43,524 nt of DNA from a bacterium (lineage in GTDB: Bacteria; Campylobacterota; Campylobacteria; Campylobacterales; Sulfurovaceae). Positions within the stretch are counted from its first letter, which is position 1, and every line of letters starts with the position of its first letter. Under the pieces are notes generated by a model that ran no database searches, was not told the DNA's origin, and saw only the letters and a list, made by a program, of their open reading frames with translations. Shown here in pieces: positions 1-43,524 of the stretch. The stretch spans positions 1-43,524 of the forward strand of contig JAHJJU010000005.1 of NCBI GenBank assembly GCA_018822805.1, written 5' to 3'. Made by a program: the position numbers and the translations under genes.

Positions 1-331
1 GATCTATAAAAATTATCCTTTAATTATTTTTATTGTATATTTATTGGGGTTTTATAAAATAACAAAATTAAAACAAAAACCCAAATGGAATAGCATACTG
101 TTTTTATCAACATATTTTTAAAACTTATCCTTATTTTTTAATTTATTTTTTTAAGCTATATTTTAATAAAACCAGATTAAAATCCAGTTCAACGAGTAAA
201 AACTCTTAAGACTTCTTGCAATGGAAATCAAGATTCTAATCATTGATATAAACTAAATTATTAGTTACAAATGCTACTTATCCTTTAAGTAAGTGGAGAG
301 TATACTTTATAAAATGATTCAAAGGGTTATC
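1..331. other. AT-rich upstream region of the hydrogenase operon
   Basis: No credible gene is visible here. The stretch is very AT-rich. A weak interrupted stem pairs TTGGGGTTTT at about 44-53 with AAAAACCCAA at 75-84 across a long loop, and might be the end of an upstream transcript. Just before the hydrogenase gene, TATACT (301-306) inside an AT-rich run resembles a -10 box. If that is the promoter, transcription would begin near 313-315, which argues against the GTG at 293 as start codon and for the ATG at 332. No good -35 box is seen. Confidence 0.35.
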
Positions 332-2749
332 ATGCGTGTAGTAATCATCGGTGGTGGAATATCGGCTGTCTATTTGGCAAACAATCTTAAAAAACAAAAT
401 GCTTCAGTAGAGGTTTTGGTTTTAAGTGAAGAGCAATATCCACCTTATGATAGAATACATCTTTGTCGTTTGGTGGATGAGAAAGAGGAGATACAAGGGA
501 TAGCATTACCTCTTGATCCTACCGTCAAGCTTGAACTCAATCAAAAGATAGAGAGTATTGATAAAAAAGCTAAACGTGTCTTCTCAAAAACCTCCATGTT
601 CTCTTATGATAAATTGATTATTGCCACGGGTTCACTGCCTGTTTCACTTTTTGATATAAGCGATATAAGCAATGCTTCCGTCTTTAGAAGTGCCAAGGAT
701 AGTGAGCGTATTAAAAAAGGGATTCAAAACAGAGAAGTGGTCATTGTTGGGAGTGGACCTATTGGGTTGGAGTTGTTAGAGACCCTTAATGAGATGCCCG
801 ATGTTCATAGCATTACTCTGCTTATTCGAGGAACAACGCTCTACAATCAACATCTCTCTACAGATGCTGTTAAAACTATTGAGCACTGTTATACCAAAGA
901 TGGGAAAATTCGAATATCGTATGAAGATGAGATCGTTGACAAAGTGATTGAAAATCATACCATCACCCTACTCAAAACCAAAAAGCTACAAATAAAAAAT
1001 CCTTTTTTAATCTTTGGTATAGGCATCAAACCCAATATAGAGAGCTTTAGAGAGAGTTTTAACTGCAACAGAGGAATTTTGACCAATCTCTATATGCAAA
1101 CCGATGATGAACATGTTTATGCTGTGGGCGAGTGTGCCGAAGTTGAACACTTTAATTTTGTAGCCGGTCATGTTAAAGAGTGTACCACCCAAGCCAACAC
1201 AGCCCTATCGCACCTACTTCAAAAAGATGTTATTGAATTTGAACGCGAGATTAGTATCGATATGTTAAAAGTGGGTGAGTTTGATTTGGTCGAGGTTAAC
1301 TCACCAATGTTTAGTACCGATTATGAAAAGGTCGTGATTACCTCAAAAGAAGCAAATCGAATCGATGAGTATTTTATAAGCGATGACAAACTTACCCGAT
1401 TTATAGGCATCAACTCCAATGTTGACGTGGGGTACATCGAGACACTTATTAAAAGTGGCGAAAAGGTTGATGTCAGCTACCTTTATGAAAACCGATTGCT
1501 CGGTGAACGGGGACGCTTAATTTGTAGTTGTGAGCATATTTATCATCAAGATTTGGTCGATATGGTGACGCAAACGGGCATTGCTTCCTTTAGTGAACTG
1601 GGCAGTTTTAGCCAAGCAGGACGTGTTTGTGGACGCTGTAAAAAGATGGTTGAAGATGTCATTAAAGAGTCGCAACACCTCATCGACCCCAACATGAAAC
1701 GAAAAACACCCCAAGAGATAGCCAGAGAAAAAGAGATTGAAAAGGTTCAACAACGTATTGATAAGTTTAATACCCTTCATCCACAAAACAACTTAAGCAC
1801 CGACAACCTAGAATCAGCAATGGAGTCGTTAGAGATTCAAGAGCATGAGGTCAACAGCTGGATATCGATGGTCACAGCCAATATGCAACTGCACCCCAAC
1901 TTTGAAGAGGTGGTTGAAAACGGAGTGAAAAGTTTAAATAAAGTTCCCATTATTTGGCTGGAGTTGTCTGACTGTAGTGGAAACTCGGAAGCGTTTATTA
2001 AATCTACCAATCCTTCTATAGAAGATTTGATTTTTGATTACATCTCTTTGGATTATCATGAGTTGATTATGAGTGCCAGTGGTGACCAGAGTGAAACAAT
2101 TTTAGAAGAGATAATTGCCCATCAGAAAGGGGAGTACATCTTAATCGTAGAGGGAGCAATTCCCCTTGCAATGGAGGGAAAATATCTACGCATTGGTCCC
2201 AAAGGTGAAACGGGCATTGAGCTGTTACAAAAATGTGCCAAAGATGCCAAACTTATCTTGGCAGTAGGAAGTTGTGCTTTGGATGGGGGTGTGGTAGCAG
2301 CAGCTCCTAACCCTACAGGTGCTGTGGGTGTGGCAGAAGCACTGCAACGTGACGATGTTATTAATCTACCTGGCTGTCCTGTGAATCCTACCAATATTGT
2401 GGGAACACTCTTGTCCTACATTATGTTTGAAGAGTTGCCAAAACTTGACCAGTTTAACCGACCGTTATGGGCGTATGCTTCACGAATTCATGATGATTGT
2501 GAACGAAGAGGAAACTATGAACTCGGCGAATTTGTTAAAGAGTGGGGAGATGAAGGGGCTAAAAAAGGTTGGTGTCTCTTTGAGATGGGCTGTAAAGGTC
2601 CTTACACCAATGCCAACTGCCCTACCATGAAATTTAATCAAGGAACGAGTTGGCCTGTTCAAGCCGGGCATGGCTGTATGGGCTGTGTTGAAGTGGGCTT
2701 TTTTGATAAGTATGCGAGTGAGAGAAAAATAGAAAAGAAGAACAAATGA
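332..2749 (+). CDS. FAD/NAD(P)-dependent oxidoreductase fused to [NiFe]-hydrogenase small subunit
   Basis: One continuous frame encodes two modules. Residues 1-390 (numbered from ATG 332) are a nitrite-reductase/NorW-like flavoprotein with a dinucleotide motif GGGISA near residue 7, a second one (GSGPIG) near 140, and ATG...AVGEC FAD-type signatures. Residues 398-436 form a BFD-like [2Fe-2S] domain, with C398-x-C400 followed by C433-x2-C436. A charged helical linker (about 450-530) leads to a hydrogenase small subunit. This carries proximal-cluster elements (C548, GSCA, GCP), an H-x2-C plus two Cys distal set, and a NCP...CMGC medial set with a Pro typical of a [3Fe-4S] site. No Tat signal is present, so a cytoplasmic enzyme is expected, as in group 2 hydrogenases. 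The proximal motif reads CSGN where CxxC is usual. A GTG at 293 and an ATG at 314 are alternative starts; ATG 332 has AAAGGG upstream and begins directly with the flavin fold. The gene overlaps the large-subunit gene by ATGA. The fusion suggests H2 oxidation coupled to NAD(P) or another carrier; this is inference. Confidence 0.85.
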   Translation: MRVVIIGGGISAVYLANNLKKQNASVEVLVLSEEQYPPYDRIHLCRLVDEKEEIQGIALPLDPTVKLELNQKIESIDKKAKRVFSKTSMFSYDKLIIATGSLPVSLFDISDISNASVFRSAKDSERIKKGIQNREVVIVGSGPIGLELLETLNEMPDVHSITLLIRGTTLYNQHLSTDAVKTIEHCYTKDGKIRISYEDEIVDKVIENHTITLLKTKKLQIKNPFLIFGIGIKPNIESFRESFNCNRGILTNLYMQTDDEHVYAVGECAEVEHFNFVAGHVKECTTQANTALSHLLQKDVIEFEREISIDMLKVGEFDLVEVNSPMFSTDYEKVVITSKEANRIDEYFISDDKLTRFIGINSNVDVGYIETLIKSGEKVDVSYLYENRLLGERGRLICSCEHIYHQDLVDMVTQTGIASFSELGSFSQAGRVCGRCKKMVEDVIKESQHLIDPNMKRKTPQEIAREKEIEKVQQRIDKFNTLHPQNNLSTDNLESAMESLEIQEHEVNSWISMVTANMQLHPNFEEVVENGVKSLNKVPIIWLELSDCSGNSEAFIKSTNPSIEDLIFDYISLDYHELIMSASGDQSETILEEIIAHQKGEYILIVEGAIPLAMEGKYLRIGPKGETGIELLQKCAKDAKLILAVGSCALDGGVVAAAPNPTGAVGVAEALQRDDVINLPGCPVNPTNIVGTLLSYIMFEELPKLDQFNRPLWAYASRIHDDCERRGNYELGEFVKEWGDEGAKKGWCLFEMGCKGPYTNANCPTMKFNQGTSWPVQAGHGCMGCVEVGFFDKYASERKIEKKNK

Positions 2750-4416
2750 AAAAAATAGTCATTGACCCCATTACCAGAATTGAAGGGCATTTACGAGCTG
2801 AAGTTGAAGTGGATGAGAACAATATCGTAAAAGAAGCTTATGTGAGTGGTTCTCTCTTTCGTGGTATTGAGATTATACTAAAAAACAGAGACCCACGAGA
2901 TGCAGGGCTACTCTCAGGTAGAATTTGTGGTGTCTGTACCAATTCACACTTTAGAGGAGCTGTTTCTGCTGTGGAAGATGCTTATGGATTAGCGTTGCCT
3001 AAAAATGCTGAAATTATCCGAGATTTAATCGCCATGGCACTCTTTATACAAGACCATGTGGTGCATTTTTACCATTTGCACTCTTTGGATTTTGTGGATG
3101 TCACCTCTGCATTAAAAGCTGATCCAAAACTAACCACAAAAGAGGCCCATAACTACTCACCAAATCCATTTCGAAACTCCCCTTCACACTATGAAACTGT
3201 TATCAAAAAACTTCAAAATTTTGTCAATGCCGGAAAACTAGGTCCCTTTAGTAACGGATATTGGGGACATAGTGACTATAAACTCACTCCTGAGCAAAAC
3301 CTCATTATGATTTCACACTACCTTGAAGCCCTAAAATTTCAGAGTAATATTGGTAAAGCTGTTGCGATATTCGGGGGTAAAACACCCCACCCTCAAACCA
3401 TTGTGGTAGGGGGTATTAGCTCTGTAGCCGACATGCTGAACCCTCAACGGCTTAATGACTACTTGTTTACCATTAAAGAGGCAAAAGATTTTATTGACCG
3501 TGCTTATCTTCCCGATATGAAACTGGTTGCTGCTGCCTACAGAGAAGAGATAAAAGCAGGAGTTGGACGAGCCAATGGTAACTTTATGTGTGCAGGTGGC
3601 TATGCTTTTGAAGAGCGACAGCGACTCTTTTGTAATGGGATTATCTACAACCATGAATTTGATAAGATAGAAAATTTTGATGAGAAGAAAATATCTGAAG
3701 AGATTGATAGAGCATGGTACCAAGATAATGGCGAGGCAGAAGTGCCATACTATACCGATTTAAATGCAGATGGAAGCCTTAAAACAGCCAAAAATGAAGA
3801 TAAATACTCTTGGATAAAAGCACCACGTTATAATGGACAAACCATGGAAACAGGACCTTTGGCACGGGTACTGATAAGTTATAAAAAAGATAACCCATTG
3901 ATACAATCGTTTGTAGATGAGTTTTTGGAAGACACCAATTTGGAACTGATGGACTTATCAACCACCATAGGACGAAACTGTGCAAGGGCAATTGAGAGCA
4001 GTTATATTTGTGAATATATCTTTAAATTGGTCTCAAGACTGCTTCAAAATGTTAAATATTACAATACCGATACCTGGGCAAAATATGATTTTGAAACTTT
4101 GCCAAAAAAGAGTAAAGGTCGCGTCTTTTTAGAAGTACCAAGGGGAATGTTGTCGCATTTTGTCAATATCGAGAATCAAAAAATTAAAAACTTCTCGGTC
4201 ATTGCACCTACAACTTGGAACGCTTCTCCTAAAAACTTTGATGGTAAACGAGGAGCATATGAAGAGGCGTTAATCGGTTTAAAAATAGAAGATACTTCCA
4301 AACCTCTAGAAGTGATAAAAGTCCTCCATTCCTTTGACCCCTGTTTGGCCTGTGCCGTTCATATGATAGACACCAAAGGTAAAGAATTGAGTTCCTATAA
4401 AATTAAAAGTCTATAA
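2746..4416 (+). CDS. [NiFe]-hydrogenase large subunit
   Basis: This is the catalytic subunit that binds the Ni-Fe(CN)2CO centre and splits or forms H2. The N-terminal L1 motif RICGVCTNSH supplies C61 and C64. The C-terminal L2 motif DPCLACAVH supplies C533 and C536, with H539. Seventeen residues follow H539, the expected position of the tail removed by a maturation endopeptidase after nickel insertion. The protein is 556 residues, normal for the family and apparently intact. Its start codon lies within the stop of the preceding fused small-subunit gene (ATGA overlap), so the two are translationally coupled. No hyp maturation genes or membrane cytochrome b subunit lie in the window, which fits a soluble enzyme. 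The family assignment is firm. The subgroup (probably group 2, as in Aquifex or Campylobacterota autotrophs) is inferred. Confidence 0.95.
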   Translation: MKKIVIDPITRIEGHLRAEVEVDENNIVKEAYVSGSLFRGIEIILKNRDPRDAGLLSGRICGVCTNSHFRGAVSAVEDAYGLALPKNAEIIRDLIAMALFIQDHVVHFYHLHSLDFVDVTSALKADPKLTTKEAHNYSPNPFRNSPSHYETVIKKLQNFVNAGKLGPFSNGYWGHSDYKLTPEQNLIMISHYLEALKFQSNIGKAVAIFGGKTPHPQTIVVGGISSVADMLNPQRLNDYLFTIKEAKDFIDRAYLPDMKLVAAAYREEIKAGVGRANGNFMCAGGYAFEERQRLFCNGIIYNHEFDKIENFDEKKISEEIDRAWYQDNGEAEVPYYTDLNADGSLKTAKNEDKYSWIKAPRYNGQTMETGPLARVLISYKKDNPLIQSFVDEFLEDTNLELMDLSTTIGRNCARAIESSYICEYIFKLVSRLLQNVKYYNTDTWAKYDFETLPKKSKGRVFLEVPRGMLSHFVNIENQKIKNFSVIAPTTWNASPKNFDGKRGAYEEALIGLKIEDTSKPLEVIKVLHSFDPCLACAVHMIDTKGKELSSYKIKSL

Positions 4417-4504
4417 TCATTAGAAAAGCCCATCTAAGCACAAATCTAGATTAGAAGAAGTACAATAAAGATACGTTGAAAATAGTTAAAAAAAAGGAAA
4501 AATT

Positions 4505-5905
4505 ATGGCGACAGTAACTTCTTATGGAGCAGCAGAGGTGGTAACAGGCTCTTGTCATCTTCTTGCGATTGAACATGGACCTCAAATTTTGATTGATTGT
4601 GGAATGTTTCAGGGATCGGAAGAAGATTCTAATTATGATGCATTTGGTTTTGATGTTTCTAATGTCAATTACCTCTTGATCACCCATGCACACCTTGACC
4701 ATGTTGGGCGTATACCAAAATTGGTTAAAGAGGGATTTAAAGGTACTATTTATGCTACCAATGCCACACGGGATTTGGCAGAGATTATTCTACTCGACAG
4801 TGCCAAGATTATGAAAGAGGATTATGAGACCAATTTTAGAAAAGCACAACGACGGGGTAAAGAGAAAGAGGTAAAGAAACCCCTTTATGACGATGAGGAT
4901 GTAGAGGCAACCTTTAAACTTTCATGGGAACACCCCGAGTATGATGAAACCTTTGAACTACAAGAGGGCATCAACGTTACCTATCGTGATGCCGGACATA
5001 TTTTGGGAGCTTCTTTTATTGAAATTGGCTACACCGAAAATAACCTAAAGCGAACCATTGTCTTTTCAGGCGACATAGGCAATGACAACAACATGGTCAT
5101 GACCAATCTCGAAAAATGTACCCATGCCAACTATCTCTATGTTGAATCCACCTATGGTGATCGTAACCATAAAAATATTGACGCAAGTATTGTTGAATTT
5201 AAACGGGTCATTATTGATACCATGAACAATTGGGGTAATGTCCTAATCCCCTCTTTTGCTGTGGAACGTACGCAAGAGATTCTCTGTCTTCTTAAAGAGA
5301 TGCATGATAGAAACGAACTGCCTCAGTGTAAAATATTTTTAGACAGTCCTATGGCTACCCGAGCTACGCAGGTTTATAACAACTACAGTGAGTTACTCAG
5401 TCAACAGTGTCAAGAGTATAAAAAACGTGATGGTGCCGTTTTTGATTTTGAGAGTCTTGTCTACACGCCGGATGTTGAGGGGTCGAGAGCCATTAATGAT
5501 GTCGATAGTCGTGCCATTATTATTGCAGGTAGTGGCATGTGTACAGGGGGAAGGATTATTCATCATTTTAAAAATCGGCTCTGGAACCACAAAAATGCTG
5601 TCATCTTTGTGGGTTATCAATCGGTCGGTACCTTAGGACGGCACATTGTCGATGGGGCAAGATGGGTCAAGATTTTTAATGAAGACATACTGATTAAAGC
5701 AAATATACATACCATCAACGGTTTTTCTGCCCATGCTGACCAAGATGCCATTATTAAATGGATATCCCAAATGGAAGAGCTTTATACTGTTTATCTGATT
5801 CATGGAGAGAGAGACAAACAGGTCATTCTTCGTAGTGTTATAGAAAATGTTTTAGATAAAAAAGCACATATTGTCGAACCTGAAGAGGTTATTTATCTTG
5901 GATAA
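4505..5905 (+). CDS. beta-CASP metallo-beta-lactamase-fold hydrolase (RNase/CPSF-like)
   Basis: This is a zinc-dependent nuclease-type hydrolase of the beta-CASP branch. Visible motifs in order are HAHLDH near residue 61 (metal motif 2), DAGHILGA (motif 3), FSGDIG (motif 4), ESTYGDR (start of beta-CASP motif A), the IFLDSPMA segment of the beta-CASP cap, GSGMCTGGRI, and FSAHADQD with LIHGE in the C-terminal RMMBL-type region. It is 466 residues, normal for the bacterial YSH1/CPSF-like proteins. There are no KH domains, signal peptide or membrane segment, so it should be cytosolic. The start ATG has AGGA a few bases upstream. Only a few bases separate it from the P-type ATPase gene, so the two are surely cotranscribed. 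The substrate is not evident from sequence; related proteins act on RNA. Confidence 0.88.
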   Translation: MATVTSYGAAEVVTGSCHLLAIEHGPQILIDCGMFQGSEEDSNYDAFGFDVSNVNYLLITHAHLDHVGRIPKLVKEGFKGTIYATNATRDLAEIILLDSAKIMKEDYETNFRKAQRRGKEKEVKKPLYDDEDVEATFKLSWEHPEYDETFELQEGINVTYRDAGHILGASFIEIGYTENNLKRTIVFSGDIGNDNNMVMTNLEKCTHANYLYVESTYGDRNHKNIDASIVEFKRVIIDTMNNWGNVLIPSFAVERTQEILCLLKEMHDRNELPQCKIFLDSPMATRATQVYNNYSELLSQQCQEYKKRDGAVFDFESLVYTPDVEGSRAINDVDSRAIIIAGSGMCTGGRIIHHFKNRLWNHKNAVIFVGYQSVGTLGRHIVDGARWVKIFNEDILIKANIHTINGFSAHADQDAIIKWISQMEELYTVYLIHGERDKQVILRSVIENVLDKKAHIVEPEEVIYLG

Positions 5906-5908
5906 ATA

Positions 5909-8635
5909 ATGGGGAACATGATGCACCATCTAATCGACAAAGCATGGCACAGTTTGGAGTGTGATGAAATTATTGAACTTTTTGAGAGTGATGCTGTTGA
6001 TGGTTTGTCACCCTCAAAGATTAAAGAGCGTGAAGCATTTTTTGGTAAAAATATCTTAAAAGAGACAAAACAAGAGAGTAAGCTCAAGAAATTTTTTATG
6101 CAGTTTCATAATCCGTTAATCTATATACTTATAGGTGCGTCGATGATTACAGCGTGGTTGGGTGAGTGGGTAGACAGTGGGGTTATTTTTGCTGTGGTGA
6201 TTATTAATGTCATTGTAGGGTACATCCAAGAGGTCAAAGCACAAGAAGCCATCGCCTCACTTAAACAGATGATGATTACCGAAGCTGTGGTGATACGTGA
6301 TGGGAAAAAAACACGTATCTCTTCACTGGATTTGGTTCCTGGAGAGATGGTTTTACTCGAATCAGGTTCAAAAGTACCTGCTGATATACGATTGATAGAA
6401 AGTCAAAATTTACAAGTTGATGAGTCGATGTTAACGGGAGAATCACTGAGCGTTTTAAAAGATACAGCCACCTATGAAAAAACATTGATAGTGAACGATA
6501 GAAAAAACATGGTCTACTCGGGTACTTTTGTCAATTACGGAAGGGCAAAAGGTATGGTGGTGGCAACAGGCAGACAGACAGAACTTGGTAGAATTTCCCA
6601 TTTACTCGACGAGACCATGGACATGCAAACGCCTCTTAGTAAAAAAATTGCTTCATTTAGCAAAATTTTACTCTATCTGATATTGGGGTTTTCAGTTTTT
6701 ACTTTTCTTGTTGGTGTATTAAGAGAGAACAGTGTTATGGATACCTTTATGGTTTCAGTGGCATTGGCTGTAGGAGCCATTCCCGAGGGTTTACCTGCTG
6801 CGATAACGATTACTCTGGCTATTGGCGTCAATCGTATGGCGTCTAAAAATGCTCTTATCCGAAAACTTCCGGCTGTTGAGACACTGGGCAGTGTCACCAC
6901 CATCTGTTCCGATAAAACAGGCACATTAACACAAAATAAGATGTCGGTTACCAACATCTTTTGTTCCGATCGTTCCTACACGGTAACAGGCAATGGCTAT
7001 GAACCCAAAGGTGATTTTTTAGTAGATAAAAAAATTATAGAGAGCATCGATGATAATTTGCTAGAAGTTTTAAAAGCTGGGTATCTCTGTAATGAGTCCC
7101 ATTTGGTTCACAAAGAGAATGAGTACAGCATCAATGGTGATCCAACAGAGGGGGCATTGATTGTATGTGCTCTTAAAAGTGGGTGTGATGAGCATGAATT
7201 AAACCATGCCTATCCCAGAGTTGACATTTTACCCTTTGAGTCCGACAGACAATATATGGCAACCCTTCATAGAGAGATAAAAACCGATGAAAAGATACTC
7301 TATCTTAAAGGTTCGATTGAAAAAACATTGGCTATCTGTGATTTTGAATGGATTGAAAGTGAGATACAACCCATTGATAAAACTAAAATTTTAAAACAGG
7401 TAGACGCGTATGCTTCAAATGGATTACGCGTCTTGGGCATTGCAAAAAAAATTGTTACTCAAGATAAGATTGAAGAGGAATTATTTAAAAACAAGTTTAT
7501 ATTTCTAGGGATTCAAGCAATGATGGATCCTCCTAGACCTGAAGCGATAGAGGCTGTCAATGAGTCGATAGGAGCAGGGATTAATATCATTATGATTACA
7601 GGTGACCATGCACTTACGGCATTTTCGATTGCCAAGATGATGAACATTGTTGGTAGTGATGCCTCTTTTGAAGCGTCGGTTTTAACGGGCAAAGAGCTTA
7701 CAAACTTATCAAAACATGAATTGATAGATAAAGTCTCTACCGTCAAAGTCTTTGCACGGGTAGAACCTGAACAAAAACTGCGTATTGTCAATGCTCTTCA
7801 AGCAAGAGGTGAAATCGTTGCCATGACAGGGGATGGCGTGAATGATGCGTCAGCACTCAAACAAGCCGATATTGGTATCGCCATGGGCAAAGGTGGTACC
7901 GAAGTTGCCAAGGAGGCTTCTGATATTATTTTGAGTGACGACAACTTTAAAACCATTACCGATGCCGTAAGAGAAGGTAGAACGGTATTTGATAATTTAA
8001 TCAAATACATGGTTTGGGAACTGCCTACGAGTTTGGGTGAAGGGTTTGTGGTATTGGCAGTCATTGTTTTGGGCTTAACTTTACCCATTTTACCGGTACA
8101 AATTTTATGGATAAACATGTCCACAGCCGTCTTTTTAGGGATAATGTTAATCTTTGAAACGGGAGAAGCAAACATTATGAAAAGAAAACCTAGAGACCCT
8201 AAAAAATCAATATTTAGCACTCCAATGCTGGTTCAGATGATGCTGGTGGGTCTCTATATGTTGATTGTAACCTACTTCCTATTTAACCATCTCCTCTCTC
8301 ATGGACATGGTGTTGCGTATGCACGAACGGCGATTGTGAATATTTTTGTTTTTATTGAACTCTTTTATCTCTTTTCCTGTAAAGAGCTGGAGCGTTCTAT
8401 TTTTAAAATAAATCTTATGAATAATAAATTGATTTTTTTAGGTGTACTCTTAACCGTTTTACTACAAATACTTTTTACCCATACAGCATTTATGAACCAC
8501 CTCTTTAAAAGTGAGGGATTAGATATGTTGACGTGGGTGCAGGTAATTGTTATCTCTGCCGGGGTCATGGTGGTGGTTGAGGTGCAGAGGTATTTTAGTA
8601 AACGTCTTGCAAAAAGAGAGGAAATGATTCAATGA
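5909..8635 (+). CDS. P2-type cation-transporting ATPase
   Basis: This is an integral-membrane ATPase that moves a cation using a phospho-aspartate intermediate. It has an N-terminal cation-ATPase domain, TGES in the actuator domain, DKTGTLTQNKM with catalytic D335, an internal nucleotide-binding domain, TGDGVND in the hinge, and about ten membrane helices. Helix M4 carries IPEGLP (P292, E293) as in Ca2+ and Na+/K+ pumps. Helix M6 reads NMSTAVFLG (N736, T739, A740), where SERCA-type calcium pumps have Asp after Thr, so calcium as substrate is uncertain. The start could be ATG 5909, 5918 or 5921; a GGGGA five bases before 5921 favours the last. It lies between the beta-CASP gene and an AAA/FtsH-like protease gene, overlapping the latter by ATGA, so the three probably form one operon. 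Confidence 0.92.
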   Translation: MGNMMHHLIDKAWHSLECDEIIELFESDAVDGLSPSKIKEREAFFGKNILKETKQESKLKKFFMQFHNPLIYILIGASMITAWLGEWVDSGVIFAVVIINVIVGYIQEVKAQEAIASLKQMMITEAVVIRDGKKTRISSLDLVPGEMVLLESGSKVPADIRLIESQNLQVDESMLTGESLSVLKDTATYEKTLIVNDRKNMVYSGTFVNYGRAKGMVVATGRQTELGRISHLLDETMDMQTPLSKKIASFSKILLYLILGFSVFTFLVGVLRENSVMDTFMVSVALAVGAIPEGLPAAITITLAIGVNRMASKNALIRKLPAVETLGSVTTICSDKTGTLTQNKMSVTNIFCSDRSYTVTGNGYEPKGDFLVDKKIIESIDDNLLEVLKAGYLCNESHLVHKENEYSINGDPTEGALIVCALKSGCDEHELNHAYPRVDILPFESDRQYMATLHREIKTDEKILYLKGSIEKTLAICDFEWIESEIQPIDKTKILKQVDAYASNGLRVLGIAKKIVTQDKIEEELFKNKFIFLGIQAMMDPPRPEAIEAVNESIGAGINIIMITGDHALTAFSIAKMMNIVGSDASFEASVLTGKELTNLSKHELIDKVSTVKVFARVEPEQKLRIVNALQARGEIVAMTGDGVNDASALKQADIGIAMGKGGTEVAKEASDIILSDDNFKTITDAVREGRTVFDNLIKYMVWELPTSLGEGFVVLAVIVLGLTLPILPVQILWINMSTAVFLGIMLIFETGEANIMKRKPRDPKKSIFSTPMLVQMMLVGLYMLIVTYFLFNHLLSHGHGVAYARTAIVNIFVFIELFYLFSCKELERSIFKINLMNNKLIFLGVLLTVLLQILFTHTAFMNHLFKSEGLDMLTWVQVIVISAGVMVVVEVQRYFSKRLAKREEMIQ

Positions 8636-11034
8636 AAAAAAAACAAGAAAATTATAATCAATTTAGCATAGAACTGGAAACAGCCTTAAAAGAGCATCTC
8701 TTTGATCAAGAAGATGCTGTCGAAGCCATTGTTAAAACCTTGGTTCAATCCTATATGTTAGAGAGCAAAAGTAAAGTTCAAGCACTCTTTACGTTTATAG
8801 GAGCACCCAACAGTGGTAAACATTATGCTTGTGAACTCTTAGAGAAACTTAACCCTAAAATAACGCACCTTAAAACATTTTATATGGAACAGTACAGTGG
8901 TGGAATAAATGATGAACAACCCTTTATGATGGAAGTAATAGAGTTTGTTCAAAACAATCCCTCTGCTGTTTTGGTCTTTGAAGATATTGAAAAGGCTGAC
9001 TTACAAATACAACTGGCACTCTATACGCTCTTTACCGATTATGAGAAAAATGAAGTTGACTTTTCTAGGAGTGTCGTGATTGTTACCACAACACTGTTGT
9101 CTGCTTTACTGCAACGAAAAGATGTACAAAAACTTCTTAAAAGTGACCCTTTACAAGCCCATACTTTTTTAATCGAGCATTTGGCCAAAGAACAGGTCAT
9201 TGTAGAAGAGAGCATGGACATGGCTTTTGATAAAAAGTTACTCTCACTTCTTAATGAACACACACTGGTGACCTTTAATAGGTTAAGTTTAAAAGCCCTT
9301 ATTAAAATAGGAGCCAGGTCTCTGCATCAGATGTCTCAAGCCTTTAGCAAAAAAAATGATGTTGCCATAGAGTATAGAGAGTTTGATGCTTTTATTTCAC
9401 TCTTAACCCTCTCTTTAGCCCCGTATCTCAATGCTAGGCACATTAAACAGAAAATTCCAAAATTGATGTTTAATCATATTTATGACCTGTTAAAATCGCA
9501 TGAGCATGTAGAGAAAATTCAATATGAGGTATCTGAAAAAGCAAAACAGTTTCTAAAAAAACTCTTAGAAGATGAACAACTCTTTTTAAAAAAAATAACC
9601 AGACAGCATAAACATATCAGTTTAAAGTGGGATATTGTCGTTCATGAAAATGAAGTTCAATGTAGTATTAAAAGTTTGTTTTATACCCAAGAGAAATTAA
9701 GTATATCCTCCCATGAAGATATGCATATTTCAGATATTCAATTTAAAGATATTGCCGGTCATATTAAAGTTAAAGAGGAATTAACGGAGATAGTCACCCT
9801 ACTAAAAGAGCCGAAACGATTAAAAAAATTTGATTTGGCTGTGCCTAAAGGAATGATTCTTTATGGTCCGGAAGGAATGGGTAAAAAACTCTTAGCAAAA
9901 GCCTTTGCCAGTGAAGCCAATATGCCCTATGTGGTGGTGAATGGTTCTGATTTGTTTACAGCAAAAAACATTCATCAAGCGTATGCACAAGCTTACCGTT
10001 CAGCTCCTGCCATTGTAATTTTAGAAGACATTGATATTCAAGGTATTGTGGGTGGAGTTATCTCAACCATGAGTGTTGAACCCATTATCGAAGAATTGGA
10101 TGCCCTACATCAGAGTTTTGATGCTCCTATATTTACGATTATAACCCTCAGTAGCAGTGCTGAAATTCCAGAAACTCTTCTTGAAGTCAATAGAATCAAC
10201 ATTCATATAGAAGTACCCAAACTGGATATGGAAGCTCGAACCTTTTTCATTAAAGAGATTCTTAAAAAACCCCATGATAAAACTATAGATGTACAAAGAA
10301 TTGTCCGATACATCTCTGGGATGGGTGGGAATGAGCTCAAAAGAATTGGTCAAGAAGCCTCATTGTTTGCTGCACGAAAAGGCTTAAAAATGTTAACCGA
10401 AGAGATACTTTTAGAGCAAATCAACATTATAAAATACGGTACAAAATTGGAAAACAAGCACATTCGTGATATTGAGATATCGATGTCAAAAACAGCCTAT
10501 CATGAAGCCGGTCATGCCGTTTTATCCTACCTACTTTTACCAAAAATTAAAATCGAACAGGTCACCGTAGCCCCACGAAGTGAGGCTCTTGGATTTGTCT
10601 CGTATCATAACGATGACTACATTGATGCGACCTCAAAAGAGGATCTGTTTAACGATATTTGTGTGCTTTTAGCAGGTAGGATTGCCAAAATGCACAAGTA
10701 TGGAGAAGACGGTATGGAGACAGGAGCCATGAGCGACCTTGAAGTGGCTACCACACAAGCTTATGCTGCCATTGCACTTTTTGGAATGGATGAAGAGCTG
10801 GGGTACATCAACATCTCCGGTTTGGATGTAGGAGGGATGAACCCCATATTAAATCACAAGATAGAAGAACGCATCTTGGTTTGGATAGAGAGAGCCACCC
10901 AAAAAACCGAAAAAGAAGTAAAACGCTTATGGAAAGCCATTGATGCCGTGGCATTGGAACTGATACAAAAAGAGATGATAGATGGGGAAGCATTAAAAAG
11001 TATTATTGAAAATAATATTCCTTCTATTAAATAG
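8632..11034 (+). CDS. Soluble double-AAA+ protein with FtsH-type M41 zinc-protease domain
   Basis: The C-terminal half is clearly FtsH-like. It has an FtsH/Cdc48-type AAA module starting near residue 375 (FKDIAGHIKVKEEL), Walker A GPEGMGKK (412-419), Walker B IVILED (461-466), then HEAGH (624-628) with the third zinc ligand D702 in GAMSDLEVAT. The N-terminal 250 residues resemble a ClpA/B-type AAA module, with GAPNSGKH (57-64) and VLVFED (113-118). Both Walker A motifs lack the usual Thr/Ser after Lys (H64, K419). The FtsH arginine-finger segment (normally like RPGRFDR) reads EVNRINI, and the FVG pore loop is not recognisable. There are no transmembrane helices, unlike FtsH. At 800 residues it is longer than FtsH. 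Overlap with the P-type ATPase gene by ATGA suggests a linked role, perhaps proteolytic control of that pump (inference). Confidence 0.85.
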   Translation: MKKKQENYNQFSIELETALKEHLFDQEDAVEAIVKTLVQSYMLESKSKVQALFTFIGAPNSGKHYACELLEKLNPKITHLKTFYMEQYSGGINDEQPFMMEVIEFVQNNPSAVLVFEDIEKADLQIQLALYTLFTDYEKNEVDFSRSVVIVTTTLLSALLQRKDVQKLLKSDPLQAHTFLIEHLAKEQVIVEESMDMAFDKKLLSLLNEHTLVTFNRLSLKALIKIGARSLHQMSQAFSKKNDVAIEYREFDAFISLLTLSLAPYLNARHIKQKIPKLMFNHIYDLLKSHEHVEKIQYEVSEKAKQFLKKLLEDEQLFLKKITRQHKHISLKWDIVVHENEVQCSIKSLFYTQEKLSISSHEDMHISDIQFKDIAGHIKVKEELTEIVTLLKEPKRLKKFDLAVPKGMILYGPEGMGKKLLAKAFASEANMPYVVVNGSDLFTAKNIHQAYAQAYRSAPAIVILEDIDIQGIVGGVISTMSVEPIIEELDALHQSFDAPIFTIITLSSSAEIPETLLEVNRINIHIEVPKLDMEARTFFIKEILKKPHDKTIDVQRIVRYISGMGGNELKRIGQEASLFAARKGLKMLTEEILLEQINIIKYGTKLENKHIRDIEISMSKTAYHEAGHAVLSYLLLPKIKIEQVTVAPRSEALGFVSYHNDDYIDATSKEDLFNDICVLLAGRIAKMHKYGEDGMETGAMSDLEVATTQAYAAIALFGMDEELGYINISGLDVGGMNPILNHKIEERILVWIERATQKTEKEVKRLWKAIDAVALELIQKEMIDGEALKSIIENNIPSIK

Positions 11035-11061
11035 ATATGCTCTATTTCCCACTCTATAATA

Positions 11062-11096
11062 ATTTGTATATATACAAATAAATAACTTTTTATAAT
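11062..11096 (+). promoter_or_regulatory. gltA promoter with 18-bp palindrome over the -35 position
   Basis: A perfect 18-bp palindrome, ATTTGTATATATACAAAT, lies at 11062-11079. A consensus TATAAT -10 box follows at 11091-11096. With normal spacing the -35 hexamer would fall at about 11068-11073, inside the palindrome, so a dimeric regulator bound there would compete with or contact RNA polymerase. Citrate synthase starts at 11155 with AAGGAG close upstream, giving a leader of about 50 bases. The sequence is AT-rich, so the palindrome alone could be chance; its placement is what makes it convincing. Confidence 0.55.
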
Positions 11097-11154
11097 ATTT
11101 AAGCCTTAAAGGAGTATACTCAACCAAGGAACAGATTAAATAAGGAGAATAATT

Positions 11155-12438
11155 ATGAACAAAGATACGATTACTATGACAAACAATCGAACCAATGAAC
11201 AGTATGACTTTAACATTTTAGATGCCACACGTGGACCATCTGTAGTTGATATCTCCTCTTTTTACAAAGAGACAGGAATGTTTACCTATGATGTGGGCTA
11301 TACTTCGACGGCTTCCTGTAAATCTAACATTACTTTTATTGATGGGGAAAAAGGGGAGCTACGTTATAGAGGAATGCTCATAGAAGAGTTGGCTGAAAAT
11401 CACAGCTATTTAGAAACGTGTTATCTCTTGCTCAATGGTCATCTTCCCACTACAGAGCAACTGCTTGATTTTGATTTGGAGTTGCGACACCGTTCATTTA
11501 TTGATGAGAGTTTACATCATTTGATTGACGCATTTCCTGATGCTGCTCACCCCATGTCCATATTGGCTTCGGGAGTTTCGGCATTGGCGTCGTTTTACTA
11601 TGAACACCTCAATATGAAAGATGAACAAGAGTGTCAAGATATGGCAAGACGGATAATTGCCAAAATACCGACACTTGCTGCATTTGCCTATAGAAAATCC
11701 TTGGGTATTCCGTTTATTTATCCTAATATTGACCTCTCATTTACAGAAAATTTTCTCTATATGATGAGGGCCTACCCCGGTGGAAAAATGAAACGCACAG
11801 CTAACGGTGAAGAGAAGATTAAGCCCATAGAGATAAAAGCGTTGGACACCATCTTTACTCTCCATGCTGACCATGAACAAAATGCATCCACCACCACCGT
11901 ACGCAATGTTGCCTCAACAGGAGCTCACCCGTATGTGGCGATTTCTGCCGGTATCTCTGCTTTATGGGGAAGAGCTCACGGTGGAGCCAATGAATCGGTA
12001 ATGGCTCAAATGGAGATGATCGGTGATGTTAAAAATGTGGATGCCTTTATAGAACGAGCCAAAGACCCCAATGATGAATTTAGACTCATGGGCTTTGGAC
12101 ATAGGGTTTATAAAAACTTTGATCCACGAGCCAAGGCGTTAAAAAAACTGCAAGACCAATTAAAAGATGAACTTAACTTAGATTCTAAACTGATGGATAT
12201 TGCCCATAGAATTGAAGAAATTGCACTCAATGATGAGTACTTTATTAAACGTAATCTTTACCCAAATATTGACTTCTATTCCGGGGTAATTTTAACAGCC
12301 TTGGGTATTAAACGACCGATGTTTACAGCCATCTTTGTGATTGGTCGAACAGTCGGATGGATTACGCAACTTATGGAGTTTAAAAATGATAGTAGCTCTA
12401 AGATTGCTCGTCCTCGGCAGTTGTATTTGGGAAGTTAA
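11155..12438 (+). CDS. gltA: Citrate synthase (type II)
   Basis: The protein condenses acetyl-CoA and oxaloacetate to citrate in the TCA cycle. The catalytic triad is visible: H275 in WGRAHGGANE, H316 in FGHRVYKNFDPRA and D373 in NIDFYSGV. The 427-residue length and the N-terminal region with TSTASCKS and GELRYRGMLIEEL are typical of hexameric type II enzymes of Gram-negative bacteria. The start ATG is preceded by TAAGGAG. It stands alone in its transcription unit, with a promoter just upstream and a perfect hairpin 24 bases downstream. Campylobacterota autotrophs often run the reverse TCA cycle with ATP-citrate lyase, so this gene could serve anaplerotic or heterotrophic flux; that context is not visible here. 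Confidence 0.96.
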   Translation: MNKDTITMTNNRTNEQYDFNILDATRGPSVVDISSFYKETGMFTYDVGYTSTASCKSNITFIDGEKGELRYRGMLIEELAENHSYLETCYLLLNGHLPTTEQLLDFDLELRHRSFIDESLHHLIDAFPDAAHPMSILASGVSALASFYYEHLNMKDEQECQDMARRIIAKIPTLAAFAYRKSLGIPFIYPNIDLSFTENFLYMMRAYPGGKMKRTANGEEKIKPIEIKALDTIFTLHADHEQNASTTTVRNVASTGAHPYVAISAGISALWGRAHGGANESVMAQMEMIGDVKNVDAFIERAKDPNDEFRLMGFGHRVYKNFDPRAKALKKLQDQLKDELNLDSKLMDIAHRIEEIALNDEYFIKRNLYPNIDFYSGVILTALGIKRPMFTAIFVIGRTVGWITQLMEFKNDSSSKIARPRQLYLGS

Positions 12439-12461
12439 TAACCTGAGTTCGACGGAATACC

Positions 12462-12486
12462 ATAGAGAGAAGTTGCTTCTCTCTAT
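12462..12486. terminator. Hairpin between convergent gltA and Cys-rich lipoprotein genes
   Basis: An 11-bp perfect stem (ATAGAGAGAAG at 12462-12472 pairing with 12476-12486) encloses a 3-base loop. It lies between the stop codons of two convergent genes and can fold on either transcript. No strong U-run follows on either side, so it may act as a transcript-end stabiliser as much as an intrinsic terminator. Confidence 0.55.
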
Positions 12487-12493
12487 AAAGTGA

Positions 12494-12688
12494 CTATTTA
12501 TCGCCACCACACCTGTCAGATGTATTTTTATCTCCACCACACTTCATGGTTTTTGTATCGGTTCCACATTTACCTTCACCACATTTCATGATTGTTGTAC
12601 CTTCTGCTGATGTTGTTCCTGTACCATTACATCCTGTAAAAGCCACCAACGAGAGTGCCACCAATGATCCAAACAGTATCTTTTTCAT
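12494..12688 (-). CDS. Small Cys-rich lipoprotein with EGKCG motif
   Basis: This is a 64-residue lipoprotein. A short basic start (MKK), a hydrophobic stretch and the lipobox FTGC predict lipidation at Cys19. The mature part is Gly/Lys/Cys-rich: MKCGEGKCG, then MKCGGDK, then RCGGDK, that is four Cys in spaced KCG or RCG units. EGKCG repeats mark the HvfA/bufferin-like small metal-binding peptides, in which modified cysteines sequester copper. This protein has one such motif and is a lipoprotein rather than a simple secreted peptide, and no DUF692-type modifying enzyme is adjacent, so the link is tentative. AAGGA lies a few bases before the start, and a TATAAT on the minus strand at 12725-12720 is a fitting -10 box. 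The gene converges on citrate synthase and diverges from the GMC pair. Confidence 0.75.
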   Translation of the reverse strand: MKKILFGSLVALSLVAFTGCNGTGTTSAEGTTIMKCGEGKCGTDTKTMKCGGDKNTSDRCGGDK

Positions 12689-12755
12689 AAATAATCCTTT
12701 TTATATAAGTTACCATTTCATTATAGCAAAATATAAATTTAAATTATGTAATAAA

Positions 12756-12781
12756 AACATGAATCATGTTATAATTTTTAG
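12756..12781 (+). promoter_or_regulatory. Extended -10 promoter of the GMC operon with 15-bp operator-like palindrome
   Basis: A perfect inverted repeat, AACATGA-A-TCATGTT, occupies 12756-12770 and runs into an extended -10 element (TG at 12767-12768, TATAAT at 12770-12775). The start codon is at 12782, seven bases after the -10 box, which is where transcription normally begins. The mRNA would therefore have no leader. There is no room for a ribosome binding site between the -10 box and this ATG. A dimeric repressor on the palindrome would block the promoter directly. Confidence 0.55.
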
Positions 12782-13315
12782 ATGAAAAAAACCATAACCC
12801 GAAGGGTATTTATAGCCTCCACCATTGTTGCCGGAACAGCCCTTATGCTCCTACCTCAAGGTGCAAAGACAACGATAAATATTGAGCCTTTTAAAGTCAT
12901 AGAAGCTGTGCAAGAAGTTCTTTTTCCCAAAGGCTTACAAGCACCTGCTGCCTCTGAATTTGGAGCAACCAACTACCTCTTAACCGTTTCCACACACTCC
13001 TCTTTTTGGGCTGATGATTTAACGTTTTTACATTATGGTGCGACATTACTTATGAAAGCAGAACCTAACTTTTTCACCCTGAATCCCAAAGATAAAAATG
13101 ACGTACTAAAAAATTTTGTCAATAGTAACAAAAAAGCTGAAAATTGGGTTTCACTGATTCTTTACTATACCATTGAAGCCCTACTCAGTGACCCCATGTA
13201 TGGTGGCAATAAAAGTGAGTTAGGCTGGAAATGGCTAAAACACGATACGGGACAACCAAGACCAAAAACAAAATTTGTAGGGACAACGCCCCTGTGCTTG
13301 TCCGATGCTCAATAA
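12782..13315 (+). CDS. Gluconate 2-dehydrogenase subunit 3-like small subunit (Tat signal)
   Basis: The protein resembles the small gamma subunit of membrane-linked flavoprotein dehydrogenases. The N-terminus has a twin-arginine-like motif (TRRVFI) followed by a hydrophobic stretch to about residue 25, predicting Tat export. The family hallmark DPMYGGN...GWKWL is present near residues 138-152. It has 177 residues, normal length. In such systems the small subunit carries the Tat signal and the flavoprotein is exported with it; the GMC protein encoded 12 bases downstream lacks its own signal, which fits. The usual third partner, a multiheme cytochrome c, is not encoded nearby. The start codon sits seven bases after a -10 box, so translation is probably leaderless. 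Confidence 0.78.
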   Translation: MKKTITRRVFIASTIVAGTALMLLPQGAKTTINIEPFKVIEAVQEVLFPKGLQAPAASEFGATNYLLTVSTHSSFWADDLTFLHYGATLLMKAEPNFFTLNPKDKNDVLKNFVNSNKKAENWVSLILYYTIEALLSDPMYGGNKSELGWKWLKHDTGQPRPKTKFVGTTPLCLSDAQ

Positions 13316-13327
13316 GGAAACATCAAA

Positions 13328-14971
13328 ATGAAATATGACGTATGCATCATAGGCTCAGGAGCAGGAGCTTCAGGAGTTGCTTACACCTTAGCCCTTGCAG
13401 GGAAAAAAGTCATTATGTTGGAGCGAGGTGGGTTCTATAAAGAGAAAGATTTCTCAAAAGATGAAGTAGCTTACACCAAACGCGACATCATAACCCCCAA
13501 CCTCAAAGAGTCTTACCACACCATTGAAGATTTAGAAGATAGAAAGTGGGTCAAGACCCCTACCTATGTCAACGAAAGCACCTTTTTTAACGGCAATATT
13601 GTCGGTGGTTCTTCCAACTTTATGAGTGGCTATTTCCACCGTTTAAAGCCTGTAGATTTCAAACTCAAATCAACTTATGGCGATATCAAAGGAGCCAATG
13701 TGGTGGATTGGGTCATCGACTACCATGAGTTAGAGCCTTATTATGAAAAAGTAGAACGCTTGGTCGGAGTCAGTGGAGAGGTCACCCCCTACAAATATCA
13801 CGAACCACGGAGCACTAAAGATTTCCCTTACCCTCCTTTAGAAGAGCATCCCATAAGCAGACGCATTGATAAAAGTTGTAAAACTTTAGGTTGTGTTCCC
13901 TACAAAACGCCTCGTGCCATTTTGTCACAAGCCAAAGAAGAGAGAAATACTTGTTACTACTCCAACTACTGTGGTTCATACGGGTGTTCGAGTGGAGCCA
14001 AAGGGAGTGCCAGAGCTGCCCTGCTTCAACCTGCTCTGAAAACAGGGAACTTAACCATCATTACTTATACTTTTGTCAAAAAACTGCTTGAAAAAAATAG
14101 CAAAGTCACCGAAGCCATCTATGTAAACACCCAAACAAAAGAAGAACATAGCATAAAAGCCAAACTCTTTGTGGTTGCTGGTCAAGCAGTAGAGAGTTCT
14201 AGACTTTTACTCAATTCAAAGTCTAAAAACTTTCCCAATGGTTTAGCCAATAACAGTGGTCAAGTAGGGAAAAATCTACTCTTCTCAGCAGGTGGTGTCG
14301 GTTCAGGTCAATTCGATGCAAGCTCTATGCCCCTAAAAGAGCTTATGGTTGAAGGTCTGTTTGTGAATCGTTCGCTTTGTGACTGGTATGAGATAAAAGG
14401 CATGAAAGGGGGCATTGTTGATTTTCTTTTTGAACATGCCAATCCCATTTCAAAAGCTTCAAAACAGCGTAAAGAGAATGGAAAACTGCTTTGGGGAGCA
14501 GCACTACAAGAGAAAATCTTTAAAAAGCTTACAGCCACCAAACAGCTGAACTTTGAAGTCTTTAACGATTGGTTACCGACCGATAACTGTTTTGTCTCCG
14601 TTGATGAGAAATACAAAGATATCTACGGTGTACCTGTCGCCAACATTCGCATAGGAGCTCACCCTCATGACCTAAAAGTTGGTAGACTTTTGGCTGAGAA
14701 AGCTGAAGCTGTTTTAAAAAATATGGGAGCCAAAGAGATAAACTCTTCCATCTCTTCTTCCCCTCCACCCAATCTACAAGCAGGAGGTTGTCGCTTTGGA
14801 GATGACCCTAAAACCTCAGTTTTGAACAAATATTGCCAAGCCCATGAAGTAGAAAACCTTTTTGTTAGCGATGGCTCATTTATGCCGACCGGTGGTTCAG
14901 TTACTTACACATGGACAATTTATGCCAATTCGTTTCGGGTTGGAGAGTATATTTTGAAACAGCTCTCTTAG
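13328..14971 (+). CDS. GMC-family FAD oxidoreductase (large subunit)
   Basis: This is a glucose-methanol-choline type flavoprotein of 547 residues. The FAD dinucleotide motif GSGAGASG is at residues 9-16, and NGNIVGGSSNFMSGYFHR matches the GMC signature region. NYCGSYGCSSGAKGSAR and the C-terminal GGCRFGDDPKTSVLNKYCQAHEVENLFVSDGS region also fit the gluconate/sorbitol dehydrogenase branch. Just before GGCRFG, where a catalytic His is commonly found, the sequence is PNLQA. The usual NP near the C-terminus is replaced by YTWTIYANS. The substrate is therefore uncertain. No signal peptide is seen, so export with the Tat-carrying partner encoded just upstream is likely. AAGGAAA precedes the ATG. 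The gene ends convergently, overlapping the stop of the DUF234-like gene by three bases. Confidence 0.85.
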   Translation: MKYDVCIIGSGAGASGVAYTLALAGKKVIMLERGGFYKEKDFSKDEVAYTKRDIITPNLKESYHTIEDLEDRKWVKTPTYVNESTFFNGNIVGGSSNFMSGYFHRLKPVDFKLKSTYGDIKGANVVDWVIDYHELEPYYEKVERLVGVSGEVTPYKYHEPRSTKDFPYPPLEEHPISRRIDKSCKTLGCVPYKTPRAILSQAKEERNTCYYSNYCGSYGCSSGAKGSARAALLQPALKTGNLTIITYTFVKKLLEKNSKVTEAIYVNTQTKEEHSIKAKLFVVAGQAVESSRLLLNSKSKNFPNGLANNSGQVGKNLLFSAGGVGSGQFDASSMPLKELMVEGLFVNRSLCDWYEIKGMKGGIVDFLFEHANPISKASKQRKENGKLLWGAALQEKIFKKLTATKQLNFEVFNDWLPTDNCFVSVDEKYKDIYGVPVANIRIGAHPHDLKVGRLLAEKAEAVLKNMGAKEINSSISSSPPPNLQAGGCRFGDDPKTSVLNKYCQAHEVENLFVSDGSFMPTGGSVTYTWTIYANSFRVGEYILKQLS

Positions 14972-15882
14972 TATTTTTTATTCGTATTGACCAACATATC
15001 TTTGTCACTCAACTCCTCAAGCAAATTCCCAATGCTGTTAAGTGAAAAGAGTCTTAACGTTGCACCTTTCTCTTTTTTAAGCTCTTGTGAAAACTTATTT
15101 TTAGAGTAAACAACATAGGTATCAACGTTTAATTCAGCCTTAGCCACGCTCTCTTTGAGCTTGGTCAGTTCACTTTTATTGGCTTTGTTTTTAGAGTGTT
15201 TACAGGTACCTGCTATCCATTTACCCGACTTTGTTTTAGCCAAAATATCGATTTCGACATGTTCATCCCAATACGAACCAATATGCACAATAGGGTCTTC
15301 AACAGTACTCTTTTCTAATAATGCCATCACCAATTGCTGGTAAATCAGATGTGAAAACTCTTGTTGTGTGTGACTCCACTGTTTTTTAAATTCACTATAA
15401 TCACCCTCTTTAATCCCTTTATAGTACGGAGAAATAGCCGAAAACCAAAAACGCATAAAGGGTTGAGTAAAAAGAACTTTGTTAGAGATTTTTTCATAAT
15501 TTTTTAGTGGCTTCTCTACCGATTTTTCCACAACTAAAAGCCCATGTTCTACAAGAAAATCAACCGAATTTTCACCCTCTTCTTTTTGAACACGGGCTTT
15601 TTTAAATGCTGAATGTTCCCGTCTGTCCCCCATTGCCAAGGCCGAAAGCACTTTATGATGGGTAGGATTACTCCGAGTAATTTTTGTAATATCCCCATGA
15701 ATGTATCGGTAGTTTTTCAAGACTTTCTCTTCTATTAATTGATCCAAAGGTTTAGACATATCTATCTTCCAACCCATTCCACCAAACACAGCAAAATATT
15801 CTATGGCTGTTTCAAGATGGGTAGCATTGTTCTGAAAACAAAAAGAGCGAAATTGTTGAAGGAGAGTTGGATGTTTTGACAT
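14968..15882 (-). CDS. DUF234-like protein with PD-(D/E)xK-type C-terminal domain
   Basis: The protein has 304 residues and no signal or membrane segments. The N-terminal part (about 20-110) looks like winged-helix DNA-binding sequence (LDQLIEEKVLKNYRYI...KITRSNPTHHKVLSALA). The middle has the DUF234 hallmark of a Y-x-I...LFTQPFMRFWFSAISPYY type segment. The C-terminal part contains HVEIDILAKTKSGKWIAGTCKH, which has the layout of a PD-(D/E)xK nuclease core (E-x-D, then strand, then x-x-K), but the usual GEC(K) glutamate is Thr. DUF234 usually forms the tail of archaeal-type AAA ATPases; here no ATPase domain is present. It is a single gene, convergent with the GMC gene. The function is unknown. 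Confidence 0.65.
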   Translation of the reverse strand: MSKHPTLLQQFRSFCFQNNATHLETAIEYFAVFGGMGWKIDMSKPLDQLIEEKVLKNYRYIHGDITKITRSNPTHHKVLSALAMGDRREHSAFKKARVQKEEGENSVDFLVEHGLLVVEKSVEKPLKNYEKISNKVLFTQPFMRFWFSAISPYYKGIKEGDYSEFKKQWSHTQQEFSHLIYQQLVMALLEKSTVEDPIVHIGSYWDEHVEIDILAKTKSGKWIAGTCKHSKNKANKSELTKLKESVAKAELNVDTYVVYSKNKFSQELKKEKGATLRLFSLNSIGNLLEELSDKDMLVNTNKKY

Positions 15883-16075
15883 AAGTGTTAAACCTTGTTT
15901 TGTTGAATTTTAACATATTTTTTGGTAAGATGGATATTATGCTTAAACTTTATCTTTTAATCTCTCGATATAAAACGTTACCAAACTTGATTTACTCAGG
16001 TTAGTAGCTGATTCGAGTCGAAACTTAGAAGATATTTTATTTCAAAGATTGATAACTTAAGTTCCTAAAAGATGA
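15883..16075. other. Divergent intergenic region
   Basis: This region lies between the minus-strand DUF234-like gene and plus-strand pbpC. It is AT-rich and no small gene is convincing. A short palindrome, TTCGA-G-TCGAA, sits at 16012-16022, and a GTAG at 16003-16006 lies a few bases before it. That vaguely recalls the GTAG-plus-palindrome layout found at 35058-35126, but the spacing differs and there is no copy in inverted orientation. Confidence 0.3.
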
Positions 16076-18301
16076 ATGTTGAAAACAATTAAATACACCA
16101 TCATGATGCTGTTTGGTATGATTATACTCTTTTCCCTCCTAAACTACCTCTACCCCCTAAACACTGCACGTCTCAATAAACCCCAATCCACCCTAATTTA
16201 TGACCGTGATGAACATCTGATCACTGTGAAACTGAGTCCTGATGGATTTTTACGTATGCCCATCAAAACTCAAATGTTAACCGATGATATAAAAAAGATT
16301 GTTTTAGGGTATGAAGATCAGTATTTTGAAAAACATTTTGGGGTGAATCCTTTGGCGATTGTTCGGGCTTTGTGGTTTAATGTGACCAATCAACGTACCA
16401 TTGGGGCTTCGACCATTACCATGCAGGTGGCTCGGATGATGCACCATGAACCTCGTACACTGAAACAGAAACTCATCGAAATTTTTCAAGCCTTTCAACT
16501 CGAATGGAACTACAGCAAAGAGGAAATACTTACTTTTTATCTGAATAACGCTCCTTATGGAGGCAATGTTGAGGGGTTTGCCTCAGCTTCATTTCGCTAT
16601 TTTAATCTCTCTGTCTCTTCACTTTCACTTTCACAAATAGCCTACTTAACAAGCATTCCTAAAAACCCCAATGCCAACCGTCCCAATGCCAACCATCCTA
16701 AAAAAGGTCGCAAGATTAATCCCATTAAAAATCGTCTGCTCACACGGCTCTATGAACTGGACGTTATTACCCAAAAAGATTACCAACGTGCCATGCAAGA
16801 GCGTATAGCTGTAAAGATAAAAAACTTACCTCATAGGGTTCCTCATCTCTCTACGCAAATTAAAGAGCAAGGCGAAATACATACTACCATGGATATGCAT
16901 CTGCAAAGTCGTGTAGAGAAACTGCTTTTTAAACAAGTAAATAAACTTAAAAAGTTTGCAATTTATAATGGAGCTGCATTGGTGATAGACAATAAAAGCA
17001 TGGAGATTTTAGTCTATGTTGGTTCACACAATTTTGATGACAAAAAACATGGAGGTCAAAATGACGGGGTTAAAGCCTTAGTTTCTCCAGGTTCTACACT
17101 GAAACCCTTTGTCTATGCTAGAGCTTTAGAAGAAGGCATCATTAGCCCTCTGAAAAAACTCTACGATGTCCCTCTTTTTATAGAGGGGTATAAGCCCACC
17201 AACTACGCCAAAGAGTATTTAGGAGAAGTGACAGCGACGGAAGCATTACAGTTTTCACTCAATATTCCTGCTGTAGAACTTGACCGACTACTGGGAGAAA
17301 AAAGTCTCTATAGCCTACTACAAGAGAGTAATTTATCCTCACTCAGCAAACCAAAAGCCTACTACGGTTCAGCTTTGAGCTTGGGAGGATTTGGTATTTC
17401 ACTAAAAGATAATGCAGAACGTTTTTCCATGTTAGCCAATGGTGGTCGTTTTGAAAAAGCAACATTTTTAAAAGAAAATAGAACAAGAGAAGTGACACAA
17501 CTTTTAACAGCCCAATCAACCTACTTGGTCTCTAATATGTTGGCTGATGCCCCACGCTTAAACTTCTCTTCCTCATGGGAATACATGGAGGGAATGCCAA
17601 AGGTGGCTTTTAAAACAGGGACTTCAGCACGTGCTAAAGATATGCTCACCATTGGCTACACACCTGAATATACCGTGGCTGTTTGGTATGGGAATTTTTC
17701 AGGAAAAGCAAGTAACCCCTACAATCATACCCATGCTACAGGATTAAAAGTGGCTTCACCGACCCTTTTTAAAATTTTTAAACTGCTCGAAGAAAAAAAG
17801 AGACAAACATGGTTTAAAAAACCCCAAGGTATCTCTACACAAACCATCTGCCAAGATGCCATACAAATTAATGCATGTAAAGCACCTATAAAAGACCAAC
17901 TCATAAAAGAGGTAAAGCTAAAAACCCCCTGCTCTGCCATGCGTGCTGAAGTGCTCTCTTATCTTTTAAAAAACCAAAAAATAGAGCATTTTAAGAGCCT
18001 TAAATCTCATCGATGTTATGAGGAGTGGAAAAGCTATAAGCCCCTTATTACCAGCCCTGTTCATAACAAAAGTTATGCCCATAACCGACTACTTCCTAAT
18101 GAACTCAAAAAAACCATGTTGGAGTGTTACTCGTTTGAAGAGAACAGCACAATTTATTGGTTGATAGATAATGAAGAACCTATCGTTGGTGAATCATCTG
18201 TTCCTCTTTACCGATACTTAACGCCAGAAAAACATAGCATATCCTGTTTGGATGAAGGGGCAAAGATGCAATCGATCAGCATAATCTCTGAAGAGTTGTA
18301 A
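16076..18301 (+). CDS. pbpC: Penicillin-binding protein 1C (peptidoglycan glycosyltransferase/transpeptidase)
   Basis: This is a membrane-anchored periplasmic enzyme for peptidoglycan synthesis or repair. A single N-terminal helix (about 8-28) is followed by a GT51 glycosyltransferase domain (E80 in EDQYFEKHFG; GASTITMQVARMM). A class A transpeptidase domain follows, with S340-T-L-K343, the SLN motif (QFSLNIP) and K513-T-G. The C-terminal BiPBP-like domain runs from about 660 (PLITSPVHNKSYA) to the end. At 741 residues it is typical of PbpC. It is followed 66 bases later by a bacterial alpha-2-macroglobulin gene; the PbpC-A2M pairing is known from many Gram-negatives and suggests repair after protease or cell-wall attack. 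Confidence 0.93.
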   Translation: MLKTIKYTIMMLFGMIILFSLLNYLYPLNTARLNKPQSTLIYDRDEHLITVKLSPDGFLRMPIKTQMLTDDIKKIVLGYEDQYFEKHFGVNPLAIVRALWFNVTNQRTIGASTITMQVARMMHHEPRTLKQKLIEIFQAFQLEWNYSKEEILTFYLNNAPYGGNVEGFASASFRYFNLSVSSLSLSQIAYLTSIPKNPNANRPNANHPKKGRKINPIKNRLLTRLYELDVITQKDYQRAMQERIAVKIKNLPHRVPHLSTQIKEQGEIHTTMDMHLQSRVEKLLFKQVNKLKKFAIYNGAALVIDNKSMEILVYVGSHNFDDKKHGGQNDGVKALVSPGSTLKPFVYARALEEGIISPLKKLYDVPLFIEGYKPTNYAKEYLGEVTATEALQFSLNIPAVELDRLLGEKSLYSLLQESNLSSLSKPKAYYGSALSLGGFGISLKDNAERFSMLANGGRFEKATFLKENRTREVTQLLTAQSTYLVSNMLADAPRLNFSSSWEYMEGMPKVAFKTGTSARAKDMLTIGYTPEYTVAVWYGNFSGKASNPYNHTHATGLKVASPTLFKIFKLLEEKKRQTWFKKPQGISTQTICQDAIQINACKAPIKDQLIKEVKLKTPCSAMRAEVLSYLLKNQKIEHFKSLKSHRCYEEWKSYKPLITSPVHNKSYAHNRLLPNELKKTMLECYSFEENSTIYWLIDNEEPIVGESSVPLYRYLTPEKHSISCLDEGAKMQSISIISEEL

Positions 18302-18340
18302 TAAAAAAACAAATATAAATCATATTTTTTTACTAAATTA

Positions 18341-18349
18341 TGTTAAAAT
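18341..18349 (+). promoter_or_regulatory. Possible extended -10 element before the alpha-2-macroglobulin gene
   Basis: TG-T-TAAAAT at 18341-18349 resembles an extended -10 box and would place the transcript start near 18356, twelve bases before the ATG at 18368. There is no clear -35. If real, the macroglobulin gene has a promoter separate from pbpC. Confidence 0.25.
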
Positions 18350-18367
18350 AAAAAAAAAGAGTCTATC

Positions 18368-21300
18368 ATGTTTAAGTATCTATTACCTCTCATTTTGACC
18401 AGCCTTCTCTTTGCAGATTCATTGCAAAGTAGTCCCAAAATTGTTCCTATAGATGAACCTTTTATGCTTGAATCAGCTACAGATAAGTTTGACAGCACCC
18501 TCTCGTATACCCACACTCCTCTGCTCTCTTGTCAACCTAAACTTGACGTGGTTTACAAAGTTGAGTCGAGTAAAAAACTAAAAATTATTCCCAAAAAACC
18601 TCTACGTAGTGGCAATAATTACAGCTGTGACTATAACGGAGAAAGCTTTAGCTTTACCACCGTTCCACTGCAAGTGATGGAAGCAAACTACTTTAAAGCT
18701 GATAAACTTTTACGTTTGAGTTTTAATGATGCCATCAATTCCGACAACATCACAAAGCACATCAAATTGACAAAAATTGACAAACTCTCGAAAACCAATT
18801 TAAACTATAACATTTTACAAAATTCGGGAAAAAACATGGTTTTAAAAATCACTGAACCCGTTTTAAAAAGTACCATTGAACTCAATATTGATAAAGCACT
18901 CTCTACCCCTCATAACAGCACCCTAGAAAAAGCGTACAGTGATACATTCAATACACCCTCAAACAAAGTTACTTTAGACAAAGAAAAAAAAGCCATGATC
19001 ATTAACGATGCACCTCAAATGGTGGCACTAAAAAATGGTGAATTTGCTCTACGTATTTTTTTAAATGATACACTGGAAGGAAAAGCTGAACAAAGCATTG
19101 AAATAGAGGGAATAGAGAACTTTAAACTGCAACGAGACAACTACATCGACTATACGCTTCGAGAGCAACTGCACATTTCAGAAGAAACCTACTGGTATAC
19201 CGATGTTATTAGCTCAGAGTTCCAACCCAATACTACCTATAACGTTACTTTAAAAAAAGGGTTAAAAACCTACCGAGAACTCAAAGAGGACAAATACTAT
19301 AGCGTAAAGACGGGAGATCGAGCAAAATCCATTATATTTTCTGGTGATAAAAACTACATCTCAAACAGTGGAGAGTTAGGATTCTCTTCGGTGAATGTTG
19401 ACCATGCCACGCTAATAGTAGAGCGTCTACTCGATGACAACTTACGTTACTTTATGAATTTCAACCAAAGCAAAACAGAAGACATTCATGCCTATACTCA
19501 AGAGGTATTTACCAAGGAATTAACACTCAATAATGAAAAAAACACCCTATTAAAACAGAAATTCTCACTTAAAGATTTGGGTTCGGAACTTCCTTATGGT
19601 GTTTACAATATTACCCTACGTTATAATGAAAAACTCAAAGATGAAAGCAAGGAGTATGCCTCATCAAAGGTGCTCTTTTTATCCAATTTAGGAATTTCAC
19701 TTAACCTTGCAAAAGAGCAAGCTTTTGTGACCGTACTCTCTTTAGACAAAGCTCAACCTCTCTCCTCTGCAACAGTTGAACTTTATGGTCAAAACAATGC
19801 CCTTATAGGCACAGCCACCACCAATAAAGATGGCGTTGCCATTATAGAGAAAGAACATCTATTGGAATCTAAACCTAAAGGGGTCATTGTCAAAACCTCT
19901 AAAGACAAAAACTTTTTGGCTCTAAATCAACAGTTTTTGTCTCCTGATCCGAAATACATTTTAAGAGAGCAAGAGCGTTTTAGAGCTCATGTTTATTTTC
20001 AAAGTAAGTTGGTTCGTCCTGCCGGTAAAATTCATGCACTCATTACCATTAAAGATCGTGACTTTATATCTGCCAATAAATTACCTATAAAATTGCTCTT
20101 TAGAGAGCATTACGGTAAAACCCTGCATGAAAAAGTCTACCACAGTGATGAGTTTGGATTAATTGATTTTAGCTACCAAATGGAGAGAGAGGACAGAACG
20201 GGAACCTATGAACTTTTAGCCTTTATTGGTGAAAAAGAAATTGGTCGTGAAACAATTAAAGTAGAAGCCTTTATGCCTCCAAAAATAGAAAACAGCATTC
20301 ATACCAACAAAGAGATTTATCAAGAGGGTGAATTAATAGAGTTGCACATTAGCTCTTCGTACCTCTTTGGGGCTCCCTCTTCAGGACTCAACGGTACAGT
20401 TACCCTTGATGCTATGCCTTTAGACTTTGAGCACGACGCGTTCAAAAACTACACCTTTTCCAACGCTGAACTCTTGGAAAAGAATGTTCAATCTTATTTA
20501 AATGGCTTTGAGCCTTTTACCCTCAATGAAGAGGGAAAATATACGCTCGTTTTGCCTACAAAAGTGCAACAAAAAGTTCCTTCAATTTTAGAAGCAATGA
20601 TTGGGGTAACTGTGATGGATGACACCCAACCTGTTTCCAACTATAAAAATATAAAAATCTATCCTTATACACATATGGTAGGATTAAAAATCAATAAAAA
20701 CTCTTTTGAAAAAGGACAAAAGTTAGAAGGAAAAGCTGTACTGATTGACCCTATAACAGGGGAGTTAATTCAACGTCAGCTCTATGCTGTTGTTAAAAAA
20801 ATTAATTGGCAGTATGACTACAGTGATGGAAACTACAATTGGCAAAAAGAGACCACAGTCGTTGACAACTTTAGCCTCAACTCCAATGAAACTTTTAGCC
20901 GAGACATTCATGACAATGGGGACTACATCTTAGAAGTTCATGACCATTTTGGTGGACACAGTGCCAGCAGTGCTTTTGATGTTTGGTGGTGGTCCTACTC
21001 GAACATCTCACCCAAAAATGATTTAAAATCGGTAGAAATCAACATTGAAGATAAACTCTACCAAAAAGGGGACGAACTGGAAGTGAGCATTAAGTCTCCT
21101 ATTATAGAAGGTCAACTGATGTTAACCCTAGAATCTGAAAAAGTAGAACTCTATAGACGGATTACACTCGAAAAAGGTGTGGCTAAAATCAAACTGCCTA
21201 TAAACTTTGACATGCAACATGGATTACATCTTCATGCCACAGCTATTAGAGCTTCAGATACACCATCACAACTGATTCCGTTTAGGGCCATGGGGTACAA

Positions 21301-24073
21301 ATTTATCAAACCAAACCGTAATGAGCATAAAATTGACGTTAAAATTGACGCTCCAAAAGTAAGCAAGTCTAAAACCTCATCGGTACTCAAAATTAGCACT
21401 TCTAAACCCTCTAAAGTCTTGGTCAGCATTGTAGACAAAGGGATCCTCCAACTTTCCGAGCAGAAAAAACCCGAAATTTTTGACTTTTTTAATGAACCTA
21501 CCGAAAAACAACTCAGCTATTACGATCTTTATGATCAACTCATGAGTTACATTGCCGAGGGTAAATTGATTGACTTTGGGGCAGATGGTACTTTGGCTAT
21601 GCGTGCCAAACACTTGCCTCCGGATTTAGGAAAACGGGTTAAACCATTTATGCTTTGGTCAGGGATTATTGATCTTAGTTCCAAAGAGAAAAGCATCACC
21701 ATTGATATTCCGGAGTTTAACGGTCGTGCTGCCCTTGTTGCCATCGCGATTAATGAGAACAGTATCGGAGTTCAAGAAGAAGAGATGACCATAAAAGATG
21801 ATGTAATGCTAAAACCATCGTACCCAAAATATGCCTTGGCTGGTGATAGCATAGAGGTTCCTCTACGAATATTTAACACCACGAACGTACCTAAAACTGT
21901 TAGCCTTAGTTCTAAGCTCTCTAAAAATCTCGCCTTTACACTCAAAGAAGAGAGCCTTACCATTCCGGCCAACAGTTCAGCCGTTGTTGAGACGATGCTC
22001 TATGCCAATGAAGTAGGCAAAGGGCTCATTACACTCTATGCTTACTTTAAAAACAAAAAAGGAGAAAATGAAAAAGTAAGCAACACTCTTGAGCTTCCTA
22101 TTTACAATCCTCATGCCATTTCAACCAAAACATTTAAAGGCATCTCCAACACAACTCAAACCTTTACAGCACCCAAAGCGTACAATGATGCAAAAGTTTT
22201 TATAACACTTTCAAATAACCTTGTGGGTGCCTTGAGAGATGATTTAAAATACTTGGTTCAATACCCTTATGGTTGTGCTGAACAGACCTCTTCTCAACTC
22301 TTGGCCATGCATTATGCTAAAGCCTTTTTAGAAAAAGATGTATTGGTAGGTGAGAGTGAAAACTTTATTCGTCAAGGGGTTAAAAAACTTCAGAACATGC
22401 AAAACTATTACGGTGAGTTTTACTACTGGGCAGAAGGGAATCATGTGAATGCCTACGCTTCACTCTATGCTGCACAAACCCTACTAGAACTGCAACGTGA
22501 TGGTACAGATATGGCAACAAGCTTTGTAAAAAAAATAACCACCATGCTCAATGCCATTGCTTCAGCTAATGGAAGTTACGAAGGCACCTACAGTAATTTC
22601 CACCGTCTCTACGCTGCCTTTATTTTAGCAGAGCATAAAACCTTAGAGGAGAGTACAGCCAACATGCTTTATGAACAAGGGATTTATAAAAAACACTTTT
22701 TAAGTAAACTCTATATGGCTGCCATTTTAAAAATGCAAGGAAAAGTAGACGAGGCAAACAGACTCTATAACGAAAACAGCAATGACTTAGCTCAATATAC
22801 ACATAAAGCATATGGAAACACTACAGGTAATTTTGAATCCAATGTGCGTGACATGTTCTTACACTTTATCATTAAAACGGCTTATTTTAACAAAGAAGCC
22901 AAAGATTTGGTGAGTATTCAAAAAGAGTTTAGTAACCTCTACTCTACCCAAAGTAAAGCTGTAGCACTTAAAGCCATCAGCCTTTATCTCGGTAAACCTC
23001 AAAACTCGAAACTCGATGTTGATGTCGAGGTGAATGAACAAAAAGAGAACCATACCAAACCTCAGACCATTACTTTAGATAAACTCAGCAGTCAAAAGAT
23101 TCGTCTCACACCTCTCTTGGCTGCCATGAGCTACAACATTGAGTTGGTTAAACATCTGCCACGAGCTCTAAAAAACGAACTCTCTAAAACCAAAGAGCTC
23201 AGTATCATGCGTGAGTTTATCGATACCAATGGAGAGAAGGTACAACTCGATAATCTGCGACAAGGGAATACCATCTACTCTAAAGTCACCCTCGCCAACT
23301 ATGGAGAGATCAACCAAGTAGTGGTGAGCCAAAGAGTTCCGGCTTGTCTTTCAATAGTCAACAGCAACATTCACGACCAACAATCGAAATTTAAAAATGA
23401 AAACATACAGCAAGAATATCGAGAAATTCTCGATGATAGAGTCCTAAATTTCATCAATCTGAAGAAAAAAGAGAAGTACGACAAAAAACTTAAAAAGCAT
23501 ATCTCTCTTCAAAACAGAGGAGTTATCTATACCCCTTTAATGGTCACAACCGTAGGAGAGTGTCTACTCCCGGCAGTCATTAGTGAAGCGATGTACGATA
23601 CACGTATCAACGACTATGCCAAAGAGACCGAAAGTATAGTCGTACAACCAATACCAAACACAAAGCCAAAATCAGCCATTCCTAAAATAACCCAACAGAT
23701 GCTCAACTCTCAAGCAGCATCATTGGTGCGTTCGCTCTACACCAAAGAGATGAGCAGTCAGCATCCCGAAGATTTTGTACACTTTTTCAACTACCCTATA
23801 CCTACCTACTATCGGAGTAAAAATGCCACAAAAGAGATGGTTCTAAAGGATAAAGAAGCGTATTTTAAAAATTGGTCCAAACGACTCTATAAAAATATCA
23901 AAATTGAGATAGTTGGTTCCAATGAAGAAGAGAAAGAGGTACGTGTAAAAATTATCTTTGATTATCTGCTCAATAATGGAGAAAATGAGTTAAACGGAAA
24001 AAGCCAACACCTCTTAACCGTGAAAGAGATCAATGGAAAACTTTTAATTACAAAAGTGGAATTGGCAAAGTAG
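18368..24073 (+). CDS. Bacterial alpha-2-macroglobulin (thioester protease trap)
   Basis: This is a giant periplasmic protein of 1901 residues. It has an N-terminal signal peptide (hydrophobic to about residue 15, cleavage near LFA-DS), a string of beta-rich macroglobulin domains, MG/ANA-type segments in the middle, and an intact thioester motif GCAEQ with C1303 and Q1306. An alpha-helical thioester domain and receptor-like C-terminal domains follow. The thioester should covalently trap attacking proteases, and the neighbouring pbpC would repair the wall. Unlike the E. coli YfhM type, no lipobox cysteine follows the signal, so the protein is predicted to be free in the periplasm. An additional domain of about 130 residues at the C-terminus (about 1769-1901) has the alternating helix/strand look of an NTF2/SnoaL-like fold. 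That part is inferred. Confidence 0.9.
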   Translation: MFKYLLPLILTSLLFADSLQSSPKIVPIDEPFMLESATDKFDSTLSYTHTPLLSCQPKLDVVYKVESSKKLKIIPKKPLRSGNNYSCDYNGESFSFTTVPLQVMEANYFKADKLLRLSFNDAINSDNITKHIKLTKIDKLSKTNLNYNILQNSGKNMVLKITEPVLKSTIELNIDKALSTPHNSTLEKAYSDTFNTPSNKVTLDKEKKAMIINDAPQMVALKNGEFALRIFLNDTLEGKAEQSIEIEGIENFKLQRDNYIDYTLREQLHISEETYWYTDVISSEFQPNTTYNVTLKKGLKTYRELKEDKYYSVKTGDRAKSIIFSGDKNYISNSGELGFSSVNVDHATLIVERLLDDNLRYFMNFNQSKTEDIHAYTQEVFTKELTLNNEKNTLLKQKFSLKDLGSELPYGVYNITLRYNEKLKDESKEYASSKVLFLSNLGISLNLAKEQAFVTVLSLDKAQPLSSATVELYGQNNALIGTATTNKDGVAIIEKEHLLESKPKGVIVKTSKDKNFLALNQQFLSPDPKYILREQERFRAHVYFQSKLVRPAGKIHALITIKDRDFISANKLPIKLLFREHYGKTLHEKVYHSDEFGLIDFSYQMEREDRTGTYELLAFIGEKEIGRETIKVEAFMPPKIENSIHTNKEIYQEGELIELHISSSYLFGAPSSGLNGTVTLDAMPLDFEHDAFKNYTFSNAELLEKNVQSYLNGFEPFTLNEEGKYTLVLPTKVQQKVPSILEAMIGVTVMDDTQPVSNYKNIKIYPYTHMVGLKINKNSFEKGQKLEGKAVLIDPITGELIQRQLYAVVKKINWQYDYSDGNYNWQKETTVVDNFSLNSNETFSRDIHDNGDYILEVHDHFGGHSASSAFDVWWWSYSNISPKNDLKSVEINIEDKLYQKGDELEVSIKSPIIEGQLMLTLESEKVELYRRITLEKGVAKIKLPINFDMQHGLHLHATAIRASDTPSQLIPFRAMGYKFIKPNRNEHKIDVKIDAPKVSKSKTSSVLKISTSKPSKVLVSIVDKGILQLSEQKKPEIFDFFNEPTEKQLSYYDLYDQLMSYIAEGKLIDFGADGTLAMRAKHLPPDLGKRVKPFMLWSGIIDLSSKEKSITIDIPEFNGRAALVAIAINENSIGVQEEEMTIKDDVMLKPSYPKYALAGDSIEVPLRIFNTTNVPKTVSLSSKLSKNLAFTLKEESLTIPANSSAVVETMLYANEVGKGLITLYAYFKNKKGENEKVSNTLELPIYNPHAISTKTFKGISNTTQTFTAPKAYNDAKVFITLSNNLVGALRDDLKYLVQYPYGCAEQTSSQLLAMHYAKAFLEKDVLVGESENFIRQGVKKLQNMQNYYGEFYYWAEGNHVNAYASLYAAQTLLELQRDGTDMATSFVKKITTMLNAIASANGSYEGTYSNFHRLYAAFILAEHKTLEESTANMLYEQGIYKKHFLSKLYMAAILKMQGKVDEANRLYNENSNDLAQYTHKAYGNTTGNFESNVRDMFLHFIIKTAYFNKEAKDLVSIQKEFSNLYSTQSKAVALKAISLYLGKPQNSKLDVDVEVNEQKENHTKPQTITLDKLSSQKIRLTPLLAAMSYNIELVKHLPRALKNELSKTKELSIMREFIDTNGEKVQLDNLRQGNTIYSKVTLANYGEINQVVVSQRVPACLSIVNSNIHDQQSKFKNENIQQEYREILDDRVLNFINLKKKEKYDKKLKKHISLQNRGVIYTPLMVTTVGECLLPAVISEAMYDTRINDYAKETESIVVQPIPNTKPKSAIPKITQQMLNSQAASLVRSLYTKEMSSQHPEDFVHFFNYPIPTYYRSKNATKEMVLKDKEAYFKNWSKRLYKNIKIEIVGSNEEEKEVRVKIIFDYLLNNGENELNGKSQHLLTVKEINGKLLITKVELAK

Positions 24074-24076
24074 TGC

Positions 24077-24097
24077 GTGTAGAGTTTAACTCTACAC
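24077..24097. terminator. Hairpin between convergent macroglobulin and lipoprotein genes
   Basis: A near-perfect inverted repeat, GTGTAGAGTT-T-AACTCTACAC, starts four bases after the macroglobulin stop codon and lies 16 bases before the end of the convergent lipoprotein gene. It can fold as an 8-bp stem with a 5-base loop on either strand. There is no strong U-run on either side, so it is probably a bidirectional transcript-end structure. Confidence 0.55.
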
Positions 24098-24113
24098 AAG
24101 GATAAAGAAAATG

Positions 24114-24866
24114 TTATTGACTTATATTATTATCACCTACCGGCATATTCGCCTCTTTCTCTTTTACCTCATTGGTTACTGCTGTAACTTTATCTTTAAT
24201 GGCTTGTGGGTCAATCATCAGTTGCTGTGTCGGAACTGTACCTGTTCTCATCTGATTCTGCATATCTTTTAGGGCTCGATTGATTTCAATTAAACCGTAC
24301 TCATCATTACACTGCTTATCGTACGTGTTCATATCCTCTTCTAACTGTACCGATCCATACCGGTCAATCGGTAAAGATTTTTTAGCCATCATCTCTTTGG
24401 CATATCTCACACGGGCAATTTCAACACCTCGTCGAATCTCCGGTGAAAGAGCATTCTCATATGCTTGTTGATTTTCTGCATTGGTACTTTTATCGTCCAT
24501 CAATGCCGATTTAGCCGAATCGGTAATGTATTTCATTCCAAACATGGCACTAACCGTGTCAAATAAATTCATATACAAATTACTTTCTGTGGAACTCTTT
24601 TCTCCTTTTGTCAAAGGATTATTTAAATAGCGTTGACACTGAATATCGGATTGAAAAATAAACTCATCCATATAGGCATTACGATTTTGTATGCTTATAT
24701 TACTACCTAATTTTGTCATAAATTTTGATTTATCCGTTGCAAAACTTAATGTTTTTACGTTTGATTGTGACGCTTCTAAGCCCAAATTTGTAGGTAATGT
24801 CGTTGTAGTTGCACACCCTGCAAATAGTACAATTGCCATGGTTGATATAAATCCTGATCTTTTCAT
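24114..24866 (-). CDS. Predicted lipoprotein of unknown function
   Basis: The N-terminus is a lipoprotein signal with lipobox LFAGC (lipidated Cys at residue 18). The mature part is largely helical and hydrophilic, with few hydrophobic stretches, two cysteines (SDIQCQRYL near 77 and DKQCNDEYG near 187) and a charged Lys/Glu-rich tail. No known catalytic motif is recognised. Conserved-looking features are the IQCQRYLNNP segment and the EIRRGVEIARVRYAKEMM helix. AGGAAG is upstream of the ATG, and a minus-strand TATAAT at 24905-24900 is a likely -10 box. It is convergent with the macroglobulin gene and downstream of nothing on its own strand, so it forms a single-gene unit. Confidence 0.75.
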   Translation of the reverse strand: MKRSGFISTMAIVLFAGCATTTTLPTNLGLEASQSNVKTLSFATDKSKFMTKLGSNISIQNRNAYMDEFIFQSDIQCQRYLNNPLTKGEKSSTESNLYMNLFDTVSAMFGMKYITDSAKSALMDDKSTNAENQQAYENALSPEIRRGVEIARVRYAKEMMAKKSLPIDRYGSVQLEEDMNTYDKQCNDEYGLIEINRALKDMQNQMRTGTVPTQQLMIDPQAIKDKVTAVTNEVKEKEANMPVGDNNISQ

Positions 24867-24899
24867 TTTATTGCTCTTCCTATCATCTTAAATTGACTT

Positions 24900-24926
24900 A
24901 TTATACTTCATTTACTTTAAAGTAAA
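24900..24926 (-). promoter_or_regulatory. Lipoprotein promoter with 16-bp palindrome
   Basis: Read on the minus strand, TATAAT (24905-24900) is preceded by a perfect 16-bp palindrome TTTACTTTAAAGTAAA at 24911-24926 that covers the spacer and reaches the -35 position. The gene starts at 24866. This could be a regulator site, though palindromes made mostly of A and T arise readily by chance in such sequence. Confidence 0.4.
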
Positions 24927-24985
24927 ATCTTTATTTTTTATACCAAAGCTTTAAAAAGTTAAAGGAATTAAAGAATCTCAATAAA

Positions 24986-26053
24986 CTACAACCCTGCTTC
25001 TTGAATCGCTTCTGCTTGAGCGTGAGCATTGAGTGGATCAAGTACCAGCTTAAGGTTTCCATCGTTCATAATTCGGTCTAACGAATAGAGCGTCAAATCA
25101 ATTCTGTGGTCGGTCAAACGATTTTGAGGATAGTTGTAGGTACGTATTTTCTCCGAACGACCACCTGAACCTACTTGCAGTTTTCTTTGACTTGATGTTT
25201 CAGCCAATTGTTTTTGAAGCTCTGCTTCATAGACCCTTGCTTTAAGAACCTTCATTGCTTTTTCTCTGTTTTTATGTTGAGACTTTTCATCTTGAATCGC
25301 TGCTACAATTCCTGTCGGTATGTGTGTTAAACGTACAGCTGAATCGGTGGTGTTAACCGACTGCCCACCACAACCACTTGAACGGTAGACATCCATTTTA
25401 ATATCGTTTGGTTTTAAATCTACCTCAACATCATCCACCTCCGGAATAACAGCCACAGTAATTGCCGAGGTATGTACACGCCCTTGAGTTTCTGTGTCAG
25501 GAACCCTTTGTACACGGTGTGTTCCTGCTTCAAATTTAAGCTGAGAGTAAACACCCTCTCCACTAATTTGAGCAATCATCTCTTTGTATCCACCGGCTGT
25601 ACCATCTGAGGAACTGACAATCTCTACTTTCCATCCTACAATCTCTGCATGACGTAGGTACATTTTAAATACATCTGCCACGAACAGTGCTGCTTCATCT
25701 CCACCGGCACCGGCACGGAGTTCTAAAAGAATATTTTTATCATCGTTTGGATCACTTGGAATCATTAAGATCTTAATTTCTTCTTCAAGTTTAGGAAGCA
25801 TTGGCTCTAACTCTGAAAGTTCCTCTTTTGCAAGGTCACCCAGTTCAGCATCACCTAAAAGTTCTTTATTCTCTTCGATAGCATTCGCTGTTTCGATATA
25901 TAAGTTGGCTTTTTCGACCAGTTGACTAAGTTTAGATTGTTCACGTCCTAAATTGGTCATTCTTTTAATATCCGATGCAATATCCGGTGCACTTAAAAGG
26001 GTATTTATCTCTTCATATCTGTCAATAAATGGTTGGAGTTTTTCTTTAAACAT
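24986..26053 (-). CDS. prfA: Peptide chain release factor 1
   Basis: RF1 recognises UAA and UAG stop codons and triggers release of the finished peptide on the ribosome. The catalytic G229-G230-Q231 lies in the typical [19 protein letters not shown] segment. The recognition region has P-D-T ([15 protein letters not shown]), a variant of the RF1 P-x-T tripeptide. The 355 residues are full length, with the N-terminal helical domain and C-terminal helix present. The start ATG has AGGAGG just upstream. It follows rpsT on the same strand with a 90-base gap holding a hairpin. In Campylobacterota rpsT and prfA are commonly adjacent. Confidence 0.97.
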
Positions 26054-26098
26054 AGGAGGAACCTAGTAGTGGATTTTATAATTTTTTAATCGTGGTAG

Positions 26099-26127
26099 AA
26101 TATCAAATCCCAAAAGGGATTGATATT
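26099..26127 (-). terminator. Hairpin in the rpsT-prfA gap
   Basis: AATATCAAATCCC (26099-26111) pairs with GGGATTGATATT (26116-26127) around a loop of four A residues, with one bulged base. It lies between rpsT and prfA on the minus strand. No U-run follows, so it may be an attenuator or mRNA-processing site that lets rpsT be expressed more than prfA. Confidence 0.4.
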
Positions 26128-26143
26128 AGGAAAAGAAAGTTGC

Positions 26144-26410
26144 TTATGCTGCAATTTTGTTAACAAGTAGGTTAAGTCTACTTACTTTTCTAGCAGCTGT
26201 AGATTTTTTAATAAATCCTTTGCTTACCAATTTGTGAATTTGTTTATTAGCTACTTTAAATGCTTCCGTAGCTGCTGTTTTATCATTAGCTTCTGCTGCT
26301 GTAACTACGGCTTTAACAATATTTTTAAATCGTGTTCTGTAGTATCTGTTTCTCTCTGTTCTTGTAGCAGTTTGTCTAATACGTTTAATCGTTGACTTGT
26401 GATGTGCCAT
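26144..26410 (-). CDS. rpsT: 30S ribosomal protein S20
   Basis: This is an 88-residue basic, helical ribosomal protein that binds 16S rRNA. The N-terminus [30 protein letters not shown] and the C-terminal [22 protein letters not shown] region are characteristic. AAGGAAAA lies upstream of the ATG. It is followed by prfA on the same strand, with a hairpin between, suggesting partial read-through. Confidence 0.97.
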
Positions 26411-26526
26411 GGGTAATTTTCCTTTGTTAAGTGACTGTTTAGATGTTAGCTCTATTTCTTAGAGTCTATAATTTGGCGAATTTTAGCAAAAAAACTCTTT
26501 AAACTCCTTTAACCATTCAATAACAA

Positions 26527-27579
26527 TTAAGGTTTTTGCAGTTGTCCCGTCTGAAACTGAGAAAAGTTTTGCATACGATACTCTCTTTTAATAATCTTTT
26601 TTTCTCGTACCTCCAGCTCTTTTTCCCATTCTAATATTTCAAGTTCTCTCTCTTCTAGTTTTAATTCATCCTCATAATGTTCTTCTTCGGCCGCCACCAT
26701 TTGCTCCTCTTCTACCTCTACTTTGCCACCACTATACGCTTCACTATATGACGATTCACCTACTTTAACATATCGGGTATCTACAGCTGTATTTCCCATG
26801 CTGTCTGTAGCAATGTACATCACACTGTATTCTCCTTCTTTATTAATATCAATCTCTTCACTACTAATGAGTAGCAATTCACCATCTTCTTTGTCATAAG
26901 CTCTTGCTCCGGAATCAACAAAGGCTTCCCCTATTCGTAAATGCATGGGATTCTCACCAAAAATATATATGCTTGGCATGTTATTGCTTTTGGGGGACAC
27001 ATTTAACTTTTTCTTAGTACTTTGCGTAGAACTCTTCAGTTTAAATTTCTTCAACATCTCTATGTTGTCAATGCTACCACTACCTCGAATAACAAAACTG
27101 TGTACCCGTTTAATATCATTTAACTCTTCAAATTGATCTAAATCTTCTTGTAAATTTCTATTAAATCTTTGCCAAACTCCACTACGTGACTTTTCACCCA
27201 ATCCATACTGCATATAACCATCTTCACCACTTGGCGTATAAATTAAATATCGTTTTCCACCCTTGGTATCCATACCCACAATAATAACAAAATCTTCACT
27301 GTACTTCATCTGCCAAGAGAGGATCTTCTTATCCTCGGTCAGATCTTTGCCAATCATTAATTTATAAGCACTTTTTGTGCCTTCACCCTTTAACTGAATG
27401 ACTCGACTCTTTGTATTCTTATCGTAAACATTCTCAACCGTTCCATGAGATGAAGCATCTAAAAGTTGCCATCTGTCATTTTTTTTATCTTCAGCATCTT
27501 CATACATTATCGCAAATAGCTGACTGCCTGTAGGGAACATCATAAAAAAAAGTGTCAATAAAAATTTAAAATAATTCAT
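26527..27579 (-). CDS. Secreted protein with DUF5011-type Ig-like domain and charged C-terminal coiled coil
   Basis: The best start is ATG at 27579, with AAGGA seven bases upstream; the frame is open further upstream but without a ribosome site. The signal peptide is MNYFKFLLTLFFMM..., probably cleaved near QLFA. Residues about 25-175 form a beta-rich domain of the kind found in surface proteins of this group (WQLLD...SAYKL...LSWQMKYSEDFVIIV). Residues about 200-285 look like a DUF5011 bacterial Ig-like domain (IRIGEAFVDSGARAYDKEDGEL...GEYSVMYIATDSMGNTA). The tail from about 300 is a Glu/Lys-rich helix suited to a coiled coil. Partners and function are unknown; a surface or periplasmic structural role is plausible. 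Confidence 0.72.
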   Translation of the reverse strand: MNYFKFLLTLFFMMFPTGSQLFAIMYEDAEDKKNDRWQLLDASSHGTVENVYDKNTKSRVIQLKGEGTKSAYKLMIGKDLTEDKKILSWQMKYSEDFVIIVGMDTKGGKRYLIYTPSGEDGYMQYGLGEKSRSGVWQRFNRNLQEDLDQFEELNDIKRVHSFVIRGSGSIDNIEMLKKFKLKSSTQSTKKKLNVSPKSNNMPSIYIFGENPMHLRIGEAFVDSGARAYDKEDGELLLISSEEIDINKEGEYSVMYIATDSMGNTAVDTRYVKVGESSYSEAYSGGKVEVEEEQMVAAEEEHYEDELKLEERELEILEWEKELEVREKKIIKREYRMQNFSQFQTGQLQKP

Positions 27580-27757
27580 GTAGTAATCCTTAAAGTATAT
27601 TATATTATAAGTAATATAATAAAACAATAACAAACATTAAAGAGAAAAAATAGCAAAATACCTCACTACTCTGTTAAACGATTAAACTCCGTTCATTTAA
27701 CGATGCTTATAAACAAACTTTATGTATAATAACACAAAAATAATTGAAGGATATTTG

Positions 27758-28255
27758 GTGAGAAAATTTTTAATGCTTTTACTATCACTTGGTTTTCTCT
27801 CATGTAGTGATAATGAACCGACAGAAGAGACAACTTTAAGCAAAACAAACAATCACCCTTCAATAAACAAATCTACCAACCTGGTCAATAATAGTAACGG
27901 TGTAATATACAGCAACTATGCAGAAGCATTTAAAACAGCCAAAGCAGAAAACAAAGCTGTTTTTATTCTCTTTGCTACAGAGTATTGTCGCTGGTGTACA
28001 AAACTTAAACAAACAACGTTAAAAGATCCAAAAATTGTATCTCGTTTAGCTAAAGAATACGTGGTTTTATTTTTAGACAGAGATAAAAGTACTTATCCCT
28101 CAAAATATCGTGTAAAAGGTGTTCCGGCTGTCTATTTTACCGATAAAAATGAAGAAATTTTCACCTCAATGGTTGGCTACCATAAAGATCCACAAGACTA
28201 CATCAAATGGTTCAACTACATCCAAGTTGAATTGGAAAACACTCAATCTAATTAG
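27758..28255 (+). CDS. Thioredoxin-like lipoprotein
   Basis: The likely start is GTG at 27758, with GAAGG seven bases upstream; an ATG 36 bases earlier gives a poorer signal peptide. The N-terminus VRKFLMLLLSLGFLSC is a lipoprotein signal with lipidated Cys16, followed by a Ser/Thr/Asn-rich linker. The thioredoxin fold begins around residue 50 and has the active site C77-R-W-C80 and the cis-proline region GVPAVYF. Such proteins act in periplasmic thiol-disulfide exchange (SoxW or thioredoxin_7-like). The gene ends by overlapping the stop of the convergent HycG/NuoB-like gene. Confidence 0.8.
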   Translation: MRKFLMLLLSLGFLSCSDNEPTEETTLSKTNNHPSINKSTNLVNNSNGVIYSNYAEAFKTAKAENKAVFILFATEYCRWCTKLKQTTLKDPKIVSRLAKEYVVLFLDRDKSTYPSKYRVKGVPAVYFTDKNEEIFTSMVGYHKDPQDYIKWFNYIQVELENTQSN

Positions 28256-28764
28256 ATCTCAAGTGTCTCTATGTACGCTAATAATCCTTGCAGAAGCTTT
28301 TTGGGTTCAGGTGGACAACCTGCAATATGATACGCCGTAGAACAATGAATACTACTTTCACCTTTCAGTGCAAACGTATTTTTAAAGGGTGCATGAAAAA
28401 GAGGACAATCTCCAATAGCAATAACCCGTTTAGGCTCTTTTAATACTTTATACTTCTGCATACAATGATGATACATATTTTCCGTTAACAATCCTGTCAT
28501 TAACATGATGTCTGCCTCTCGAACATCATAAACAACTTCCACACCCAATTTAGAAACATTATACAAAGGATTAAAAAGACCCTGTAACTCAAGTTCACAA
28601 GCTGTACATGACCCTGTATCAATAATGTAAAGTTTAAGTTTAGAAGAGAATTTTGCTTTTATTGCTTCTTTCAATCTTTGTTGTAACGTTAATAATACAT
28701 CATCAATCAGAGGTTTGCTCAGGGCACGTTGGCGATTTTTCTCATTTTTTAATAATTTTAACAT
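28252..28764 (-). CDS. HycG/NuoB-like [4Fe-4S] small subunit
   Basis: This 170-residue protein is related to the small subunit of group 4 hydrogenases and to NuoB of complex I. The core has the cluster motif SCTACELEL (C-x2-C as in hydrogenases, not the adjacent CC of NuoB), then IAIGDC and IAGCPPEP, giving four Cys for an N2-like [4Fe-4S] cluster. The N-terminal 40 residues are a basic helix. It follows the HycE-like gene by 11 bases and so is cotranscribed with it. No membrane antiporter subunits or ferredoxin subunit are next to it. Its electron partner is unknown. Confidence 0.82.
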   Translation of the reverse strand: MLKLLKNEKNRQRALSKPLIDDVLLTLQQRLKEAIKAKFSSKLKLYIIDTGSCTACELELQGLFNPLYNVSKLGVEVVYDVREADIMLMTGLLTENMYHHCMQKYKVLKEPKRVIAIGDCPLFHAPFKNTFALKGESSIHCSTAYHIAGCPPEPKKLLQGLLAYIETLEI

Positions 28765-28775
28765 CTCTTTTCTCT

Positions 28776-30131
28776 CTATAAATCATTTGCTGAAAAGCTT
28801 AAAGGAACACTCTTTATAATCAGACCTAAACTAGAAACTTCATTACCTTTAAGACATTCAGAAAGCACTTGGGCATTTAAAAAACTTGGATCTCGAACAA
28901 AAAAACGGTCTATCTTTCCCTCTTTTAATGCAACATACATCATCAATTCACCAGCACTACTCTCAACATATGAGTAATATTCACCATTCATAACCGTACC
29001 TAAGAAAAAAGGTAAATTATGGTTTGGGAACAACTTTCTCATAATACGAATAGAACTGTAAATTTCAGTCAGTCTAATTTTAAAACGTGCAGCACTATCT
29101 CCTGTATCTTCGCTAGAGATATAAAAATCACTTTGGGTATAAAGCTTATTTTGCATTCGTCGGTCTAATCCAATATCTACACTGCGTGCCATAATACCAA
29201 CAAGACCATAAGAGAGGGTATCCTCCTTGCTAAGTTGACCTACTTCTATTAAGCTATTCCAAAATGAAGGAATAGCCTTTATCCATGTTTCAAACCAAGC
29301 AAGTTCTTTTTCTAGATAAAATAAAAAATCATAACAAGCATCTGTCTCTATAAAATTGGTATTTGGATTTACGGCATCAAAACCAAAACGATGTCCGGTT
29401 AAATCTCTCATCACTGCTCTACCTTGCTCTACCAATTTCATAAAAAAATATGAACCTTCTGAAAAATCAGCAAATTGTGACATCACAGCTAAATCATAAA
29501 GATGATTAATAATTCTCTCCAACTCCAATAAAAATATATGTCGCTGTTTTACAATTTTAGGAAGTTCTTTTTTGGCTGCTTGTAGTTGTATATTTAAATA
29601 AGCTGTCTGATAAGCGATACTCATGTTTCCGGAAATTCGCTCAACGATGGGTTTAGCATCATCCAGAGTAAGCCCTTCTAACATCTTTTCAATCCCTCTG
29701 TATTTATAAAAAGGCATTGTTTCAAAGTGCAAGATTTCATAATTACGATCAAAAAGTTGAAATTGAGAGGAGTCTAAATGGTAAGGGTGTGTGGGACCTA
29801 AAATAACTCCATGATTCTCATTCACAGGTTTACTGTCTTCTACTACAGATTCTATTGATACTTTTCTGTAGCTTTTTCGCATGGGGTAGAGATTTTTAGG
29901 AAAGTGTTCATGTTTGAGAAGTGGACGTTTGTCATTACTGTACAATATCTCAATACCAAAATCATCCGTAATCTTACGTTCAAACCACAGAGCTGTAGGA
30001 TACTCATGAGCGATGGATACCAAAGCAGGAGTTATTTTATTAATTCTCTCTTTGACCACTCGAAGATCATAAACAGTAATAATTTCAAAACATTCTTCCT
30101 GTTCTTGGGCAAATCTGGCTATAAGTCTCAT
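28776..30131 (-). CDS. HycE/NuoCD-like large subunit lacking Ni-Fe cysteine ligands
   Basis: The first part (about 1-90) is like the 30-kDa NuoC domain (LWFERKITDDFGIEI, then RPLLKHEHFPKNLYP). The rest is like the 49-kDa/HycE catalytic subunit (LGPTHPYHLDSSQFQLF, FYKYRGIEKMLEG, a long helix region, GHRFGFDAVNPN). Where hydrogenases have RICGICS, this protein has RISGNMS (29619-29639), and the C-terminal DPCxxC is DPSFLN. It therefore cannot bind a Ni-Fe centre in the standard way. The start is probably ATG 30131; the frame continues to a TTG at 30146. No good ribosome site is seen. It lies 42 bases after a coiled-coil regulator gene and is followed by the HycG-like gene. It resembles energy-converting hydrogenase-related (Ehr) proteins or complex I rather than a hydrogenase. 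Confidence 0.8.
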   Translation of the reverse strand: MRLIARFAQEQEECFEIITVYDLRVVKERINKITPALVSIAHEYPTALWFERKITDDFGIEILYSNDKRPLLKHEHFPKNLYPMRKSYRKVSIESVVEDSKPVNENHGVILGPTHPYHLDSSQFQLFDRNYEILHFETMPFYKYRGIEKMLEGLTLDDAKPIVERISGNMSIAYQTAYLNIQLQAAKKELPKIVKQRHIFLLELERIINHLYDLAVMSQFADFSEGSYFFMKLVEQGRAVMRDLTGHRFGFDAVNPNTNFIETDACYDFLFYLEKELAWFETWIKAIPSFWNSLIEVGQLSKEDTLSYGLVGIMARSVDIGLDRRMQNKLYTQSDFYISSEDTGDSAARFKIRLTEIYSSIRIMRKLFPNHNLPFFLGTVMNGEYYSYVESSAGELMMYVALKEGKIDRFFVRDPSFLNAQVLSECLKGNEVSSLGLIIKSVPLSFSANDL

Positions 30132-30173
30132 AAAGAGAGTATACAATAATTTATTTTAATTTAATGTTAATTT

Positions 30174-30842
30174 TTATTGTAATTTATTAAGTATATCTTC
30201 ATAATAATGATAGCAGCTCAAATAGATCTCATCATTTTCTACTTTTATTCTTCTATCTGCATTCATATGTGCTTTTTTTAATCGCTTGACTACTTTAATT
30301 TTTTGCTTTTCTTTAAAAATATTTGAATGTTCAAAAAATTCATCAAGTGTAATCCAACACTCCTCTTCATCATTGGGAATTTTCTCTACAGCGATAACTT
30401 CTTCTTTTATACGATTAAGATGATATTTATTTTCTAATTCAAGTCTTTTTTCAGTACTCATGTAATCTACCTGTTTCACATAAAGATTACGCATCTCAGT
30501 AAAAACTTGTTTAAGCAGTTCGATCTCTCCACGTAATGTTGTATTGATTTCAGTATTGGTCTGTTTTAGATCTGATATGCTCTCTTTTAAAACAGAGATG
30601 GTCTGTTCTTTGGAATTTAGAAGCTCTTGTACATCGATCAAATGAGGAGCCCTTTGTACGCTCTCTATCACCTCTGGCTCTTTCGTCTCTAATCTTGAAT
30701 TTAACTCTTTTTCTAATATAATGTAAATTTTACCATCAATTGTTTTTGATGGCAAAAGACCTTTTTTTATTTTTGCATAAACAGCCTGCCGTGATATTCC
30801 TTCTGATTTTGCATACTCTATAGGCTTAACCAATCTACTCAT
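30174..30842 (-). CDS. Helix-turn-helix coiled-coil protein, possible regulator
   Basis: The 222-residue protein begins with a short helix-turn-helix of MerR/excisionase type (VKPIEYAKSEGISRQAVYAKIKKG), followed by a wing-like strand. Residues about 75-140 are a long Leu/Glu/Lys-rich coiled coil. The C-terminal part (about 160-222) is another compact domain (EECWITLDEFFEHSNIFKEKQ...), reminiscent of DUF3972-type Campylobacterota proteins. No enzyme motif is seen. AAAGG lies upstream of the ATG. It is just upstream of the HycE/HycG-like pair on the same strand, so it may be cotranscribed with or regulate that pair. Confidence 0.6.
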   Translation of the reverse strand: MSRLVKPIEYAKSEGISRQAVYAKIKKGLLPSKTIDGKIYIILEKELNSRLETKEPEVIESVQRAPHLIDVQELLNSKEQTISVLKESISDLKQTNTEINTTLRGEIELLKQVFTEMRNLYVKQVDYMSTEKRLELENKYHLNRIKEEVIAVEKIPNDEEECWITLDEFFEHSNIFKEKQKIKVVKRLKKAHMNADRRIKVENDEIYLSCYHYYEDILNKLQ

Positions 30843-30993
30843 ATGTTAACCTTTATTAAAACTCAATGTTATTTATTACTCTAATCATACCATATAATAG
30901 TATTTTTGTAAATAACCAATAGAAAGTAACAGCAAGAAGCGTATTGAGGATTTGTTTGATTGAAGTTTATGAAAAAAGGAGGAGAGAGCAAGA

Positions 30994-31017
30994 CTGAACG
31001 GAGTTTACTCCGTTCAG
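30994..31017 (-). terminator. Terminator-like hairpin after the por operon
   Basis: A perfect 11-bp stem (CTGAACGGAGT pairing with ACTCCGTTCAG) with a 2-base loop lies 24 bases after the porB stop. On the minus strand it is followed by a pyrimidine-rich stretch containing TTTTTT about 15 bases on. The rest of 30843-31041 holds the likely promoter of the coiled-coil regulator gene (minus-strand TATGAT near 30885) and no other gene. Confidence 0.65.
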
Positions 31018-31041
31018 AAAATAGGGATTAAAGCCAGTCTC

Positions 31042-31995
31042 TTAGATTCTTGCTTCTTCTCTTCTTTGAAGAAGATCCCACTTCGCATCAACATCTTTTT
31101 GAACTTGTTCAATGATGTGTCTATACTGAGGTTTAAAGAGGTGTTTATAACGCCCTTGAGATGCCATATACTCTTCTACTGAGATAACATTTTTTGGTCT
31201 GTAAAGAATGTTAAGCTCATGTCCATCAATAATCTCATAGATTGGGAACATGAGTGAATCTGTTGAAAGATCCGTAATACCAATGGTATCTTTTGGATCA
31301 AATTTCCACTCTGTACAACATGGAGAAACCGTGTTAATGAAACATGGTCCTTCAGTCTCTAAAGCTTTTTGAAAACCTTTTGCCATGATTTTCCATTTGT
31401 TTGGAGCCAACTGTGCAACATACGGAGCACCATGAGCAGCCATAATAGAAACAATGTCTTTTTTCTTCTCTTTTTTACCGTAAGAGTGTGTACCAGCAAC
31501 GGATGTTGAAGTTGTTGCACCAACCGGTGTAGCAGAAGATCTTTGTCCACCTGTATTTGCATAATTTTCGTTATCTAGACAAATATACGTAAAGTCATGA
31601 CCTCTTTCCATTGCCCCTGATAACCACTGGAAACCAATATCAAAAGTAGAACCATCACCACCAAATGCCACAAATTTAACTGGTGCATCGTTGTCTTTAA
31701 GTCTACCTTTTTTCTTTCTTACTTTATGCATTACTTCTGCACCTGTAACAGCAGTAGCAGCATTTTCAAAACCAATATGAATCCAAGATGTATCCCATGA
31801 TGTAAATGGATAAACAGCTGTTGATACTTCCAAACAACCTGTGTTTGCAGCAACAACAAGGTTGTCATCTGTACAGTTCATTAACTCTCTAACAATCATA
31901 GAGTGAGCACAACCGGGACAGAGGGTATGTGCACCCTCAAATCTGTCATTATTTGTCGAGAACTCTTTTAAGTTCTTTATTGATGTAATTGCCAT
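31042..31995 (-). CDS. porB: Pyruvate:ferredoxin oxidoreductase beta subunit (TPP-binding)
   Basis: Together with PorA, PorC and PorD this makes the enzyme that interconverts pyruvate + CoA and acetyl-CoA + CO2 with ferredoxin or flavodoxin; in autotrophs it can run in the CO2-fixing direction. The beta subunit carries the TPP motif GDGSTFDIG, with the downstream NENYANTGGQRSSATP segment. It also has the Cys set for a [4Fe-4S] cluster (LCPGCAHSM, the later NTGCLEVS, and SPCCTEW). Length is 317 residues, normal. It is the last gene of the operon and is followed by a strong hairpin. It starts 3 bases after porA ends. Confidence 0.95.
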   Translation of the reverse strand: MAITSIKNLKEFSTNNDRFEGAHTLCPGCAHSMIVRELMNCTDDNLVVAANTGCLEVSTAVYPFTSWDTSWIHIGFENAATAVTGAEVMHKVRKKKGRLKDNDAPVKFVAFGGDGSTFDIGFQWLSGAMERGHDFTYICLDNENYANTGGQRSSATPVGATTSTSVAGTHSYGKKEKKKDIVSIMAAHGAPYVAQLAPNKWKIMAKGFQKALETEGPCFINTVSPCCTEWKFDPKDTIGITDLSTDSLMFPIYEIIDGHELNILYRPKNVISVEEYMASQGRYKHLFKPQYRHIIEQVQKDVDAKWDLLQRREEARI

Positions 31996-31998
31996 ATT

Positions 31999-33234
31999 TT
32001 AGCTCCTATCTGTTTGAAAAAATCCAAGTTTTGGACCTCTAAGTCCTGAAAACTGTTGGATGTCTGTTGTAATGTATCCAGCGTCAGCGTGTGCTTGTTG
32101 CTCTGTAAATATTCTTTTTGCCTCTTCAATTGAGAAGTCACGACCACCAAGACCATAAACAAAACCTGTCACCAATGGTCTATTTTTAGACGTGTACATG
32201 GCTGCCGATACTTCATTGTAGAATGCACCCATTGCACCACCTGGAGATGAACGATCCGTTACAGCAATAGATTTAGCATTTTTCAACGCTTCTCTAACTT
32301 CATCGTAAGGGAACGGTCTGAAACATCTAATCGCCACAACACCTGCTTTAATTCCTGTTTCAGCTCTAAGTTCTCTAGCTGCTACTCTTGCCGTCTCAAC
32401 CGTTGTTCCAAGACCAATAATAACAACATCAGCATCTTCCATATCATAAGACTCAACTCTCTTATATTCTCTACCTGTAAGCTCTTTAAACTCAGTAAAT
32501 ACGTCATCAATTACCGAACGTGAATCCATAATCGCTTTATGCTGTTTTGCTTTATGTTCAAAGTGCCAATCTTCCTCTGTTTGTGCACCATAAGTAACCG
32601 GTCTAGAGAAGTCAAGCATATCATCTACAGGTACAATCTCCCCTACAAATTTCTTTGCAGCTTCATCGGTTAATGGATAAACATTTTGTGCTGTATGGGA
32701 AGTAATAAATCCATCTTGATGAACCATAACAGGAAGTCTTACTGAATGATTTTCAGCGACTCTAAATGCACACAATGCAAGGTCATACGCCTCTTGTGCA
32801 TTAAATGCACCAAATTGAATCCAACCTGAATCACGTCCAAGGTACATATCAGCATGGTCACCACGTACGTTCAGTGGAGAAGCCAATGCTCTGTTTACAA
32901 CGTTTAATACAATTGGAAGTCTCATACCGGATGCTTGGTAAAGCACCTCTGCCATGAGTGCAAAACCTTGTGAAGATGTTGCTGTTGAAACACGTCCACC
33001 GGAAGCTGAAGCACCGATACATCCTGACATAGCAGCATGTTCAGACTCAACCATAACGAACTCTCCGTCAATATAACCATTTCCTACATATGAACCATAG
33101 TTCTCAACAATTGGAGTTGATGGCGTAATAGGATAAGCTACAACAACATCTACATCAGCTTGTCTTAAAGCTTGAGAAGCAGCATAGTTACCGTCCCAAA
33201 CTTCTCTTTCATTTAAATCAAATTTTACAGCCAT
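31999..33234 (-). CDS. porA: Pyruvate:ferredoxin oxidoreductase alpha subunit
   Basis: The alpha subunit contains the pyrimidine-binding part of the thiamine fold and the transketolase C-terminal-like domain. Recognisable segments are YPITPSTPIVENYG near the N-terminus, FVMVESEHAAMSGCIGASASGGRVSTATSSQG, the VNRALASPLNVRGDHADMYLGRDSGWIQFGA region and the C-terminal IRCFRPFPYDEVREALKNAKSIAVTDRSSPGGAMG. At 411 residues it is complete. It overlaps the stop of porD by one base. Confidence 0.96.
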   Translation of the reverse strand: MAVKFDLNEREVWDGNYAASQALRQADVDVVVAYPITPSTPIVENYGSYVGNGYIDGEFVMVESEHAAMSGCIGASASGGRVSTATSSQGFALMAEVLYQASGMRLPIVLNVVNRALASPLNVRGDHADMYLGRDSGWIQFGAFNAQEAYDLALCAFRVAENHSVRLPVMVHQDGFITSHTAQNVYPLTDEAAKKFVGEIVPVDDMLDFSRPVTYGAQTEEDWHFEHKAKQHKAIMDSRSVIDDVFTEFKELTGREYKRVESYDMEDADVVIIGLGTTVETARVAARELRAETGIKAGVVAIRCFRPFPYDEVREALKNAKSIAVTDRSSPGGAMGAFYNEVSAAMYTSKNRPLVTGFVYGLGGRDFSIEEAKRIFTEQQAHADAGYITTDIQQFSGLRGPKLGFFQTDRS

Positions 33235-33704
33235 TATGCTTCCTCACTTTTTTTCTCTTTTTTCTTTTTCTCAGGCCATGAAGCTAAAGACTCTTCTAAG
33301 TCAGCATGTTCATTAAACATAAGAAGTGATTTTGGATTGGTAGGGCAAACTTCTACACAAACTTCACATCCTTTACAATGATCATAATCAATTCCTAACA
33401 TCTGTTTATCTCTTGATAAGATAGATGAATCCGGACACCATACCCAACAGTTTTGACAATCAATACAGATGTCTCTGTTAAATACAGGTTTAATTACTCT
33501 CCATGAAGCAACAGTAGCTGTGTACGAGTTGTATCCTGAATATGTTCTCTCTTCAGCTTTCATGTTGGCAATACCTGTTGCATCACCATCAAATGAAGGA
33601 AGAACAGAACCTTGTGTCACTTCATCCCATCCAAGTAAATCAAAACCGGCTTCAAGTTGGCTTCTACCTCTATTGTCATTAGCTAATAATTTTAAATCTT
33701 GCAT
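33234..33704 (-). CDS. porD: Pyruvate:ferredoxin oxidoreductase delta subunit (2x[4Fe-4S] ferredoxin)
   Basis: This 156-residue electron-transfer subunit has two [4Fe-4S] motifs, CIDCQNCWVWCP and CKGCEVCVEVCPTNP, near residues 77-125. The N-terminal 70 residues are an extension seen in Campylobacterota PorD. The C-terminus is a Lys/Glu-rich tail. It lies between porC (12 bases upstream) and porA (1-base overlap) in the order gamma-delta-alpha-beta. Confidence 0.95.
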   Translation of the reverse strand: MQDLKLLANDNRGRSQLEAGFDLLGWDEVTQGSVLPSFDGDATGIANMKAEERTYSGYNSYTATVASWRVIKPVFNRDICIDCQNCWVWCPDSSILSRDKQMLGIDYDHCKGCEVCVEVCPTNPKSLLMFNEHADLEESLASWPEKKKKEKKSEEA

Positions 33705-33716
33705 TGTCGCTCCTCT

Positions 33717-34280
33717 CTACTTAACTTCGTTATAGGCTCTGGTAATTGCAGCCATGTTTCCATCAATAATTTTTTGAGGGAATTTAGCCAATACTCTAGC
33801 CATATTTTCTAAAAAATAATCCAATTCAAACATACCTGAAACCTTAACAAAAGCACCAAGCATTGGTGAGTTTGGAATAGATCTACCAATAGTATCTAAA
33901 GAGATTTGAACACAGTCAACGGTGAACACTCTATCTTCTTTCCCGGCCAATGCAGGGATTCCGGTAATAAGCTCTTCTTTAGAGAGGTGTGTCGTAATAA
34001 TATACTTAGTTGACTCTTTTTCATTTACTTCAATATTATCTGTAAATGCCAATGCAGGGTCAATAACCAAAACATAATCAGGATTCATAAATTTTGCGTG
34101 ATTAAAAATTTGTTCATCAGAAATTCTGTTATATGCTCTAAGAGCAGCCCCTCTTTTTGCAGAACCATAAAGTGCAAATGCCTGTACTTCTTTTCCTGTA
34201 GTTGCTACAACGTCACCTAAACCTTTAGCACCCGATACTGCACCTTGTCCAGCACGGCTGTGCCATCTTATTTCTGTCAT
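33717..34280 (-). CDS. porC: Pyruvate:ferredoxin oxidoreductase gamma subunit
   Basis: The gamma subunit starts MTEIRWHSRAGQGAVSGAKGLG, the family hallmark glycine-rich segment, and ends in a helix typical of PorG/PorC proteins. The ATG at 34280 has AGGAG six bases upstream; the frame is open 45 bases further but without a ribosome site. It is the first gene of the operon, with a -10 box at 34365-34360 on the minus strand. Confidence 0.94.
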   Translation of the reverse strand: MTEIRWHSRAGQGAVSGAKGLGDVVATTGKEVQAFALYGSAKRGAALRAYNRISDEQIFNHAKFMNPDYVLVIDPALAFTDNIEVNEKESTKYIITTHLSKEELITGIPALAGKEDRVFTVDCVQISLDTIGRSIPNSPMLGAFVKVSGMFELDYFLENMARVLAKFPQKIIDGNMAAITRAYNEVK

Positions 34281-34359
34281 GACTTCTCCTATCTTTTTAT
34301 CTATTATGAAGTATTGTAATCTCACCTCTCTTAAAAGGTCTTCATACTTACTAAAAAAA

Positions 34360-34388
34360 ATTATAATATTGAGTGAATGTATACATTC
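34360..34388 (-). promoter_or_regulatory. por operon promoter with 14-bp palindrome over the -35 position
   Basis: On the minus strand a TATAAT box lies at 34365-34360. Nine bases upstream is a perfect 14-bp palindrome, GAATGTATACATTC (34375-34388), which covers the expected -35 hexamer. The leader to porC is about 70 bases. The half-sites (TGTA/TACA) match those of the gltA palindrome, but with no spacer between them instead of four bases. Confidence 0.5.
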
Positions 34389-34394
34389 TATCCA

Positions 34395-35048
34395 CTATTT
34401 ATAACTTTCATCACTTTTTTTAATATAATCTATGGCTTCAACAATATTTTTACAGAGAGTTGATGCACATTTTTCTAACATTGAATGAGTAGAGTAGCCA
34501 GAAGTAACAGCTATAGCATGTATCTTGGCATTTTTAGCAGAGTCAATGTCCATACACGTGTCACCAATCATCCATGTTCTACTTTTATCATGTTCTAACT
34601 TTGTTAAAGCTTTCAAAATTGGTTCTTTATGAGGTTTTGGATTTTCAACATGCTCTCTTCCTATCAATACAGCAAAATGATGCATTAAATTCATATGTTC
34701 TAAAAGCTCTGTTGAGTATTGTCCTGTTTTAGTAGTTACCACACCTAATGTTGCGAATCTACTTGCCTCTTCAACTGCTTCTCTAGCTCCCTCTATTAAA
34801 ATGGTTTTTTCACAGTGAATGGTACGATAATGCATCTTATACGCATGTACATGTTCCTCTACTTTCTCTTCTTCTACACCTAATGTTCTAAACATGTTTT
34901 CTAAGGTATGTCCTATCTCATTTTTTATCGCTTCATTCGAAGGAACAATGCCTTCAAACGTTTCAAAAGCAACTTTAAAACCTTCTAGTATCGCTTCCGT
35001 TGAATCAATAAGTGTGCCGTCTAAATCAAATAGTATTGTTGCTTTCAT
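34395..35048 (-). CDS. HAD-superfamily phosphatase, phosphoglycolate phosphatase-like
   Basis: This soluble hydrolase begins MKATILFDLDGTLIDS, HAD motif 1 with both catalytic Asp residues. Motif 2 is in GVVTTKTG (Thr), and the conserved Lys is in ENPKPHKEPI. Motif 4 is MIGDTCMDIDSAKNA. The cap is a helical C1 domain, as in Gph and PpaX. About 217 residues from ATG 35048, which has AAGGA five bases upstream; the frame is open upstream but without a ribosome site. Substrate among phosphoglycolate-like compounds is not decidable. It follows yejF across a REPIN-like inverted repeat. Confidence 0.85.
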   Translation of the reverse strand: MKATILFDLDGTLIDSTEAILEGFKVAFETFEGIVPSNEAIKNEIGHTLENMFRTLGVEEEKVEEHVHAYKMHYRTIHCEKTILIEGAREAVEEASRFATLGVVTTKTGQYSTELLEHMNLMHHFAVLIGREHVENPKPHKEPILKALTKLEHDKSRTWMIGDTCMDIDSAKNAKIHAIAVTSGYSTHSMLEKCASTLCKNIVEAIDYIKKSDESYK

Positions 35049-35057
35049 TTTTTTCCT

Positions 35058-35126
35058 TGTAGGTTCGATTTTATCGAACAAAAAATATAAACACATCAGT
35101 CAACGTTCGATAAAATCGAACCTACA
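35058..35126. repeat. REPIN-like inverted pair of GTAG-headed palindromes
   Basis: Two 22-bp arms (35058-35079 and 35105-35126) are perfect inverted copies separated by 25 bases. Each arm contains the tetranucleotide GTAG followed by a palindrome GTTCGAT-TTT-ATCGAAC. That is the architecture of REP elements mobilised by RAYT transposases; two REPs facing each other form a REPIN. It fills exactly the space between the yejF stop codon, whose TAG lies inside the GTAG of one arm, and the ribosome site of the phosphatase gene at the other arm. As RNA the whole unit folds into a long hairpin. Confidence 0.75.
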
Positions 35127-36717
35127 CCGTTGGTAATTTTGGTGCTGCTTGAAGTAACCTCTTTGTATACGTATGTTGTGGATTCCCCATTACATCACGA
35201 ACCAACCCTTGCTCTACTATCTTCCCCTCTTTCATCACAGCCACCTCATCAGCTACCATAGGAATAATAGACAGATCATGCGTAATAAAAAGATAAGAGA
35301 TCCCCTGCTCTTCTTGTAAAGTCTTAAGCAGTTTCAATACTTGTGAACGCACCGAAACATCCAAAGCCGAAGTCGGTTCATCACAAATAATTAATTCAGG
35401 TTCTACAGCCAATGCTCGAGCAATTCCAATACGTTGTCGCTGTCCACCGGAGAACTCATGAGGGTATCGGTAGATGTGTTCAGATTCTAAACCTACTTTT
35501 TCCAATAGCTCTTTTATCTTAATATCTTGATCTTCTTTAATGGTAGAACCCACTCTTAAACTCGTCATTCCCTCTCGAATAATCTCTCCAACCGTCATAC
35601 GAGGATTCAATGAAGCATAAGGGTCTTGAAAAATCACCTGTATCTTTTGACGATACGGCATCAGCTCTTTTTGACGAATCAAGCTAATCTTTTCACCATC
35701 AAACGCAACCGTTCCCTGAGTAATGTCAACCAATCTCAAAATGGCTTGACCAATGGTACTTTTACCGGACCCCGACTCCCCCACCAACGCCAAGGTTTTT
35801 CCTTTAGAGATGCTAAACGATACTCCATCCACAGCTTTTACATAACCAACGGTTCGTTGAAAAAGACCTTTTCTAATGGGAAAATGAACTTTTAAATCGT
35901 CCACTTTCAAAAGCTCATGAAAACTCTCTTCTTCATCACGCTGAGACTTCAATGCCATTGCATCTTCCAGCAATTTTTTAGTATAAGGATGGGTAGGATT
36001 CCTAAAAAAATCCTCTTTTTTATCTTGCTCCAAAATCTCTCCATAACGCATCACGGCAATGGTATCTGCCATCTGAGCCACCACACCCATGTCATGCGTA
36101 ATAAATAGAATCGAAAGGCTTCTTTCTTTTTGAATCTTTTTTAACAAGTCCAACACTTGAGCTTGTATGGTCACATCCAAAGCCGTTGTCGGTTCATCAG
36201 CAATCAGCAGTTCAGGTTCACAGGCTAAAGCCATCGCTATCATCACACGCTGTTTCTGTCCACCCGAGAGTTGATGTGGATACCAACTGTATCGTTGCTC
36301 AGGTTCTTTTAAAGCCACCTCTTTAAAAAGTGAAATCACCCGTTCTTTTATCGCTTCATATTTAAGCCCCCAATGCAGTTTAATTACCTCTGCCACCTGC
36401 TCACCAATGGTCATAACAGGATTAAGTGCCGTCATCGGCTCTTGAAATATCATCGCTATTTTACGACCACGTACCTTCTGCATTTCAAACTCAGAGATAC
36501 TAAAAAGCGAATTACCGTTTAACTCTATATCTCCCGAACTCACCGACAATGCATCGGGAAGCAGTCGTATAATGGCTAAAGAAGTAAGAGACTTCCCACT
36601 GCCTGACTCACCTACTAAAGCGAAAATTTCACCTTTTTGAATCTCGAAGCTTATCGATTTTAGTAGTAACTCTTTTCCAACTTTTAGGCTTAGGTTTTTT
36701 ATGGTTAGTATGCTCAA
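35122..36717 (-). CDS. yejF: Peptide ABC transporter ATP-binding protein, two fused ABC domains (YejF-like)
   Basis: The protein powers uptake of peptides through the YejB/YejE channel. Two complete ABC ATPases are fused. The first has GESGSGKS, Q-loop [30 protein letters not shown] and ITHD. The second, from about residue 270, has [28 protein letters not shown] and CDEPTSALD. The C-terminal oligopeptide-transporter tail ([11 protein letters not shown]) is present. The start is TTG at 36717, with AAGGA seven bases upstream. Its partner genes yejA, yejB and yejE are about 2.2 kb away on the same strand, beyond a methyltransferase/restriction module. The stop codon lies in a REP-like element. 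Confidence 0.9.
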
Positions 36718-36928
36718 TTAATTATCCTTACATTCGCCATTAGGCAGTAATAAAATAGTTCCCCTTAGAAAAAGTGATTTTACTTAAGTTAGTACCACTC
36801 AAACTAAATACACCAAAATTTAACGATAAGAAAAAGGTGCAGGTACAAGGAAGATTTTTGAATTCCTATCCTTAGCTAAGTCAAAAAAATCTAACGCAGT
36901 AGATGTTATATATTTACAAAAGTAGATA
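36718..36928. other. Intergenic region between restriction gene and yejF
   Basis: This is 211 bases of AT-rich sequence with short palindromes (for example CTTAGCTAAG near 36875) but no gene, terminator or repeat that can be supported. It probably carries the ribosome site and perhaps a promoter for yejF. Confidence 0.4.
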
Positions 36929-37597
36929 TTAATCCTCATATAAAGTTAAATACTCTTCAAAACTTCCAGAAGAAACAAAATTTATTTTAAAGTTTTCATT
37001 ATCAATTTTGTCCAAGCGTATTGAATCAATACCTATAATCTGTAATTTTTCATATGTTAATAACTCACCTTCTTTTAATCCCAAAACATCTCTTAATAAC
37101 CATTTACCTAATGCTTTATTAGGATTAGACATCAATGCCTTACTGTTATCTTGGCATACTTTAACATTCAGAACCCCACCATTAGGAAGATGTAAATTAA
37201 AAGGTTTATCTCTTTGTGGAAAAAAATTAGGAGAATATCTATGTACTTTTGCTGGAATAGGTATATAGATTTCATTAGGATGCCGTTCTCTACCTGAAGC
37301 ATTCCATTGATTTAAACTACTTTTTTCGGAAACTTTTTTATCTTTCCCATAGAGTGGTAAATAAACAGTATCAGATAAATCACTTCCATCTTTGAATTTA
37401 GACTTAGAGGCATCAAGGGCAATATCACCTCTAGATAAATCATTAGCATTAAAAGAACTACAAAAAATCTTTTCTGCTATTCGATAATATAGATAAGGGA
37501 CTTTTGAATCGGAAAATAAATTAGAAAGACTTCCTACAATACATAAAGAATCAATATATTTCTGTTGAAACTCAAAGGACTCGTTTTTATAAAACAT
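36929..37597 (-). CDS. Restriction endonuclease-like protein, apparently internally shortened
   Basis: The 222-residue protein is encoded directly after the DNA methyltransferase, overlapping it by 11 bases. An N-terminal piece, YLYYRIAEKIFCSSFNANDLSRGDIALDA, and a C-terminal B3-like DNA-recognition part (NQWNASGRERHPNEIYIPIPAKVH...FFPQRD...VCQDNSKALMSNPNKALGKWLL) match my recollection of a NgoFVII-type endonuclease family. The 35-residue join between them is much shorter than I would expect, and no PLD HxK or other nuclease core is visible. This suggests an in-frame internal deletion of the catalytic region. It may be a remnant or a DNA-binding-only form. Function as an active nuclease is doubtful. 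Confidence 0.6.
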   Translation of the reverse strand: MFYKNESFEFQQKYIDSLCIVGSLSNLFSDSKVPYLYYRIAEKIFCSSFNANDLSRGDIALDASKSKFKDGSDLSDTVYLPLYGKDKKVSEKSSLNQWNASGRERHPNEIYIPIPAKVHRYSPNFFPQRDKPFNLHLPNGGVLNVKVCQDNSKALMSNPNKALGKWLLRDVLGLKEGELLTYEKLQIIGIDSIRLDKIDNENFKINFVSSGSFEEYLTLYED

Positions 37598-38597
37598 CTT
37601 TTATTCTTTTTGCTATCTCTTCTATTACTGTAACGGTAACTGAATTACCTGCTTGTTTATATTGATGAGATTGAGCTAAATCCTTTGGAAATTTAAAAGT
37701 TTTATCAAAACCTTGAAACTTGACACATTCGTAAGGAGTTAACTTTCTAATACCTTTTGCATCTTTAATAATAGGGACATTATGACCACCAGTACCCATA
37801 TTAGCTGTTAAGGTAGGACAAACATTATTTTTATTTTCACGCACATAGTATCTACGCCATTGATACATAGTATCTTCACTTTTCACATCATCTTTAATCT
37901 TATCATATAAAGGTTTATTATTATAATAATATTTACTGTCTACTTCTTTATCTAAAAAGTTATGAATACTTTTTGTAGGTTCAATCCCTTCAGGAAAAAT
38001 AAATTCTTCAATATTATCTAAAAAAGCTATTATGTATATCCGTTCACGATTTTGTGGAACATTAAAATCTTTAGTATTTAACACTTCATGAAAAAGTTTA
38101 TATCCCATATCTTCTAGAGTTTTTTTAACAACTTCAAAAGTTCGTCCTTTATCATGTCCTATAAAACCTTTTACATTCTCTAAAAAAATAATTTTTGGTT
38201 TGTGATATTTAGCAATTCTTGCTACATCAAAGAAGAGTGTTCCTCTTGTATCATTGAAACCTTTTCGATGTCCTGCAACACTAAAAGCTTGACAAGGAAA
38301 ACCAGCTAAGATAATATCATGTTTAGGAATATTAGCTTCATCAATAGTTGTAATATCTCCATGAGGTATTTCTTTATAATTTAAATAATAAGTCTTTTGT
38401 GCATTTTTATCTATTTCTGATGAGAAAACAAACTCAATGTCATTTTTAAATATATTACTAAATCCACGCCGAATTCCACCAATACCAGCAAATAAATCAA
38501 TAGCTTTAAATGTTCTAATATTTGAATTATTCATAGAAGTAGTCAAAGTCTCTCTTTGTAAAGTATTTTTTATATGAAATAAGTCTAGTGTAATCAT
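37587..38597 (-). CDS. DNA (cytosine-5)-methyltransferase
   Basis: This type II modification enzyme methylates C5 of cytosine. Motif I is AIDLFAGIGGIRRGF near residue 32. The catalytic PCQ is in AGFPCQAFSVAG (motif IV), followed by FLENVKGF (VI), QNRERIYIIAF (VIII), RKLTPYECVKFQGF (IX) and AGNSVTVTVIEEIAKRI (X). All motifs are intact over 336 residues. The target sequence cannot be told from this. AGGA lies six bases before the ATG. An overlapping restriction-type gene follows. A TTGACA on the minus strand (38670-38665) could be a -35 box of its own promoter. The gene is AT-rich relative to the yej genes around it, consistent with insertion into the yej operon. Confidence 0.93.
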   Translation of the reverse strand: MITLDLFHIKNTLQRETLTTSMNNSNIRTFKAIDLFAGIGGIRRGFSNIFKNDIEFVFSSEIDKNAQKTYYLNYKEIPHGDITTIDEANIPKHDIILAGFPCQAFSVAGHRKGFNDTRGTLFFDVARIAKYHKPKIIFLENVKGFIGHDKGRTFEVVKKTLEDMGYKLFHEVLNTKDFNVPQNRERIYIIAFLDNIEEFIFPEGIEPTKSIHNFLDKEVDSKYYYNNKPLYDKIKDDVKSEDTMYQWRRYYVRENKNNVCPTLTANMGTGGHNVPIIKDAKGIRKLTPYECVKFQGFDKTFKFPKDLAQSHQYKQAGNSVTVTVIEEIAKRIKDVL

Positions 38598-38932
38598 GAT
38601 AAATCCTATTCTAACAATTTATGTTAAAAATATATCATTAAAATCGATAACTTATCTAAAAATATGTCAAATTGTAATATACTTATATTTTTTCATAAAA
38701 TTATTTCCAAAAATAATAGCTAAATAACCTTAGCCTTTAAGGGTTGACCCTCTCTATTCACTTAATATTTTACTTAGGAATTTTCTAACTATCATTTAGG
38801 TTTATAATGCACCACAAAAACCAACCAAAGCGTTAAACGATTTAATGGGGTTAGAAGGGTTTAATAAATAAGCCTTTCGGCAAAAGCTCTATTCTCTGCC
38901 TATTTATTTAATGGTGGGTTAGAAACGCCACC
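38598..38932. other. Spacer between yejE and methyltransferase with promoter and repeats
   Basis: No gene is seen in 335 bases. The part near the methyltransferase is very AT-rich and holds a minus-strand TTGACA (38670-38665) with a weak -10. The part near yejE has two imperfect direct copies of TTTAATGG(TG)GGTTAGAA (38841-38856 and 38907-38924), an AATAAATA/TATTTATT inverted pair, and the REP-like hairpin that ends at the yejE stop codon. Confidence 0.5.
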
Positions 38933-38936
38933 CTAC
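38913..38936 (-). repeat. Single REP-like element at the 3' end of yejE
   Basis: Read on the minus strand this is GTAG followed by an imperfect palindrome, GGTGG(C)GTT-TCT-AACCCACC, giving an 8-bp stem with one bulge and a 3-base loop. The layout, GTAG plus stem with 3-base loop, equals that of the REPIN arms at 35058-35126, although the palindrome sequence differs. The TAG of the yejE stop codon lies in the GTAG. Confidence 0.5.
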
Positions 38937-40234
38937 GAATTATTCCTCGGATCCAACACCGTTTGAATCCTGTCTGAAAACAAATTCGCTGCCAAAACCA
39001 AGACAAACATGAAAACAAAGGCTGAAAACAGCGACCACCAGACCATGGGTTCTCGTGCCATTTCCAGTCGTGCTTGGTTAATCATGTTTCCCCAAGAGTG
39101 CATGGTGGGGTCAACGCCAACACCCACATACGAAAGTACAGCTTCTGCCAGTACCAACCCTGAGAAATCCAGTACAATGGAAATGAGAATAATGTGCATC
39201 AGATTAGGAATAATATGTCGTCTTATAATCGTCCATTTGCCTACTCCGAATGCTTTTGCTGCTGTCACAAACTCTACTTGTGAAATTTTTAACGTCTCAG
39301 CACGAAGCAACCTGCACAGCCCTGTCCAAGAGGTAATCCCCAATATCAATACCAGAAACAACAGTCGTAAATCGGAACGCTCCCCAGTTGTTTCAAACCA
39401 TTGAGGGTTATTGTCCATCACCACTTGCATCAAAAGTACAGCAGCAGCGATGAGCAGTACCCCTGGAATGGAGTTGAGTGTGGTATAGATATATTGAATA
39501 ATATCATCTATCCATCCACGGAACAACCCGGCACTAACCCCCAAGATTATTGCCATCGGGAGCATTACCAAGGTGGTCAAAACCCCTATAAGAACACCTG
39601 TTCTTATGCTCTTTAGACTCTGATAAAGTACGTCTCCACCCACCTTATCGGTACCCAATACATGGTAATCAAAACTTAATATATAGAGCCATGTAAAAGA
39701 GGTAATAATTAACGTGACCATCACATAAGCACTGTTCCAAGGAATAACTTTCTGCCATCCTCGTCGTTTACGCCACAACATATGCAAGGCAATCAAGAGA
39801 AAACTCATCATCACTCCTGTAGCTAGGGCAATAAGTGAGCTTAGCAGTATGCTTGTATCGTTCACATGCTTTAATGGTAGATATTCTTGTTTTGTTACGC
39901 CATGTTCATCAACCACAATGGCTTTGGCATACTCTGTGATAGCAAACGGCGAAGAATAGGTTCGTTCTGTCTCTTTGATACGATGCTCAAATGCCATATC
40001 GAGCAGACTCACCATCTCTCCTTGCTTGACTACTTTAAAATGTACCGAATCCAATAAGGCAAAAAGCAAATAAAAAAGCAGTACAATTGCTGAAGCCATG
40101 GCAATGGATGACTTAAAAACTGTATGCCACTGTTTTTGAACCTGTGGCGAACGAGCAAGTATCCATCCCCAAGCCAGTAGAGCAAAAACCAAAATCCAGA
40201 CCATGATGTCTGTCCATAGAAAGGTTAATGTCAT
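38933..40234 (-). CDS. yejE: Peptide ABC transporter permease (YejE-like)
   Basis: This inner-membrane subunit of a peptide importer has an N-terminal pair of helices with a periplasmic stretch. A further helix near 140-165 and another near 175-195 follow. The binding-protein-dependent permease domain lies after residue 200 (VLIGVLTTLVMLPMAIILGVSAGLF...). The EAA loop with the conserved Gly is in EFVTAAKAFGVGKWTIIRRHIIPNLM, which contacts the ATPase. The protein is 433 residues. It overlaps yejB by ATGA. The stop codon lies in a REP-like element. The natural partner yejF lies beyond the restriction-modification insertion. Confidence 0.88.
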   Translation of the reverse strand: MTLTFLWTDIMVWILVFALLAWGWILARSPQVQKQWHTVFKSSIAMASAIVLLFYLLFALLDSVHFKVVKQGEMVSLLDMAFEHRIKETERTYSSPFAITEYAKAIVVDEHGVTKQEYLPLKHVNDTSILLSSLIALATGVMMSFLLIALHMLWRKRRGWQKVIPWNSAYVMVTLIITSFTWLYILSFDYHVLGTDKVGGDVLYQSLKSIRTGVLIGVLTTLVMLPMAIILGVSAGLFRGWIDDIIQYIYTTLNSIPGVLLIAAAVLLMQVVMDNNPQWFETTGERSDLRLLFLVLILGITSWTGLCRLLRAETLKISQVEFVTAAKAFGVGKWTIIRRHIIPNLMHIILISIVLDFSGLVLAEAVLSYVGVGVDPTMHSWGNMINQARLEMAREPMVWWSLFSAFVFMFVLVLAANLFSDRIQTVLDPRNNS

Positions 40235-41208
40235 GATAGCTTCACCCTCGGGTCAAACAACGTATACGATATATCTGTCAAAATCAATCCTATAATGTAG
40301 AGTACCGAACCTAAAAAGACCATCGCTTTTACAATAGCAAAGTCTTGTGCATGAATGGCATCGATGGTGTAGGAACCCAGACCAGGAATACCAAAAAAAG
40401 ACTCCATAATCAAACTCCCCATAAAGAGTGTAGGTATCACCACCACCACCCCTGTTAAAATCGGTAACATACCGTTACGCAACACATGCCCAAAAAGTAC
40501 ACGCAGTTCCGACAACCCTTTGGCTCGTGCTGTTCGTACGTAGTCTTGGTTAATTTGCTCTAAGAAAATACTTCGATACCATCGTACCCCTGCACCCATT
40601 CCTGCGAAAACCCCTATCATCACAGGTAAGATGATAAATTTAATACCACCCCACCCTGATTCATAGCCTGATATAGGAACCCAGTGCCATATTTTAGAGA
40701 AGAGTACCTGCCCTGCAATAATGTAAAAAAGACCAGAGATAGACATAATCATAACAGCCACCACCATCATACTGCTGTCCAGTACGGAACCACGGAAAAG
40801 AACCAAAAGCAGTGCCAAAGAGATATTGGTAACGAGTGCAATCACAAATGTGGGTAGTGCAATAGCAAGACTTGGTCCCATACGCTCTTGAATATCAGAC
40901 CCTATATCACGATTGGCATCGGAAAAGCCAAAATCAAAAATAAAAAGCTTGAGGGATTCTTGAACAAAAAGGGTATCGGTCACTATTTCTACTCCTTCTG
41001 CTTTGGTATTTAAAAATAGAGGTTTATCGTACCCTTTTTTCTCTTTCCATGACTGAATAAGCTCAGGCGTTACCTGTTTGGCTCCAAGTTGAGCTCGTGC
41101 CATGTCATCAGGGGTATTGACCATGAAAAAGAGCATGAAGGTTATGAGATTTACTCCTATTAAAATAGGAATGGCGTATAGAATTCTTCGGATTATGTAG
41201 GCTAACAT
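40231..41208 (-). CDS. yejB: Peptide ABC transporter permease (YejB-like)
   Basis: This is the second channel subunit, with about six membrane helices. The first is at the N-terminus (RRILYAIPILIGVNLITFMLFF), as in DppB/OppB-type permeases, and the EAA-like loop is YVRTARAKGLSELRVLFGHVLRNGM. The 325 residues are full length. A strong GGAGGT ribosome site lies at the end of yejA, whose stop codon directly precedes the ATG. Confidence 0.92.
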   Translation of the reverse strand: MLAYIIRRILYAIPILIGVNLITFMLFFMVNTPDDMARAQLGAKQVTPELIQSWKEKKGYDKPLFLNTKAEGVEIVTDTLFVQESLKLFIFDFGFSDANRDIGSDIQERMGPSLAIALPTFVIALVTNISLALLLVLFRGSVLDSSMMVVAVMIMSISGLFYIIAGQVLFSKIWHWVPISGYESGWGGIKFIILPVMIGVFAGMGAGVRWYRSIFLEQINQDYVRTARAKGLSELRVLFGHVLRNGMLPILTGVVVVIPTLFMGSLIMESFFGIPGLGSYTIDAIHAQDFAIVKAMVFLGSVLYIIGLILTDISYTLFDPRVKLS

Positions 41209-43395
41209 CTATTCACCTCCTTTTTTTATAACAGCCCTCTGCCGATTTTGATACGCCCTATAGAGTGGATAACTCATCAAAAGAATAAAGATGACAAACA
41301 GAATTAAGGGCATCACCACAGGTTGATTCCACGCTTCTTGTTTTTCTGCTCGTACTTTAGCATCAATACGTTTATATTTTAAGGTGTTGTTTGCCATGGC
41401 ATTGGGGTAAACATTGGAAAACCACGAATGATAAAGTGCTAAAGATTTGGGATGTGTACCCCACACCCATGGAGCATCCTCTTGGGCTATTTTTATCATC
41501 TTTTGTATTTTTTGCATACGTAAAGGGCTATTTTTCATGGTTTTAACCTCTTCAAAAAGTCTGTCAAATTTGGGGTTTTTGTAATTTGAAGAGTTGATTC
41601 CTGCTCCATTGGTATCTACTGAAGCATTTCCCCCATAGAGTAAAAAAAGAAAATTTTCAGGGTCAGGATAATCGGCATTCCATCCCCATGAGAAGAGTTG
41701 TGCTTTTCCTTTTCGTACTTTGTCTTGAAAACGGTTATAGTCTGTAGCTCGAATGACCAGCTGTATACCCAACTTATCAAACTGCTTTCGTCGCCAATCC
41801 ATTAACATTCGTTCATCAGGACCAGATGAAGTTGCGTCATAATAAAGCACCAGTGGCTTCCCTGTTTTTTTAGAAATTCCATTTGGGTATCCTGCTTGGG
41901 CTAAAAGTTTTTTCGCAACCTCTAACGATTTTCGAACCCGTTTTCCCTCTTTCCATTCATAAACAACACTGTTGGTTCCGGCTTCACCCTCAAGATAACC
42001 AAAAATTCCAGGAGGGATAGGTCCTTGAGCCGGGATTCCTCGTTCATTCATAAAAATAGAGATGGACTCCTCTTCATTTTGAGCAATACTGATGGCTTGG
42101 CGTAATTTTTTAGCTGATTGGCTATAACCACCTACTACAGGGTCTATCATATTAAATGCCAAATAAAAACTGGAAGGTTGAATGGATCCTCGTAATGCTA
42201 TGCCTCGTTGTTGCATCTCTTCACTCAAACCCATCTCTCCAGATGATGAGATTTGTACTACTTGATCAAATGATTCAGAGCTAATCCCTGATGCATCATA
42301 ATAGCCTTGTAAAAATTTATTCCATAAAGGAATACTCTCTTTCTCTATGGAATAAATAATCTCATCAATAAAGGGAAGCTTTTTCCCTGCATCTTTTAGT
42401 AGCTCTTCAGGCACATCCGATATTTCACGCTCCTCTTCGGTTAATGTTGGATAAAACTCATCATGGTAATTGGGATTTTTCACCAATCTCATCTGCTTAT
42501 TAGGATTGTTTTCAGCCAAATAATAGGCTCCTGTACCTACGGGGAACCAGTTTAAAGTCAAGTTTTTTTCAATTAACCCTCGTTGTTGATAAAACAAGTC
42601 AGCTTCCCACGGAATAGGTGCAAAAAAATACATGGTCAGCCAGTAAGAAAATTGGGGATAACGTCCTTTTATTTTTATGGTTAACGTTGTGTCATCAATA
42701 ACGTGTACTCCCGATATGTCATACGCACGTAAATCAAGCTTTTCCTTATTTTTTCTTTTCTCTTTAGCCACTTTTGTAATCTCTTTAGAGAATGACTCTA
42801 ACCCAACAATATACTCGGTCATGCTGTCTAAAATGGGTGAATGATTCTGACGCACAGCCATACGTTTAAGAGCATACTCATAATCAGATGCTTTTAAATG
42901 ACGGGTTGTACTTTTTTCAAAATCATTCAATGAATCTATTGTTAATAATTGTACTTCATTTAAATTTTCATAAAGTAATTTTCCTTGCTTGTTTTTAACA
43001 AAAGAGGGATGATTTTGATAAAAAACATCTTCTCTTAAGGTTAAACGATATTCTGAAAAAGCCACCTTTTTAGAGGCTTCCGGAACCTCATTACCCTCAC
43101 TATCTAAAAAGCGAATGGTTGGCATATTTTTTAAAGTTAATGGCTCCAATTGATAGGGACGTTTCAGATAATTGTACTGCAACGGGGGCTCATAAACTTG
43201 ACCTATGATCTGCCACTCATTCATGCTATAAGAGACAACAGGATCTAAATGTTTGGGAGGGAAAGAGAAAGCAGAAAAAAGTATCTTTTCTTTAACTTTA
43301 GATGGCTGATGAGGCGTATTCCAAACATCAGAACAGAGTGGATTTACCATGATTAATAACAATAGCAATTTAAAAAAAAACTTCTTTAAGTACAT
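41209..43395 (-). CDS. yejA: Peptide ABC transporter substrate-binding protein (YejA-like) with C-terminal membrane anchor
   Basis: This family-5 extracytoplasmic solute receptor has an N-terminal signal peptide (MYLKKFFFKLLLLLIMVNPLCS). The substrate-binding fold starts with ILFSAFSFPPKHLDPVVSYSMNEWQIIGQVYEPPLQY. Later segments QPSSFYLAFNMIDPVVGGYSQSAKKLRQAIS and the AQLFSWGWNADYPDPENFLFLLYG motif are typical of peptide and microcin-type receptors. Unusually, the C-terminus ends in a membrane helix (MPLILFVIFILLMSYPLYRAY) with a basic tail, so the receptor is probably anchored to the inner membrane. GGAG lies eight bases before the ATG. It is the first gene of the transporter operon. Confidence 0.9.
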   Translation of the reverse strand: MYLKKFFFKLLLLLIMVNPLCSDVWNTPHQPSKVKEKILFSAFSFPPKHLDPVVSYSMNEWQIIGQVYEPPLQYNYLKRPYQLEPLTLKNMPTIRFLDSEGNEVPEASKKVAFSEYRLTLREDVFYQNHPSFVKNKQGKLLYENLNEVQLLTIDSLNDFEKSTTRHLKASDYEYALKRMAVRQNHSPILDSMTEYIVGLESFSKEITKVAKEKRKNKEKLDLRAYDISGVHVIDDTTLTIKIKGRYPQFSYWLTMYFFAPIPWEADLFYQQRGLIEKNLTLNWFPVGTGAYYLAENNPNKQMRLVKNPNYHDEFYPTLTEEEREISDVPEELLKDAGKKLPFIDEIIYSIEKESIPLWNKFLQGYYDASGISSESFDQVVQISSSGEMGLSEEMQQRGIALRGSIQPSSFYLAFNMIDPVVGGYSQSAKKLRQAISIAQNEEESISIFMNERGIPAQGPIPPGIFGYLEGEAGTNSVVYEWKEGKRVRKSLEVAKKLLAQAGYPNGISKKTGKPLVLYYDATSSGPDERMLMDWRRKQFDKLGIQLVIRATDYNRFQDKVRKGKAQLFSWGWNADYPDPENFLFLLYGGNASVDTNGAGINSSNYKNPKFDRLFEEVKTMKNSPLRMQKIQKMIKIAQEDAPWVWGTHPKSLALYHSWFSNVYPNAMANNTLKYKRIDAKVRAEKQEAWNQPVVMPLILFVIFILLMSYPLYRAYQNRQRAVIKKGGE

Positions 43396-43524
43396 AATTA
43401 GGTCTCCAAAATTTAGAAGCTAATTGTAGGTAAAATATGCTTTAAAGTGCCCCATGAAGAAAAACAGTCTAATAAATAGAAATAATTATTTAAAAATAGT
43501 ATTTGTTATTATTTAAAGATAAAT

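What the first reader, a model, noticed from the sequence alone, without database searches (positions are those of the whole stretch)
28252..30131. Orphan HycE/HycG-like pair without Ni-Fe ligands or membrane subunits
The large subunit has RISGNMS and DPSFLN in place of the two CxxC motifs, yet the small subunit keeps all four Cys of its cluster. No antiporter-like, ferredoxin or membrane subunits surround them, only a coiled-coil HTH gene. A soluble pair from the complex I/Ehr family might do chemistry or electron transfer on an unknown substrate, or act as a regulatory sensor.
Basis: partly seen in the sequence, partly recalled or inferred. Interest (0 to 1): 0.7.

Follow-up and report, generated by a model that had tools for sequence, protein, structure and literature searches.

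The report
Hydrogenase-like pair without membrane pump
Some Sulfurovum bacteria keep two subunits of an old energy-converting membrane machine after losing its membrane pump, its metal site and the loops that joined the two, so the leftover pair has probably become a small soluble iron-sulfur protein of unknown use.

Summary
The pair is real and intact. It derives from EhrL/EhrS, the large and small subunits of the Ehr complex (energy-converting-hydrogenase-related). In other Campylobacterota these genes sit in a six-gene operon with two antiporter-like subunits, a NuoH-like subunit and a HyfE-like subunit. In the window and five other Sulfurovum genomes the pair stands alone, at one chromosomal locus, and no EhrB-like gene was found in those genomes. 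The window genome (99.8% complete) holds only complex I membrane subunits. The six pairs form one clade (bootstrap 100), have no frameshifts and are under purifying selection. They keep the four small-subunit Cys and every invariant residue of the NuoC-like assembly domain. They have lost residues that the sampled membrane-bound relatives keep in the beta1-beta2 loop, the NDUFS7 loop and the C-terminal canopy. Most likely it is a soluble one-[4Fe-4S] redox module; its partner or substrate is unknown. The HTH gene is a syntenic neighbour, not a dedicated partner. Verdict: new variant of a known kind.

The parts
28776..30131 (-). EhrL-like large subunit (451 aa from ATG; NuoC-like + NuoD/HycE-like domains), no Ni-Fe ligands
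28252..28764 (-). EhrS-like small subunit (170 aa) with four conserved cluster Cys (C53, C56, C120, C150)
30174..30842 (-). HTH/coiled-coil DUF3972-like gene; resident of the locus, present without the pair in relatives; not shown to be a partner
31042..34325 (-). Pyruvate:ferredoxin-oxidoreductase-type genes (four ORFs) upstream; adjacent in window and L067 only among the orphan loci; possible but unproven source of reduced ferredoxin
   Evidence: enzyme name from general knowledge of the gene order and motifs, not searched
27722..28255 (+). Convergent exported thioredoxin-like gene; also present where the pair is absent; neighbour, not a part

Best explanation
The pair is a membrane-less derivative of the Ehr complex: EhrL and EhrS whose relatives work on a NuoH/antiporter membrane arm and whose own lineage has no such arm. 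Shown: relationship, absence of the arm, changed docking loops and pocket residues, retention of cluster ligands and of the NuoC-like domain, purifying selection. Inferred: the two proteins form a soluble cytoplasmic heterodimer with one [4Fe-4S] cluster that cannot pump ions and serves as a redox module, exchanging electrons with an unknown soluble protein partner or small substrate, the partner docking on the side of the conserved NuoC-like domain. Confidence: about 0.85 for the descent and the absence of a membrane arm, about 0.4 for the redox-module role; the figure below is for the whole statement.
For: Six-gene operon A-B-C-D-L-S in relatives versus lone L-S in six Sulfurovum genomes; EhrB profile absent from all six orphan genomes, found in 3 of 3 controls; window genome has only complex I PF00361/PF00146 genes. 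Orphans one clade, bootstrap 100. Of EhrL columns invariant in membrane forms, 9 of 13 in the beta1-beta2 loop and 9 of 19 at the C-terminus are lost in all orphans, 0 of 18 in the NuoC-like domain. Canopy Asp: D in 28/28 membrane Ehr, P in 6/6 orphans. EhrS more conserved than EhrL in 324/325 membrane pairs, less in 15/15 orphan pairs. dN/dS 0.14-0.35 for EhrL and 0.15-0.47 for EhrS where computable, dS near saturation. The two changed loops belong to the catalytic/membrane interface in FHL (PMC9474812); soluble MBS subcomplexes reduce polysulfide at the proximal cluster (PMC7684303).
Against: Solubility, cluster content and redox activity are not measured. Five of the six genomes are incomplete MAGs, G100 so much so that even complex I antiporters are missing from it. 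G095 and G114 have one further PF00361 gene of unknown setting. The NDUFS7-loop enrichment alone is not significant (p=0.10), and the column tests ignore relatedness. A role without electron transfer (scaffold, regulator) fits the same data.
Confidence: 0.5

Rival explanations
1. Soluble catalyst: a small substrate (for example polysulfide) is reduced at the proximal [4Fe-4S] cluster in the former active-site cavity, as in MBS.
For: Cluster ligands kept; Ni-Fe and several pocket residues gone; MBS shows cluster-based sulfane reduction without Ni-Fe, and its soluble subcomplex is active (PMC7684303); Sulfurovum lives on sulfur compounds (general knowledge).
Against: In MBS one cluster Fe lacks Cys coordination; here the four Cys are all conserved. 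No sulfur-metabolism gene is tied to the pair across loci.
Confidence: 0.2
2. Redox or gas sensor acting through a partner such as the adjacent HTH protein.
For: HTH gene sits 15-45 bases upstream in the same direction in four of six orphans; sensory hydrogenases exist as soluble pairs (general knowledge).
Against: HTH gene is conserved at the locus without the pair in many genomes and is missing next to it in L067 and L045, with no match to it anywhere in those two (incomplete) genomes.
Confidence: 0.15
3. The pair docks on another membrane arm of the cell, such as complex I NuoH/NuoLMN, as an alternative input module.
For: Complex I membrane arm is present in the window genome; folds are alike.
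Against: Both interface loops, including the S/N-P-R/K-H/Q-A/S-D segment shared by the Hyf, Ech-like and complex I relatives compared, are changed in all six orphans.
Confidence: 0.08
4. Decaying relic without function.
For: Fast divergence (52-73% identity between orphan EhrL) beside strongly conserved neighbours such as prfA and the ferredoxin-oxidoreductase alpha and beta genes; patchy presence with empty sites in relatives.
Against: Six of six pairs intact; dN/dS well below 1; cluster Cys and the NuoC-like domain invariants kept in all; many columns fixed within the orphan clade.
Confidence: 0.05

Closest known systems
Ehr complex (EhrA-D, EhrL, EhrS; Geobacter sulfurreducens GSU0739-45; complete operons in Campylobacterota here)
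   Same: Homologous large and small subunits, 38-46% identity to the Campylobacterota operons; no Ni-Fe Cys; four small-subunit Cys
   Different: No EhrA-D membrane subunits; beta1-beta2 loop, NDUFS7 loop and canopy Asp changed in all six orphans
Formate hydrogenlyase HycE/HycG (group 4 [NiFe] hydrogenase)
   Same: HycE layout with fused NuoC-like domain, best structural match; CxxC arrangement in small subunit
   Different: All Ni-Fe Cys replaced; no HycB/HycF ferredoxins, HycC or HycD
MBS sulfane sulfur reductase (MbsL/MbsJ)
   Same: Ni-Fe-free redox core built on the same fold; precedent for cluster-based chemistry in a soluble subcomplex
   Different: MBS has antiporter and anchor subunits, further clusters, and two retained Cys in MbsL; cluster coordination here unknown
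Complex I NuoB/NuoCD
   Same: Fold; loss of Ni-Fe Cys
   Different: CxxC rather than the adjacent Cys pair of cluster N2, no quinone Tyr equivalent in the L1 region by alignment, no membrane arm

Membership tests
Ehr complex | Large and small subunits homologous to EhrL/EhrS | tested here: met
   38-46% identity and common clade with operon-borne Campylobacterota sequences; Geobacter sequences not compared
Ehr complex | Lacks the Ni-Fe-coordinating Cys | tested here: met
   definition from PMC6349859
Ehr complex | Antiporter-like and NuoH-like membrane subunits | tested here: not met
   Absent at the locus and not found elsewhere in the window genome apart from complex I
Group 4 [NiFe] hydrogenase | Two CxxC motifs binding Ni-Fe in the large subunit | tested here: not met
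   RISGNM and VPLSFSA at those positions
Complex I (NuoB/NuoCD) | Adjacent Cys pair of cluster N2 in the small subunit | tested here: not met
   C-x-x-C (C53, C56); the complex I-type sequence L113 has CC there
MBS sulfane reductase | Proximal cluster with one non-Cys-coordinated Fe | not testable with these tools
   Needs structure or EPR; four candidate Cys are conserved
Any of the above | Fe-S cluster actually bound by the small subunit | not testable with these tools
   Inferred from conserved Cys only

The most novel reading that the evidence does not exclude
A branch of the complex I/Ehr superfamily that shed both its metal site and its whole membrane arm and was redeployed as a soluble one-cluster enzyme or sensor with a reaction not yet known for this superfamily.
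Probability: 0.35. Interest if true: 0.7.

Novelty: new variant of a known kind. Interest (0 to 1): 0.5.

Why it matters
The redox reaction of Ehr complexes is unknown. A two-protein version without the membrane arm would be a small, purifiable object in which to ask what the Ni-Fe-free pocket and its cluster can do. Comparing forms with and without the arm separates residues needed for membrane coupling from those needed for the redox core, which bears on how complex I-type machines couple electrons to pumping.

Tried and rejected
A first genome-contig scan with one protein found nothing; the alignment scan worked. HTH as dedicated partner: not favoured, since it occupies the locus without the pair. 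Hidden EhrB elsewhere: not found. Decay: no frameshifts, low dN/dS. Plasmid records hold only distant relatives; the best five listed are 26-29% identical. In one search the 'orphL' query was translated from the wrong strand and its numbers are ignored. The neighbour-gene tree has too much missing data to decide between one gain with several losses and exchange at the locus. The first EhrL structure job failed and was repeated; the model has pLDDT under 50 at residues 93-141 and 447-451, which include the beta1-beta2 loop and the C-terminus, but no control model of a membrane-bound EhrL was made, so this is not used as evidence. Mutual exclusion of orphan and complete operons within the genus (6 and 6 of 34 genomes, none with both) is too few to mean anything.

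Full report
Observation. The window carries, on the minus strand, a large subunit (28776-30131 from ATG) and a small subunit (28252-28764), 11 bases apart. Pfam gives Complex1_30kDa plus Complex1_49kDa for the large and Oxidored_q6 for the small subunit. The closest solved relatives by sequence are E. coli HycE, and MbhJ and HycG. AlphaFold models (mean pLDDT 81 and 82) match HycE and HycG best. Residue numbers below follow the 456-aa ORF (subtract 5 for the ATG start). The first Ni-Fe motif is replaced by RISGNM.

What it is. Searches of 100 family genomes, 34 genus genomes and 397 phylum genomes found close homologues at about 38-62% identity. Titled records name the genus as Sulfurovum. Outside six Sulfurovum genomes the pair is preceded by membrane genes: antiporter-like EhrA (about 627 aa), NuoH-like EhrB (306), a multi-pass protein of about 197 aa (EhrC/HyfE-like) and antiporter-like EhrD (471), in the order A-B-C-D-L-S. 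By my count EhrD lies beside EhrL in 47 non-orphan genomes and in two more (L039, L066) the contig ends there. This matches the gene content reported for the Ehr complex of Geobacter (PMC7894505); Ehr complexes are defined as group 4-related complexes without the Ni and Fe ligands (PMC6349859).

The orphan form. In the window and five other genomes (L067, L045, L044, L068, L069) no membrane genes accompany the pair. A profile of EhrB finds nothing in these six genomes and finds the gene in three of three controls. In the window genome (99.8% complete) all PF00361 and PF00146 matches belong to the complex I contig. G095 and G114 each have one further PF00361 gene of unknown setting, with no counterpart in the window genome. 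The orphans form one clade with bootstrap 100, sister to the membrane-linked Campylobacterota sequences sampled; Ehr from other phyla were not included.

Locus history. In the window the order is: ferredoxin-oxidoreductase-type genes, HTH, [EhrL, EhrS], thioredoxin-like gene, Ig-like gene, rpsT, prfA. The other orphan loci share parts of this order. In several relatives the slot is empty: in L117 and L118 the HTH gene abuts the thioredoxin-like gene. The HTH and ferredoxin-oxidoreductase genes are therefore residents of the locus. Supply of reduced ferredoxin by a neighbour remains possible but is not shown.

What was lost and kept. Of 149 EhrL columns at least 95% invariant in membrane forms, 70 are kept by all orphans and 41 lost by all. 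Losses are concentrated in the beta1-beta2 loop (9 of 13 such columns, p=0.0013) and, more weakly, the C-terminus (9 of 19, p=0.04), and are absent from the NuoC-like domain (0 of 18). In EhrS the NDUFS7 loop changes from ASPRHAD to sequences that share only the final AD (5 of 11 invariant columns lost in all; p=0.10 on its own). These tests treat columns as independent and are not corrected for the several regions looked at. [quoted passage not shown] The canopy Asp (HycE D529) is D in 28 of 28 membrane Ehr and P in 6 of 6 orphans; the equivalents of H284, E437 and R395 are kept; all Ehr here lack the canopy Arg. The four small-subunit Cys are kept throughout. EhrS is more conserved than EhrL in 324 of 325 membrane pairs but less so in 15 of 15 orphan pairs, as expected if constraint from the membrane interface was removed; pairs are not independent. 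dN/dS is 0.14-0.35 (EhrL) and 0.15-0.47 (EhrS) where computable, with dS near saturation.

How it probably works. Inference: a soluble heterodimer with one [4Fe-4S] cluster that exchanges electrons with a soluble partner or small molecule and is not coupled to ion pumping. The NuoC-like domain, which governs assembly in HycE and NuoCD (PMC7050243), keeps all its invariant residues, suggesting that a protein contact on that side persists. Precedent for chemistry without Ni-Fe is MBS, where the proximal cluster reduces sulfane sulfur and soluble subcomplexes are active (PMC7684303). Whether electron transfer, catalysis or sensing applies is not decided by this evidence.

Membership. It is related to Ehr and shares its Ni-Fe-free pocket, but fails the membrane-arm feature, so it should not be filed as an Ehr complex. 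It is not a [NiFe] hydrogenase and not a complex I module by the tests listed.

Limits. Five of the orphan genomes are incomplete MAGs. Searches of open-access papers turned up no description of such a pair in the titles, abstracts and passages I read, which is weak evidence of novelty.

Noticed in passing
window 293-4416 (+): One 818-aa ORF appears to fuse an FAD-dependent oxidoreductase with a [NiFe]-hydrogenase small subunit (PF01058 at 1973-2416), followed by a large subunit with intact RICGVC and DPCLAC motifs.
   Followed up: no
L041-L060 and others (complete Ehr operons): Campylobacterota Ehr operons carry a uniform Ni-Fe-free pocket signature (SGNES, KS[CF]DLSYAG, adjacent His pair) and no ferredoxin-type subunit, in at least 47 genomes; their redox partner is unknown.
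   Followed up: partly
L113 (G095:C53): An orphan-carrying genome also holds a complex I operon that, from gene sizes and Cys content, appears to include nuoE/F/G-type subunits, unlike the operon of the window genome.
   Followed up: no
window 8632-11034 (+): 800-aa AAA protein with a HEAGH metalloprotease motif directly after a P-type ATPase gene (5909-8635).
   Followed up: no
G095:C55:9288-10157 and G114:C13:123724-124593: One further antiporter-like PF00361 gene (541-547 aa frames) in two orphan genomes, not in the window genome.
   Followed up: no
window 16076-24073 (+): PBP1C-like gene followed by a 1901-aa alpha-2-macroglobulin-like gene; names from general knowledge, not searched.
   Followed up: no
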